Source: Taxawa tesnikishii (nom. ined.)
Lineage: Eukaryota > Ascomycota > Dothideomycetes > Dothideales
NCBI GenBank assembly: GCA_030247885.1
Contig: JAPDRO010000010.1
Coordinates: 744,001 to 808,000 of the forward strand
Direction of reading: 5' to 3'
Length of the DNA: 64,000 nt
The notes beneath the pieces are model-generated. The model searched no databases. It worked only from the letters and a program-made list of their open reading frames with translations, and was not told the origin of the DNA. Numbering within the stretch: the first letter of the stretch is position 1; each line of letters starts with the position of its first letter. Shown one piece after another: positions 1 to 64,000 of the stretch. Made by a program: the position numbers and the translations under genes.

Positions 1-1077
1 TTCAAAGAGCTAAAGACGAGGGACATAGAGCCAACAGACCCTTTCACTTGTGCCCCGTGGACGGGAAAGCCGAAGGTGGTTATACTCGATCATCAGCAGG
101 CAAAGGAGGCCGCCCAGGTGCGGGACCCGAGGACGGTGGATTTGTACACAGACGGATCAGTCCGTAAGGGTCACGCAGGCGTAGGTATATAGTCAGCCAC
201 ATACGCCATGTCGCACACTACGGATAAGGCCGCAAGAACCAATGTCCACCTCACTAAACTAGAGGCCATTCGAATAGCAACCACCCTACTGACCGAAACC
301 CTTCTACGATGGCCAAAGGTCCGGATATTCACAGATAGTAAGGCAGCGCTTCAGAGCATAGAGCGACCGAAGAGGAACGGTAGTCAACGCATCGTTAGGG
401 AGATCACACAAAACATCGAAGGGAAGAACGTGTCCCTACACTGGATCCCAGGCCACGAAGGCATCGAAGGAAACGAGAGAGCCCACGAACTAGCCCAGAA
501 AGCCACCGAAGATGGCGCACAACCCCCAGAAGGCAGCGGTAGGAGGCCGATCTCAGTAGTGTACGTGGAAGGGAAGAAGAAAGGGTTCAAGCCTAGTGTC
601 GCTCCATTCAAAAATTCTACAACAGGCAAGTACACGCGGAAGCTGGACAAAGCACTACCGGGCAGACATACAAAGCTACTATACGACAAGCTAAGTAGAG
701 TCGAGGCTGCGATCCTGTCACAGCTACGCACAGGAAGATCACGGCTCAACAGCTATCTCTCGAAGATAGGAGTAGCGGAGTTGGACGAGTGCGAATGCGG
801 AGCGATGGAGTCAATCCCTCACTATCTGTACGTATGCCCAAGGTGGAAACAACAACGGAGGAGCATGAGAGAGAAGCACGGTGATAGGTATGGGGATTTA
901 TCCTTCGCCCTAGGGGGATACTCAACCTTCACGCAGAAGGGGAAAAGGGTGGATGGAGACATCAAGCAGTGGATGCCGGACCTTGAAGCAGTCAAAGCGA
1001 CAATCGCCTTCGCAAGAGCCAAGAGAAGACTCGACTACGTGCCCCCGGAGATAGGCACATCTCAGCCCTCGCAGTAA
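1..1077 (+). mobile_element. LINE (Tad-like) ORF2 tail: RNase H domain, broken
   Basis: Frame 1 encodes the C-terminal part of a non-LTR retrotransposon polyprotein. RNase H motifs are visible: YTDGS near base 140, KLEAI near 260, FTDSKAAL near 330 and HWIPGHEGIEGNERAHELA near 440-500. A Cys-rich stretch (CECG, then H and C near 800-850) follows, as in the tail of fungal LINE ORF2 proteins. The frame has one TAG at 190-192, inside the first beta-strand region (GVGI-stop-SA). The last acidic RNase H residue, usually Asp in a GNExAD motif, is His here. The element enters from the left edge, so the reverse transcriptase lies outside the window. The product end is the TAA at 1075-1077. Both changes argue for a dead copy. 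Confidence 0.8.
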
Positions 1078-1462
1078 AGCTGCGAGAAGCCTAACAAATC
1101 TTATTCAGTATACGCAGCACCATCGGCACATCAACTCACGAAGAAACGGCAGAACCAACCAGCAGCCTCCGGCGAGTGCTCGGCCCCCTTAGGAAGACCA
1201 CCACGCGAAGAATCGCCTCCGCGGAGGAGGCTCTCATACTAACCAGACAGGTCAACTGCCCTTTCCTCCTTTCCTTTCCTTTGTTGCGGATGGTAGCTTT
1301 ACGTCAGGTGTTTCCCGGCGTTGCTTAGTTGTCAGTTGTTTGTGGCTTCATGGGTACGCGTATCTTGTCACTGGCGCGGAGATTCGGTTAGCGATTAGTA
1401 ACAGCTCCTACCCTCTTCAGGGCCCATAGCTTCAAGAACCAACCAACCAACCAACCATTCTT
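1078..1462. other. LINE 3' flank, T/C-rich tract and (CCAA)n
   Basis: No gene is seen. A short pyrimidine-rich run lies near 1260-1283 and a (CCAA)n microsatellite near 1437-1456. About 45 bp just before the microsatellite resemble 23,480-23,530, suggesting a small shared repeat. Confidence 0.4.
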
Positions 1463-3552
1463 CTCAACACCACGGCACAACAACGATGACAGGCATTAAT
1501 GAAGCGCGTGCAGAGGTTGAAAACATACCTTCTGAAGATAAGATCCCGTAGCAGAGAATAGCTGACAAGCATGGTGTTGTTCGCTCAATTTTGACGCGCA
1601 ATGTGACGGGCGAGACGCGTCCGCAAGAAGACTGGACTATTGCATAGCGCAAACTCAACCCCAAACAAGAGGAGGAGCTTGTGAAGTACATAGCAAGTCT
1701 TACGGGACGCCACCTGCCTCCTACAAGGCAAATGATCGCGAACTTCGCCTCTGAGATCGCTCAGAACACTATCTCCAACAGCTGGGTTACGCGCTTTCTC
1801 GAGCGTCAATGCGACCGACTCATCTCCGAATGGACTGACCCCATGACTGCAGAACGTCACGAAGCTGAGTCTTACGCCAAGTACAAGGAGTACTTTGACA
1901 TCATAACTCGGAAGATCGCTCAGTATGAGATAGAGGAGGAGAAGACATACAACATGGATGAGAAGGGCTTCATGATTGGGGTCATTGGCAAGCAAAAGAG
2001 AGTGTTTGCAAAGAGTGTTTGCAAAGAGTGCTTGCAAAGAGTGCTTTTGAGCGGAAACAGAGTAAGCAGTCACTCCACGATGGCAATCGAGAGTGGGTAA
2101 CCATGTTAGCGTGTGTTTATGCCGATGGGACGGTCTTGCCGCCAGGCCTCATCTTTGCGGCAGAATCGAAGGACATACAGTCAACCTGGATCGCTGATGT
2201 TGACGTGAAGAAGCACAAAGTTCACTGCGCAGTGACTGCCTCGGGTTAGTCAACAGATGATAGTGGACTTAGATGGCTTAAGCAGGTATTTCCGCGCTAC
2301 ATCAAGAAGAAAGCTCGAAGAAGGCAGCGTCTCCTCATCATGGATGGCCACGGCTCGCATATAACGATGAAGTTTATCAGTTGTTGCGATGAACACAAGA
2401 TTCAGTTGTGCATCTATCCACCGCACAGCACCCAGACGCTGCAGCCGCTTGACGTGGTCATGTCTAAGCCGATGTCAACAAACTACTCACGAGAGCTTAC
2501 TCAACACCTTCACAACGCTCAAGGCCTGCTCCCTGTCAAGAAAGGTGACTTTTTCGCCTCTTCTGGGCTGCGTGGGTACGCACCTTTGTCGAAAAGACTA
2601 TACTCAAGTCCTTCGAAGCCACAGGCATCGTGCCGCTCGACCCCGACAAATCCTTGATAGATTCACCCTCGATGAGCCAAACACACCCTCCGGCAGCTCT
2701 GTCACTTCATGTATCAGCGGAGACGATTGGCGTCATACTGACAGGAATCTCCGCCGTTGTGTGAAGGATCCAAACAGCAAGGACGCGCGCGCTGTAAGGC
2801 GAACTTTTCACCACCTTCCAGTGGATAATCAGCTACTCAGGATGGAGAATGAGGGGCTTCGAGAGGCTCTCAAGGTCAAGAAGAAGCAGGGCAAGAAAGG
2901 CAAAGCTCTGCCTTTGATTCAGCGGAAGGAGACTCGCGCTGGGACTCAGTGGTGGTCTCCGAGTAAGGTGTCAGAGGCTCGCTGGCGCGATAAGGTATTT
3001 ACAAGAGAAGCAGAGGCAGAGAAACTCAAGAAAGTGGACGCCAAGAAGCTCAGAGAGCCCAACAAGCTACTCAAGGATAAGCTTGACTAGGAGAAGCGTG
3101 AGAAGCGTGCAAGGGAGAAGGAAGAGCGAGACAAGGCAAGGGCCAAGGAGCGCGAAGAGATAGAGGCGCGCAAAGCTGAACGACAGCGCCAAAAGGAGGA
3201 GAAAGACCGCGAGAAAGCTCTACAATTGCCCCAAAGTAGTAAGCGTAAGGCTTCAAAGCCTCTAGCAAGGCCTAAGAAGAAGCAGCGTTGTGGTGCGGCT
3301 GCGCGTCGTGGTCGTCCTGCTGCAGAGCCCGTTTTGGAAGCCCCAACCCGCACCACTCGCAGCGGCCGCACCTCCACTCTGCCAGCACGTTTTGTATGAG
3401 AGAATATCGTCGCATAGGTCTATAGAACACTCCACCAAGATATCTCGTGGTAATCGCTTATGTGTGTGGTTCTACAGCCTCATTTTTGCGCGGTATTGAT
3501 ATTGGTGATCGCGCGCATCCGGCGATTGCGCGCATCCGGTGCACGGACACGG
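1463..3552 (+). mobile_element. Pogo-type DNA transposon, family D copy 1, decayed
   Basis: This is a Tc1-mariner superfamily (pogo/Fot1) element with an N-terminal HTH region and a DDE_1 catalytic core. Motifs read are YNMDEKGF (about 1,950), LLIMDGHGSH (about 2,335) and HSTQTLQPLDV (about 2,430), giving the three catalytic Asp. A Lys/Glu/Arg-rich coiled-coil tail runs to about 3,400. Translated, it is roughly half identical to copy 2 at 52.2-54.3 kb. The right terminal repeat ends ...GCACGGACACGG at 3552 and is followed by TA; no matching left terminus is seen. In-frame TAG codons lie at 1549, 1645, 2247 (Trp in copy 2) and 3088 (Gln in copy 2). There are also frame changes near 2,000, 2,555 and 2,650. 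It cannot encode a whole transposase in one frame. Confidence 0.85.
1999..2046 (+). repeat. 13-bp minisatellite inside transposase
   Basis: About 3.6 tandem units of a 13-bp motif, AGAGTGTTTGCAA, with a T-to-C change in later units. The expansion lies just after the first catalytic Asp region of pogo-D copy 1 and coincides with a change of reading frame. It looks like replication slippage in an already idle gene. Confidence 0.8.
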
Positions 3553-3554
3553 TA

Positions 3555-3710
3555 GTAGCTATGCGCGCAATGTATTCAGAACGTGAAGGGTCGCACACTG
3601 CGAAACTGGACTAGATGGTTCCCACAACGATAGAGGCAACAATCGTAGATATATCTTTCATAGATGTTTGGGATAATGCGCGATTCTTCACCACTCACAA
3701 TGCCGCCTCA
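3555..3710 (+). repeat. R1 dispersed repeat, 3' part only
   Basis: These about 155 bp match the last part of the R1 repeats at 26.7-27.9 kb and 57.0-58.0 kb, from GTAGCTATGCG to the shared CACTCACA near 3,702. The match begins exactly at the TA that follows the right end of pogo-D copy 1. No coding potential is seen. Confidence 0.7.
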
Positions 3711-3929
3711 GACCAAGGGGTCTTGCACCGCAGGATGATCATGTGCTTGAAGCGGGAAATAAGAATCTAAACACTAGGCTTGGCGCAGCCCGCTCTCCGG
3801 TTCTGCTTATGTCAGTGAACGTGCCTAAGCTGATCTTCACGTTGCTACCGCATCGCCGTAATCGCAACACTAGGAAGTGAGCACTAGAAGTCAGGCGGGA
3901 CACACCAAATGAAGGAGCGATCTACCTGC

Positions 3930-4329
3930 GGTCCGTCGGTACGGGCAAGACCATGGCTTCTTTCTTCAGCCTTCCTTCGGAGTTGACTGCCAATGTGGTA
4001 TCCAGGCTCGACAAGACGAGCCAGAAAAACTTCCGCCGTATGTCCCAAGCATTTCTACGATATTCACACGTCTTGTCTCCAGAGCGGTGCTATTCGATCT
4101 CCACCGCGGCGGCACCGACAGCCTCGTAGCCATCTCCCGCTATAAAGAACTCGTCCAGCACGTACGCACCATAACATTGAAGCGGAGGAAGGGCTTGAAA
4201 GACTTCGGTCACTTCGAAGACCGGCGGAGCGTGCCCTTGTACGGACAGGAGCCTTTGTGGCCGGGGCGGGACGCTGGATGCACGGAACTTGATGCGGGAT
4301 CGACGCCTGAGGGGGTTGGGACGCTTTGA
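3930..4329 (+). pseudogene. F-box protein remnant
   Basis: One frame around 3,960-4,065 reads a typical fungal F-box: SLPSELTANVVSRLDKTS, then FRRMSQAF. A second frame continues it from about 4,066 as TRLVSRAVLFDLHRGG and then SRYKELVQHVRTITL, the usual region after an F-box in fungal F-box proteins. The two frames join near 4,062-4,070, so a small indel has broken the gene. No start codon or downstream repeats are recognised, so this is a fragment. In the family, F-box proteins are substrate adaptors of SCF ubiquitin ligases. Confidence 0.55.
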
Positions 4330-4433
4330 CAGAAGATGCGCATCTACGGCTGTACGAAAACTAAGTCGAAGCCGGTGAGCTCGTTAACCCACAGACGGCT
4401 CAAAACGAGCCGTCACTGGGAATTTTACTCGAC

Positions 4434-5366
4434 TTCGCTGAGGCGGTCGGTAGGTTATCCCATCTCACATGATATGTAGAGCTGCGTTAATCTCTGAAGC
4501 CAGCGCGCTTTAGTAGCGCAAACACGCCAACATCAAGCGGCTGGATTATGTGCGGACAACGAGGTGGTAGGACGAGCAAGCCGATTGTGTTCTGCATGCA
4601 GAATGCGATCACTTTCGCTGTCATATGGCTACTATGGCCGTCCATGATCGGTAGTCGCCGTGCTGTAGGGTCCTCCGGCCGTGTCGAAGGCCCGAAAATA
4701 GTGGTCAGCCACTCGTAGCCGTAACTATCGGACGTCCAGCCGCTGCTGCTAGTCGAGAACCTCCAGTCCGGAGGCGTGTGCGCAGGTATCCACGCGGTGT
4801 TAGTGGGTTTGGCCTTGAAGATGATCAAGGGAGGCACAGCTTCCCCGGCAGCGCTCATATACTCAATCGCCGTTATTCACTCCTCTTGGCTTCCGATCTG
4901 CTTCCAGTTAGACGCCTCGCGTATGTTGACGAGAGCTCTCGATGACTGACTCGCTCCTACTGCGAAACCGGACTCATCCATGTTGTAGACGCGTTCTGGA
5001 GGATAGTTGTGTTGCAGGAAAAGCTCCGTCTCCGCATCAGTCCACCTCTCTACGGCCTCATGACTTGTTGCGTTGAAGCTAGCGCCATCGATCTGATGAG
5101 TCCAGATGCTTGCGATCTCAGGACGGCAAGTCATAGCGCTGTCCAGCCAGTTCCGACAGATCGGTCACAGAGGTGGTGATGGTCTCCTCGATAGCTACAC
5201 ATGTCCGGATCGGATTTCCTCAGCCACTTGCAACAACAATGCAGGCGAAGTAGTGAAACCAGCAGTGTAAGATGCGTTGTTCATCGGACAAAAGTTCCTT
5301 CCTCCGGGTTCGAGAATGTTTGACCTGGTACATGCGCTATAGGGCACGATGTTCGTCCGGCTTTAC
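4434..5366 (-). mobile_element. Pogo-B transposon fragment, inverted
   Basis: This is a minus-strand homologue of the intact pogo-B transposase at 44.8-46.6 kb. It covers the HTH region (decayed, 5,150-5,366), YNMDESGFAVGASQSS near 4,980, PIMDGHSSHMTAK near 4,640 and HIIQPLDVGVFALLKRA near 4,520. A TGA at 4877-4879 replaces a Trp of the intact copy. The C-terminal third and both terminal repeats are missing. Confidence 0.85.
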
Positions 5367-6319
5367 GGTTGCGTAGAGCATGCACAAGGAACATGCTATG
5401 CGCGGTCAGTCTCTCGGGGCGTTGCGTAGTTGTTCTCTTAAAGCAGCCATGACCCTCTCGATGGCAATTCCAACCCGCCTATAGAAGATATGGCCGTGAG
5501 AAGTCTTCATTTGGAGAGGTCCATTCAAACGTTCTTGCTAGCCGCGCGCAGGATGATGAAGAGCAGATTGACGTCCATAAAGGCGTTGCGTTCTGGAAAT
5601 GATGCGGAACATGTGTCGCATGCCGCGTCAATCCGTAGACAAGAAATGCAGGCGGGTCTGCTCCTTTGTTTCGTTCGTCTCTATCTGATATCTTAATCAG
5701 TCGAGGCCACATGCGTTTTAAGAAGATATTGTGACATCAGAACAAAGCGTTGACTATCGATCAATGATCTGACGCGTTGTTTTTTGGCATACAGATCGCT
5801 TGGCAGCCTGCGGAGCTTTTCCGCACCCAGCTATGTGGATTGTTTACGCGACAACGTGTACTTTGGAAATCCCTTCCAGTTGGAGCACGTTGCAAGGTTA
5901 TCTGTCACAACAGCATTGGCCAAAAGTAGCTTGTTCAAGCTAGGAAGCAAACGGGAAGCTAAGCGTTCGGGGCCAGCTAACATTGAGCAGATGAGATTGT
6001 GCATCAAGACAGCGACTCGAATCTTCCATCGCCTAGCCGGTCAAGGGAATAGAATCTTCTAGATACCGGCTCGCCAAGCGCCCGCATACATTCCGTATCG
6101 TGGTCCCTATCTCCTCGTTTCCACCCTCACCTGTTTCGTACCTCTACCTTTCCGCCACGCTCTAATTGTCTCAGCTCAGTTCTCCAATACCGAAGCATCA
6201 CCTCCACGACAGTGCTCACGCGGTGTCCGCTCTGAATCTCAAGACATCCGAAGGAGAGAAAGATGCCACGATCTGTGAAAGGGCAGGCTAGTCCTGCTGC
6301 CTAAGCTTTCAAACGTTTC
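5367..6319. other. No recognisable gene
   Basis: Short open frames occur on both strands (for example 5,784-6,062 plus). None shows a family motif or an intact gene structure. A C/T-rich tract lies at about 6,080-6,200. Confidence 0.4.
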
Positions 6320-6650
6320 TTATCTTTCTAACGCTTCTACCAGCAGATCCAGCCGCTGCTCTCCATCCTCTTCGGGCTCTCGAGGGACACAATCAAGACC
6401 TGACATGCTTTTGTAGTCCTTGATGAAGGTACCTGCTCCGGTGCGGCCAAGGTACCTTACAACAGCTTGGTAGGCTTGCCCAGAAAATCCACGCATTGGT
6501 CATCGCTCACTATCTTTGTACAACTTTTCGAAGATGTTGTATAAAATGCGGCGCATATCGAGGAGGAGTTTGGGCCTGAGGAAGATGACACCCTCGGGTT
6601 GATGTACTCCATGCAAGGTCCAAAATCTGTGGTAACTGCGGTAAGCTGGA
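6320..6650 (-). pseudogene. Unrecognised gene remnant downstream of HNH gene
   Basis: A minus-strand frame from about 6,640 to the TAA at 6320-6322 encodes a coherent segment: FWTLHGVHQPEGVIFLRPKL, later YQAVVRYLGRTGAGTFIKDY and an acidic end PREPEEDGEQRLDLLVEALE. One TGA at 6500-6502 interrupts it. I do not recognise the family. It lies behind the HNH gene in the same orientation but in another frame, so it may be a lost C-terminal extension or a separate dead gene. Confidence 0.35.
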
Positions 6651-6799
6651 CACGCCAGATGAAGTGGGTGCGCTCGATGATCGTCAGGGAGACCATGCTA
6701 CCGTGACCGAGGGATCGGGGTCCAAGCTCCGTCAGTCCACCTCGATCCGGGCTGAGAAAATCCGGTCCGGTCTCATACGGGCAGCGCTGTTGTCGGGTC

Positions 6800-8254
6800 T
6801 CAGCCTTCCTCATCTCTGTGTTCCGCACCCAGGCATTCCATGCAGAGTTGCGCTCCACCGTACTTCCGTGGCCCCTCGATACCAGCTGCATATGCTTGCT
6901 CTGCTGCCTTGTAATCACAACAATACAATTCTGGCTTAGATGGTCTTTGTGCCTTCAAGGCACGCTGACGGAGTGCAGCGAAACGCCTGCGTTCGGTAAC
7001 CTCTTCTTCGGCGTCGGAAGTCGTATACTTCACCAGCTCGTATGGCTGGGTGGGCAACGACGTGGCAGCTACGTCTACGCTGCAGAGGCTTGGGGTGGTT
7101 GCTGGCGGGCTGCCGGGGGATGTTGTGGGTTGAGCAGAATCAGCAATGCCCAAACGAGCTCTCTTCGCTGCGTTTGCGTCATATCCAGCGCTTCCACCGG
7201 TATCGTCCGCTCTCTGTCTCTTCTTTGGACTGTTGCTTCGCCCACGCGGCGAGATTCCGAGAACGCAACACAATTCATCCCGCTGGAGTTCCCTGATACC
7301 TGAAATATCTCCGGCCCCCTGTTTCAACTTGACGAGCCTCTTCTCCCCTCTGAGGAGAAAATTGCGAATGCTGGGAAATATAGCCCAGGCGAGTCGTGCA
7401 AGTAGGAAAGCGGGATGGACCGAATTCGGTATCCCGACAGTCGTGTTGTGATACTCGGGGCCCAGGTTCAAGGTGGGTGTCAGGAAGTGTGACACCCACT
7501 GATCCAGCTTGCGCGTGAAGATGAATGTGTTAGCATCGAAGGAAAGATGAATGTCCGATCTCAGAGCCAAGGCATTCGCCGTGTCGTCTACCAAGCCAGG
7601 GCCGACAAGGGACCTGCTGATATTGTACCTGTCCATCTCTTCTTGCGTAAACCATTGTACCTCGGAACGTGGACAGAGGTGGGCGCGTTCGATCCCGTCT
7701 TGATAACCGCTAAGGCGGCAGCTCCTGTCGCGATCTCTAACAGCTTGAGAGACGCTAGAAATCGAGGGGACGGGAAAGAGAGAGGCAACATTCGCAGTAA
7801 GGTCAGGATCAAAGCTCCATCCCGGCGGAGGACTGTCGTGCGGGAAGGACCAGTGCTGGAATGACGGAACAACGGGGTATCTGTAGGCTCTGAACGATCG
7901 CTGCTCCTCTGAAGTCTCGGACGGCAATGGGACGTGGAAGAAGTACTCTCTACCCCTTAGCACGCAATCCTTCCCCACCTCTACTCTATTCCCACGCCTC
8001 CCTTCCGTGAGCCATCCACCCCAGATGTTGCCAGCGATGATTCCGCAAATCAGAAGCGCTGTTCCGTGATGAATGCCGCCATTGGGCCCGTCGAACGCGG
8101 ATAGCTCAATCAGGCGTGTGGAATCGTATGCTGGATGGTGTATGCTGATGCGGTGGGACACTGAGGAGCAGACAGGATTCAGTACAAGATGGGGTATGCG
8201 GTTACGAATCTCAATCGAGCCGTGGCTGCGGTCGGCAAGAGGATCAGTTGACAT
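6800..8254 (-). CDS. HNH nuclease domain protein (HNH_2 type)
   Basis: This intact 484-aa frame starts at the ATG at 8254 and ends with TGA. The N-terminal third has the conserved fungal block seen with these proteins: HHPAY near residue 40, GGIHHGTALLICGIIAGN near 59-76, then YFFHVP and the PVVPSFQHWSFPHD region near 127-140. The HNH_2 core follows at residues 176-240: CRLSG, AHLCP (His192), WF, then NALALRSDIHLSFD with Asn227 and His236. The family is predicted to be a metal-dependent endonuclease with a beta-beta-alpha metal fold; the substrate is unknown. The C-terminal half is Ser/Pro/basic-rich (KKRQR, AAKRARLG) and may be a nuclear-localising tail. There are no stops and no need for introns, unlike most neighbours. 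Such genes are often multi-copy in dothideomycetes. Function in this strain is not known. Confidence 0.85.
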   Translation of the reverse strand: MSTDPLADRSHGSIEIRNRIPHLVLNPVCSSVSHRISIHHPAYDSTRLIELSAFDGPNGGIHHGTALLICGIIAGNIWGGWLTEGRRGNRVEVGKDCVLRGREYFFHVPLPSETSEEQRSFRAYRYPVVPSFQHWSFPHDSPPPGWSFDPDLTANVASLFPVPSISSVSQAVRDRDRSCRLSGYQDGIERAHLCPRSEVQWFTQEEMDRYNISRSLVGPGLVDDTANALALRSDIHLSFDANTFIFTRKLDQWVSHFLTPTLNLGPEYHNTTVGIPNSVHPAFLLARLAWAIFPSIRNFLLRGEKRLVKLKQGAGDISGIRELQRDELCCVLGISPRGRSNSPKKRQRADDTGGSAGYDANAAKRARLGIADSAQPTTSPGSPPATTPSLCSVDVAATSLPTQPYELVKYTTSDAEEEVTERRRFAALRQRALKAQRPSKPELYCCDYKAAEQAYAAGIEGPRKYGGAQLCMECLGAEHRDEEG

Positions 8255-8479
8255 CGAGGGTCAAGTTATTGATGGCCTTTGACGGCCGACTCCTGTATAC
8301 ACGGTGCAGTGAGGTCGGTGCGAATGAACAGCAAGAGCTGGCATTAACGAGCGGAGGGAACAATGATAGCAGTGGGATTTGGAACGGGACTCCGTTGTTG
8401 TTTTGCGACCGTACCGTTGCCGGATTGCAGATGATTGGGGGATTAGCCGGTCTATGGGTCAGATACGAAGTTTATCCGG

Positions 8480-9974
8480 CACGGGGTCTCACCGGGAACG
8501 GTTTTCACGGGGATTGAACACAACAGTCCACACATCACTCTTGATAGCTATGTAATGGCTTCCATCGACTACAAAGAGCTAGAAAACAACCATGATCAAG
8601 TTTCAGGTCCATCCGATCGCTTTAGATTGAGATATGCTACCGCCTGTGGCGCGCGAACAGCTACCACGATAGTGTCGCCATCTTCTGCCTCACCACCGTC
8701 CTTCTTACGAGGTGTTTCCCTGAAGCTACTGTGGATGCAAGAGCGCTTGACCTCTTCCTCGGACTCTGCTTCTTTTTCTGAGCTCTGTCCTTTCCCTCCT
8801 TCCCTTCCTTCATCTTGTTTGGATCTGCGAGTGAGAAGACGCCCACACCTACTGGCTTCCTCTTGTGCTTCTTTGGTCTTTCTGCAAGGGCTTTCTTGAC
8901 ATCAAGAAGATCTGCCCGCATAAGCTTGTTAGTGACCAAGAACATTTCCACCGTTGACGAGAGCTTCTGAGCCTTCCATCGCTGTGGAGAGCCTACTGAG
9001 TCTCAAATCACCGTTTTTGTAAGCTTCCGTACAGAATGAGGCGTTTGTGATGTGCTGGAAATTAGGGAACTATCGCTGGACCCTGACACTTCGGGAGTAT
9101 GCTCACCAGGCAAGCCGCTGTATACTGCGCGAGGGTTAAAGGGCACTAGTCCGCTCTTCTTCTATGCAGAGGCGATTATTGACAAGGTAAGGGCCTTGGC
9201 GCGTGCCTGCCGAAGAATAGGCCAGAAGTTGTGTTTTCCAACATCTAAAGCTCCATGCGACAGTCGTACTTCTTCGTCGACTGCATTGCTATAGTAGTGT
9301 TAGTAGGGACCGAACACACCAACATCCAGTGGCTGCAGATGGTGGGTAGAGTGGCTTGGCATGCAGAAAGGGACGATCCGATTGCTTAGGCAGAAGCTGA
9401 AGAAGTCGTACGTCGTGTGAGTAGAATGACCGTCGATTAGAAGTAGTCGATACCCGCCCTGTGCAGTATGCTTAGTTTGGGGGTCGAAGTCCTAGCGCAG
9501 CCACTGTAGCGCGATGTTGGAGTTGGTCCATCCGCTGTCAGACACGGCAAAGAAGACTTCGTCATCCTTAACGCCGTCATACCAGCTCTGCTGGTGTTGC
9601 TTTCCCTTGTAGATCACTAAGGGAGCGATGGCATTCCCTGCTGCAGACACGCACTCGACCACGGTTACTGCTTCGCGGTTCCCGTCTGCTTGAAGTTGGC
9701 CTGCCGTTGACTCTTCGCTTGCTGCTAGCTTCTTACCTTGAGTAAGATGCTTCGCGCCAAAGTCCTTATGATAGACGACCTTGCAACGTGCGCCTACGCC
9801 GAGGAGTATGCCTTTTCGTCCATGTTGTACATATTTTCCGGCAGAACGTAGTAGTCCTAAACAGTAGTGCGAAACTGGCCGCTTTGTCAAACTGGGCTAG
9901 TTGTAGGGCCTTCTAACACCGACCTTGTCAAAGAAGCCGTTTCCCGTGAAAACCGTTTCCCAGTGAGACCCCTG
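8480..9974 (-). mobile_element. Pogo-C transposon, decayed, with terminal repeats
   Basis: Inverted termini are visible. The left end reads ACGGGGTCTCACCGGG near 8481, and the right end ends CCCAGTGAGACCCCTG at 9974, followed by TA. On the minus strand the transposase reads MYNMDEK near 9,815, LLLIDGHSTH near 9,435 and STHHLQPLDVGVFGP near 9,330. After that come HNFWPILRQARAKAL near 9,210 and SGLVPFNPRAV near 9,140, and a basic tail to about 8,661. TAG codons lie at 9492 and 9162 (the latter where Trp-Lys-Lys is expected), a TGA at 9003, and frames change near 9,800. It is a family distinct from pogo-A, B, D and E. Confidence 0.75.
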
Positions 9975-10392
9975 TATTCTTCAAAGGACTCTACGAGTGC
10001 TCGAGGAGCTGAGGGTTGCGCCCTTGCCCATGGCTAAGGACCTGTTGTTCCGCCTCAGGTCCTGTCGTAGCGTTCAAGCTTCTCGAGGCTGAGGGGAACC
10101 ATCTTGTCATTCCTAAGCGTTACAAGGAGGAAGAAGAACGTGTCAACATCAATTCGACGCTGCCCGGCGCTCCGGCGTGCGTATTGGTGTTGATGAGGCT
10201 GGGAGAGATCCTGGTGTTGCAACCGAAAATCCACAAGTACCACGACTCGACACGCATATCGACCGCCGGGACAGTGGAGTGGAACATGTTCCGGGAAACA
10301 GACCGTTCGCTGTCCAGAACGACATGCAGTGCTCTACGAGTGGTCTTTCCATGCCGGTCTCAACAGTGTGGCGCCTGCTGATTCGTTCTTCT
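9975..10392. other. No recognisable gene
   Basis: Open frames here overlap on several strands without motifs. A TCTAG at 10388-10392, preceded by a possible branch site, could be a 3' splice site for the frame that follows. Confidence 0.3.
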
Positions 10393-11235
10393 AGATGGCG
10401 GAAAGAGGACTAAACTAGATACGGAGAACCGGTCTACGAGGATCAAGAGCCAGGGCTACAGTGACAGAGCGAGCTCTCAGCACCAAGAGCCTCGTTGGAG
10501 CTACGGCCGTGCGGATGGCGAGCAGAGCCTGTCGACCAGTCCTGCCGGCCAACATCAGCTTCTGCCAAATGCGTCGGATCCGGCTTCCCCAAGAAATTCC
10601 GGGTCTCAAACGCTGTCGCCTCCGAACCGCGAGGAGTCTACAAGCCCCAGTTCGCCCATTATTGCGCCTTTTAGACCGTATTTGCATCCGGTGGACCATG
10701 AGCCATACGGATGGGGTTCGGATAGAACAGCGGACAAGCGCCCGCAACCCCACTGTCTGCAGGGTTCTCGGTATCTGCCGACCTCTGATTATAAAGGACC
10801 GGCCTCGCCCAGCCTAACGGGCCCTCGACCAGGCGGTCTTCATCCTGCGTCACGGAGGACTACAACAACCTCAACAGGCTCTGTGCCATCTCTTGCGCGC
10901 GATGATACAGTGAAGTCAGAGGTTTCAGCTGACGGGCAATCTACCGGAAGCGGAATAACTTCAGCTTATTCACTCCCTCCCATAGAGATGGTGAAAGGCT
11001 CTATTGGGAGAAGTTGCCATCGTTATCTTCACCTGGCGGACTATCATTGACTTATGATACATTGTCCGGTCCGCCCAACACTAGCTTCAACCCGGTCTAC
11101 CTTCCGCAGCCGCCATCTTCTTCCTACCGACAAGACTCGCGCGTCAGAACATCCTTGGCAATGCTTTTGCATGCCGGTGAGCACGTTGCGCACGAGCCTG
11201 GCCACCACCAACCGCCGGCAACCAGGCCGGTATGA
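10393..11235 (+). pseudogene. Ser/Pro-rich protein exon, broken, unrecognised
   Basis: A long plus frame without a near ATG runs from about 10,393 to 11,050. It encodes a low-complexity Ser/Pro/Gly-rich segment (SPPNREESTSPSSP, PFRPYLHPVDHEPYG, SVPSLARDDTVKSEV, AYSLPPIEMV). The next frame, from about 11,014, continues in the same style (LPSLSSPGGLSLTYD, then VYLPQPPSSSYRQDS). This implies a one-base shift near 11,013. The composition suits the disordered part of a fungal transcription factor, but no DNA-binding domain is visible. A possible 3' splice site at 10,392 would explain the missing start. Confidence 0.4.
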
Positions 11236-11999
11236 GTGACAGTGTTCTGATGGGTCACTAATCGCTCAGAGCAAGTGAACGAAGGTGTCTGTGCCAACAT
11301 CGGTCTCATCTGGCATGGCTACTCAACACATCTCTGCAAGAACGTCATTCAGACGTTTCTGTTAGGAGGGTCGGTCTCAAAGCCTCCTCCAGGAGGGTGC
11401 ATGCAAGACTTAATGGGAGGACGCGTGCATAACTTTACGCATGCAAATGAAAACATGAAGCAAGACAAACCACAGGAAGTCTTTCTGAGAGGACTCTGCC
11501 CTACCGCTACGCAGCGGACGCGGGAACGGAAGAGAACGGGAGCGATAATCACAGCCGATTACGTGGTTAGAGCGTAGTTGTGAAGATCGGTTAATGCAGG
11601 AGTAGCTCAGGAGAAAAGTCGAAGCATGTGACAAAAGTGACGTTGGATCGCTGCTGGTATGATCATACCCTCACTACAAAGGTCACCGACAGGCTTATCG
11701 ATGATGTTATGTAAAAGCTTCGTGGATGGTGAGGATTGCTCCCCTTCAGATAGCTGCACATTATTCTCCACCCGAACATTACGACTACGATTGTTGGGTG
11801 CTTGCATCCATGAGTGAAACAGCGTGTGCCTTCATGTTAGCATAGACGAGAGGTTCCTGCAACCGACGGGCCGAGCCGCAGGCCCTTATCGATCGACGCC
11901 ACTTGCACATACCTTTGAACACTGCCTACTTCTGCTCTTCCAGCTACCATTCTTCTCCTTTTCACCCTTCTTACCGCCATTCCTGCGCATGCTTGTGAC
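11236..11999. other. No recognisable gene; possible leader of next gene
   Basis: No family motif or conserved frame is seen. A pyrimidine-rich stretch at 11,925-11,985 immediately precedes the ATG at 12000 and could be the promoter/5' leader of that gene. Confidence 0.3.
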
Positions 12000-12644
12000 A
12001 TGGCTACGGCGACCGTCGCTATACATGCGCAGGCCTGCGTCTTGAGATCGCACGATCACAAGACTGTCCTGCTCTACGGCCTCGGTTCAGCGCCACTTTT
12101 GAGCTTCATCGAGCGATGCGCTCCGGCTTCGGATTCTAATGGAGACGGTCAGCCTCTAAAGCGTAGACGCATCGACTCGGAAGTGGGCGGCTCTCATGCT
12201 GTTCGTCCTAGCAAGATTCCTGTAGCCAAGATCGCTCTCAATCTGGATTTCGATGATGACTCCCAGCAAGACATTGTTCAGAACCGCTCGACTGCCGCTG
12301 CCTCGCAAGCTGTGGACGTACGCATTCACATTCACGGATCTCACAGCTTCGGGCTTTCCAGACAGGAATCTCAGCGCAAATGCTCACACGTGGAATTCCA
12401 GACGACCTCCGAATTGCCGGAATCGGTACTCGACGATCCAAGCAATATCAGTACACTGCAGAAACGGGCTGAGAAGAGCGACAACAAGCTATCGGCGCAA
12501 CCCGTTTGTCAGTTGAAGTCGCTCGCCACTCGTGATGGAGTCTCAATTGGGCTAGAATGTGCTATCTTGTTGCACGACGGCGAATGCGCTTTTGGAGCTC
12601 TAGGCACACGAGCTGGCGCATATATGGCCGTTCTCTCAAGGTAG
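12000..12644 (+). CDS. Hypothetical protein, 214 aa
   Basis: An open frame runs from ATG at 12000 to TAG at 12642-12644. It contains a basic PLKRRRID cluster near residue 53, which could be a nuclear signal. A VAKIALNLDFDDDS segment near residue 75 and a VDVRIHIHGSHSFGLS segment near residue 106 look like ordered beta-strands. The pyrimidine-rich leader before the ATG supports a fungal promoter. It resembles the N-terminal part of a larger nuclear protein, but nothing downstream continues it, so it may be truncated. I do not recognise the family. Confidence 0.4.
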   Translation: MATATVAIHAQACVLRSHDHKTVLLYGLGSAPLLSFIERCAPASDSNGDGQPLKRRRIDSEVGGSHAVRPSKIPVAKIALNLDFDDDSQQDIVQNRSTAAASQAVDVRIHIHGSHSFGLSRQESQRKCSHVEFQTTSELPESVLDDPSNISTLQKRAEKSDNKLSAQPVCQLKSLATRDGVSIGLECAILLHDGECAFGALGTRAGAYMAVLSR

Positions 12645-13429
12645 TTTCCATCGCCGGCGCCCGAAATCCCTCGGCCGTAGTCGCCTAAGGAATTCTATGA
12701 CAGTGTCCATTACACGCCCTAATGCATGATTCTTGTAGGAAACCCAGTGTGAATGCGCTCGATTAGGCTCAGTACCTACTACTTTCGAATACGCCAATGG
12801 TGAGAATGCACAGCGGAAATGAGGCGTTCCAAAACTTCGGTCAATCGCGTAAACAGCGCGAGATCTCTCGTCCCTGCAGTGGCAGAAACATCATGTCCTG
12901 CTAAATCCTCTTCTCCGTACTTCATTTGATAGCAAATCGCCGCACCCTCGTCGTGAACGACTCTGCTGCTGGCATAGCCGGCGCATGCCTTGCGTTCTGA
13001 AAGCAGACTATGTAACGCGATGCTGCTCAAGCTTCTGTGTTGTTCCTGCCATCGAACTGTGTTTCCCTGGTCTTCCAGTTTTCTTGCGTCCGATCTATGC
13101 CCATATGCAGACCATTGCTCAAATCCCGCTTTCAGACGGTCATAGCGGATTTCTCTTTGATCAAGCGAAGGGCATCGTAATAACGTAAAAGACTATGGCT
13201 TGGTTTTGGTTTCCCGGCTATTGTTGTCTGAGCGCGGGTTGAAGTTAGTGCGCGGCAAGGTTGTCTACAAGGAAGGCGCGGCAGCTGCTATATGTTAGGT
13301 AATGCAGCTGGCGGTGATAGTGCGGATGAAGATGCAGGTAGCGACAAGATCCGGATTCCTACATCCCTGCGGCTTTTCGGCCAACGTGTCCGACGGGGTA
13401 GTAGAACACCCCGGAACTTCAATTGCTAT
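12645..13429. other. No recognisable gene
   Basis: An 83-codon minus frame (12,779-13,030) and short plus frames are present, none with a recognisable motif. Confidence 0.3.
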
Positions 13430-13486
13430 CTAAACGTCACAATAATTGTGCTATCGGAATCTAAGTCGCTACATATGTTTTGACGG
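13430..13486 (-). mobile_element. Pogo-B transposase C-terminal tail, fragment
   Basis: About 50 bp match the extreme 3' coding end of the intact pogo-B transposase (the SDSDSDCIIVA region near 44,835-44,880), read on the minus strand. It abuts the nuclease-like fragment that follows. Confidence 0.5.
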
Positions 13487-13778
13487 CTTGGCCCAGGTCG
13501 GCATGTGGTCGGTAGCATGCTTCACGCGTTTGTGTCTCCTGTGTCAAGCTTGACGCCAGTGCGCCCCAGTGCTTGAGCATGAGGACAACATGATCAGCCA
13601 TCCTCTTATCATTGCCACTTCGAAGGAATGGAAGTTGCACGTTGCAGTGGATTGTAAGAGTCGAATTGAGATATTAGGTGAGATCAGTCTAGGACACATA
13701 AAGAGTAGGCTTGTATTGTACAAGTTGTTTAGCTTGAGAGCGCTAGCGCGGTGGGCCGATGGGACTTTGAGAGCGTAG
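13487..13778 (+). pseudogene. PD-(D/E)XK nuclease-like C-terminal fragment
   Basis: The plus frame encodes AQVGMWSVACFTRL and then SHPLIIATSKEWKLHVAVDC, and ends RALARWADGTLRA-stop. These match the C-terminal half of the fungal PD-(D/E)XK-like family (AQLGVWSSVYFARL and DEWKLHIAVDC in the paralogue at 28.4 kb). A stop and a frame change lie near 13,545. The catalytic half is missing. It begins directly at a pogo-B fragment, so the truncation may be insertion- or deletion-related. Confidence 0.65.
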
Positions 13779-14395
13779 TTTGAGGAGGAAGTGCTTGCGA
13801 TACAAGGAAACGCGTCCTGACCGGTTCGGTTCGCAGAGGGATTATGGTAGCTCTTATCTTCTCTAAGGCCCGTAGCGTCAGGAGCTAATCGATGGTTCGT
13901 TCAATCAGACTAAAGGTAATCCACGCAATTGCATCGAAGGTTTCCGCCAGAATTCTGCTGCTCGGTTACCATCGGCTAGCCCGCCATATCCTCTTATGAC
14001 CCCTAAACCCAACCCCAACCTCAACACCCCCAAATCATCGTCGCAATTTCCGCCAGAGCGCCCTCTTGACGGCTGCAGCTGATCACGCCCCGCTGTCCGG
14101 TATCCAGAAGATCGCCTCATCCCATACTTGAGAGTCACTTAGAGGCCTGGATGCCGTTCTGGCAGGCACAATGGAAGCAGCAATGACCTCCCTGACACAT
14201 CATCGGCTGAGGTACCTGGTTGGCAGAAAAGAAAACGTGCGCATTGCGCTTGCGGCCTCACTGCGTCAGCAGGAGCTAGAGTTGACGTTCGCAAAGGGAG
14301 GTCCATTGCCAAGGCTTACTACATGCGCGCAGTACAGCGAATAGTCGATCACCGGTCGCCGTCACTACATTGTTCCGAATCTGGTGTATTCACCG
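13779..14395. other. No recognisable gene
   Basis: No conserved frame is found. The last part may belong to the broken gene that follows, whose start I cannot place. Confidence 0.3.
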
Positions 14396-15735
14396 AGCGA
14401 AGAGATCAAGACCCGAACCGCATTCCCGCTGCTTCTCCGAAAGATGGCTGAAGCTCCGCGAACGCGCATCCTACAAGCACCTCATCGCCGTCCACCTCCC
14501 TCTCCTATCTCAGCGTTATCTGTGAGGCGCTACAAGCAAACCCAGATGGATTTCGGACAAACGAGATACTGTCGTAGGTGGAAAAGCACCGTCTTAGTGA
14601 TATCGTTGGTCGCGACAGTAGCAAAATAAAGAGTGGAATATCTGCGACACTAAGCACGTATGCTAAAGGGACCAAAGCGAGGTTTGTGGGACGGGGTCAA
14701 GGAAAAGGCAGAGAGGGCCAAGGCTATCTGTGGACTCTTGCCAGTGTTGAAGCAAACCCGTTGCATCGAACCTACCAACCACCGGAAAGTGGTGCTGAAG
14801 GAAGAGCTTCCGACGCGCTTGCGAACACTTCCGGTGCCGGTCTGGAAAAGGACAGGCCATCGCAGCCCACTGCTGCCGCCCCCAACAGCTATGTAAGCGC
14901 GGAGGCGACTGCAACTCCAGCAAGACGCGACGGAACTCCACAAGAGGAGAACACAGACTGTGTATATGCAAGAGCGGATAACATTACATCGGAGAGGCTA
15001 GCTCAAGATTCCCCAACTGCCGTTACCAATGGCGCCCTTTCATCACCACAAGGCCGCAGTGGCACTGGTAAGGAGCTCGATACAGGGGACAACAATCGTG
15101 GAGCGTGTGAGGTAACGCAGAGGGTGGAGAGAAGGCTGGGCGCCTGTTGGGCTCGGCGACGGCAGCGACGGGTGGGTCAGGTGTTGGAACACCAACCGAG
15201 TGTTCACCGCTTCAAGAGCCTGCACTGTCCGTGTCTCCGAATGAGGTTATTCCAGACCGGAAGAGAAGTAGCGCTTTGTCAGCATCGAACGAGCGGACGC
15301 CGTTTTCCAGTCCAAAGAACGCTGACCTGGACGACCCCACGACACAGGAACTGATCATGATAGGCAGGAAAGTCAGAGAGTATCAGCGACATTGGCGTGC
15401 ACTTCGTCTTGCAGAGGAGGAGCTCGGGCAGTGTTCGTCTGACGTCAGGGAGGCAGAAACAGGTCTTGCATCACAGACCAAGCGCATGGAAGAAGCCATA
15501 AGCGCATAGATCGAGAGTTTACAACGGGAGCAGAAGGATGTGCAACAGAGGGTGCAAGATCTCAATCATTATGTGGAAGAGAGAAAGCTCAAGTTGGAGG
15601 AGGTAGAGCAGAGTCAGGGCTACCATCTCGAACAAACACGTCAGATTGAGGGAGATCTTGGACTCTTGCGAGACACATAAGTCCAGTTGAACCTTGTAAC
15701 GAGGAAAAAATGGAAGAAGAGTGGAACGGCAGGAT
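14396..15735 (+). pseudogene. Winged-helix-like / coiled-coil protein remnant
   Basis: A plus frame reads SLSYLSVICEALQANPDGFR near 14,500, TNEILS, a TAG at 14575-14577, then VEKHRLSDIVGRDSSKIKSG and RGQGKGREGQGYLWTLA. The layout resembles a small winged-helix DNA-binding domain. A Ser/Thr/Pro-rich linker follows. After a frame change near 15,150, a Glu/Gln-rich coiled coil runs to about 15,680 (VREYQRHWRALRLAEEELGQ, later LQREQKDVQQRVQDLNHYVE), with a second TAG at 15507-15509. Both TAGs lie where Gln would suit. I do not recognise a named family. Two stops and one shift make a working product unlikely without recoding. Confidence 0.45.
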
Positions 15736-16495
15736 ATTACGACCGCATCTGTTGCGGTCAAACCGCTTTGGTTGCTCGATCACTTGCGCCATCTCTCCCT
15801 TGTCCACGTTGATCTGAGCTGTCACTGAATCATCGATCCGAGGGTATATCGTCAGTCGTCACGCTTGACTTGGTCCGGGAATCCGTTCCAGACTAGTGCA
15901 TGCCTGACCGGTAACCCCGAACAGTTTGCTGCTCCTCTTCTAGTACAATAGCGGGCAAGTCGGAAAGTGTAGATGATAGTCGATAGAGCTTTGCGCCTGG
16001 TAAGGTACCATCTTTCCGTAAACAGGGCCTTTCACATACGATGGCTGGACCCTCGCCTCGATGATTGGTAGAAACCATCGAGTCGTTAGGGTGCTCGATG
16101 TCCTTGACTTGAGCAAATATCAATGGGCTGCGAAAGGAAGTTTCCATGTGATCAATTATATAACGTGCGACCGCGCGGGGTGTTCATTAAGGGAGCGGTG
16201 GCGAAGCTCGCTTAACTGGCCAGACTCTCTTCTAAGTCAACGTGCATGATATCCACGAGGAGCTTGTAGATGACTGTGACGACAGCGCCGGCTCGGCGAA
16301 GCCAGGCAGGATGCGCGTCGGTCAGGCCAGATTCAGGAAGATGGGGAAAGTGTCAGATACGTCTGCGATGTGGGCTGAGTAAAGTCAAACGTCAAGGGTA
16401 TTAGTCAATGTACACGAAGCAGCGAGTTGGAAGCAAGTCGGAAGTAAACAAGAATGGATAACTACAATCGAGTGTGTAAGTGCTACTTAGGTTGT
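15736..16495. other. No recognisable gene
   Basis: Small open frames only, without motifs. Confidence 0.3.
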
Positions 16496-16860
16496 TGTGC
16501 CTCCCTTGATTATCTTCAAGGCCAAGCACACTAACACCACATAGACACCTACGCACATACGACGGAACCGGAGGTTCTCGACAAGCAGCAGCGGCTGGAC
16601 GTCCGATAGCCGCGGCTACGAGTGGCTAACCACTGTTTTCGAGCCTTTAACGAAGCCGGAGGACCCTGCAGGCCGGAGAGTCGTGATCATGGACGGCCAC
16701 AGCAGCCATATTACTGGCAATGTAATTGCATTCTGTATGCGCGAAGAACTTGAGAACGTATCTAGCAACTCAGATTCTGATTGTATCATTGTTGCAATGC
16801 GTAGATAATTAATGAAGTCGAAAGGGTGGAGATTTGGTGTTTCACTACCACTACCCCGCG
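16496..16860 (+). mobile_element. Pogo-B fragment with internal deletion
   Basis: A plus-strand homologue of the pogo-B catalytic core: PLIIFKAKHTNT near 16,505, RRFSTSSSGWTSDSRGYEWL near 16,570 and RRVVIMDGHSSHITG near 16,680. It then jumps directly to the C-terminal tail (ENVSSNSDSDCIIVA) and a decayed terminus near 16,850. A TAG at 16543-16545 replaces a Trp. About 700 bp of the transposase middle is missing at the join near 16,745. Confidence 0.8.
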
Positions 16861-17640
16861 GATTACGTGGTAATAGTAGAACAGTAGGTCAACATGATGT
16901 AGGATCAATCTCTTCGCCCTCGATCCACTCGAGAAATTGTTTCCAGTCTTATCGCATTCAAAAGACCTAAAAGCCCTTCCTACCACCATGGTCCTGCATT
17001 CCAATTACTACATCCGGGGCTTCAGGAAACTCCTCCTTAGCCCTCTTTGTACTGTTTCTACTGTCGGCTTCCGTGGTAGCTGATCCACCCTCGGAACGCG
17101 CCCTTGCCCTAGATGGACAATGAGGAAAGAAGCAAAGATGATGCAGGCAGAAGTATGCTCACTCCTGGCCCTTAGAGGTCTCTGCGCTTAAGGAGTCTAA
17201 TTTGTCCGTCTTGTCTGTAGCATGCTTGTCGTCGGGAAACCCATCCGTTGAAACGCTATCGTCTGTACTGAGCTTACCGCCGCTACTTCGGCGCTTGACT
17301 GTAGATGCGAATGTTCGGGTCAACGGCGAAGCTGAATAGCATTGTCGCAAAGAGGAAAGTCTTACGATCCGATAAAGGAAAGGTAAGGACATTTTAGCAG
17401 TAGTTGTTAGGTCAGATAAATTGCTAAGGGAAATAAAGAGAACGAAGTACTACTCAAGAGCAGAACTCAACCCTAATATAAAACTCGAAGTGCGTGCACG
17501 AATGTCACTACTATGACCACATATATGTGAAGACCTCTCATGCGTCACCACAGATATGCCAAGACCTCGAATCGTAACGATTACCTCGAAACATATGCAA
17601 GGTCGTATACATCGAGGAGTTTTGCATTCTGTTTTCTATA
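16861..17640. other. No recognisable gene
   Basis: A 77-codon minus frame (17,159-17,392) with a Ser/Lys/Asp-rich sequence is present but matches nothing known to me. Confidence 0.3.
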
Positions 17641-18295
17641 AGAAGTCTGCGGTTGAATGTGTCGTTAAACTATAGGGTTGCCGTTACAACGATCAAGCCA
17701 TTTCTCGCCGATAGGTCGAGGAGATAGCGTTGGTTTCTTCGACAGCTGCACGCGTCCGCGTTGGATTTCCTCCGCCATTTGTACGACTAACGTAGGCAAA
17801 GCAGGATAGCCGGTGCGTGTAAGACGTGTAATCCATCGGACTAATGTCTTCTCTTCCGCGTTCGAAAGGATTTGATCTGTTTCATGCGCTATAGCGCGCG
17901 AAGTTCGTCCGGCCATGCGATGGTATAACGTAAACCGTGGGGTAGTTGGTCAGGTGGGGATGTTGGTCAGTTAACGCAGTTAGGCAGTTCTAAGCGTACT
18001 AAGCCTTGTTGGCTAGCTTATCTCGTCCAACCTTGACTCCATCGAGGCTACTGACCAACTACCCCACCTGACCAACTACCCCACGGTTTACGTTATAGTA
18101 GCAGGAGGGATATTAAATGCGCGGGCAGCGTCCCGAACTGATCTATGGTCTTTGCTTTGTAGGCAGAAATACAGTTCTAGATATCAGCTTCGGTATAGAC
18201 TTGCTTATCTAGTGTAGAAGCATTCATTGTTAGTAGTAGTAGGGTTAGAAGTCGAAAAGACGAGTTTCAGTGTCTCGCTTCCCCGCGGTTTACGT
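17641..18295 (-). mobile_element. Pogo-B 5' fragment, split by a MITE
   Basis: The minus strand encodes the pogo-B N-terminal HTH region (MAGRTSRAIAHETDQILSNA, TLVRWITRLTRTGY, GEKWLDRC) from 17,916 down to 17,665. Beyond the insert at 17,926-18,095, the 5' leader and the terminal repeat (ending CCCCGCGGTTTACGT at 18295, then TA) are preserved. The catalytic core is absent. Confidence 0.8.
17926..18095. mobile_element. 170-bp MITE in a pogo-B copy
   Basis: Long inverted repeats run inward from both ends: TAACGTAAACCGTGGGGTAG from 17926, with the exact complement up to 18095. TA lies on each side (17924-17925 and 18096-18097). The first bases match the pogo-B terminal repeat (ACGTAAACCGCGGGG). 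A pogo-B-type transposase probably mobilises it. It carries no ORF. Confidence 0.85.
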
Positions 18296-18683
18296 TAATT
18301 GTAGTTCCGCCGAAGAGCCCGCGGGCCAATGGGAAGGCTCGCCGAGCGGAGCTGCATATTCCATGGATCTGGATGGATCTAGATGGATTCAGGGTCCAGT
18401 TCGGTGGAACTATTCGCTTCTTACGGTTCCCTTCGATCCATGCCAAGACCATGGAACTAAAACTCAGATCGATCGATTGCCAATCCTAGAGAAAAGAGGA
18501 CTGATTCTTAAGTGAAACGCACGACCTAGACAACGCCAGTAGACACCTAGCTAAGAGCTGTTTGCTCATGCGTGTGTATGCCTGAAGTCGTATATCGAGT
18601 ATCATCATGCAAAAACTTTAACGCGGAGGTGAGATTGCGCATGCAATCATAATCCCGTCCTGAAGCCATGGATTGTGGTTGCT
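18296..18683. other. Short intergenic stretch, 3' flank of trehalose gene
   Basis: A small direct repeat (GATCTGGATGGATCTAGATG near 18,365) lies here. No gene is seen. Confidence 0.3.
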
Positions 18684-21603
18684 TCACGCGGCGTCGATGG
18701 CAGACTTCCTTCCGCTGAAGTAGTCTGGCGAGTTTGTGGCATCGTCCGCAGATGCTCTCGCGAGTTTCTGTAACGTGGTAATAAGTCCTAAAGGGGATTA
18801 ACGATCAGTAGGTGTTGTTATGAAAGCAAACGAAGAGCCAACTCACCAGTTGTGCCCTGCGTCAGTGTTGTCTGGGCCTCTGTGTTTCTCTTTCCCACGC
18901 TCACAGTGCTCACGTTGTTGAACAGGCCAGTGCGGCCCTTCTCGTTAGCCCAACGGAAGATGACCTCGTCCTCACGGTCGTCGCCAGCAACAAAGACCCA
19001 ATCTGGCATCTTCATGCCCGTGCTCTCGACGTTCCTCTCGCGCAGACGGTCGAATATGTGAGTGGCTGCAGAGCCCTTGCTCCAATCCATAGGCTCAATG
19101 AGCAAGGCATACTCGACGGGGACCGCATGTACACGGTACATTTCGCACGAGTCGTTGATGTGATTGGCACAGTCACCGGCCTGAGCACGCGCCAGTTCCA
19201 CATCTGGGCTCTTTTCGTAATGCAGCACGAGCGAACAGTGACGCTCCTCGACCCAAGAATGTTCAATGCGATCTGCGTAGTACTGCAGCACGCCTCTGAC
19301 CTCGTGCTTCCACTTATCCTGCTTTTCGAGGTCGAGGAAAGCGATCCAGTCGGTCTCGGGCGCGCCGTATTCACGCAGGAAGCAACCGTTCTCGGCGATC
19401 AAACCGATGGATGGGACCTGGTGAAAGAGTCGTTGAACCTCTTCTGGCTTACGAGCAGACATAACGTAGACCATGTTCTTCCGATCCGAGAGGACGTCAT
19501 TGAGTGTGTCGAGGATCCGTTGGGGAGAAGTGAGCACAACGTTGGAGTCAGGACCGTACGAGGTGAGAGTACCTTCGTAATCCAGGATAAACAATCTGCG
19601 TTCCGCAACCTTGTACTTCTCGATCAGGTTGCTTACGTTGAGACGAGGAACCGACATGGTGTTGCGCTTAAACTGTTCGCTGTGCACCTCGTCCAGCCTT
19701 CTTAGAAGACGCTCAGCCCAATAAACGCCGGTCCGGTGGAGGACTAGATCACGGAGTTTGTTGTACCGGCGCTCCTTTTCGTCACCAGACATTTCCAGGG
19801 CGCGCTTGATAGACTCAGCAGTGTTATGATAATCCCAAGGATTCACAGAGACGATGCCTTCTCCGAGGACAGTTGCACTACCTGTGAACTCGCTTAAAAT
19901 GACAGGACCATGCTTTTGTTCTGTGGCCTTTCCATCCTGGCAGATGATGAACTCATGTGGTGTGAGATTCATTCCCTCGCGGAGAGACGTGATCATGAGC
20001 GCGTCGGCGACCGTCAGCAGAGCCAGATACTGTGAGAAAGAGATGTCTTGCTGCAAGAGAACTAACGGTTGATGAGCAAGGGTAGAGTGAACCGAGTTGA
20101 TGCGGGTGTGAATATCTGACACGGTCGCCAGCAGTTCGCTGTATTCAGTCGTGGAAGTAGCCACCTGAAGCAGGACAACGTTATTACGCCACTCCGGATA
20201 CTTGTTCAGAAACAATTCAAAGGCGAGTAGTTTCTGGCGGACTCCACGGATGTGGTCGAGCTTGTCACGAGCAACAATTAGCCGCTTCCCCTTGTATCGC
20301 TCTTGGAGCAAACTGATCCACTCCTGTACATCCGGGTCTTTCCTGGCGAGAGTCATTGCGTTTGGATCGACGCCAATGGGTTGATAGCTGACATCGACGA
20401 AGCGGTCTTCGAGTTGAACGCCCTCGGTAGTCGCTTCGACAATGAGCAGACGAGCGCAGATCTGCAGGAAATGCTGGGCATATTCTCTGGTCTGGAAAGC
20501 GACAAGATTTGCGCCTAGCATGCCTTCGAGCAATTCCTTCCGGGTGGGCAGGCAGCGGAAAACCTCGGAGGATGGAAAGGCAGTATGCAAGAAGAAACCG
20601 ATCTGCGCGTCCGGGAGCTTCTTGCGGACCATGCCCGGCACAAGCAGCAAGTGATAGTCATGCACCCATATAATGTCTCCGCGCTTGTAACTGAAGACGA
20701 TTTTGTCCGCGAAGTCCTGGTTAACTTGCTTATAGAATTTCCAGGAATGATCCTCGTACGCTTTGCTTTTCGGGTGGTCCGGAATCTGGTAGTGGAAAAC
20801 GGGCCACAGAATCATCTTACAGTAATGTGCGTAGTGACCATCCATATCTTTGTCGCTAGGGAAGACAGTAAGCGCTTCATACTCGCCCTCGAGCTTCTCG
20901 TGGATCTCTTTCTTCCTACTGTCCACTAGGGAGTCCGTAGGAAAACCCAGCGTGCCGACCCAATACTTCTCTAGGCCAGCCTCGGTGTTCATAATGGCGC
21001 GGACAGCATTGGTGAGTCCGCCATTCCCCTGAACGGCTGCTTCAACGGTCCATTCCTTGCCCTCGAAGGACGTAGTGGAGTGAGGACTGCTCTGACGGGT
21101 GGACCTGCCTGCAGTCGGTCGTCTCGGCGCGGACGGTCCGGGCGCTTGGGGTTTCACGTAATCAAGGATGTTGCCCGAAGGCAAAGGTCCAGCACGTGAC
21201 CTTGGCTGGTTGAAGAATTGAGCGGCGGCGCCCCAATCTGGCAGGAGTGCATCACTGCGGACCAGTGAACGAGGATCATTAGGTTTGGAGAAGTAGCTTC
21301 CTCGGTTAGGGCCGAATTGGGAGAAGAACTCATCGTGCTTAGACTCGGAAGGCGTCACTGGAGGGGTTGGCCCATCAAACAGACTCGCTTTCTCCTTCAG
21401 ATTCAGGGTGGAGGGCATGTGGCTTATGAGTCTCTTTGGCTCCGGGCGTGCCAGGGCTGCCGGGCGTTCGACCTTTGCTCCATCGTGAAAATTCACAGTG
21501 TATGGGAGGAATCTGGACCAGTCGTTAGAGTACTGAAGCAATTTGGAGCACATATAGACAACGGCTAACAATCGACTTACAAGCTACATACAAATGTCGA
21601 CAT
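18684..21603 (-). CDS. tslA: Trehalose-6-phosphate synthase/phosphatase complex regulatory subunit (Tps3/Tsl1 type)
   Basis: Three exons fit: 21603-21581, 21512-18847 and 18787-18684, with GT-AG introns of 68 and 59 bp (GTAAGT and GTGAGT donors; CTAAC-like branch in the first). The product is 930 aa and starts MSTFVCSLFLPYTVNF, the usual N-terminus of this family. A Ser/Pro-rich linker (about 30-165) precedes the GT20 trehalose-6-phosphate synthase-like domain (about 190-620; WVHDYHLLLVPGMVRKKLP near 290). A HAD phosphatase-like domain follows (from about 650). The HAD signature is DYEGT rather than DxDGT, and the nucleotide-sugar loop reads RDKLDHIRGV, with Lys and Arg where Tps1 has Arg and Lys. 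These changes point to a non-catalytic scaffold subunit of the cytosolic trehalose synthase complex rather than Tps2. No stops are present. It is the most conserved host gene in the window. Confidence 0.88.
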
Positions 21604-23591
21604 GGCGGCTGCTTATTTCATGTGGCCCCGAAATAGGGCACGACGATTAGTGGCGCGACAGTTAGTGGCGCGACGGAGTAGGCAGGTCGACAGGGGTGCA
21701 GGGAGAATTGGTCAAGCGAACTGGAGTAGGGGATGATGACGAGAATTTTGTGAGACCGTTGTGGTCTGAAAGCGAAACGGGGGTGGTGGCAGTTGAGAAA
21801 AGGAAGCGATGAAGGATTTCTCTACACCGGGAGCAGGAGCTCCTTCTAAGATGAAGATGATTGATTGGTTGATTGGTTGATTGATTGATTTGATCAGACT
21901 ACGAGGTCATCGACTCTGTCCTAAGAGCCGTCCAATGCACCTTACGTCCACCTCGCTACGGCCCTGCTCCAGATTGTAGAATGACACAATTCCGTCGTTC
22001 AAGTCTTGCCTTGCACGACCAGCGACTTCACAATCCACAAGCCAAGGCTCAGGGAAGAGCCCTGCTAAAGCCTTGCCTCGGGACGACAGCCGAGCGTTAG
22101 CGGGGCAGGACACGAAGCAGCTGACGCCTAGGAATACACGTCTGGCGCGAAGTGGCATCGAGCTACTGGAAAAGGTGCTCTCTATCACGTTCCACGTAGG
22201 GCATAGATATCAGCTATACACGCTATAAAGAAGCGTAACCATGTAATCCCTACAAGTGCAGCGCCGGCTGACCTTCCCGCAATTTTCCAGCGCTCACCCG
22301 GTCCCGATCCTCAGCCCGTGTCGCGGAAAACCAAGGCGGAGAACCGTAGATCCTTCAACAATCACGACCGCCAGCTGACTGCCATATCTCATCCTAGCAT
22401 GCATGCCCCGTTGGCGTGGTTTCCGGCTGCCTCCCTGTCATAAATGCGTGTGTGCCGGAAGGAGGCGGCCGATGGAGCAAGAAAAGGGCGATCCGGAGCT
22501 GTTCCTTCGGCGGTAGATTGACTACTGCAGCCAACTCGCTGCAGCTTGTACAATCTGCCTACGTATGAATTACAACGAGCGACCAGACATCTACACTAGC
22601 GATTGTGCACCCTCTGCCTGCGACACCTCTCACATTACTGTGTATAGATGACGAGTAGCAGAAACATGTGGGGCGCTATAATTCCTAACAGAAGCGCGAA
22701 CTAACGGCTTCAATTCCGTCTATCTCCTCGCGACACACGGATTCAAGCTCTGGAAGAATGCCATCGGGAGGGTGGGCGATACCATCGACGATCTGCATGG
22801 CAAATTTCTGATCGCTATCATCGCGACCCACTTTGGAGTAAATTATACCTCTTCGTCGTCATGAGAGAACGATGAGCTGACCATGACCCGACTGCACCCC
22901 ATCCAATAGACTCGCGATAGGGACATTTTGCGGGCCTTCCGACTCCCTTCAAGCCCGCATTGCGCGATATTGAGGGGCGCGAAAAGTGGTTACCGCGCCG
23001 GAGGGTGGGTTCTCCTAGCGGTACTGAGGCGGTCGGAGACGTGATAGATCTGTGACTGAACATGCGTATCAAACAGTGCAAGTCCTGTCATCGTTCGAAG
23101 TCGAATACAGTTACGGCGTCATCCAAGTACGCAATTGCGAACCCGTATCCATCTCTCTCGCTATATTGTTGAGTTCTAACGCGGGCAATTGCTCGCACAT
23201 ATTAGTCAGACGCGCTCTTGTCCTTTTGGAGGTCTTAGGGATGGAGAATTCAGGTGCAGTCGCAGTTAAATGAAGCAATGCAGTCGAATCAAAGTCATAG
23301 AACGCTTGGCTACTGCACGCGTTGAGGTTCGCCGTCCCGTCCTGCACATAACGGTAAAGGGCCCAGCTCCGGCTCCGGCTTCGTCACTCCACTCAACTTC
23401 GACCTTGGGTGATCTTCCATCTCATGTTCTGCGGTTAAGTCATTCTGACAGACGGCACAAGAGGCAACCCGCACAACTGCGCTCCTCAAGGGTCCATAGC
23501 ATCAAGAATCAACCGACCAGCCAACCATCAATAGAATGCGTAATTATACCACAACCAAGGCAGCCGCTTGCTCAAATTTCACATAACTCGT
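21604..23591. other. Upstream region of trehalose gene; no gene recognised
   Basis: It contains the promoter side of the trehalose gene and a (GATT)n tract near 21,858-21,895. Short ORFs without motifs lie at 21,907-22,188 (minus) and 22,818-23,081 (minus). Confidence 0.35.
21858..21895 (+). repeat. (GATT)n microsatellite
   Basis: Imperfect tetranucleotide repeat GATTGATTGGTT in the upstream region of the trehalose gene. Confidence 0.7.
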
Positions 23592-23650
23592 AAACCGCGG
23601 GGAAGCGAGACACCGAAACTCGCCTTTTCAACTTCCAACCCTACTGACTG
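23592..23650. mobile_element. Pogo-B terminal fragment
   Basis: CGTAAACCGCGGGGAAGCGA from about 23,591, followed by about 40 bp, matches the outer end of the pogo-B copy at 18.25-18.30 kb in inverse orientation. It is then lost abruptly near 23,640. Only the terminus survives. Confidence 0.6.
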
Positions 23651-24335
23651 GTACCTGCCAACGATGATGTCACATCGTGAGCGTAGTGCCCAGCATTTCA
23701 CGGATTTAATTCCATGAAGTACGTGGCGGCATTGTCGCCGTCAGCCGTACATCTCTTCCGCTTTCACCGAACTAAAAGGCCAGGTATGCTGGAACGCAGA
23801 TCTCTCAAGGCATAGAGCCCCGGGTACTTATCGTGCCACTGCGTGTAGGACTGCTACTACTTGCCAGACGTCGTCTCAGTATAACCTATCGACCTCGTGG
23901 CTTGTCAAAACGCCTGCCTAGTTTCCCATATCATTGTGGCTCATCCTTATCTGCAGAGCAGCGCAAACTTCGCTTCGTCCGCCGACCTGTTTGCCAATCT
24001 ACCCCTCCACCTACACCTGATTGGGCTAACAGTTTCGCTGTCGAGCGTGCCGCAAATCTCGCGTTTTCCGCACACCCACTTGTCGATATCACCCACGGCG
24101 ACAACTGAGCGACTACACCTCGTTGTCACATTTTCCTGCGACTGCCTTTGCAACTCGTCCTGTCGCGATCACCGTCTCTGATCGGTCTTCGCACGCTTAA
24201 GGCTTCGCAGGGTCATTGCACCAATTTGTCTTCGTTTATTCTGCCTGTGTTCCTTTCCATCGCCATCTGTCACATTCCGCATCTATCTTGTTGGAGACGA
24301 ACAGCGTGCGAACTTTGGTGTTTGTTCCTATACAG
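23651..24335 (+). promoter_or_regulatory. Probable promoter and C/T-rich 5' leader of bZIP gene
   Basis: The 685 bp upstream of the bZIP start lack a recognisable gene and become C/T-rich from about 23,900, typical of fungal 5' leaders. An open frame continues 120 bp upstream of the chosen ATG without homology-like content. Confidence 0.4.
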
Positions 24336-25463
24336 ATGGCTACTCCGCCGGTTGACCGCCAACACGACAGCACGTTGTCAAAACTACTCTACACCGACAT
24401 AACCTCCAACCACAACTCGCATCCCAATCTCAGCCCACAAAACTTCCAGGCTAAGTCAGATGATATGGCCTACTTCACTATTGAAGGCGATTCCGATGTG
24501 TCCGGTCTTGAGTATTCGGGATTTACTCCGATGCTTTCAACCTCCGATACCCTATTTCCCACCGACTCCAGACCCACTCACATCAGCCCAGCATCTATGT
24601 GGCACGACTCGAACAAGCTTGACGTATCAATAGACATGTCCACCTATCCGCAAATGTCCCGTTCCGAGCATGTCCTCAACAACCGAAGTTGGACGGTGAG
24701 TGAGATATACAGCCAGATCGTATTATCAGACGATGACAAGGCCGATGGCTTTGGAAAAACACCATACAAACAAGCCACCGCAGATGATGGTCATACCGTT
24801 CAAGGAGATGCCGAAAACGATGTCGCTATATCATTTAAGCCCAAACTGTCCGCCAGCAGTAAAGGCAGGTTGTCGAAAGGAGCACGCAAGGACAGTAGGG
24901 TGTCCTGGGCCGAGAGTGAAGACACACCTCTGGAAGGAAACGACAAGCGGGAAAAATACCGGGAGAAGAACCGGGTTGCAGCAAGAAAGTGTCGGATCAA
25001 GAAGAGAGGGTATGCTGACCAGTTGGAGGAGAACCACCGAATGCAGAGTGCGTCGAACGCGGCTCTTAAAAGGACCGAGAAGAATCTCCGTGATGAGCTC
25101 TCGTTCTGGCGCACGCAAGCTCTCCGGCACACGTCCTGTCACTGTCGTCACGTCCAGAACTACAACATGCGGAAGGCTCAAGATCTGGCGGCTGAGGGTC
25201 GCCTCGGCGACGGCATCAGCGCACGCCTTCGCGAGCGCTCTCCCACAATGGCATGTATTACGAATGCGAGTCTGGTGGCAGAGTCTCCGAGTGTGAGGCA
25301 ACGAGGTCAACCTGAAGTCCGGGAGCAATTAGCTTCCGGTCATGGTGCGGGTCTAGCGACCGGCAGTGCATCTTCATCGACCGTAGCCTTCTCTCCCAAC
25401 CACTCGCCTTCTATGAATGTGGATCAAGAGTCAAGGAACTTTGGTGATGACGACGCTGACTGA
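24336..25463 (+). CDS. bZIP transcription factor, ATF/CREB type
   Basis: The frame is open from 24216, but the start at 24336 (CAGATGGC, 375 aa) is preferred. The upstream 40 codons are leader-like, while MATPPVDRQHDSTLSKLLY looks like a protein start. The basic region KYREKNRVAARKCRIKKRGY (about residues 207-226, core Asn212) is followed by a leucine zipper with heptad positions to about residue 258. Then comes the RTQALRHTSCHCRHVQNY segment found after the zipper in fungal Atf-like factors. The N-terminal half is acidic and Ser/Thr-rich, with potential Ser-Pro phosphorylation sites, as in stress-MAPK targets. It should bind CRE-like TGACGTCA sites as a dimer in the nucleus; targets are unknown. 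The gene ends in TGA, 56 bp before a convergent DUF3425 pseudogene. No introns are needed. Confidence 0.85.
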   Translation: MATPPVDRQHDSTLSKLLYTDITSNHNSHPNLSPQNFQAKSDDMAYFTIEGDSDVSGLEYSGFTPMLSTSDTLFPTDSRPTHISPASMWHDSNKLDVSIDMSTYPQMSRSEHVLNNRSWTVSEIYSQIVLSDDDKADGFGKTPYKQATADDGHTVQGDAENDVAISFKPKLSASSKGRLSKGARKDSRVSWAESEDTPLEGNDKREKYREKNRVAARKCRIKKRGYADQLEENHRMQSASNAALKRTEKNLRDELSFWRTQALRHTSCHCRHVQNYNMRKAQDLAAEGRLGDGISARLRERSPTMACITNASLVAESPSVRQRGQPEVREQLASGHGAGLATGSASSSTVAFSPNHSPSMNVDQESRNFGDDDAD

Positions 25464-25519
25464 AAGTCCGGGGACTGACGACGAACTGCTCTGGTGTCAC
25501 TTGGTCGATCGATCCCTCC

Positions 25520-26300
25520 TCATCTCGCACCATCCTCTCTGACTGGGACGTACTGGGCGAGACGTGGAACATACTGCTGCGACACCGCACCGACGGAAAA
25601 GTTCCTCCAATCGTCCATGTGGACCTGGAAGAAAGGATTGAGACTCGTGGTGCGTATGGAGACGTCCATGTAGGTGCACTGGTCGATGGGTAGATTCCAA
25701 CCACACCTGAGTATCTGGTACACCAGTTGCGGGCAATTTAGTGGGATTACTAAGCCTTGGCGGTTGATAAAGAAGTCGCGAAGGTGGGGGAAGTAAAGGT
25801 AATCGATCCCAGGCCGCGTGTGGCACATTTTGCTGTAGCTCTGTGGGTTCGACTCATCCCGGCGTAGCGGCATACGTCCCTTCGCTTGAGAGAGCTTGTA
25901 CCTCATCACTGCAGCTGCGCTGTGTATGAGGAGTAAAGTCTCTAGAGTAATCAAGCCTAAACAAAGACGGGCGAAGTTCGCCGCTCAGTGTGCAACATCA
26001 TCAACCTCCAAGTAGGGCGTGTTGCTGTAGAAAGGATCAAGAAGCAGTACGCTTGGTTAAAGAAGATCTGCGAGTGCTCCGCTCCGTTGCAACATCTCTG
26101 TCCCCTTGACATGTGATCCATACATCATGCTAGAAGCCGGGTCGTCGCAACATAATGCGGTGATTTTCGTTCAACCATTGGGGATTGGAGCGGTTGGACA
26201 GCAAAGGGGCCTGTGTCTCTGGACAGCAGCCGCTGGCTTTAGTGGCGCTACTGACGTGTGCGCCCATGGATCTGATGCCTTGCATTAGAGTTGGACCAAC
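25520..26300 (-). pseudogene. DUF3425 regulator paralogue, 5'-truncated
   Basis: The minus frame to 25520 encodes DYLYFPHLRDFFINRQGL, QLVYQILRCGWNLPIDQCTY and NFSVGAVSQQYVPRLAQYVP. This is the same order as the C-terminal DUF3425 domain of the intact regulator at 40.2-41.8 kb (IPFPQLRDFFINHPDL, LPLLYQTFQCGWNFPIHDC). Nucleotide similarity can be followed upstream to about 26,150 (CCGGGTCGTCG), but no frame is open there. The zinc cluster is missing. It is a truncated duplicate. Confidence 0.7.
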
Positions 26301-26699
26301 AAGTGTAACGACAAATGTAGGCATGCGTTACAAGGTGGTGCCTTTCAGCCCGAACAGACAGTCATGTGACGTGTTAAGCCAAGCGAGGAATCTTCTTTGT
26401 CTCCTAGCTATTGCAGTAGATGGCTTAATCAATCAACAAGTCACCGTCGGTTCCACCCCATGTACGGCCACCTTTGAGCACTCAGTCCAACTGTTGATGA
26501 TATTCCGGGCTATCACGCGTCACATATGGGCTGCAACGTGTGCCAGTCAGTGGCAAGGCTGCGAGCGAGGTCCCAGGGCTCCACTATGGTGCATACAGCT
26601 CAACGACTGACTGCCCGTTCCGTCGCAGGTCAGCGTCGCAGCATTTCCAACCAATCTGATTCCGGTCAGAAGGGAAGTTCACGGAATCACTACCCTAAC
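26301..26699. other. No recognisable gene
   Basis: No motif-bearing frame is seen between the DUF3425 pseudogene and repeat R1. Confidence 0.3.
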
Positions 26700-27893
26700 C
26701 TAACGTGCGGTGTTCGCAGCTGAAGCTCTCGGTAGCTGGCCACAAAGGGAGTTCTACAGCGGAACAGATGTTGTAGTCGTTCAGGAAATGATGGTAGGCG
26801 TAGAACTAAGTTGTTTCGAGGATACTACGCCGAAGCGTCGTGGAGAAGGGACCGGATGCGTGGTTACGATGGCCAAACGCCGGGATTCGGGAGGCAGGAT
26901 TCCATCGTTACGTGCAGCCTCGTGCGGGGAAGCAAGCCCAAGGGAGCAAGAGTATCGCAGAGCATGTGGCAGCGCCCTTCCTGCAGACACCTTCTTCGTG
27001 CGCTATTTTTGGCCGGCGCTTGGGGATAATATACGAGAAACTAAAGATCAGATCTCGTCTCTCACGCTGTTACGATACACCTCGTTTGAGGCGGTTAAGA
27101 CCGTCAAAGCGCAGGTTTCCGGATACGATCTGCATACGAAGGCAGATCGATGGGGAAATTCTAGAACTACTACCTGACTGCAATGCGCCCAGAGGCCGTA
27201 GCCATGTTAAGGGATCCGGGACCAGATAATTCAACATCGGACTCCGACTAGGAGGAAACTTTTTCCGGCCTCCTTCCCGTTTCCCGTTTCCTAGATCGAT
27301 TATAATGCCTTCTCTATTTATAGAGAGCAAGCCAAGATGCAGCCTTACGCTATAATAAAGGAGGGAAATTGCAAACACGCAGATACTGTTTGTGCATCGT
27401 TTGAGAGCTCATCCTCGGACCTTCTCCACTTGTAAACATTTCGAGAACGCCCGCGTTCTAGAACGTGCCTAGCTACCCCTCTCTCGAGGCTTGCAGGAGA
27501 GCTATAAAGACATACGACACATTGTCTAGGTCGTTTATTGGCGACGAGTAAGTACTAAAGAGCAGCCTTGCGTGCTTTCATTAGTATTGACCCGCGCATA
27601 GTGGTCAACCAACGTATCTTGCTAGACGCAGATCCCTGGCCAGACTTGTATGTCGCCCTAGGAGAGCTTAGGAGAAGCGCGCAACGTATAAAACGGAACT
27701 TGCATTTCCTTGCAAATCCTCCAGATCACGGTTAGCAGTCGCAAGCCAGTAGCTATGCGTGCAATGTATCCAAAACGTGAAGGGTCGCATACTGCGAGAT
27801 TGAACTAGATCGTTCCTACAATACTAGAGCCAGAAATCGCAGATACATCTTTCATCCATGTTTGGGAAAATGCGCGACTCTTTACTACTCACA
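26700..27893 (+). repeat. R1 dispersed repeat, longest copy (unclassified)
   Basis: About 1.2 kb shared with 57,050-58,008 (direct), 3,555-3,710 (3' part) and 63,370-63,590 (inverted, 5' part). Landmarks are TCTCGTCTC..GCTGTTACGA near 27,055-27,075, GAGAGCAAGCCAAGA near 27,326, GGTCAACCAACGTATC near 27,602, GCAAATCCTCCAGATCACGG near 27,712 and the end CTACTCACA near 27,891. There is a TATAATAAAG near 27,350 but no recognisable coding frame. The ends are not certain. It could be a non-autonomous element or the end segment of a larger one. Confidence 0.7.
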
Positions 27894-27895
27894 AC

Positions 27896-28137
27896 GCTGC
27901 CTCGAAGGTAGCGGAAGCGGAAGCGGATTCGTCAACAAGAAAGCCGCGCGGGTGGCCATACGAACGTCCAATTGAAGAGACAGTAGAGGGCGAGGAAAAG
28001 AGAGGGGTTGGAAACATGTGTAGCGACTCAGGTTCCGACTGTACTGTTGTTGCGACACGTAGAGAGTGGTTGGATCTACGAAGCTCACCATTTTGTGGTT
28101 GACTACCCCACCTGGTTGACTTCCTCGTAGTTTACGT
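27896..28137 (+). mobile_element. Pogo-B C-terminal fragment with terminal repeat
   Basis: Plus frame SKVAEAEADSSTRKPRG, then MCSDSGSDCTVVATRR, matches the tail of the intact pogo-B transposase. A decayed terminus ends GTAGTTTACGT at 28137. It starts immediately at the R1 3' end. Confidence 0.7.
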
Positions 28138-28372
28138 TTCAATTAGGGATGATTCGATACCAGTTGCTACGCGCTCGAACATCAGTATCTGCACGAGATC
28201 TCGTGCGGAAGCTGTTCGTTCCTAAAGTAACCGCGACACAGAAGATGCGACAGAAGAAGATGCGTACACGCTGCCATTTCCGCTGAGTCTACCGACTTCG
28301 TCTCATCCCCAAATCGTGGCATCCTCTCACGGCACAACTTCGTTCACGTATACCGAGCACCTTATCCTTAAA

Positions 28373-30033
28373 CTATGTCCTCATATCCCCGTCTGCCCAC
28401 ACCGCAAGCGCTCTCGAACTCGCTAATAATCTGTACATCCCGAGCCAACTCACCGTATCTCTTAACCTCCTCTCTTTTAGAATCTGGATGTGGTCCCTAC
28501 AGTCGACCGCGATGTGCAGTTTCCATTCGTCCGAGGTAACAACGATAAGGGGATGGCTTGTCACTGTTCTTCTTCCCTGCTCAGTGTATAGAAGGGCGGA
28601 TAAGCGTGCGAAGTATACTGAGGACCAAACTCCTAGCTGTGCTGCGCCGTCACCTGCACCGGCGCCGGAGACTTTAGTTTCGATAGAGATGGCACAGGGA
28701 AGGCTGTTCACCGGAGGGTACAGGGCCTAGTTCACAGTGCGGAGGTTGGGAGGTTGATGCACGATGATGTTGCGGATCGATTGGCCGATGACTTCGGTGC
28801 GTGGAAGCAGGTTGACGGTGTAATCGACCATTTTTGATTCGAGCTGTTCGATACCGCGCCGTATCTCGGGATAAATGCCGGGCAGATAGGCGCTCTCGTC
28901 CTGTGATGGGCGTCAGCATCGCGCTCCGCACTTCGCAACAAGCGAGGAGTGATTCGATCGTCAAAGGTCAGGCCAACTCACACGTTGTGCACTTTGAGTT
29001 TGGAAAAGGGCTTGAGAGCCAGGCGGAGAAGCGGGTAGTGGACTGCTTCGTTCCAAGCAGCTTCAAAGCACAAGTCCATGTCTTTAGCGTTGTTGTAGAT
29101 TTCTGTGAGAGCTTCCAGCTCCCGTTCAGCTCCATTGTCGTTTTCCCTAGCATCTCTCAAGTACTGTTCGCGAAGCTCTTGACCTTCCTCCTCGAGAAGC
29201 GCCATTATTGCATCCTGCACCGCATTTCGGATGATGCGCAGTCCAAAGTCTATATCAGAGATCCGCCTCAACAGGCTCTTGACGTCCGGCGGGGTATTCT
29301 GCATAGAGATCCGGGCGGGGATGATGGGTTTATCGGCGTATCGCAAGATGCCTCCACTCTTGATAGGGCTTCTGGAACGTCGGAATGATCTGCCCGACAC
29401 CGCAGAAGACGATGCAGATTGTGACGGAGAGCCGGATCCTGACATGCTGTCCGAAGCTCTATCAAGAGGGGGCCGCGACATAGGGACAGTCCGTTCCCTC
29501 AGTTGCGCTGCATATCGCGACGCACGTTGTACTTCTCGGATCGGATGTGGGCTCTAAGTAGCCTCTGGTTGTCTTGTTCTTTGTGGACTGCCTATGCTTG
29601 GTGCGTTCCTACTTCCCCTCTGTCGCGCCGGCCGTGGAGTGTCCTGTACCTCCTGTTGGTCCTGCTCTTGAAGTATAGCATCCAGTCCTTGCCTTTTCTT
29701 CTTCGACGTTGAAGGTGTTCTTGCACTTCTGCGCACCGTGCGCTCATTTGGATCCATGAACGCAAGCGGTGCGCGCAGGCGTTCTTGTGGCTTCGTAGAG
29801 AGGACCTGCTCGTCATCCAGAGACGTGCGCTTGACCCGCTTTACAGGTGTGGTTTGATCGTCCGTACGTGCATGCTTCTTGTTAAGCGCACGCCCGATAA
29901 CGAATTGGCAATCGTAAGCGGCGAAGGTGGCGTTGGTATTTGAGGTGATGGCGGTAGAGGTGGTGTTGGCTGCTGCGATATTACTCAGCCACGCTTCGAT
30001 ACTGCTGCTAGATATTATTGATGGCTGTCGCAT
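28373..30033 (-). pseudogene. PD-(D/E)XK nuclease-like protein, two in-frame TAGs
   Basis: A single minus frame runs from ATG 30033 (MRQPSIISSSSIEAWLSN) through 29,481 and 28,984, across an 83-bp GT-AG intron (28,983-28,901), to the stop at 28373. The middle has the alpha-helical block typical of this fungal family (SLLRRISDIDFGLRIIRNAV). After the intron come YLPGIYPEIRRG, the catalytic-looking KMVDYTV and SIETK (Asp...Glu-x-Lys), AQLGVWSSVYFARL and DEWKLHIAVDC. TAG codons at 29554-29556 and 28727-28729 are the only breaks, each explicable by CAG to TAG. Its motif set is complete, whereas the open paralogue at 58.6-60.1 kb has lost the Lys. Unless the stops are recoded it is a recent pseudogene. 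Confidence 0.7.
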
Positions 30034-30450
30034 CAAGATCGGGCCGTGTTGGATGATCATGATGACCAGAGGATATGGACGATGGTAAACAAAACACACG
30101 TGCCCAAAGATCCTCCCGCAGCCCGTAACCCACATTCCCTGCTAACTATGCCTTTTGCAGGTCGACGTCCATCGGTTTTTCTCGAGCTTCCATTGGTTCG
30201 CTTCTTTCCGCCCCTCCCGCCCGGGGCACCTAAAGGGTGGGGACTTAGACGCGTCCTTGCCAGAGGGTATTCTCTGCGCATCGTGTTTCGCGTCACTGCG
30301 AGGCGCGTGTCTGCCGATCATGAGAGGGGTGAAAGGACGACTTTCTATATAACGGCTCGTGCTGTGATGTTGGGACGATTATCAATGTTTTGCAATGCTT
30401 TCGGCCGCCACAATGTCTTAGCTGATCTCTTCACGGCTGCTCGATAGTGA

Positions 30451-30790
30451 TATGGACCTGTTTGTGTACCTACAGGAGTACCGTGTGCTGGTATGCATGT
30501 CATGCCAGTATGCTGTGCCTCCTTCGAGCCTCAAGAGCCACCTACGGGTTCGCCATGGGACGCACCTGAATGCTTCTACCGCGAAACAAATCCGCAGTAT
30601 TGTCTAAGAACTGCTGTCCCAACCGCTGCTCGACCCAGCCAAAGAATCACTCGTGCTTCCGGAGTATAGCAATTCCTTGCTTGCCTGTCTTCAGCGGCTT
30701 TGAGACTCACTGGTCGGGCAGGAGCCGGGGCCGGCCATTGTCACAAACCCCGCTGGCACCCCAAAAGCAACGCTAGGTGCCAGTACTCTG
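30451..30790 (+). pseudogene. OrsD-like C2H2 zinc finger protein, N-terminal fragment
   Basis: Plus frame MDLFVYLQEYRVLVCMSCQY, then SSLKSHLRVRHGTHL, gives Cys-x2-Cys...His-x4-His, as in the N-terminal zinc finger of fungal OrsD-type (DUF3505) proteins. It continues KQIRSIV, a TAA at 30605, ELLSQPLLDPAKESL, then a TGA at 30701. The domain is of the same type as the start of the large gene at 35.3-39.7 kb. No further parts follow. Confidence 0.6.
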
Positions 30791-31834
30791 TCAGCGGTTC
30801 TTTGTGACTGAACCTTGTCTTGAGGATGCTATCCAACCTTGCATCTTCCATCCCCACAAACCAAAAGTAACCATGGTAACCTATACGCGACCAACCTCGA
30901 CAATCTTCTCGGCTTCCGATCTATGTTCATCGTACTCCTGGCCAGAACGAGGCAGCACAACTGTGGCCTCACGGCGAGTGCTCGCTGACCTGTCCCAATC
31001 GGTTGCCTCCCTGAGCCGCTGCGCAAGGTCCGCATCTGCTCCGGACGTGGTCAGTTGATTGGTTGATTGACCAAGTTGGATTGAGTAGATTTCGTTTACC
31101 CCGACCCGTCCGGAGCGGCATGCAGGCTACAAACTATGACCGTAGTATTGTGTCAGTTACAGGAAGCCCATTGTCCCTCCTGGCTAGCGTTGCAGTAGGT
31201 ACGGGGCTTCAGCTGTTCGTCCCTTTTTCTTTGCAGAACCGTTCCTTGTCGAACACGTCAGGCTGGACAGCTTACCGAGGCACAATGAAGGCTTCGCGTC
31301 AGTTGGTGCTTCAGATCGGACGATAGCACATTTTCGTGTGTATCGCCACTTAACAAGCTTCAACAAGTATCGAAGTCTTCCCGATGTATTCCTCAAGCTC
31401 GACAACAGAATTCGGACAGGCTCCGGCCAGATCATGTGGAAGTGACTGGTACGTATATGATGTCTGGGATCAGGCACAAGCATACTCACAAACATTCGGG
31501 GATTTCTCCAACTCTTATCACCGCTGCAATGGTTGCCCAAGGTCGCGGCCTGCATCCATGTGAATGTTGCATGCCTAGTGCTCTCCTCTGTGATGTCATA
31601 TCTGTTGAGTCTTCCTACGATTGCGGGGCCCTACGATGTCAATCAGTCGATTTCTGCGCCCATGTGCAGCCTTATATCATGTCCTTCTTGCAGCGTACGG
31701 CGATGAGTTACCTCTGCTCATCGACGGCTCCTCCCACCGTTCACTTCCTATCTACCTCCTCACTACCTCCTCACTACCTCCCACATAACTACCGTTGCTG
31801 CAATTACACTGCGTCTTTGAGAACCCACACCACG
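30791..31834. other. No recognisable gene
   Basis: Short ORFs only. A small GATT-rich repeat lies near 31,055. The last about 150 bp contain a TACCTCCTCACTACCTCC duplication just upstream of the zinc-cluster gene and may be its leader. Confidence 0.3.
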
Positions 31835-32848
31835 ATGTCCGCACAACGTGATGCAATCTCCCGAACCCGAATGACGGTAACAGGAAGAGAGTCTGCAAAG
31901 CGTGCGATCGATGCCGTATGAAGAAGTCGAAGTGCGATGGCAAACAACCTTGCTGGAGGTGTAAAGCGGGCAATGTCGTCTGTATGTTTGGCGAAAGGAG
32001 ATCATCACGCGATAGAGTTCATCCAAAAGGGTATGTCCACCGTGCCGGAAACCTTGTATGCAGCAGCTGAGGTTCTCAGATATGCAGAGGTGCTCGAGCG
32101 ACAACAAAAGCAACTCGTTGCTGGCCTGCAAGGAACATACAGCAGATTGCTCAAGGCAAACCTCTGGCCCGGTGCTGCGTTGCCTGAGACTGATGGTCGC
32201 CCCTTCACTCATGATATTCTTGCCAGACTCGATCTTCTGGAAATCGAGCCCGAAGGCAGCGGTGAGGCCGAACTTTTCGAAGATGGTTCTCAGAAACTTC
32301 AGGAGGGTCTTCTTCCAGAAGCCGCTCCACGTATGATTAGCGAGCACCCTCCCAGTCCAGGTCTACGACGGTCAACCATCCGTGACATAGCTGAGCTTCC
32401 ACAAGCACCACTGCCCTTACGTGACAACACTGTATGCTACGATGCTTCACGCATACTACGCACGCAGAGTGCCATGCCTCCATCTCCCAGAGTGCAGTTT
32501 GTAAGCCCATCATCGTTGTACACGATTGATGCACCCGCGACTGCCGAAGATGACTGCATGAACTTCTTATGGAACGACCGCGGATCTTACCTCACCGATC
32601 CTCTTCTACCGCAACCTGCAACGCCGCTGTTAAGCATGTGCAGTGGCGCGTACAACAGCTACACCCAATCTGCAGTATACGACGTGCCTCTACCCTACGA
32701 CGGTGCCGGCATAACGCAAGGTCCATGCTTCGAAGAAGCGTTACCACGATCGACAAGCAGCACGCAATATGGTTGGTCAACAGAGTACACAGAGTTCTTG
32801 GGAGTCATGGACAAGGAGCTAAGTAAGTTTTTCAAGGTCAGAGCCTGA
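31835..32848 (+). CDS. Zn2Cys6 (GAL4-type) transcription factor, 5' end unresolved
   Basis: Exon 1 encodes the full binuclear zinc cluster: CKACDRCRMKKSKCDGKQPC, then WRCKAGNVVCMF (about 31,894-31,989). It continues to HPKG at 32,030. A 49-bp intron (GTATGT 32031 to CAG 32079) joins exon 2, giving PKGYAEVLERQQKQLVAGLQ, the standard coiled segment after the cluster in this family, with no frame loss. Exon 2 ends LGVMDKELSKFFKVRA-TGA, a typical ending. Upstream, the frame of the cluster meets a TGA at 31848, while nearby ATGs (31835, 31851) are in other frames. So there is either an unseen first exon or a one-base error. It should bind CGG-type DNA sites; targets are unknown. Confidence 0.7.
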
Positions 32849-32974
32849 AAGCTCGTCGCTGTCGCGACAACCCGGTTGCTCGGATGTGTGAGGCTTGTCC
32901 TTGTGTGTTCGCGTTGGCCATGCCGGCATTTGAATTGCAAAAGTAACATGAACCGCGGGGTAATGGATCAGGTA

Positions 32975-33047
32975 CCGTGTCCGTGCACCCAATGCACGGA
33001 TTCACTCAATGCACGCGGGGTATTAACTACCCTAAACTTTAACACTA
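32975..33047 (+). mobile_element. Pogo-D left end remnant
   Basis: CCGTGTCCGTGCACCCAATG from 32975, preceded by TA, matches the left terminal repeat of pogo-D copy 2 and its first interior bases. It is cut at 33,047 by pogo-A copy 1. Just outside lies AACCGCGGGG (32,951), a pogo-B-like terminus, so at least three insertions are stacked here. Confidence 0.7.
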
Positions 33048-33170
33048 ACGTAGTTCACCACCGAGCGGCCAACCACCACCGAGTGGCCCACCCCACTAAA
33101 GTTGCGTCTATTACATGTCTATTACCTCCGCACCACTACACTCTGCTGCAATCTGCCAGGCACTACAGTA

Positions 33171-33773
33171 CTATTCAGAAGCGTCGCTATCGCCTGGATC
33201 TACTATTTCTGCAGTGCAGGTGCGCTTGTTGTGGCCAGTCTTGCCGCAACGCCCGCAGTGCCTCTGCGCGCGCGCCCTCTTTGCAGGCTGTTCAGCTGCC
33301 TCCTCACCACCACCCTCCTTCTCAGCAATCAGATCCAATACGTCGCCTACTGCAAGGCTCTCCTCTGTGCGAACATACTTCCTCTTGCGTTTGCGCTGCT
33401 CTGTTGCTGCCTCTATTGCCTTGCGAAGACCTGCGATTTCCCTGGTCTGCAACACTGAATTATGACCTATGATAGCTATGCCTTTGGCAAGCGAATTGAC
33501 AGCCTGCAGAAGAGGTGAAACAGGCGATTCTCTGTGCTGTTGTATGCGCTCGCGGACTAGTGTTGATTGGGCCTCTATCTCCTGCAGGTTGCCTGGTGTT
33601 TTGGATTCCCATAGGGTGGCCTCTACCGGTGGAGGTGTTGGCGTGCGAAGCACCACATCAAGCTTCGATAGCACTCGCTCTGGGTCGTGGGGGACCAACC
33701 CAGCGCCTCTGAAGCTTGCCTGGATATTCTCCTTTGTGATTGCCTTGTCGAAAGCGATATGAAAGGCTGGCAA
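33171..33773 (-). CDS. Pogo-A transposase C-terminal part with CCHC knuckle (200 aa)
   Basis: This is the -1 frame continuation of the transposase; the frame is already open from the C-run at about 33,857. It encodes FHIAFDKAITKENIQASFRG and GLVPHDPERVLSKLDVVL, the usual end of the DDE_1 domain. A coiled region follows, and then a retroviral-type zinc knuckle, CGRCGKTGHNKRTC (Cys-x2-Cys-x4-His-x4-Cys), near the C-terminus. It ends in TAG. A CCHC knuckle at the end of a pogo transposase suggests added nucleic-acid binding. Both copies of the element carry the same arrangement. Confidence 0.75.
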   Translation of the reverse strand: MPAFHIAFDKAITKENIQASFRGAGLVPHDPERVLSKLDVVLRTPTPPPVEATLWESKTPGNLQEIEAQSTLVRERIQQHRESPVSPLLQAVNSLAKGIAIIGHNSVLQTREIAGLRKAIEAATEQRKRKRKYVRTEESLAVGDVLDLIAEKEGGGEEAAEQPAKRARAQRHCGRCGKTGHNKRTCTAEIVDPGDSDASE

Positions 33774-33844
33774 GAAGCTCTCTTTCTTGACTTGCGTGAC
33801 TGAGTACCGTGACCAGCTGTCAATCTCCGTGTAGTACGCCCGCT

Positions 33845-34840
33845 TCAGGGGGCAAAACAGCCCACGTCAAGCGGCTGCAACAGGTGCGATGAGTGTGGAG
33901 GCATGCAGAGAACAACAATCTTCTGTTCCTCACAGTACTTGTGGAAACTGTGACTATTGTGGCTCTCATGGCCGTCCACAATCAGTAGACGATACATTCC
34001 TATAGTACGCCCCTTTGTATGCGCGTCAAAGTGCTTTAACCACCTGATAGCAAGCTCATTTGACGTCCAGCCGTTAGGGCTAGTCTCGATAACCCAATCA
34101 CGAGGCAGGCCTGGGTACCAGCTTGATATGAGGACCTTGCCGCCGAAGATGATAAAGGGTGGGATAGCCCACCCACTAGCGCAGATGCCCTGGATGATTG
34201 TAACCCACTCCCGGTTGCCCGGCTGTATCTTCTTTGGATTGTTCCGCTTCTCAGTGCCTGTGAAGACCATATGAGCGTTTATCACGCCCATCATGAAGCC
34301 TGTCTCATCAAAGTTGTGTGTGTCTTCATCCAGGATGCCGTACTTCGCCTTTGTGTCCTCTACAAGCTTGAACCAGGGCGCTATAACGCGTGCATCTTCG
34401 TTCAAGGCTCGCTGACGATCGTATGGACGGCTGCGTCGAAGCTTGATATCGTCGATACGCGTCTTGAACCTGTCTACCCAGTTCTTGCCAACGGGCCCTT
34501 TCCCACGCGCGGCGCGTAGATCATTGGCCATTTCTCCGACCATAGTCCTTGTAGCGCCTATCCCTCGCGCATCTAGCTCAAGTATGCGTCGCACAACTGC
34601 GTCCTCTTCTAGGCTACTAAGGTTCCTGCAGTTGGGCTGAGTATCGCGTCGTGAGAGGGTTCCGTCGCGTCGTCGTCTTAGCGTCGTTCGGGGGACGTCA
34701 AACGCTCTGCTTGCGTGTCTCGTAGTATCTGGTGTCTTGGCTTGGGTAGCCTGGATAGCAAGGGACAGTGTGCCTTCGTTGTAGGTCTTCTGCGCGTTAC
34801 GTGGTGGTGGCATTGTAGGCAATAGACATGTAATAGGCAA
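33845..34840 (-). CDS. Pogo-A transposase, HTH and DDE core (331 aa)
   Basis: The open frame starts at 34840; MPPPRNAQKTYNEG (start 34813) may be the true N-terminus. HTH segments RHASRAFDVPRTTLRRRRDG and RGIGATRTMVGEMANDLRAA come first. Then the catalytic core follows: HNFDETGFMMG, YRLLIVDGHESHNS and SSHLLQPLDVGCFAP, giving three catalytic Asp. The frame ends in TGA immediately after CFAP, in a run of five C. The rest of the family domain (LKRAYYTEIDSW...) continues in the -1 frame as the next entry. Cut-and-paste transposition at TA sites is the family's known activity. Confidence 0.85.
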   Translation of the reverse strand: MPITCLLPTMPPPRNAQKTYNEGTLSLAIQATQAKTPDTTRHASRAFDVPRTTLRRRRDGTLSRRDTQPNCRNLSSLEEDAVVRRILELDARGIGATRTMVGEMANDLRAARGKGPVGKNWVDRFKTRIDDIKLRRSRPYDRQRALNEDARVIAPWFKLVEDTKAKYGILDEDTHNFDETGFMMGVINAHMVFTGTEKRNNPKKIQPGNREWVTIIQGICASGWAIPPFIIFGGKVLISSWYPGLPRDWVIETSPNGWTSNELAIRWLKHFDAHTKGRTIGMYRLLIVDGHESHNSHSFHKYCEEQKIVVLCMPPHSSHLLQPLDVGCFAP

Positions 34841-34895
34841 AGGTTGGTGAGGCGGGCCACTCGGTGGTGGTTGGCCGCTCGGTGGTGAACTACGT

Positions 34896-35272
34896 TATCT
34901 ACCTTTTAATAGAGTAGTAAATAGTATGAGAAAGAGAAGGCATATCCTTAGAAAAGAACGTATCTTATAGCAACCTAACCTCCCTAACGTAAATAACTCT
35001 ACCCTTCTACTTACCTCTCTACTTAACCCTTCTACTTACCCTTCTATCTACTATACCTTAGCCCTTTCCACTTCAACTTCAACTTCAACTTCAACTTTAA
35101 CTTCAACCCTAACTTCAACTTTAACTTCGTCCTTTATCGCCTTCTACCTACTGCATAGGTTAGGCTTACGCTAGCGTACGCCCTTAGTTATAGACTATCT
35201 TACCCCGTAAGAGGAGTTTTCTTGCTTGATACTAATGCCGCCACGATAACGAAAACCCGTTTCGTTCGCGAA
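34896..35272. repeat. AT-rich spacer with (CTTCAA)n and CTTCTACTTACC repeats
   Basis: Pyrimidine-rich low-complexity DNA. Near-repeats of CTTCTACTTACC lie at 34,996-35,055 and (CTTCAA)n with CTTTAA/CCCTAA variants at 35,078-35,130. No gene is seen. It lies between pogo-A copy 1 and the 3' end of the recombinase-helicase gene and has far lower GC content than its surroundings. Confidence 0.6.
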
Positions 35273-38200
35273 CTACCTAATCTGCCGGCCCCATTCTTGC
35301 AACACCTGAGACAGCACTACCACTCCCTGCACGCATCTCGTCCCTCCTAACCGCCCAGATCCTCCAGCCCAGAGGAGACAGTCTTCCACCTTCTCGAACC
35401 CGACCCCGAACCGTTGCATCCACCATTCGCCTCCCCCTGCACTTCGAACCGTGCAAATACCGCCTGCATCACTAGATCCTCGTACCGGCATCGACCGCTT
35501 GCTACTCGGTCACATACTGTTTGCGGTTGGAAACAGTAGAAGCATGCGTCAAACCTGCCTACCCACCGTCGTCGACTACGGTGTAGCACCGCCCTCTTGG
35601 CCTCGATGTACCGCCATTTGTGCGCTTGGCGGCATTGCGAGAAGGCGTGCTGCCACTCTTCCAGCCCTCGCGTGCGGCAGATCATGCATTGCCCCTTGAC
35701 TGCTTCTAGATTGTCTCGGTACACGTCCATCTCTTGCTCTTCCTCTCGGGCTTGCCGCAGCAGTACCGTCGGGCCTGTTGCCGCCTGAGCTGGTTCCCGT
35801 GCCCGAGAACCCGTAGCCTCAGGCCTGGGAACACGACGACAGTTGTCGCAGACCGCATCTTGTGCATCGCACACAGCTGGCTCCTCTACGCCGTCCATGT
35901 ACTCGTCAAGCGCTGCTCTCCGGCATGTACTGCTGCTGAGAAACTGCTGGAGTACCTTCTCGTTTCGCTCGCTTTCCCGCCGTACCCCAGCCTTCCACCC
36001 ATGACGAAGAACGATGATCGACTGTGCTTCCCGTCCGTCCCTGCCTCCCCGTCCGGCCTCTTGCGAAAACTCCACGGCACCGTAAGGTTCGTCGACGTGC
36101 GTTACCACGCGCACGTATGGGTAGTCCAACCCAGCCCCTAGCCCAGAAGTACCGACCAAGAAAGGACTGGCCGACCCACTCGCCCACGATGTGATGATAC
36201 GAGCTTTGTCTTGCACCTCCCCGGCCTCGGAGTGGTAGCTGGCACAGCCAAGGAGGCCTGCCAGTCGGTCGGCTTCGGCCTTGCTACGAGTGAAGACAAT
36301 AGCTCGGTTCTCGCCGTGACGGCCGCCAAATCGTTGCTGCCATAGCTTCTGCATCATGGACGCGGCTTCCTGCACGATGTCGTACTGTCCCTGCCGAAGG
36401 TGCATGATGGTGTATCGCAGGTTGCTACGCCGAGTAGAAGCGCGGATCTCGTGCACCTGAGTCAGAAAGTGTCGTTTGAGGAGGGTGTTTTTCATGCTGG
36501 GCGGCAAGGTGGCGGTCAGCTACACGAATTGCACGGGCAGGCTTCGCAACAGAGCTAGCTGGCCCATGACACGACGGTAGCTGGAGGCTGTGAGTATCAG
36601 ATGACATTCGTCGATCACGATGCGGCTCAGTTGCTGCTCGTGATGCAGCCGGTAGAGGTAAGCTCGTCCTTCCTCCGACGTCGCAGCTTCCGCGGAAAGG
36701 AAAACCAAGGCCGCTCGAGTCTGATGGCCGACGGTCCATTCTTGACAGTCGATGCCTAGTCCTCGACATCGTCGCATGAGATCCAGACGCAGTGCGACCA
36801 AAGGAACGATCAAGACCGTGGTCTCAGCACCGGACAGACAACAAGGCAGTTGGAACAGCAGACTCTTCCCCATGCCCGTCGCCATGACCACCAGGACCTC
36901 CATCGTGCCCGTCATGACGGCACACATGGCTCGCTCTTGCTCGACACTTCGCCACTACAGCTGAGGGTTCTGATAAATCCTTCTCGCTTCCTGCAGCAAA
37001 GCCCGCCCACTCCAATGCTTCTTCGGCACCGACAGTGCAATCTTCTTCAGAATGCCTCGGCCATCGTCAACGTCAATTCTCGCTCGTTTCTGTCCGGCGT
37101 AGTCTTGCTCTGCTGGCCCTTCAAACCGAAAGAAACGCGACCATAACAGACACGCACGATGAGAGCGCTTGATCAACCCGTCCCAGACATTGGCACCCGT
37201 CAAGCTCGTCTCGTTGGCGTATGCTCGATTGTGCGTACGAACGGTATGATTCGACATTCTCGCCAACGTGGCGGCTTCTTCGTCTTCTCCGTCGTCACCA
37301 TCGTCATCTTCCCCGTCTGCATTCCTGTCCACCAACGCTTCGAAGCATCTTCGATCGGCACCGAACTTCGTCTTCACAATCGATGCACAGATTTGTCTCC
37401 AGTGAGACTCGCTCAGGGCGGGAACTTCGGCCAAGGCATAGACCTTTCTCATCACCCTTGTCAGATTCTTCTCGTCCCACACTTGTCCGTCTTTGGTCCA
37501 CAGTTGAGCAGGCAGTAGCTTTCCGTGTTGGTGCCATAAGAACAGTTTGCGTAGTGGCTGCACGTAGATCAGCAAGTCCAGAACTATGTCATCAACCGCC
37601 GTTGTAGGGAATCTTATGTTGTCTTTGTGCGATCCCCACTGCGCTTGACCTTTGTGGTAGGTGGTGTAGAACATGATCCGTTCGTGCTTCAAGATGGCAC
37701 TGCGGATCTTCTCGGTGTTGCGGAATGTCACCGACATGCATTCCGGCCCTCTGAGGGGAGGATACATCTGGAACAAGACAAACAGACACTCGAGAAGTTG
37801 CTGGACGTGATGCTCATACAGCCTCATGGCCGAACGCCGCCATTCGTTCCCCTCGTCCAAAAACACGTCTCGGACGGCCGGGGTGCTTTTGATATGCTCG
37901 ACCAATCCCGTCGCTCGACCCTGCAGCGCCGTAGCATTGCGAGCATCTAGGGCGAACCACCAGCCGACCTCTCGCCGATGCTCTCCTTCCTGCAGAGTAG
38001 TAGCAGACATTCGAGGAAGGTGGTCGGCTCCCAAGAGGAGATCACGCTCCAAGATCAGTCGAGCCCTCTCCAGAGTGCGGCGATACAACTGCGTGATCTG
38101 GTCCATAGTGATGGCGGTACCCTGGTAGCACACCTCAGATCCATCAAGGCTCCACGTGGCGTTCTTGCTCGACACCTCCTGCTTGGCCACGTTGAACAGC

Positions 38201-39657
38201 ATCAGTCGCCAGTTGAGGACGATGCCGTACGTGGTGCTTCTCTCTTGCCTCATCCATCGTCGACAGAGCTGAGCCAGAACTTCGTCGAGATGCAGTTGTC
38301 CCGGATGTTCGTCGACCAGTCGACAGGCTTCTCGGAAGACAAAGAGTTGAGCGCAATAGATCATGCCGGACAAGGAACTGTTGAAGTTGCCCGGTAGCTT
38401 CCAGCCCAGCGAGCTATGGTTGACGGCCAGCATGGCACAATACGACTGCACCGGTGACTCAAATCGGTAACGAGGCAGGTCATGCCGAATCATGGTCATA
38501 CTCCACCTCAACACCGAAGACCGAAGAGCCTCGTCGTCTCCGCTGGCTGCACCTTCCAGACACTGATCGAATGCTTTCGTCTGTTCTGATGTGCCGGTGA
38601 AGAGCATTGCTTCGTCGGAGTCGTGGGCTTCTAAGTCGTCCTCGCCGTCTTCACTTGTGTCTTCATCACCGGCGTTGCCATTCCCACTGCCTGTCCGCGT
38701 CAGAGCACGACCTCTCGACACCCGCCAAAAGCAGAACACCAAGCTCGCCCATAGGCCAAAGTACCGAGCTTTCGTGTCCGTTCCGATGCCGACTCGGAAA
38801 CCACGGGCATGAATCGTAGCCTCGTTCCAGAACTGACCGAGAGAGACCGCCATAGGCCGCGTCAGTCGACACTCGGGTCTGTCCACGCACCACTACCAGG
38901 CGTCTTCTAGCACCTTTACTGCCATCGAGGCCACTCGCCGCACCAATTCGCTATCCGGTTCTTGCTCTTCCGGTTTGCGCCGGCTACGTCGGATCTCCTT
39001 CTTATCCAATCCTTTCAGGTGTCTATCAAATCCACATGACCGAACCCAAGGAATGGCACTCGACTTGTGGTCGGTGCCGTCGTGCACCTTTCTCGCTTGC
39101 CACTCTTCCTCCTCCTCGATCTTGCCCAAAACGCTGGCTTGCGAAGTGACGAAACGCTCGACGTCGCGTGTCGTCGATGATGTTGCTAATCTGACCTGTG
39201 TTGCTTCTCCTTCTCCATCCCCATCCTGCACCACCCAGAACCAACGCATGCACCTCTTCTCCCTGAAAACTGTCTGCAACGAGCATCCTTCCATATCTCG
39301 TCCTTCCGCACCTCGATAGATACTATGCACCTAACGAAGATGGGTCTTCAAGTTCACTGGGTCTGCACTAAGACCTTTACGGCAGTGTAGGCATCTCCAT
39401 CCACGGTGGACCTGCAAGTGTGCAATAGCACGGACAGGTTGGTCTTCTACTGGCGGATGCTGGACTTCACGCGTCGGACGTACAGGCCATTCCGCAAATC
39501 GTGCGTGGATGCACATGAGAGCAGCACCTTTTAGGTGGTGGGGCGCCGGACGAAAATGGTTATTTATCGAATTGTCCGTGTTGGCTACTACACCGGATCG
39601 GCAACGGTGACAGATGACTACACCCAGACCCGATTCGAAGTGCAAGGGCTCCGGCAT
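35273..39657 (-). pseudogene. C2H2 fingers - tyrosine recombinase-like - RecQ helicase fusion gene, interrupted
   Basis: A single minus frame from ATG 39657 stays open for about 1,410 codons except for four TAGs (39331, 38893, 36955, 36520). A one-base shift near 35,430 moves the C-terminus into the frame ending at 35273. Parts in order follow. Two OrsD-like fingers (CHRC...HH; CLHC...HLR-stop-VH). A tyrosine recombinase-like domain, about residues 590-830: LRGPE (Arg636), YHKGQ (Lys669), SHWRQ (His752, Arg754), NHTVRTHNRAY (His804, Tyr813). A RecQ helicase follows: ATGMGKS at about 926, DECH at about 1016, LTATLP after the fourth TAG, and QEAGRGGRDG at about 1199-1208. A Cys-rich zinc region (CRRA...CDAQDAVCDNC) and a second Cys-rich tail close it. 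RecQ-type genes of this class occur near fungal chromosome ends; the recombinase reading is my inference. Each TAG could derive from CAG by one C-to-T change. Dead by ordinary decoding, but strikingly well preserved between stops. Confidence 0.72.
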
Positions 39658-39741
39658 GGCTTACGCTACGTGCACGCAAGAGTATACGGATCCGGGACCT
39701 CGTCGGCGCCGATCGCGTCGCTGTCGACTTAACCCTAAGGC

Positions 39742-39841
39742 ATGTTATGGCATGACATGCCAAGGCGCGCCCATGGCCAAGCCCGATGCGGCTTAGAGCT
39801 TGCCGTGCGGGGACTAGCGTACCCACGTCATGCCATAACAT
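39742..39841. promoter_or_regulatory. Inverted repeat pair upstream of the recombinase-helicase gene
   Basis: ATGTTATGGCATGAC at 39742-39756 is exactly mirrored by GTCATGCCATAACAT at 39827-39841. The left arm overlaps a perfect palindrome GGCATGACATGCC (39749-39761). The pair lies 85 bp upstream of the gene's ATG. It could be a protein-binding or recombination site, or a hairpin; nothing in the sequence decides. Confidence 0.5.
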
Positions 39842-40245
39842 CGCGGGGGACTAGTGATAGCCTTGCGAGAACCACGCACCGATGCACGATGTCGGCAGTT
39901 CGTCCAATTCACGTTTACCCATATGGACATTACAGTAAGTCCTTCCATTCCTTCCTCCGCATCCTGGTGTGAAGTCGGCCGTTAGTGCGGACTGTGGAAA
40001 GTGAAATGCCGTTGCGAGATGCTTCCTCTTCTGAAGATGCTGACCGCGTAGCATGAGCTGTTGTCCGCGGAATCTCTGCAATCTTTTGCATATCAGGCGT
40101 CTGTGATTGATTCCGGGCAACGGACTGGGCGAAATTCAGGAAAAGAAGCTCAACCCTAAAGCGTCCGCTATCAAATATCTATCAAAACTCTACGGAGACG
40201 ATGTTTCTGCCGCAAAGAGGAGAACGGTCAAAAGTTAGTCTCTCC
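39842..40245. other. No recognisable gene
   Basis: The spacer between two minus-strand genes holds only motif-less frames. It should contain the 3' flank of the Zn2Cys6/DUF3425 gene. Confidence 0.3.
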
Positions 40246-41773
40246 TCATATTGCGCCTTCCCCTCTGACCGGGACGAGGTTACCGAGCTGCGGTATGTAT
40301 TGCTGCAGCACTCCGCCGACGGAAAAGCTACTTCCCTCAGATATGTGACGCTCGAAGTAAGGATTGAGGTACGTATGGCGCGTGGTGCCGTCCATACAGA
40401 TGCAGTCATGTATGGGGAAGTTCCAACCACACTGGAACGTCTGGTACAACAGTGGCAGCCATTTCGGAGAGGTCGCAAGATCCGGGTGATTGATAAAGAA
40501 GTCGCGAAGCTGTGGGAAAGGTATGAAGTCGATCCAGGCAGGATGTGGCACATACTGCTGCAGAGGCGTGGGTTTGGCCCATCCCGGCAAAGCCGCAAAC
40601 GTCTGTTCGGTCAGGAGAAGACTTCGCGTCATCAATGCCGCTGCGCTGCGGATGATCACCAGAGCCTCTGCAATTGGCGTGCTTGTACAGGAATACCCAA
40701 AGTTCGCCGCCCAGGATGGAACGTCCTTGGGGTCTGACAAGGGCTTGTTTGTGATGAATGGGTCAAGACACAGCAGCCCGCTTTGTCCCAGGACGTCTTC
40801 ATGAGTGGTGCCCTGGGCGATCAACTCGGCCGTCTTGCGATGGAAACCTTGTATCATCTGAGAAACCGGGTCGTCGGAATATGTCAACAGGCTCTCGCAC
40901 AGCCACTCAGGCTTGAAAAAGTTGGACAACTGGCGGGCCTGTATATCTGGAGACATTCCGTTCGCTATGATGGCGCTACTGAATGGCAAGTTTCCAAAAC
41001 ATGCGGGTGGGGCGAAGCTCGTGTACTGTCGGTTCGTATCATACCCTACTGAAGTCGGCATAGAAAGACTGCTTGCGCAGCGCTGGTTGCCCTGTGGGCC
41101 GGTGAAGGGTCCGTTTCCAGCAGCGAATTCTACAGTAACGTCTCGTTGGCCGGTAAGGGAGTCGACTCGTTCCAGTTTGGGTCCATTGGTTGCAACAACT
41201 ACGTCGTTCTCCGCTTCATCACCACTGGACGAGCTTGGCGAGGCGTTGGGCAACGACAAGCCGAAACCGGGACAGCCTCCTATATAAATGTGATGACTGG
41301 AAGTCTTCAGCCACTCTTGGTCGACTTCGAGAAACTCCTGAACACTACGGCTACTCCGAATGCGGCCCAGCAGACCCTCGGCTGCGGGTAACGATGAAAT
41401 CCTAAGCTCGTCGAATACTTTTAGAGCCACGTGGAGGGAGTTTTCTAGCTCTTTGTTTCGATCCTTCAACACCTGAACACGAGTGGCGCCTAGGGGAGCG
41501 TCATAGTTGCATTTCATGCCTTTCGCACGGCAAGCTGAGCAGCTGGGTCTTTCTCCATCGCACTAACGACATTGTAAAATCAGTAATGGCTCTCAATCTC
41601 GGTCAGTCAGCATTATCAACCTTGCACTTTCGCTTTTGGCAACAGTAGCAAGCTACAATGGTGAGATGTAGGCGAGCGGCCTTGCGGGAGGACGGTGATA
41701 CGCGGCGTTCCTCTTTGATGGCAGATAGATTGACGTCCTCTGTCGAGGTCGGCATTGACAACGAGACAGACAT
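40246..41773 (-). CDS. Zn2Cys6 transcription factor with DUF3425 domain
   Basis: Two exons fit, 41773-41621 and 41562-40246, joined by a 58-bp GT-AG intron inside the zinc cluster. Across the join the reading is CYCCQKRKCK then CDGERPSCSACRAKGMKC, a perfect C-x2-C-x6-C-x6-C-x2-C-x6-C binuclear cluster (residues 42-68 of 489). A short coiled coil follows (VQVLKDRNKELENSLHVAL). The middle is Ser-rich, and a C-terminal DUF3425 domain (about 380-475) has PTPLQQYVPHPAWIDFIPFP and CGWNFPIHDCICMDG. DUF3425 is more often met in bZIP regulators. It is a nuclear DNA-binding regulator with unknown targets. No stops; it ends in TGA. A truncated duplicate of the DUF3425 part lies at 25.5-26.3 kb. Confidence 0.85.
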
Positions 41774-42745
41774 TGTAACAAGTGCTGAGGCTTTGCGGCC
41801 GTTTATTTGGGAGCGTGTAGAGGGATGTTGAAAGGCTACACAGCTGAAAGGGACATTGCGAGGCCTGCCTTGAGTACTTCTTTGAAAACTGGGAAGGGAA
41901 GAAGAGACAGGGACGGGGACTGCAGCACAGATAAATCAGCCAGGGTATCCACTGTTGCGGGCTTGCAGAGGCTTGCAGGGATGCCAACGTCGCGAATGCC
42001 ATCCATGGTATCCAGCCTGTCGGATGCCGCATCCCCTAGCTATCGTCTTGGCTATCGTCTTCGCACGCTAGCCAACATAGACAAGCGTCGGCAGACGGAG
42101 GTGAAGTACGCCTCCACGATGACAGGCGCCACGATTTGGCAACCACTTTGAGCACTTGATCGATCACTAGGGCCGCATCGACGCACAATACGCAGCCCTG
42201 TATGCACACCCATTGCCTCCATGCAAACCCTCCACGGAATATGACGACACACACCCATAAAATCGGGCTTTGACGACATACGTACCCACTCATGGGTAAT
42301 CGTAACTAACACAGCTGCTATTCGAGCGTTAATGGGCAGTCCAACCCAGTCCAGTTCAGTCCAGTCCAGTCCAGTGCCTTGTGGCAGCACGAGCATGATT
42401 TCCCATTAGCTTTGCAAAAGCGGCTTTCTCCCTGATGAGCAACGGAGACATTGGATAACCACTGGCCTCGGAGTAGACTCCAGAGCATTGACTGGCTGAG
42501 AGGTCTCAGTGTCTGAAGTCCTTGAGGCATTGATTGGTCGTACGCGTGCTGCGAGGAGTTGAACCCCGCCGCAGACGATGTAAATTCTCAACCAGCCCCG
42601 CGACCCACATCGGAGTTCACTCCTACATGTAATGTACACAGCGGCGTTGCCCGGCAATAGCACACTTTGTTCCGTTTCTGAGCGTACATTGGCCGGAAAG
42701 ACGCCGTTACGTAACGTGATTTCCGGGAGAGTTGATCAGCCGGGG
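41774..42745. other. Intergenic region with (CCAGT)n; no gene
   Basis: It contains the upstream side of the Zn2Cys6 gene and a (CCAGT)n-like microsatellite near 42,336-42,378. A TAACGTGATT at 42,712 resembles the pogo-E terminus. No gene is recognised. Confidence 0.35.
42336..42378 (+). repeat. (CCAGT)n microsatellite
   Basis: Imperfect pentanucleotide repeat, about eight units. Confidence 0.7.
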
Positions 42746-42747
42746 TA

Positions 42748-42872
42748 CCGTGTCCGTGCGCTCGATGCACGGATTCACTCAATGCACGCGGAACATCATA
42801 ATAGCTCAACAAGAAATGAGGCTATAGAGCCACCTACAATAACTATTATTACAAGGTTTCGTAGTAAAGTAC
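42748..42872 (-). mobile_element. Pogo-D right end remnant (inverted)
   Basis: CCGTGTCCGTGCGCTCGATG after TA at 42746-42747, followed by ATGAGGCTATAGAGCCACC, matches the reverse complement of the 3' end of pogo-D copy 2. Pogo-A copy 2 interrupts it at 42,873. Confidence 0.7.
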
Positions 42873-42874
42873 TA

Positions 42875-44721
42875 ACGTAGTTCACCACCGAGCGGCCAAC
42901 CACCACCGAGTGGCCCGCCTCACCAACCTTTGCCTATTACATGTCTATTGCCTACAATGCCACCACCACGTAACGCGCAGAAGACCTACAACGAAGGCAC
43001 ACTGTCCCTTGCTATCCAGGCTACCCAAGCCAAGACACCAGATACTACGAGACACGCAAGCAGAGCGTTTGACGTCCCCGAACGACGCTAAGACGACGAC
43101 GCGACGGAACCCTCTCACGACGCGATACTCAGCCCAACTGCAGGAACCTTAGTAGCCTAGAAGAGGACGCAGTTGTGCGACGCATACTTGAGCTAGATGC
43201 GCGAGGGATAGGCGCTACAAGGACTATGGTCGGAGAAATGGCCAATGATCTACGCGCCGCGCGTGGGAAAGGGCCCGTTGGCAAGAACTGGGTAGACAGG
43301 TTCAAGACGCGTATCGACGATATCAAGCTTCGACGCAGCCGTCCATACGATCGTCAGCGAGCCTTGAACGAAGATGCACGCGTTATAGCGCCCTGGTTCA
43401 AGCTTGTAGAGGACACAAAGGCGAAGTACGGCATCCTGGATGAAGACACACACAACTTTGATGAGACAGGCTTCATGATGGGCGTGATAAACGCTCATAT
43501 GGTCTTCACAGGCACTGAGAAGCGGAACAATCCAAAGAAGATACAGCCGGGCAACCGGGAGTGGGTTACAATCATCCAGGGCATCTGCGCTAGTGGGTGG
43601 GCTATCCCACCCTTTATCATCTTCGGCGGCAAGGTCCTCATATCAAGCTGGTACCCAGGCCTGCCTCGTGATTGGGTTATCGAGACTAGCCCTAACGGCT
43701 GGACGTCAAATGAGCTTGCTATCAGGTGGTTAAAGCACTTTGACGCGCATACAAAGGGGCGTACTATAGGAATGTATCGTCTACTGATTGTGGACGGCCA
43801 TGAGAGCCACAATAGTCACAGTTTCCACAAGTACTGTGAGGAACAGAAGATTGTTGTTCTCTGCATGCCTCCACACTCATCGCACCTGTTGCAGCCGCTT
43901 GACGTGGGCTGTTTTGCCCCCTGAAGCGGGCGTACTACACGGAGATTGACAGCTGGTCACGGTACTCAGTCACGCAAGTCAAGAAAGAGAGCTTCTTGCC
44001 AGCCTTTCATATCGCTTTCGACAAGGCAATCACAAAGGAGAATATCCAGGCAAGCTTCAGAGGCGCTGGGTTGGTCCCCCACGACCCAGAGCGAGTGCTA
44101 TCGAAGCTTGATGTGGTGCTTCGCACGCCAACACCTCCACCGGTAGAGGCCACCCTATGGGAATCCAAAACACCAGGCAACCTGCAGGAGATAGAGGCCC
44201 AATCAACACTAGTCCGCGAGCGCATACAACAGCACAGAGAATCGCCTGTTTCACCTCTTCTGCAGGCTGTCAATTCGCTTGCCAAAGGCATAGCTATCAT
44301 AGGTCATAATTCAGTGTTGCAGACCAGGGAAATCGCAGGTCTTCGCAAGGCAATAGAGGCAGCAACAGAGCAGCGCAAACGCAAGAGGAAGTATGTTCGC
44401 ACAGAGGAGAGCCTTGCAGTAGGCGACGTATTGGATCTGATTGCTGAGAAGGAGGGTGGTGGTGAGGAGGCAGCTGAACAGCCTGCAAAGAGGGCGCGCG
44501 CGCAGAGGCACTGCGGGCGTTGCGGCAAGACTGGCCACAACAAGCGCACCTGCACTGCAGAAATAGTAGATCCAGGCGATAGCGACGCTTCTGAATAGTA
44601 CTGTAGTGCCTGGCAGATTGCAGCAGAGTGTAGTGGTGCGGAGGTAATAGACATGTAATAGACGCAACTTTAGTGGGGTGGGCCACTCGGTGGTGGTTGG
44701 CCGCTCGGTGGTGAACTACGT
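42875..44721 (+). mobile_element. Pogo-A transposon copy 2 (complete ends, 1,847 bp)
   Basis: Same termini as copy 1, with TA at 42873-42874 and 44722-44723. Frames at 43,175-43,924 and 43,996-44,598 match copy 1, including the -1 shift in the C-run after CFAP. The only difference I find is one C fewer in the GTCCCC run near 43,078, which shifts the N-terminal frame so that it ends at a TAA. Copy 2 is therefore one base shorter. It lies 31 bp from the pogo-B element. Confidence 0.92.
43175..44598 (+). pseudogene. Pogo-A transposase, N-terminal shift plus shared -1 shift
   Basis: From 43,175 the HTH and DDE core are open (RRILELDARGIGATRTMVGE, HNFDETGFMMG, VDGHESHNS, LLQPLDVGCFAP) to the TGA at 43,922. 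The CCHC-bearing C-terminal frame follows from 43,996. The start codon region at 42,959 is out of frame because of the one-base loss near 43,078, so this copy lacks a usable N-terminus. Confidence 0.8.
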
Positions 44722-44752
44722 TATCCTGCGAGAATCTTAGGCTATATACTTA

Positions 44753-46601
44753 ACGTAAACCGCGGGGAAGCGAGCCAGGTGGCGAGGCGAACCATTAAAT
44801 CACTAAACACACGGATTCCATCGCTATTTACGTGTCGCAACAATGATACAGTCAGAATCTGAGTCGCTATATATGTTTTCAGGCACTTCATCACCGTCGT
44901 CCTCGAGTACTTCTTCAATTGCGCGCTTGCGTGGTCGTCCACGCGCCTTTTTGCTCGATGACTCCGCTTCGGCTGCCTTCGCTATCTCGAGCACTTCTTC
45001 CGTGCTAAACAGGAATCTTCCCTTTAATGCGACCCGCTTGCCCTTAGTTCGAGCCTTTCGCATGTTAAGAAGCTTCTCCTGTTCTTCTACCTGCTTGCGC
45101 AAAGTAACGAGCTCGCTATGCGTCGCTTCAAAAGCGCGAGTCATACGCTCCGTATACCGATTTGCCGGAGAAGGCAGGTCCTGCGCAGCTTTGATCGCCG
45201 TGTTGAGCGCTGCGTTCGCTTCGCGTAGTTCGGTGCCATCTGGCGGAGAGCTATCTATTAGCGATAGGTCTAGATCTGGTTGTTGTGGAGGCGTGTGAGG
45301 TTGTGTATCCGCCGTAGTTGGCTTCGTAGGCAGCTTGTCAAGCACCGTTATAGGGCTTAGCGGCACAAGACCTGCCCCTCTCCATCCACCGAGGATGTTG
45401 TTAGTTGTAAGCGCCCTCGCCCTTGCGCGGATATACATCTCCGTCCATTCCACACGCGATATGCGGCCGGAGTCAAGTCGCAAAGCGGCGTCGGTTTCCG
45501 AGGCTAGCGCGCGCTTTAGCGGTGCAAACACCCCAACATCGAGCGGCTGGAGTATGTGCGAACAGTGAGGCGGCAGGATGAGCAAGTCGATCGCATTCTC
45601 CATGCAGAAGGCGATCACTTTCGCTGTCATATGGCTGCTATGGCCGTCCATGATTAGCATTCTTCGTGTCGTAGGGTCGTCAGGTCGCGTCAAAGGGTCG
45701 AAAACCGTAGTCAGCCACTGCAAACCGTGACTGTCGGACGTCCAGCCGCTGCTGCTAGTCGAGAACCGCCAGTCTGGAGGCGTATGTGCAGGTACCCAGG
45801 CGGTGTTGGTGTGTTTGGCCTTGAAGATGATCAAGGGTGGCACAGCTTCCCCAGCAGCGCTCACACACTCGATCGCCGTTATCCACTCTTGCCGGCTTCC
45901 AACCTGCTTCCAGCTAGATGTCTCACGTATGTTGACCAAAGCTCTTGACGACTGACTCGCTCCGACAGCAAAGCCAGACTCGTCCATGTTGTAGACGCGC
46001 TCTGGAGGATAGTTGTGTTGCACAAACAGTTCTGTCACTGCGTCAAACCACCTCTTTACGGCGTCATGACTTGTCGCGTTGAAGCGCGCACTCTCGATCT
46101 GACGAGTCCAGATGCTAGCTATCTCAGGATGGCGGGTTTTGAAGCGGTCGAGCCACTTCTCGCCAATCGGTCGAGGAGAAGGTCGCGAAGTCCTCGATAG
46201 CTGCACGCGTTCGCGTCGGATTTCTTCGGCCATTTGCACGACTAACGCAGGCGAGGCAGGGAAGCCGGTACGTGTAAGACGTGTAATCCATCGGACTAGT
46301 GTCTTCTCTTCCGCGTTTGAGAGAATTTGATCCGATTCATGCGCTATAGCGCGCGAAGTCCGTCCGGCCATACGCGCGCGTAGAGTTGAGTAGGGGACGC
46401 TAAACGCGCCTGCAGCCTTGCGAATTGACTTGAGTTCCTTTCTTTCAAGCGCAGAGATGGCGTCCTGTATATCAGCTTCAGTATAGGCGAGTTCGTTAGG
46501 TGTAGGAACATCCATGGTGGGTAGCAGTAATGGTGGAACATAGGAGAGTCGCGTTTCGGTGGTTCGCTTCCCCACCTGGCTCGCTTCCCCGCGGTTTACG
46601 T
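44753..46601 (-). mobile_element. Pogo-B transposon, complete and apparently intact
   Basis: Inverted termini of about 41 bp with two or so mismatches (ACGTAAACCGCGGGGAAGCG from 44753; complement ends at 46601). TA duplications lie at 44751-44752 and 46602-46603. It is 1,849 bp long with one long transposase gene. It is the only autonomous-looking element here. Fragments of its family lie at 4.4, 13.4, 16.5, 17.6, 23.6, 27.9 and 61.2 kb. Confidence 0.93.
44824..46575 (-). CDS. Pogo-B transposase (583 aa), intact
   Basis: Open frame from ATG 46575 (a second ATG at residue 21, MDVPTPNELAYTEADIQDAI, may be the true start) to TAG 44824. HTH/CENP-B-like N-terminal half: IRKAAGAFSVPYSTLRARMA near residue 51 and GEKWLDRFKTRHPEI near 138. 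Catalytic core: YNMDESGF with Asp198, LIMDGHSSHMT with Asp310, LQPLDVGVF with Asp346, a DD35D spacing as in pogo/Fot1 enzymes. The C-terminal tail has a coiled coil, a basic KKARGRPRKR AT-hook-like stretch and an acidic end. It probably cuts and pastes elements with ACGTAAACC termini at TA sites, and may also mobilise the MITE at 17.9 kb. Confidence 0.93.
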   Translation of the reverse strand: MGKRTTETRLSYVPPLLLPTMDVPTPNELAYTEADIQDAISALERKELKSIRKAAGAFSVPYSTLRARMAGRTSRAIAHESDQILSNAEEKTLVRWITRLTRTGFPASPALVVQMAEEIRRERVQLSRTSRPSPRPIGEKWLDRFKTRHPEIASIWTRQIESARFNATSHDAVKRWFDAVTELFVQHNYPPERVYNMDESGFAVGASQSSRALVNIRETSSWKQVGSRQEWITAIECVSAAGEAVPPLIIFKAKHTNTAWVPAHTPPDWRFSTSSSGWTSDSHGLQWLTTVFDPLTRPDDPTTRRMLIMDGHSSHMTAKVIAFCMENAIDLLILPPHCSHILQPLDVGVFAPLKRALASETDAALRLDSGRISRVEWTEMYIRARARALTTNNILGGWRGAGLVPLSPITVLDKLPTKPTTADTQPHTPPQQPDLDLSLIDSSPPDGTELREANAALNTAIKAAQDLPSPANRYTERMTRAFEATHSELVTLRKQVEEQEKLLNMRKARTKGKRVALKGRFLFSTEEVLEIAKAAEAESSSKKARGRPRKRAIEEVLEDDGDEVPENIYSDSDSDCIIVATRK

Positions 46602-46809
46602 TACGTAAGTTTCAGTCACCAAGCAGCCTTGAGTGATATCGGTACCATCTCCGGGTGTTTGTATCAGGTTGTTAGCCCCGGCCTCCACCATGAGCATTGC
46701 GTTCAGATACTGCTCAATCCAGATTTGAACATAATTCCTTGCGGGTATGCCGGAGCCGTCGAAGCAGCCGCCTTAGAGAGTTTGCTTCCAGTCGGCTAAA
46801 GTCCAGATA

Positions 46810-48156
46810 TGGTGACTCGTCAAAAGTATCGGAATTCTTCCGCGATTGATCGTCGCAACGCGTCAAACCAGAACACCCTCCATCAATTGAACTACCATTA
46901 TGGCGCCTCAAACTCGTGCTCTTGCTGCTATCTCGCGTAACCGACGTCGCCAGACTGAGCTCTCACCAGCTACGAGAAATCAGATCGTTGGAGCGGCTGC
47001 TGCTGGTATGCCACAATATAAGATACGCGACCTTTTCAACGTACCAGCTTCCACCATCAACAGGACTATCAACAACGCCTCCAACAATCCACAAGGTGTC
47101 TCAAAACCTCGCTCAGGCCGTCCACAGCGTTGTACAGAGCGCACAAAGCGTGCTATCCTTCGTTACGCACGTAACAATCCATTCAAAACCTATAGCGAGC
47201 TTTTGAAGGATCTCCAGCTAGATTGCACCACTCAACTGTTTACCGGATTCTAAAGGATCAAGGCATCCAAGATTGGATTGCCAAGAAGCGACCTTTGTTG
47301 TCAGAGGCTACTGCCAAAAGAGAAGAGAATGGTGTGAATTACACAAGCATTGGACTGTTGAAGACTGGCTAAAAGTCATCTTTTCAGACGAGTGTTCTGT
47401 AGAGCGTGGAGCTGGCAAACCAGCTGTATGGGTATGGCGAATGTCTGGCCAAGCATATGACAAAGATAAGGTACAACCATTCAACAAGAGCAAGGACATA
47501 CGTATCATGGTATGGGGTAGTATCTACAATGATCAAAAGACTGAGTTAATTGTTATGCGTAGGGATATGGAGTCAAAGAGGCAAGGCTACTTAGCAAACT
47601 CATACATTGATGCTCTTACTATAGGCCTGCTCCCTATGTACAAAGAAGAACTGCTGTTTCAACAGGATAATGCTAGAGTCCATACAGCCAGAAAGTCAGC
47701 AACTTTTCTGAAGAAGAGTAGCATCAATCTGTTGAAAGACTGGCCTCCATACTCACCAGATTTGAATCCAATTGAGCACCTTTGGGCTATGCTAAAGAAG
47801 AAGGTTTTTGAGCTCTTTCCTAACATGGATCGCTGGTCTAGTAGTGAGGAATGCATTCATGAGAGGATGGAGGATGCACTCATTAGTGCATGGGATCAGG
47901 TTGATAGTGAGAAGGTGTACAACTGTGTTGCTAGCATGATAGATAGGATTCAGGCTTGCCTTCATAACGATGGCTGGTACACTAAATACTAACGAAGATC
48001 ACTTTTCCTGAATTGTAACGCAAATCTATGGTGTTTGAACTATTCTATACTCAGTTTGCTAGTCAATTGCTAGTGTTGTGAGTACAAAGCATATGGTAGT
48101 GCATCCGAGGGTAGGATTCAGATTCGGAGAATCCCGATACTTTTGACGAGTCACCA
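46810..48156 (+). mobile_element. Tc1-type transposon, nearly complete, two frameshifts
   Basis: Inverted termini TGGTGACTCGTCAAAAGTAT (from 46810; complement ends at 48156), with TA on both sides. The transposase starts at 46,900 with an HTH (ATRNQIVGAAAAGMPQYKIR, then GRPQRCTERTKRAILRYA). After frame changes near 47,228 and 47,325 it continues with VIFSDECSVERG, FQQDNARVHTA and PPYSPDLNPIEHLW. Asp and Glu are 35 residues apart. It ends LHNDGWYTKY-TAA at 47,992. Outside the two shifts the frames are open, so decay is recent. A 3' fragment of the same family lies at 63.1-63.4 kb. Confidence 0.9.
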
Positions 48157-48248
48157 TACAACTGCGATTTACCGGCCTGTACGTATTCACATGTATCACT
48201 GTCGAACACAGTTGCTAACCCTCTCGACACTCTAGGCACTACACAGGA

Positions 48249-48470
48249 ATGGATAGATACTTCCGCGGGGAGCGGCTCGTTTACCAATCTTCTCAATTAC
48301 GAAAGATTTACAACCTCACGATACCTCCTTGCGTTGCGACAGGACCCGTATATGTTCCATCAGGCCAACCTAAGATCGTCCGACGTCCCCGGTACTACCG
48401 TCGGATCTGTCATTGTCGTACGTACGCTCTTAGTCAAACGCTTGTTTTGCATGTGGTAGAAGGTTGACCC
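48249..48470 (+). pseudogene. Possible Agd3-like extracellular protein, C-terminal remnant
   Basis: A plus frame from about 48,249 reads WIDTSAGSGSFTNLLNYERF and ALRQDPYMFHQANLRSSDVP. The DPYMFHQANLR phrase resembles the C-terminal part of fungal extracellular serine-rich/polysaccharide deacetylase (Agd3-like) proteins. Nothing else of such a gene is seen. This rests on one short motif. Confidence 0.3.
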
Positions 48471-49227
48471 TAACCGTCTTCACTAGTATTCGCTGATCCA
48501 GATCTGGGTTGAGACAGTTACGCAAGAAATGAGGCCATTTTACCCTTGAGCGAACTCCAACCAGGGTCGTTCTTTTGTTGTGAGAGATTCCACGTGAGCA
48601 ATTGTCCGGCTAGACGGAGAGAAGAAGGATCTTTTGCGAGTTGGATAACGATACTCGAGTTGGGTTTGACCTCGGTGACTCAACAGTCAAAGTCATAGTC
48701 ATCGTGGAGAATTCAGTCATTGCAGTCATGAAACTAGCGCTGCAACAGCCGAATCAATATCGGCAAGACTCGCGACAATGCCATAGTGTATAGGACCTTG
48801 AGACAAATCCCTGTATTGTATTTCTTTCTCGACAATCATCCCTGATGGTGAGCTGTATGGCCGGTAACCGTTCGCTAGTCCGAATATAAAGCCGACCGAA
48901 TCCATCGCGGTGTAGGCTTGATACCACACCAAGTCGGAAGAATTTACGCCCGAAGTCAGTAGAACCTACCGCTTCCTCTATACAATGTGTTAGCAGCAAT
49001 ACGATAACAGCTAGAGCGACACGTTCTACATTTCAAACAGCACGCTCTCAAAAGACCGCATGTGATATGTTACAAAGGATTGCAGCGACGAATGACTGGC
49101 GGACAACGTAGTACTTTCAATAGACGCCTCTACATGTTACACCACCCGCAAAGCACCTGGAGCAAAATCTAGACTCAACTCTAAACCCATTCCGTACCTC
49201 CCGGTCTTCCCAATGCTCTCTTGATGC
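48471..49227. other. No recognisable gene
   Basis: Short minus frames at 48,726-48,999 lack motifs. Confidence 0.3.
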
Positions 49228-50095
49228 TCACTCATCCGAGTCGCGCCCGCTCATACGTCCCTTACTCGTGCTCAGAATACCTCTCCTCGCATCCACGACC
49301 GGGCTCATCCATTCCACCTCCGCCTCGCCCTCACCCTCGCCCTCGCCCTTTCCCCTGACCGCATGCTTGGTCGCCGCCAGCCCAAGCGGGGGACAATTCT
49401 CATATATGCTCTCCCAGTTGCCCCTCGGAACCTGGAATAACTCGTGATAGATGCTAAGGTGCGGGTATTTCTTGACTAACTCCTTATTCCAGTGGTTTAC
49501 CGCGTGGCGGTGCAGCGGAGACTCAGCGTACTTATGAACGTAGGAAACGTTCTTAAAGTACATGACCACTAAACTTGCATTTCCTGCGGTCTGCTGGGCG
49601 CCTAGCCACGACGTGGAACCTAGGTATCCCCACTGTTCGGGGAGGCTTCGAGTGCCTCGTTCATCTCTTGGAAATAGTTTCCGATTTCACGGAAACCGGG
49701 GCCAAGAGCCCTAACGGGGAGTTGGAGCGCGCACCGATTAAGAGCACGCCGACTTCGTTCCGACCGGGTGTGCTGCCGTAGTTGCCTAAAGCGTCGGGAA
49801 ATTGTGCGGAAAACTTCCCTCGGATGACCGAATCGCTCCAGACGTTGTGCTTAAGCCCGGTCGCCATAGCGTAGGTATCTGCGAGGCGGTATAGTAGGAC
49901 GAGGGCTGCGGGAAGGAACGCGAGACGGCCGACGAGTAGTGCGGTAACGGACTGCAAGGCTGCGCCCATCAGGAGCCATGTTGATAGCTGGAACTGGTCG
50001 CGCCAGAGGACACCATCGTTTTTCAGTTCCGCCGGGCGAGCCTTGCTTGTTGGCACCATGCCAGCGAAAGGAACCATGTTGGGTTTGATTGGCAT
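49228..50095 (-). pseudogene. DUF4188 (af470-like monooxygenase) gene, two frameshifts
   Basis: Start ATG 50095 (MPIKPNMVPFAGMVPTSKAR). A hydrophobic stretch, QLSTWLLMGAALQSVTALLV and FLPAALVLLYRLADTYAMAT, is followed by HNVWSDSVIRGKFSAQFPD. Two neighbouring frames carry GNYFQEMNEALEASP and EQWGYLGSTSWLGAQQTAGN. The original frame class then returns as VMYFKNVSYVHKYAESPLHR, HAVNHWNKELVKKYPHLSIY and HELFQVPRGNWESIYENCPP. This order is that of the fungal DUF4188 family. One-base shifts near 49,686 and 49,640 break the gene. A Gly/Glu repeat (GEGEGEGEAE) lies in the tail. In some fungi such genes belong to secondary-metabolite clusters; no cluster is seen here. Confidence 0.7.
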
Positions 50096-50762
50096 TGTTC
50101 GCGGATGTATGTATACGCTAGAGTATGATGGGTTCGTTGCTTTTGATGTATGCTTTCGATTGTCAGAGAAGAGTTGATGCTGCTTGGATTGCTTTCTGAA
50201 TGTTGATGATATGCTCTTGGACGGACAGCGATTCACTATATATCTACGTTTGTTACGTGCGCTTCCCTTCGAGATACACCGGCGGCGTAGCGTCTAGAGA
50301 GTTGCGGCCGAGTCCTGCACTGCCATCCCGCTTTTGCGGCCGAATCGTACGCCCGCAGTAGAGGCGGCCTAACGTTCGACCGCAGTAGAGGCGGCCTAAC
50401 GTTCGACAAAGCATCATTGTACGACTCAGAGATATCGTAGACAGAGCCGACTATGTAACGGCCGAAGCATCTACCTCTTGTATGGTAGCTTCGTATGTTA
50501 GTCGGTGAGTGCAGATGCTATGGTTAGAGAATATTGGGTGTGTATTGTCCGAACACGCTCGCTTTCTCCTTGCGCACGAGATCACGTTACTTGAAGAAGC
50601 GTAGACGGCCGCCCCTGCGAAAGTTCCCTCTCGAGGTGCAGACAAGCACTATTTAGTACTCCTATTCATAGCAATAGAGTTGTTCTGAGAATAGAGACGA
50701 AGGAGGAGAAAGAAAAGAGAAGCGAAAGAGCCGAGCGCGTTACACCGGACAACAAATGTCTA
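50096..50762. other. Upstream region of DUF4188 gene; no gene
   Basis: It holds the leader of the DUF4188 gene and a 27-bp tandem duplication. No coding frame is recognised. Confidence 0.35.
50354..50407 (+). repeat. 27-bp tandem duplication (two units)
   Basis: CGCAGTAGAGGCGGCCTAAC plus seven bases, present twice head to tail without mismatch. Confidence 0.85.
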
Positions 50763-52223
50763 ACGTGATTCCCCACTTGATGACCGATCCCACATGATGA
50801 CCGATTTTGCACATCCTAGCAAAACATGAAAGCACAGCTCTAATAATTCAACCACTAGATGCATTAACCTGATGTTTTATGTACTTTAAGAAGACTAGTA
50901 ACAGAGCTATTCTGGCTACTAACTAACTTAAAAATATCGTGAGGGCGGCTGTGTGCTACGCCCGGAGCGTAACCTCCGCGAAACCGGTACCCAACCTGCC
51001 TTTCGCTGGCGCAAAGTAGGACTAGAAACCCTCCCTCTAGAAGTAACAGCACGCTGAAGCTTAGACTCCGTAGAACCTAGAATGGCACCTGAATCGCTTG
51101 CTTCTCGCTGGGTGCGCTGTGTGGAAGGCTGCGCGTGAAGCCTCTTCCGGGGCACCCCTACCCCTTCCTCTTCGAGACCCCTCTTCCTAGGCTTAGTAGC
51201 GTCTACTTTCGCTGCCCTTACTACTATCACTTCTCCTTCTTCTATGGTAGCAGCCCGAGGCTGCTTAGTAGTTTGCGCAAGCTTACTCGCTTGTTGCGCT
51301 GCTTTCTTTGCCGCTCGTTCGGCCTTTTCACGTTCTCGCTCTGCTTTGGCTGCCTCCCGCGCCGCAGCACGCGCGGCCTTTCTTTCCTCCCTCTCACGCG
51401 CTTTGTCTGCTCGTGCTCTAGCTGCTTCAACCTTCCGATCTTGTATGGCCTGCTTGCGTTGGCGCTCCGCCTCCGCTTCGTCGGCTGCTTGCTGCCGAGC
51501 TCGCTCAACCCGAGCGGGACTGAAGAACCGTGCTCACATGAGACAATCCTTTTTGTAGACCTAGAGAGGCCTATCAAGAAGCCTTTCTCGTCAAAGTTGT
51601 ACGTGTTTGATGGCGTGACGTCGTACTGCTCCATCTTTTTGTGAAGCTAGGTTAAGAGCGTTAGACGCGCATACTAGAAGCAGGCTGCACGCTACTATAA
51701 CGCAGGTGGGAGAAAACTGACTAGGTCAAAGAAGTCTTGGAAGTAGTGCGAGTTATCTGCTACCTTGCGCTTGTGATCGATTGTTCGTAGGTAGATGCTA
51801 GTGAGGCGATCGCGGTGACGCTGGTAGAAGCGCGTGACCCAGTTCTTTCCAAGCGCAGTTTTTGCAATCTGTTCAGCAATATTCTTGAGTATCTGCGGTG
51901 TCGGTGGAAGGCCACGATCCGTAAGTCTATTAGCATGCGCAACAAGCGCCTCTTCTTGCGCGTCTGTGAGCTTCCGGCGCGTGTAAGAGATGGCTTCTTG
52001 GACTGTGCCTGTTTCGCCTTTGTAGCGCTTTGCTAGTGTTCTACGGTCGATGTTCCACTTTCGCGCAGTCACGGCATAGTTTATACGCTCTTGCGACTCT
52101 AAATCATCTATTGCGCAAGCTATACGAGTGTTGCGGTCCATTGTGGAGTAGGATAAAGTTGGTTGTTGGTAATGCGCAAAATCGGTCATCATGTGGGATC
52201 GGTCATCAAGTGGGGAATCACGT
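50763..52223 (-). mobile_element. Pogo-E transposon, internally deleted, perfect termini
   Basis: Long perfect inverted termini, ACGTGATTCCCCACTTGATG from 50763 with the complement to 52223; identity extends about 47 bp. TA at 50761-50762 and 52224-52225. The minus strand encodes an HTH half (ACAIDDLESQERINYAVTAR, GKNWVTRFYQRHRDRLTSIY) and, in another segment, NTYNFDEKGFLIGLSRSTKR. The core then jumps straight to a basic coiled tail. The second and third catalytic Asp are missing, so it is a non-autonomous deletion derivative. Its right TA is shared with pogo-D copy 2. Confidence 0.85.
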
Positions 52224-52582
52224 TACCGTGTCCGTGCACTCAATGCGCGCGTTCACTCAACGCGCGGGGTAACCCATTACGCGTCAAACTTCATTACTAC
52301 ACGACACCACGCCCATGCCTCCAATTGACGATGCGCTTGCTGAGATAGATGCTTTGAAGCCTGGAGAAAGACTCTGCTACACAACAATAGCTAAAAATCA
52401 TGGTGTTGTGCGCTCAACTTTGACGCGGAGGCACCAAGCTGTTTCACAGTCCCGCGCAGCCGAGTCATCCAATCGTCGAAAACTCAACCCACAACAAGAG
52501 AGAGCTTGTACGACACATTGGTGAGCTCACAAAGCAAGGTCTACCTCCTGGAAGGTCTCTTATCCAGAAGTACGCGTCAAAG

Positions 52583-53521
52583 GTGGCTAAGAAGCCTGTC
52601 TCAGAGAGCTGGGTTACCCGCTTCTTGAACCGCAACACCGACCAACTCATCTCCAAGTGGACGACCGGTATGGATCGCAATCGTCATCAAGCTGACTCAG
52701 GGGCCAAATACAACCTGTATTTTAAGCTCTTACACTCCAAAATAGCTCAATACAATGTTGAGCCTCGGCATACATACAATATGGATGAGAAGGGCTTCTT
52801 GATTGGTGTCACTAGCCGCTCAAAACGGGTGTTCAGCAGACAGATGTGGGTGAAGAGGCAGGTTAGAGCAGCTATGCAAGATGGCTCACGTGAATGGATT
52901 ACCCTCCTGGCGTGCGTCTGCGCCGATGGATCAGCACTACCGCCAAGCCTCATATTTTCGTCAACTAGCAATGATATTCAGTCAAGCTGGGTGGAGGAAA
53001 TTGAGCCAGGGGAACACTCGGTATTTGTCAGCTCATCACTAACAGGCTGGACAAACAACGATCTTGGCCTCAGCTGGCTTGAACAGGTGTTTGATCGCTT
53101 CACCAAGACCAAAGCGCGGCGCTCTTACCGGTTACTGATACTTGACGGCCATGGATCCCACGTTACTCCAGATTTTATTGAGTGTTGTGATCAACACAAG
53201 ATACTCCTGGCCATCTTTCCTCCCCATTCAACGCACACGTTGCAGCCACTTGATGTATGCTTGTTCAAGCCTCTCTCACAGGCCTACTCCAACGAGCTCA
53301 CAGCTTTCCTTGAGAGAAGCAAGGGGCTGTCTCCAATCAAGAAAGGAGACTTTTTCCCCTATTCTGGAAGGCCTGGCAGTACTCGTTCAAGGGAACAACA
53401 ATACTCGGCTCCTTCAGAGCCGCTGGTATATGGCCCCCTGATCCCTCTCCTATACTCAAAAGGTTTAGCAACACCAACCCAGATCAGCAAGAGTCAAGAG
53501 AGAGTTCAACCTCAATACTAA
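52583..53521 (+). CDS. Pogo-D transposase, HTH and DDE core
   Basis: The frame carries VSESWVTRFLNRNTDQLISK, YNMDEKGFLIG, GSREWITLLACVCADGSALP, LTGWTNNDLGLSWL, RLLILDGHGSHVT and STHTLQPLDVCLFKPLSQAY, i.e. three catalytic Asp. After GLSPIKKGDFF at about 53,352 the family sequence leaves this frame at a run of five T, and the remaining 50-odd codons are out of frame. The N-terminal 60 codons lie in another frame (52,315-52,500). Whether the -1 step at the T-run is a mutation or a programmed slip is treated as a finding. Confidence 0.75.
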   Translation: MAKKPVSESWVTRFLNRNTDQLISKWTTGMDRNRHQADSGAKYNLYFKLLHSKIAQYNVEPRHTYNMDEKGFLIGVTSRSKRVFSRQMWVKRQVRAAMQDGSREWITLLACVCADGSALPPSLIFSSTSNDIQSSWVEEIEPGEHSVFVSSSLTGWTNNDLGLSWLEQVFDRFTKTKARRSYRLLILDGHGSHVTPDFIECCDQHKILLAIFPPHSTHTLQPLDVCLFKPLSQAYSNELTAFLERSKGLSPIKKGDFFPYSGRPGSTRSREQQYSAPSEPLVYGPLIPLLYSKGLATPTQISKSQERVQPQY

Positions 53522-54171
53522 GCGCCTCTGATTGGAGGAAAATGAGGCAGCTTCTCCAGGAGAACGTTAGAGATCAAAACAAAAAGGATGTACGGAGGCT
53601 TAATGAAGCAATCCACGCTCTTTCAGCGCGAGTTGACCTTCTTGCGCATGAGAATCAGGGGCTTCAAGAGGCTCTCCTTCACAAGAAGAAGCGCTCAAAG
53701 CGTGGTAAGCCTCTTGATCTTCAAAAACGCAAGGAGTACCTCAGTGGCCCTGTTTTCTGGTCACCAGGGAAGGTTAGGGAGGCACGTGTTCGCCGGACAG
53801 TTAATGAGCGTGAGAAGAAAGAGCTACAACTTCAAAAAGCTGAAGCAGCTAAGCTCAGAAAGGCTGCAAAACTGTACAATGAGAGAATAGCTCAGGAGAA
53901 GCGTATAGCAAGGGCAGAGGCGGCAGAGGTTAAGAGGAAGGAGAAGGTCGAGAAAGCAGCTAAACGCGCTCGGCAAAAGGAGGCTCGCGACGCCGCCAAA
54001 GCTGTACAATTGCCCCAAAAGGGTAAGCGTAAAGCTTCACAAGCACCTATACAGAAGCGCAAGCGTCAAAAACGTGCTGGTGATGCTGTAGGTGGTGTTG
54101 AAGCCGCTAAGGCTCCCCAAGCCCCCATCCGTCACCACATCACGCGGCCGCAACATCAAGCTTCCAAGTAA
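53355..54171 (+). CDS. Pogo-D transposase C-terminal part, -1 frame
   Basis: From the T-run at about 53,352 the -1 frame reads LFWKAWQYSFKGTTILGSFR and AAGIWPPDPSPILKRF, the typical end of a DDE_1 domain. It then has SASDWRKMRQLLQENV and a long Lys/Glu/Arg-rich coiled coil to TAA 54,171. It stays open for about 270 codons. The same order is found in copy 1. Confidence 0.7.
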
Positions 54172-54333
54172 ATATAGATAGCACAAATTGTTTGTGTAGA
54201 TCTAATGACTACTCCACGACAAAGTCTAATGATAATAGTTGTTGTGGGTGGCTCTACAGCCTCATGTTTGTGCAAGTACTAAGGTGGTGGGGCGCGCGTT
54301 GAGTGAACGCGCGCATTGAGTGCACGGACACGG

Positions 54334-55050
54334 TACGGCGATATCTGTGTCTAAACAACAACCGACGAAGAAGGCGCGTTGGGACGATGCTATGGACGCG
54401 GTGCGGTGCAGGGAGCCGATAACATATGATTGAAGGTGTATCTATATAAACACTGTCTCGAAACGATTGCTGAGCCGAGTCCGAGAGCTAAGCGCTGAAG
54501 AGCTGGAGGTGCCCGTCGCGAGAGCGAGTAACGGATGGCTCGTATTGGTCGGCGACTCAGCCGCCCACGGTCGCGGCACGGCACCCGCTTAAATGCGACG
54601 CAGGTGTTTCAGCTGCAGTAAGGTACAGCAAGACTAGCAAGACTCGCAAGACTCGCAAGACTCCATTCGCCGTCAGCGTTCGTATCTCTCCACTATTTCG
54701 GGAGCACGAAACAAGGACGTATATTTGCGGCGCTGCCCGCTACTCCGTTTCGGCCTGCTGACGGAGCGCTACGCATACGTAGCTACAGGATGCTCAGAAC
54801 CTCTCAATGCTTAAGGTGAGAGGACGTTGCTAGAGTACGGAGGGATTGGCAACTGGGTATTCAGGCCGCTAGGACTGTACACGACGCTCCTACTGCTGCA
54901 CGGTAGTGACTGAAACACCATGCTTGTCCCCACTCTTTTTGGCGACGAAAATCAACACTACAACCGGGAAGAAGCCCTTTTTTGCTTCCTTTGTCACACG
55001 GAATGCACGTTGAGTGCAGTCCAGCTGCGAATGACGGCCACGTACTTGCC
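54334..55050. other. Intergenic, no gene
   Basis: It holds a 9-bp tandem repeat and the 3' flank of the WD40 gene. Open frames at 54,861-55,199 show no motif. Confidence 0.35.
54627..54662 (+). repeat. 9-bp tandem repeat (AGCAAGACT) x4
   Basis: Four adjacent units AGCAAGACT/CGCAAGACT. Confidence 0.8.
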
Positions 55051-56718
55051 TTAGTTGGCGAAGAACGCACTCGCCACCTCGATATCCCTGTCGCCGTGTC
55101 CGAAATCCCATCCCACAATGCCAAACCTCGTCGAACAACAGATAATCCTTCGCTCATCGACTTGAACGTGATAGATCCTCGGTTTGCAGGTCCCGACACC
55201 GTTCAGCGGAGTAGTGCCAGTCCAGCGCCCACTGGCAGCCTCAGATGCGTGAGTCGCCGGCCCGGGTACGACGTTTGGCTTATCTTTGTCTGTAGTCTCT
55301 AACTCATGACGACGGTGCTGATGCCGGAGCGATCTCTGGTGTTGCTGTTTTTGACGATGCTGTGTTCTGTTAGAGCAAACTCCGTCTGGGTCTTTCCTGT
55401 GCGGCGATATGCCACCCGGAGCTTCGATGTTGTTGTGCAATACAAGATGTCGCAGTGGCGACCATGCCTTGTCTTCGCCTTCCTTCCAGATTGTCACTTG
55501 TTCTTCGAGAGACCCTGAGACAAGAGCGACGCAACGCCCGCTCTCGAGTTTTGCGTGAGCCGTACGTAGTGTTTGATCTGTCTTGCCAAGAGTGGCAACC
55601 GTCTCGCCTGACACGTGATCGATGATCTGAATGGGGTGTGGAGTGCCTTTGCTGAGCTTCTGTCCGTCAACGTGCACGCTGGCGACGTACTCCGGATTGG
55701 TGAATGTCCGCAGACACTCTCCGGTAGCGACGCTCCACACTCTCACGCAAAGGTCTCCGGAGCTGGATACTACCTTGTCCTCATCGACGCAAACCGCCGT
55801 AACTCCGCCGAAATGACCTTTCAGAGTGCATGCTTGAACCAGCATGCCGTAAGGGCTCGAGCCAGGCGAAGGACGGACTACAGGTACAGACCAATCTTGC
55901 TTCCACACCTTCACATGGTTGTCCATCGAGCCGGTAGCCAGGACCTCGCCAGAGAAGTGCAGGCTAACAACAGCACTGTCGTGAGCGCGTGGGATTGCCT
56001 GGAGCAGCTCGCCCGAGGAGAACCTCCAAACAAAGACTTCTGCGGAGCTGCTTCCAGAGACGATGATGTCCCTCCGGTCATCGAAGTGCAGTGTGTACAC
56101 GCGACCGTGATGGCCTCGCAGTGCCTTTCCGATGAGACGCTGGCTGTCCAGGTTCCACCTTCGGACCGTGCCGTCGTAGCCACCGCTCACCAGCTGTCGG
56201 CCACGCTGCTGGATAGCATATACAGCCCCTGTATGTCCCTCTGCTGCATAGTCCGGATGCGGAAGCTGGAAGTGGGTGAAGCGGCCAGCGTCCCAGTTGT
56301 CCTTGAGACGTGTTCTCTGCCGGAAAAGGAAACACCAGGGCACGCCTGTACCCCGTGAGAGTCCGTCCAGCCCGATCTGCTGCGGTCGTTGAGCGCCCAA
56401 GGGATGAGCAAGGACTCCTCTGGCCAGACTGTCGTCTACTTTCCATCCCTCTTGTAGACATAGCGCCTTCCAGAGAGGCGGTGAGAGGCATGGTGTTCTC
56501 CATTACCACGAGACGGCGGCGGCTTTGGCTAGGGATGTGGCTTCGAGATAGCCCAGGATCTGGAAGAACAGCTCCAACGGTAAGACATGACTTGGGTCCA
56601 GCGGGTATCTCTGCGGCGCTCTTTGTTCCGTTGGACTCTGTTCAGAATAGTTTAGCTGAAGACCTTTACATTCCAAGTCACGGACTTTGGTGTCACCTTC
56701 TGCTGAGCTATAGTACAC
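55051..56718 (-). pseudogene. F-box/WD40 repeat protein with one in-frame TAA
   Basis: A single minus frame runs from 56718 to 55051. It starts with an F-box, HVLPLELFFQILGYLEATSL and AKAAAVSW, followed at once by TAA (56503-56505) and, in the same frame, WRTPCLSPPLWKALCLQEGW. Next come FRQRTRLKDNWDAGRF and FQLPHPDYAAEGHTGAVYAI. Then follow WD40 repeats: LVSGGYDGTVRRWNLDSQRL, IIVSGSSSAEVFVWRFSSGE, VLATGSMDNHVKVWKQDW, KVVSSSGDLCVRVWSVATGE. The end RRIICCSTRFGIVGWDFGHG is typical of dothideomycete members. The part near 55,300-55,450 is degenerate and may hide a shift. TAA could derive from CAA. The family consists of SCF ubiquitin-ligase adaptors related to Pof1/Met30. Confidence 0.7.
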
Positions 56719-56875
56719 ATTGCTTCAATAGGTCCAACTTCGCAGTAGCCGGTTCGGCTTTCAAGCAGCGGTCGGTTGCTTACCACGCTGTTCAAGTACC
56801 CGCACTCAACAACAACAACAACAACAAAGAAGGCGGCTCGAAACAGGCAACTACGTCATAACGCACAGCAGCTGA

Positions 56876-57010
56876 CGTGGCTGTTTTTGCCCTAGAAGGA
56901 AAGGAATACACGCCAATGCGCGAGGCTGCTAACGCGTTCAACGTCCCAAACACTACTTTTCGGAGTCGTATGGCAGGACTAACTTCGCGCTTTATAGTAC
57001 ATGAACACGA
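56876..57010 (+). mobile_element. Pogo-B-like transposase N-terminal remnant
   Basis: Plus frame VAVFALEGKEYTPMREAANA, then NTTFRSRMAGLTSRFIVHEH, resembles the HTH start of pogo-B (ISALERKELKSIRKAAGAF; LRARMAGRTSRAIAHE). It is diverged, and it is cut off at the left end of the next R1 copy. An (AAC)n tract precedes it at 56,816-56,827. Confidence 0.6.
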
Positions 57011-57049
57011 GCACACAGCGCTGCTATTTCTATGCACACTCCACAACAA

Positions 57050-58008
57050 ATGCCAGGATCCCGCATCCTACATCCCGTCACTGCGTGCAGCACGGTAGCG
57101 GGCACTACTTTTTTACCAGCGCTAAGAAGATGATTCGTGGGGAACCGAAACCCGAATCTCGTCTCTTGTGCTGTTACGACACTTCGTGGTTGATCCGGAA
57201 AACCCCTGCTACAACCGGTAAGAAGTGGGATCTGGGAAACAATCGGCATGCACCGACGCGACAGATCGGAGCGGGGAGCAGTACGGCCACCGTCCATCTG
57301 CCATCAGTCTGCAGATCCGGGACGGGAGGATTCAACCTCGGGATCGGATTGGGCGAAAAGTTTATCCGATCCCACCATTTCATTTCTCGTTTCCTGGATG
57401 GGTGACAATGCCATCCCTACTCATAGAGAGCAAGCCAAGACGCAGCCTTACGCTAGGGTGAAGGAGGGAAAGTGCAAATAAGCAGGTTGTGTTTGTGCAT
57501 CGTTTAAGAGCTCAGCCTCGGACCTCTTCCACTTGGAGACGTTTCAAAAGCGCCCGCACTCCAGAGCGTGCCTGGCAACCCCTTTCTCGGGGCTTGTAGG
57601 AGGGCTATGAAGACATGCGACACGCCAGACAGGCCGTATCTTGGCGAATAGTAGGTGCCAAAGAGCGACATTGCGTGCTTTCACCAGTGTTAACCCGCGC
57701 ATAGTGGTCAACCAACGTATCCTGCTAGACGCAGATATCTGGCCAGACTTCTGTGTCGCTCGAGAAAAGCTTCAGTGAAGTGCGAAGCATGTGTAGCAGA
57801 TCTTGCAATTCGTTGCAAATCCTCCAGATCACGGTCAGCGGCCGCAAGCAAGTAGCTACGCGCGTGATGTATTCCGAAGCCGGAGGGTTGCATACTGGGA
57901 CATTGCGTGCTAGACTGGATGATTCTTACAACGCTAGACCCAACAATCATACATGTTGCTGTCTTACATGGATGTTTGGGATGACACGCGACTCTTGACC
58001 ACTCACAA
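57050..58008 (+). repeat. R1 dispersed repeat, second copy
   Basis: Direct-orientation match to 26.95-27.89 kb: GCTGTTACGACAC near 57,170, GAGAGCAAGCCAAGACGCAG near 57,425, GGTCAACCAACGTATC near 57,706, GCAAATCCTCCAGATCACGG near 57,816 and the end CCACTCACA near 58,005. No coding frame is shared between the copies, which argues against a protein-coding role. Confidence 0.7.
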
Positions 58009-58565
58009 ATCTGGGTCATGCTCACTGTGTTCCTGTTAGGGATTGTGAGCGGGAGTGCAACATTCCAACTACCGCTGAGTCAAGCGAATCAACTCCTGAT
58101 GGACGTTCTGTACTGACTGCCCAGAAGGATTGAAAATATTGAGTAATAGAAGGCAGTGCTCTTTCAGTGCATCCAGTCGTTCAAAACGACGAACAACCTC
58201 TGCATCACCGGAGCCGGGTAGTAACGCGTTCTCAAGAGACTTTTCCTAGCGACTCAGCGCAATGCACAAGAAGCTTGAACATGAAAGACCTCTGTCGGAC
58301 CAAGAAGTTGCTTGGCGACAACGGTCAACACTCTATCGCTATGAGGTAGAACATGCTAGTGTAGTGGATCTCCTCACGATCTATGACTTCGATATACTCT
58401 CTGCTCGTGGCGCGGAAGCGCTTCATGGCATCCGCTCGAGCGTTCGGGGATTCCTTGGCAGCCGAACCTTGGCGTTGCTCAGTCAACAGACCAAAACCAG
58501 CATGACCACAGCGACTCTTACAACCTCTCCAGCAGCGACACCTCGTTTGCTCTTCCATCGTTCTG
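58009..58565. other. Probable 5' flank of PD-(D/E)XK gene
   Basis: No gene is seen between R1 and the ATG at 58566. Confidence 0.35.
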
Positions 58566-60083
58566 ATGTCAAATGACTGGGAGTTCGTAGAGTTGTGGCT
58601 TGACAGTGCCGTACCCTTCCATCAAGATGGATTTCCCTCTGTATCACTGTTGGAAGCAGCTCACGGCGCGCCCCGCGTCGCATCGACTCGCGCTCCACCA
58701 ACCCCTCCTGCATCCACATGGCCAGTCAAGCCCTCCGACGACATCTGTTCAGCGTCCCAAAGCCAGTCGCTAAAGCGCAAAAGACGCGTCTGGACAAGAA
58801 AGACAGCGTGTGACGCGATGCCGTCGCCGCGCAAACGCATCAGAACTCAGGACGACCACACCTCCGTCACAACCGCTGCGAGCGTCCTCAGTGACATTCA
58901 GCTACCTCCCACAGTTAGTTCTCGCTCCTCTTCTCCGACGAAAGTTCGAGCGGGAAGCCCTGTGAGAGAGCTAAGAGACATCTACCGTTTTGCCAGCCCG
59001 CCGCTCAAGTACACCACAACTCCGGATGCCAGTACGCCGCGGAGCGTCACAGATCTCATAAACGGACTGCCGTTGCACGGGGTGGGAGTGATACCTGGAT
59101 CTTTAAAGGTATCGGTTGTATCAACAATCCAGCTGCGACGTTGACTGAGTGATGTTGAAGGAAACCATCAGAGCCGCCCTGCCTTTTGAGACTATGCCTG
59201 ATTATGCCTTTGACACATCAATCAACACCGATCAGTCCGCCGATCAGGCGCTATGGAGCAAGGCTATGAGCACGTTGGAGAGAGCAAAGGCGTGTTTCGT
59301 GGACAACGAGCCCGAAGCTCCATGGTTGGCGATAGCAGCAAAGCTGCTAGAGGACGTTTTCGCGCAGTCGGAGTTGGACGGAATGTTGTGTGTCAAGGAC
59401 GTGTAAGTATTGGTCCATGTTCAGCTTGGGCCTCACAGCCATCGCGACTGACGCACACCGGTGCTTGCAGCCAATACAGCGACATCAACTCCAATAGCCT
59501 CCTCCCACATGTCCACAACACCGCGATCCCAACCAAGAAAGCAGACCTCGCCATCGCCGTCTCAGCTCACACGCCTGCCACTGCTCCAGTGTATACCGCA
59601 CTCCGCACATCAGACCCCACAATGAGACTCAGTCAGATGTCAGAGACGAGCGTGAGCAGGCTAGCTCTGCCGGGCTGCATTGAGGTGGGTGAGCCGGGCA
59701 AGAGCTACTTGGAAGCCAGCCTGCAGCTCGGGGTCTGGTGTTTCGCTGGGCTGGAGAAGCTGAAAGAGCTGAGAGTGCACTCCGGGAAGACTGATGAGCA
59801 GATACTAGCGTCGGGAGAGGAGAAGGAAAGCGAGATTGCACAGGACATGAGGTCTCAAGAAGACCTTCCGATCTTCGGATGGACTGCGATCGGTATGGAC
59901 TGGAAGCTGCACGTCGCATTCGAGGACAAAGCGGATGGAGGTGCTGTGGTTCTAGGACCTTTGGATAGTGGGGGCCTGGGTTCCGCGTTGTCATTCTTCA
60001 AGCTCTTCAGGACAGCGACGATGTTGGCCAAGTGGGCGAAGGAGACGTATTGGGCGGAGTTTCGGAGTATCGTGAAAGCATGA
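58566..60083 (+). CDS. PD-(D/E)XK nuclease-like domain protein (465 aa)
   Basis: Three exons fit: 58566-59108, 59161-59402 and 59471-60083, with GT-AG introns of 52 and 68 bp. The joins read GSLK/ETIRAALPF and CVKDV/QYSDINSNSL. N-terminus: WEFVELWLD, then a Ser/Pro/basic linker (SLKRKRRVW, SPRKRIRTQ). The helical region SVTDLINGLPL...ALWSKAMSTLERAKAC precedes the fold core. Core: TKKADLAIAV (expected catalytic Asp), CIEVGEPGK, EASLQLGVWCFAGLEKLKEL, MDWKLHVAFED and LARW-like LAKWAKETYW. The fungal family is expected to have Glu-x-Lys; here it is Glu-Val-Gly, so the Lys is missing and nuclease activity is doubtful. The gene is otherwise intact and ends in TGA. Paralogues lie at 13.5 and 28.4-30.0 kb. 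Function is not known. Confidence 0.8.
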
Positions 60084-61227
60084 GCAGGGTGCTCGAGTGC
60101 AGGGGATGGGTGCAAGGCATAGTCTTCAGCAGTCAATTCACCTTCATCTACATGTTAGGGATGCAGAGAGTAGTCAGTCTTGCTCTTCTCGATCTAATCT
60201 TTGTTCACCGTCCTGTTCCCGCTGTGAATGGCCGAACTCATCTTTTTGTTTGCATTCCCACGGCCCCTGCTTGTTTTTCTGTGTTTTTCTGTCCTTACCG
60301 TCCCATCTGCATTACTCCCTTCCCTCTCCTCGTCTCACGCCAGCTAGAACGACCTGCAACGTACGGTGCGTACCCAATACAGTGTCCGTCCTCAACCGGG
60401 AACAAACGCTCGAACTTGTCCAACATTTGTATACGGCTGTTCCGATTCAGACTGGCGGAACGGTTAGGTATCGATTCCCTATTGCGTTGAGAGCACCGCA
60501 CAGGCCCCTGATGGGAAATGGCATGAATCGTGGCTACGTTCGCTTCTCCTGATACAGTATGAGCAGTCAACGAACAGTAGGCGTCAATATCCATTGGTAG
60601 ATCTTGGACCATGGGCAGTAGAAAAGAGGATATTGTCATTCCTAAGCCATCTGCATCCACGTTCTAGCATCCGCAGAAGCGCCACCAGTGCCACCTCCAG
60701 CTCGAAGCAAGTCGCGAAGTACGACTGGAGTATAAGACTGGAAAGAAGTTCGAGTTCAGCCGCTCACGCTTGTTAACGCATCGGCTACGGGGAGGATATG
60801 TCCATCCTTGTTCCGCATGCCACATGCCATAAAGTCAAGTAGCGTCACGTAGGATCTTGTATAGCATGAACAACCCTTGACTGGACTCAGTGCAGAGTCG
60901 AGATGGTTGGAAGAAGACTACGACTTCAGAATGGCAAGATTCCGAAAAATATTGGACAACGAAAATGCTCGAATGGTCATCCACCACAGCACTAACACAT
61001 CGGTCAACTGCTTGTGAATGGCAGACCGGACGGGAGGCCAGGAACCCCCATCTGCCTCTGTATGCGGACCGGTTCCCGAATCCCGTCCTTCAGCGGTCGT
61101 ATCGCGGCTGAACTGAAGCAAGCGAGGCGTGTCGTGGTAGCGTGAATGACGAAACCCAGGTTTCGCTTTCCTGCCTGTCGTCCCCCAGAGCCCGGTTCAA
61201 GGTAACGCACGACAGGGGTGCCTGCGA
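60084..61227. other. No recognisable gene
   Basis: Overlapping motif-less frames on both strands. Nothing is conserved that I can name. Confidence 0.3.
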
Positions 61228-61545
61228 AAGGGGGCGCCCAAGGTTCTCAAGAAAGGGCAAGCGGGTCGTATTGAAAGGAAGACTCGTGTTTAGCACGAAG
61301 TGCTTGGAATGGCGACGGAAGCCGAAGTGGAGTCTTCCAACAGAAAGACACGTTGACGGCCACGCAAGCGTCCAAGAGGAGAAGCGGTCTAGGCGAGAAA
61401 CATGAAGCTCATGAGAACCTATCTGGCGGTCCAGGCTCTGACTATATTGTTGTTACAATCCGCAGACAACAGCGATGCTGGAAGGGTTAGCATCTCGTGA
61501 TCTCTTTCCCCACTCAATTTACTACCCCGCAGTTTGCGTTCCGAG
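61228..61545 (+). mobile_element. Pogo-B C-terminal fragment
   Basis: KGKRVVLKGRLVFSTKCLEW matches KGKRVALKGRFLFSTEEVLE of the intact transposase. After a frame change, GSDYIVVTIRR matches its tail, and a decayed terminus ends near TACCCCGCAGTTTGCGT (about 61,540). Confidence 0.7.
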
Positions 61546-62785
61546 GATACGAGAAGCTCCGAGAATATGTGGTCTATCCGAATGTGAGGATAAACTATAC
61601 TGCCACATGGCCATCTTCGAGGACGAACAACTCTCGATATGGCCGTCGCTCTAGAGGTAAGAGTACCTGCGGATCTGACGACGACGGGAATGGATTTGAC
61701 GCGTCAGCAGACCAAAGAAAAGTTACTCAAGAACCTGAAGGAGTACGCAGAACTGTCCGACAAAGACCTCGACCTTTTCAGATATGCTGTCATCTCCTCT
61801 GACTATTTCACCCGTTACGACCATCGCGGTGGAATCATCTCCCCGGGACAAAAGCATTACCGAACGGACGGGACTGAGCATACCCTCAAGCACGTGCCGT
61901 GGAAAAGTTGCTTGGGGACGTCGAGGATGTGATCGCTCGTCAAGTCCCTCAAGATCGACGGACCGAGGTATTCCATAAAGTCATGGACGACATGCCACGT
62001 CGCAAGCACACCCCGGGTTGAGAGAGTCCTGTCGTTGGTCCTAACGGGAAACGGGAAACTCCGTTCTCGGCGTCTAGAACTGTGCGCTTCCTTCTGGCAG
62101 TTTCCTTGCATTCGAGTATGTATTACTTACAACTTTGCAGTTGCCGGACTCCACAAGATGAAATGCTCAACTCATCGATGATCTGGCACGCGTGAGGAAC
62201 CTCGAACCTAGTGAGAAAGACCACGTCCGTGCTCACATCATATAGGAGAGTCCAGGTGGTGCGGTGACAGGCGACAAGCGACAAGAGAATCATAAAAATC
62301 AGCCACGCACTTAGGCCCGGATACTGGGGATCAGCGACTGTTCTGCGATACAGGTGCGCGCACGACCAGCCACAACGATGGGAACAAGCTGTTGCTGATG
62401 TGATTTTGATCTATGTATGCGAACTTTTGTGACAGTTTTTCTCTTTCTTGCCAGGCCTACTAGTTGCTTTGAACTTTGCCCGAGTTATCGTCAGTACTGA
62501 AATCCCCAATGTCGTCCGATAAACTTAGGTATCAGTCAGAAAGTCTTGTGATGAGATCAATGAATACACAGCTATGCTAATCTTTTACAACGACGCCGCG
62601 GTCGTGGAAGCAATCGCATCATAGGCAAGCCAGTCATGTCGCAGGCCTAGTATATGATTCCCCTCTCGGTTCCACGGACTCCTGCCTACTTTTCTATCTT
62701 AGCTCCTGTTCCGCTGCGTCATTTCTCCATTCGGCCTAGTATCCTATCATCCCCATGTCGCATTTGTTGCGACAATTCTGAACAC
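61546..62785. other. Unassigned; one 97-aa open frame
   Basis: A plus frame at 61,639-61,932 (start MAVALEVRVPADLTTTGMDL; later DLDLFRYAVISSDYFTRYDH) is coherent but unrecognised. The rest has no motif. Confidence 0.3.
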
Positions 62786-62925
62786 TCCGACATCTTATGA
62801 GGGTAGGTGCCGATGCTCTGAATCGCGTCGATTCTGCCGTTCTCTTAGTTGCAACTCGGTTTGGAGATGGCAAGATCTCGCTTCAGTAACTGCGCTGCTG
62901 TCACGGGCGGGACTCGGGGCGTAGG
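62786..62925 (+). repeat. R2 repeat, direct copy
   Basis: About 140 bp (GAGGGTAGGTGCCGATGCTC, later CAACTCGGTTTGGAGATGGC) match the reverse complement of 63,745-63,900. The function and family are unknown. Confidence 0.6.
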
Positions 62926-63124
62926 TATTGCTGACAGGGTAGGATGTATTCGATGCTACGGACGGGCTATCTAGGCCAGGTAGGGTCGCTCGGATTGACA
63001 GGACGTAGCTCGAAGAGCCATAATCGAAATCATGGAACGAAGCTGAGGTCTAGCCGCGCTTCGGCTAACCTACTCAATACAGAAGGCACGTGATTATGGC
63101 GACTACCACATGTCCCAGGCTACG

Positions 63125-63359
63125 CCTGTGACAGCTAGCATGGTGGATAAGATCCAGACTTGCCTTCAAAATGATGGCTGGTACACGAAATACTGAAGAA
63201 AATCACTGTTCCTGAGTTGCTATGCAAATCTCCAACATTTAACTATTCTGTACTTAATTTGCTAGTGAATTGCTAGTGTTGTGAGTACAAAGCACGTGGT
63301 GGTGCATCTGAGGGTAGGCTTCAGATTCAGAGAGTTGCGTTACTTTTGCCGGGGTACCA
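63125..63359 (+). mobile_element. Tc1-type element, 3' end fragment
   Basis: CTAGCATGGTGGATAAGATC, then codons for LQNDGWYTKY-TGA and GCTAGTGTTGTGAGTACAAA, match the last 230 bp of the Tc1-type element at 46.8-48.2 kb. It ends at a decayed terminus followed by TA. Confidence 0.8.
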
Positions 63360-63369
63360 TAGTCTTCCT

Positions 63370-63590
63370 GCCTTGGACTTGCTTCCCGGATCCCGATGTT
63401 TGGCCATCGTCACGACGCATCCGGTTTCTTGTCTACGACGCTTCCACGCAGTATACTCGAAGCAACTTATAGTGCTACGCTCACTATCATTTCCTGAACG
63501 ACTACACTATCGTCTCCGCTGCAGAACCCCACTTTATAGTCAACTATGCAGAGCTTCGACTGCGGATACCGCCTGTTGCACAGTCGTAGG
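63370..63590 (-). repeat. R1 dispersed repeat, 5' part, inverted
   Basis: GTTTGGCCATCGTCACGACG, then CATTTCCTGAACGACTACA, matches the reverse complement of 26,715-26,880, with an internal deletion near 63,400. The adjoining Tc1 fragment marks its border. Confidence 0.65.
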
Positions 63591-63734
63591 CTGGATCAGG
63601 CGTTGACGGTCCTCTTCAACGCTTGCGCAAGGCGTCCGCCCAGATCCGAGTGTCTGTCTGTCGCGATCTGCGCGCAAGTCGCAGCGCTTCGCGTCGCACC
63701 CTGCCGCATCAAGCCTTAGCACCGTGTAACGAGA

Positions 63735-63950
63735 TCTACGTATGCCGGCTAACTGTAACATGTTGCAAAAGATGCAGCACAGCTACTGAATTGAGATCGT
63801 ATAGTCTCCAAACCGAGCTACTACGTAAGGAACGACACAACCGACGTGACCCAGAGCATCGGCGCCTACCCCAACGATACTTAGTATTGTTAAGAACCTT
63901 ACAACAACTAGCACGGAGAAGCAGTACCCGAACACCGCTCACAATGTGCA
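63735..63950 (-). repeat. R2 repeat, inverted copy
   Basis: On the minus strand it reads GGGGTAGGCGCCGATGCTCT, then TAGCTCGGTTTGGAGACTAT, matching R2 at 62.79-62.93 kb in opposite orientation. Together with the R1 piece it may be part of a larger element that runs off the window. Confidence 0.55.
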
Positions 63951-64000
63951 ACGTTGTTTGCAAGCAGCGTTATATGATCCGTCGGACCTGCTACTCTAGT

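Follow-up and report, generated by a model that had tools for sequence, protein, structure and literature searches.

The locus studied here raises the question of whether a gene that joins zinc fingers, a possible recombinase and a RecQ helicase belongs to a mobile element. We analyzed a window of 64,000 nucleotides from Taxawa tesnikishii (contig JAPDRO010000010.1, positions 744,001 to 808,000), with the gene on its minus strand (Table 1). It comprises 1436 codons free of frameshifts, starting with an ATG at 39657 and ending with a stop at 35347-35349, and a single frame links OrsD zinc fingers (PF12013, formerly named DUF3505), a middle domain of about 430 amino acids and a RecQ helicase. 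The frame described in an earlier note is real, but four in-frame TAG codons (39331-39333, 38893-38895, 36955-36957 and 36520-36522), at which that note only hints, break it. The copy lies inside its chromosome: the telomere, at about 865 kb on contig C2, is about 81 kb away. It is a decayed type B relative of a helicase unit found at chromosome ends, and stands apart from the type A units described below.

Table 1. Features of the type B gene and its surroundings, in positions of the window.
Feature	Position	Strand	Basis or remark
Telomere-linked helicase gene of type B, encoding OrsD, middle domain and RecQ	35347..39657	-	four internal TAG and a terminal TAG
OrsD zinc-finger region	39340..39639	-	PF12013, E 1.2e-9, residues 7-106
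Middle domain, residues about 440-870, candidate tyrosine recombinase	37048..38340	-	alignment with two relatives; no family match
Candidate catalytic residue span R636, K669, R754, H804, Y813	37219..37752	-	three-sequence alignment
DEAD box half of RecQ helicase	36556..36939	-	PF00270, E 7.4e-13
Helicase_C half and weak RecQ zinc-binding stretch	35836..36321	-	PF00271, E 7e-11; RecQ_Zn_bind PF16124, E 0.0045, under its cut-off
5' flank of gene to inferred type B terminus ...GGGGGACTAGTGATAG|	39658..39860	.	blastn homology to C11 fragment L066 stops at 39860
Inverted repeat, left arm, 18 nt, 94% complementary	39742..39759	+	near terminus
Inverted repeat, right arm, 18 nt	39824..39841	-	19 nt before inferred terminus
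Two direct GGGGACTAG repeats (39809-39817, 39846-39854)	39809..39854	+	before the inferred terminus
3' flank with pyrimidine-rich parts, resembling the outer arm of telomeric units	34899..35346	.	possible remnant of that arm (weak)
Fot1/pogo-like DDE_1 transposon in 3' flank, outside the element	33046..34898	-	Pfam and blastn

Related type A genes, some intact and many broken, lie 3.15-3.67 kb inside 51 chromosome ends. These derive from 106 genome matches, of which 54 places were parsed; the other 52 rows, on inspection, belong to the same copies as additional pieces. Congruent with the earlier proposal that such genes have spread near telomeres, a copy is present at 50 of the 60 ends of contigs over 200 kb, each transcribed towards the telomere, while the 51st sits at a scaffold-joined telomere. 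The unit measures 6.3 kb and consists of an inner terminus with repeats, the OrsD-middle-RecQ gene, a pyrimidine-rich arm and the telomere; each unit read forms the end of its chromosome, and no interstitial unit was found among the copies examined. In an intact copy PF12013 is matched with an E-value of 1.5e-23, and the PDB chains nearest to its helicase by sequence are RecQ5, BLM and WRN (best E 2.9e-24). Both this copy and the window gene possess the RecQ-type DEAD and Helicase_C core that marks the telomere-linked RecQ helicase (TLH) family, and the genes are of the TLH kind. Reading TAG as a reassigned codon was dropped, because in type A copies the frames stay open over long stretches, and strong RIP marks a sister copy of type B, with 590 C>T or G>A changes against 8 in reverse. 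The RIP count concerns this sister copy, not the four TAG codons of the window gene itself.

The inner ends of the type A units are where the case for mobility is made. At all 40 ends read, the unit stops at the same last nucleotide (...CTACGAGTAG|), followed by 40 different sequences. Of 51 candidates, 40 copies were scored, 39 of them at contig ends and one at a chromosome end joined by scaffolding, and a stretch of 167 bp is identical in all 40. Any two flanks are at most 60% identical over their first 40 nt, ungapped, and therefore the junctions look independent. For 27 of the 40 flanks an uninterrupted copy of the target was examined, and in 25 of these 27 targets AG is found at the join, 15 of 17 in a first set and 10 of 10 in a second, counting a target when at least one uninterrupted copy shows it. 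Given an AG frequency in the flanks of 0.070, the chance of 15 in 17 is 6e-16. Joins fall nearly always right after (A/T/G)AG, a pattern that we write (A/T/G)AG|N.

The first set was built from alignments starting at flank base 1, with exclusion of occupied ends, upstream stretches of less than 20 nt and duplicates, which left 23 rows covering 16 targets; the 17th target (L073) was added to these. For the second set, 16 of the 23 flanks still lacking an empty copy were searched, and 20 of the 28 non-self matches listed were fetched, hand-picked so that each of the 10 flanks with a match was represented. Row by row, AG is present in 18 of 23 and 18 of 20 cases, respectively. AG is missing from the L072 and L096 targets as aligned, and one further copy each of the L076, L085 and L087 targets has ATT or TAA at the join. 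Counting by at least one copy slightly favours AG; with the closest copy only, L085 (TAA) also fails, giving 24 of 27.

Because one fixed end base, 40 unrelated flanks and AG at 25 of 27 empty targets coincide, type A units appear to be chromosome-terminal mobile elements with site-specific joining, beyond mere subtelomeric shuffling of genes. The notion of a self-mobilising unit with this gene is well supported by the same observations. Ordinary subtelomeric homogenisation, with TLH genes spreading between ends by homologous recombination or break-induced replication, would fit the high similarity of the units, eight of which are 99.4-99.8% identical to a ninth, and their single orientation at the ends. 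Recombination may well help to homogenise them. However, homology-driven copying predicts variable inner breakpoints rather than one base at 40 of 40 ends, unrelated flanks and an AG rule, and homogenisation as the sole cause is already hard to keep; we consider it improbable. An assembly artefact, with a consensus telomere added at the ends of contigs, is scarcely credible, although in at least one place, on C2, scaffolding artificially linked two telomeres across 500 N: the copies differ among themselves by frameshift and stop variants, and an assembler would not pick AG targets in 25 of 27 cases.

The terminus itself is structured. Direct and inverted repeats occupy the type A inner ends, with CAAACGAAT (three direct copies) and ATTCGTTTG (one) confined to the last ~120 nt in the two type A loci searched up to the telomere. 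Short inverted arms surround a 7-nt spacer, and a hairpin 9-14 nt before the terminus is followed by a short tail ending in TAG (GTAG or ATAG). Analogously, the type B terminus reads TAG| and has an inverted repeat of its own, its placement at 39860 being derived from two copies only. On the other side of the window gene, the 3' flank is possibly, on weak grounds, a remnant of the outer pyrimidine-rich arm. A paralogue on contig C29 of the neighbouring gene was rejected as a type B empty site, as its alignment ends short of the junction and its last 83 bp align no better than shuffles; no second copy of the C11 flank was found. With a transposon starting at 362599, the fragment at C2:362519-362597 was not used as a boundary.

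The hairpin invites comparison with Helitrons, which insert between A and T, end in a 3' hairpin plus CTRR and encode a Pif1 helicase. A rolling-circle element of this sort, with the hairpin as end signal and the helicase driving strand displacement, would account for the hairpin and the short TAG-ending tail. Yet the type A targets read (A/T/G)AG|N, the tail is GTAG or ATAG, the helicase is RecQ rather than Pif1, and the Pfam scan of those frames of the unit that were scanned matched neither a Rep/HUH nickase nor Helitron_like_N. We take the repeat code DHX to denote Helitrons. In the excerpts of PMC5576322, comparable repeats of C. higginsianum received that code from their authors, which adds to the case for a Helitron-like origin; we nevertheless hold it to be quite unlikely.

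The junction could also arise by templated end capture, where a reverse transcriptase or polymerase supplied in trans extends a broken 3' end in ...CT by copying element-derived RNA or DNA from a fixed 3' end. A fixed template end and 2-nt priming would yield the observed junction, and every join would create a telomere-capped end. We judge this very unlikely, as the unit's frames scanned hold no reverse transcriptase match and the copied strand would be antisense to the gene.

Which activity performs the join depends on the middle domain, labelled a tyrosine recombinase by the earlier note. R636, K669, H752, R754, H804 and Y813 are indeed located as described there. When the window sequence is aligned to two diverged relatives, all three share R636, K669, W753-R754 and Y813, so that the R, K, R and Y of the proposed catalytic set are placed and conserved. 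Its histidines fare differently. The tyrosine recombinase motif is H-x-x-R, whereas H752 and R754 form H-x-R, spaced by two, and the position three before R754 is S, S and V in the three sequences, so the HxxR motif is absent. The H804 position is H in the window and type A sequences and Y in the third, a mutated copy, so neither His is conserved throughout, and His and Tyr are nine residues apart in two of the three. A comparable R-K-R-Y spacing among invariant columns was seen in 12% of label permutations, under loose limits of our own choosing, and the motif alone is therefore weak evidence.

Profile searches, the comparison proposed in the earlier note, lent the label no support. No credible family was matched by the middle domain in Pfam (window and intact type A copies), NCBIfam or PHROGs. 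NCBIfam recQ matches trace to an alignment member that extends into the helicase. PF00589 gave no match at E <= 10 in the genome search and none for the middle domain itself. With hhalign, the TLH middle-domain profile, built from 3 sequences only, reached a probability of 0.3% against XerD (a profile of 81 sequences), 0.5% against lambda Int and 0.1% against Cre, while the controls lambda Int and Cre scored 94% and 88% against XerD; lambda Int and Cre as single sequences likewise failed against each other (0.7%). Sequence searches of the PDB returned chance-level matches (mt-SAF30, E 1.4; diaminopimelate decarboxylase, E 0.31) or none, and three scans of viral_contigs, with the window domain, the three-sequence alignment and the intact type A protein, revealed no relatives. 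Single-sequence AlphaFold modelling of the window domain gave a pLDDT of 34.8 and no usable fold. The identity of the middle domain as a tyrosine recombinase is thus not established.

A site-specific terminal element might instead be joined by a nuclease or strand-joining function of the middle domain that has gone unrecognised, or by a host enzyme acting on the repeats. The junction and the AG rule hold independently of the chemistry, and no test supported tyrosine recombinase homology. Against this, R, K, R and Y are invariant in recombinase order with His and Tyr nine apart in two sequences, and the inverted arms with their 7-nt spacer resemble a recombinase site; we regard this alternative as rather unlikely.

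Our preferred explanation, to which we assign about an even chance, is that the window gene is a decayed internal type B member of a family of chromosome-terminal mobile elements that join by their own protein, likely through tyrosine recombinase chemistry. The protein would bind the repeats at the inner terminus, and its middle domain, most likely as a tyrosine recombinase, would join this terminus to a short target that contains AG, via a core of two to three bases common to both, with the RecQ part perhaps unwinding or resolving the joining intermediate. Because the far end of the unit carries telomere repeats, a single join would replace the end of the target chromosome, and segregation of chromatids thereafter would raise the copy number. 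Several observations weigh against this explanation: the recombinase assignment lacks family, profile or structure support, the HxxR His is unconserved and the residue spacing is not rare among permutations; a circle-inserting recombinase should leave interstitial type A units, which are absent among the copies examined; two targets lack AG; the type B terminus derives from two copies; and a host enzyme could make the join as well as the encoded protein.

Among known systems, Cryptons and Starships are DNA-only elements that share a short sequence with their target and carry the Arg-Lys-Arg-His-Tyr signature; they are interstitial, have no telomere, and their recombinase lacks a RecQ helicase. 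Type A units are chromosome-terminal instead, and no sequence similarity to the tyrosine recombinases compared was detected. Nothing in the genome passed the cut-off for the Starship captain domain DUF3435; the best score, 17 bits on C24, lies outside the TLH places. As to Cryptons, no tyrosine recombinase family was matched and no interstitial insertion occurs among the 40 scored copies. The Y' units of Saccharomyces are bounded by telomere-type repeats and spread mainly via homologous recombination. Like type A units they are telomere-adjacent, helicase-coding repeats over many ends, but in type A units the inner flank is unrelated DNA, met at a fixed base. TLH genes also occur in Magnaporthe, Ustilago, Metarhizium and Fusarium.

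Y' elements are named in the excerpts of PMC4522978. Telomere-proximal RecQ-family genes in several to many copies are reported from Agaricus (PMC7473861), S. pombe (PMC7840980) and Mycosphaerella (PMC4522978), and, as far as the excerpted text goes, resemble type A in family, location and multiplicity; those excerpts describe no exact inner terminus or AG target. Closer still are the C. higginsianum subtelomeric families DHX_G198, DTX-chim_G199 and DHX-chim_G203, with DUF3505 and helicase domains (PMC5576322, in part). A single full-length copy resides at all 24 subtelomeres, with fragments elsewhere, in uniform orientation between the telomere and chromosome-unique sequence, and the repeats are viewed as likely homologous recombination sites. 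Going by this description, they share with type A the OrsD/DUF3505-helicase combination, one copy per end and one orientation, but measure 11.3-18.5 kb against 6.3 kb; a fixed junction base, a target or a recombinase-like domain is not reported in those sections. The view that no well-described element has this architecture consequently gives way, the gene being of the TLH kind and these repeats similar in domain make-up. FoTeR (PMC12857005) and MoTeR (PMC5576322), mobile elements at fungal telomeres often alongside TLHs, are by the excerpted accounts non-LTR retrotransposons tied to telomere repeats, whereas the type A frames scanned have no reverse transcriptase match.

Reports of subtelomeric RecQ genes in fungi go back to 1998 (Ustilago, cited in PMC7473861), with telomere maintenance, telomerase-free survival, heterochromatin RNA and homologous recombination substrates among the roles discussed in the excerpts of PMC7473861, PMC7840980, PMC4522978 and PMC5576322, and without an agreed function. 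TLH genes and the subtelomeric repeats bearing them are thus known, while a fixed junction with an AG target is not described in the parts of the literature compared. We tentatively suggest, at somewhat less than an even chance, a new class of chromosome-end transposon, in which a recombinase-helicase fusion moves a telomere-tipped end to AG sites and replaces chromosome ends, so that the TLH genes of fungi at large would belong to this class and not serve telomere maintenance. Any telomere-to-telomere fungal assembly offers a direct test. If true, the fixed terminus and AG target would make TLH genes site-specifically moving elements, explain their presence in one orientation at most ends, and provide a mechanism for repeated chromosome-end replacement.

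The gene of the window lies on the minus strand as a single frame of 1436 codons (ATG at 39657, stop at 35347), interrupted in frame by four TAG codons and free of frameshifts, with OrsD zinc fingers, about 430 residues lacking a family and a RecQ helicase following one another as assigned with Pfam. It is of a known kind, the telomere-linked helicases (TLH). The Pfam search gave no credible family match for the middle residues.

Searching the 29.37-Mb assembly (34 contigs) with the middle domain recovered at least 106 matches (69 of 123 candidates scored), among which 54 places were parsed, the remaining 52 rows being by inspection additional pieces of the same copies. The genome is taken as fungal from its content (OrsD, Zn2Cys6 and RIP-like mutation). 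One kind, type A, occupies 50 of the 60 ends of contigs longer than 200 kb, with matches that begin 3.15-3.67 kb inside the contig end and read towards the telomere; CCCTAA repeats fall within the first 200 nt at 29 of the 34 contig starts. An additional type A copy is found at 869 kb of C2, the contig that holds the window at C2:744001-808000, at the join of two scaffolded chromosomes (TTAGGG, 500 N, CCCTAA); this contig appears to consist of a pair of chromosomes joined at their ends by scaffolding. The 500 N separating the TTAGGG from the CCCTAA arrays occupy positions 1682-2181 of the fetched locus L018 (C2 ~865.2 kb). Ten type A match rows are stop-free over positions 220-642, three of them within 1012-aa frames, and many other copies carry a frameshift or stop; intact and broken forms therefore coexist, as in a mobile family. 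In the type A loci inspected for this the frame changes after a 501-aa frame (4299-4620 of locus L011), where, read by eye, a candidate short intron of ~52 nt would connect both frames. The window gene represents a second kind, type B, with 33-47% identity to the type A end copies over the matched parts. Another type B copy, on contig C3, differs from it by 590 C>T and G>A changes against 8 in reverse and 14 transversions (~1640 aligned bases), a substitution pattern that is the mark of repeat-induced point mutation (RIP). The window copy is overall without such mutation (TA/AT 0.57 vs 1.78). At C2:1140-1145 kb there is a third relative, which is mutated.

The inner terminus of type A, on the side away from the telomere, is exact to the base. 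Against a ninth telomeric copy, eight others are 99.4-99.8% identical over 6.3 kb, and matching ceases at one common point. Over the terminal 167 bp, identity is 100% for each of the 40 copies scored, which comprise 39 contig ends and the scaffold-joined end and come from 51 first-look candidates; the 11 others are, we infer, the 11 other TLH-bearing ends. Taking 400 bp past the unit end for each of the 40, we found that all finish in ...TTTGACTTCTACGAGTAG, with different DNA beyond; ungapped pairwise comparison of the flanks over their first 40 nt gives at most 60% identity. Several flanks represent one repeat that was joined at differing positions or with its orientation reversed, which counts against duplication of a single ancestral junction.

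Since many of the flanks belong to repeats, the target as it was before the join can be read from uninterrupted copies. In a first set of 17 targets with such copies, 15 have one or more copies in which AG directly precedes the join, in the contexts AAG, TAG or GAG. AG makes up 7.0% of flank dinucleotides, and 15 of 17 has a chance probability of 6e-16. The two exceptions are L072 (TTA) and L096 (GTA, or AAG with the alignment shifted over a TA run), and additional copies of two of the 15 differ (ATT for L076, TAA for L085). A second set of 10 targets from 20 loci gave AG in all ten, one of which, L087, has TAA in two of three copies. Combined, AG is present at 25 of 27 targets, or 24 counting the closest copy only, and no C was seen preceding AG among targets with uninterrupted copies. 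Three targets lie in DNA without visible RIP (GACAAG, GAAGCAAG and CTGAG), and the AG rule is therefore not a product of AT-rich mutated repeats. The exchange point cannot be placed within the AG, since the element's own end is also AG.

At its inner end, type A has GCAAACGAATCGTGG in three direct copies, CAAACGAAT and ATTCGTTTG in an inverted arrangement around a 7-nt spacer and, at the terminus itself, a CTACGAGTAG palindrome. Neither CAAACGAAT nor ATTCGTTTG occurs outside the inner end in two type A loci scanned whole. Single-strand folding of the terminus is better than in most shuffles, a modest signal (z -2.3), and between the inner-end repeats there is an inverted pair of telomere-like sequence, CTCTAACCCT/AGGGTTATAG. 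At the outer end, a short CACT repeat grades into the telomere array with small differences among the eight ends printed. Across the frames scanned, OrsD and helicase families are all that Pfam detects at E <= 0.01. For type B, homology with a fragment on contig C11 ceases at window position 39860 (...GGGGGACTAGTGATAG), so that in these two copies the terminus ends in TAG, as in type A; this end holds an 18-nt inverted repeat, a direct GGGGACTAG pair and one AACCCTAA.

Type A is characterized by a single fixed terminus, AG targets, terminal position and one orientation. The joining is very probably site-specific, and we lean towards the element's own protein as its agent. That protein would recognise the inner-end repeats and then join the terminus to AG. 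Tyrosine recombinase chemistry, as proposed in the earlier note, is a tentative reading: a short shared core would suffice, and the inverted arms flanking the 7-nt spacer would be accounted for. All residues named there are present in the window gene (R636, K669, H752, R754, H804 and Y813), yet His752 and Arg754 are spaced by two rather than the three claimed. In the alignment R636, K669, R754 and Y813 are invariant across three types; the HxxR motif is not kept in the middle domain, and the candidate spacing arises by chance in 12% of permutations. The domain is a good candidate for the enzyme but unproven, Pfam, profile and PDB comparisons lending no support: Pfam, PHROGs, NCBIfam and PDB held no credible match, PF00589 matched nowhere in the genome search, and hhalign against 81 XerD sequences gave 0.3%, compared with 94% for lambda Int and 88% for Cre. 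Lambda Int against Cre as single sequences fails as well (0.7%), and thin profiles therefore miss true relatives. If a unit tipped with a telomere underwent one exchange with an internal site, the end of that chromosome would be replaced and chromatid segregation would then raise copy number; RecQ could unwind or resolve the joining intermediate.

The window copy sits ~81 kb from the right telomere of its chromosome (C2 ~865 kb) and may derive from an internal join or from an old chromosome end that is now internal. Part of its 3' flank is rich in pyrimidines like the type A outer arm (0.71 vs 0.75), with similar stretches elsewhere in the window, and its left boundary is hidden by a Fot1-like transposon together with a repeated segment, transposon-like in character, whose end is at 33018. 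The transposon, found in at least 19 other places at 100% identity, 15 on C2 (40 of 101 candidates scored), is a recent burst without RIP; the segments 97% identical to other parts of C2 are recent duplications, segmental or transposon. Two chromosome ends on C2 without a TLH match are of a different subtelomere type. They have a sequence in common ~2 kb from the telomere (C2:863205-863310 and C2:1161941-1162046), which also flanks one TLH junction, L099.

Features in the neighbourhood of the window TLH gene
Feature	Window position	Remarks
Fot1/pogo-like DDE_1 transposon, two near-identical copies	33046-34898 and 42873-44723	opposite orientations; flank the TLH gene
Duplicated segments	26000-30216 and 30934-33018	97% identical to C2 559-563 kb and 506-508 kb
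Zn2Cys6/DUF3425 transcription-factor-like gene	40246-41562	paralogue on contig C29 (locus L065), 75% identity
Trehalose-6-phosphate synthase/phosphatase-like long open frame	18821-21583	PF00982, PF02358
PD-(D/E)XK nuclease family PF20516 frame and HNH_2 frame	59214-60083 and 6803-8260	

In the accessible portions of the open-licence literature, helicase and DUF3505 repeats are described at 24 of 24 subtelomeres of C. higginsianum in a single orientation, read by the authors as likely homologous-recombination sites (PMC5576322), nothing beyond the helicase core was found as a domain in subtelomeric RecQ proteins (PMC7473861), and what the Tlh protein of S. pombe does is noted as not clarified (PMC7840980). 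For TLH, we found in those portions no description of a junction at a fixed base, of AG as target or of a recombinase domain. The one-base inner terminus and AG target of TLH units go beyond what was found described there, and TLH units therefore seem to form chromosome ends by site-specific movement.
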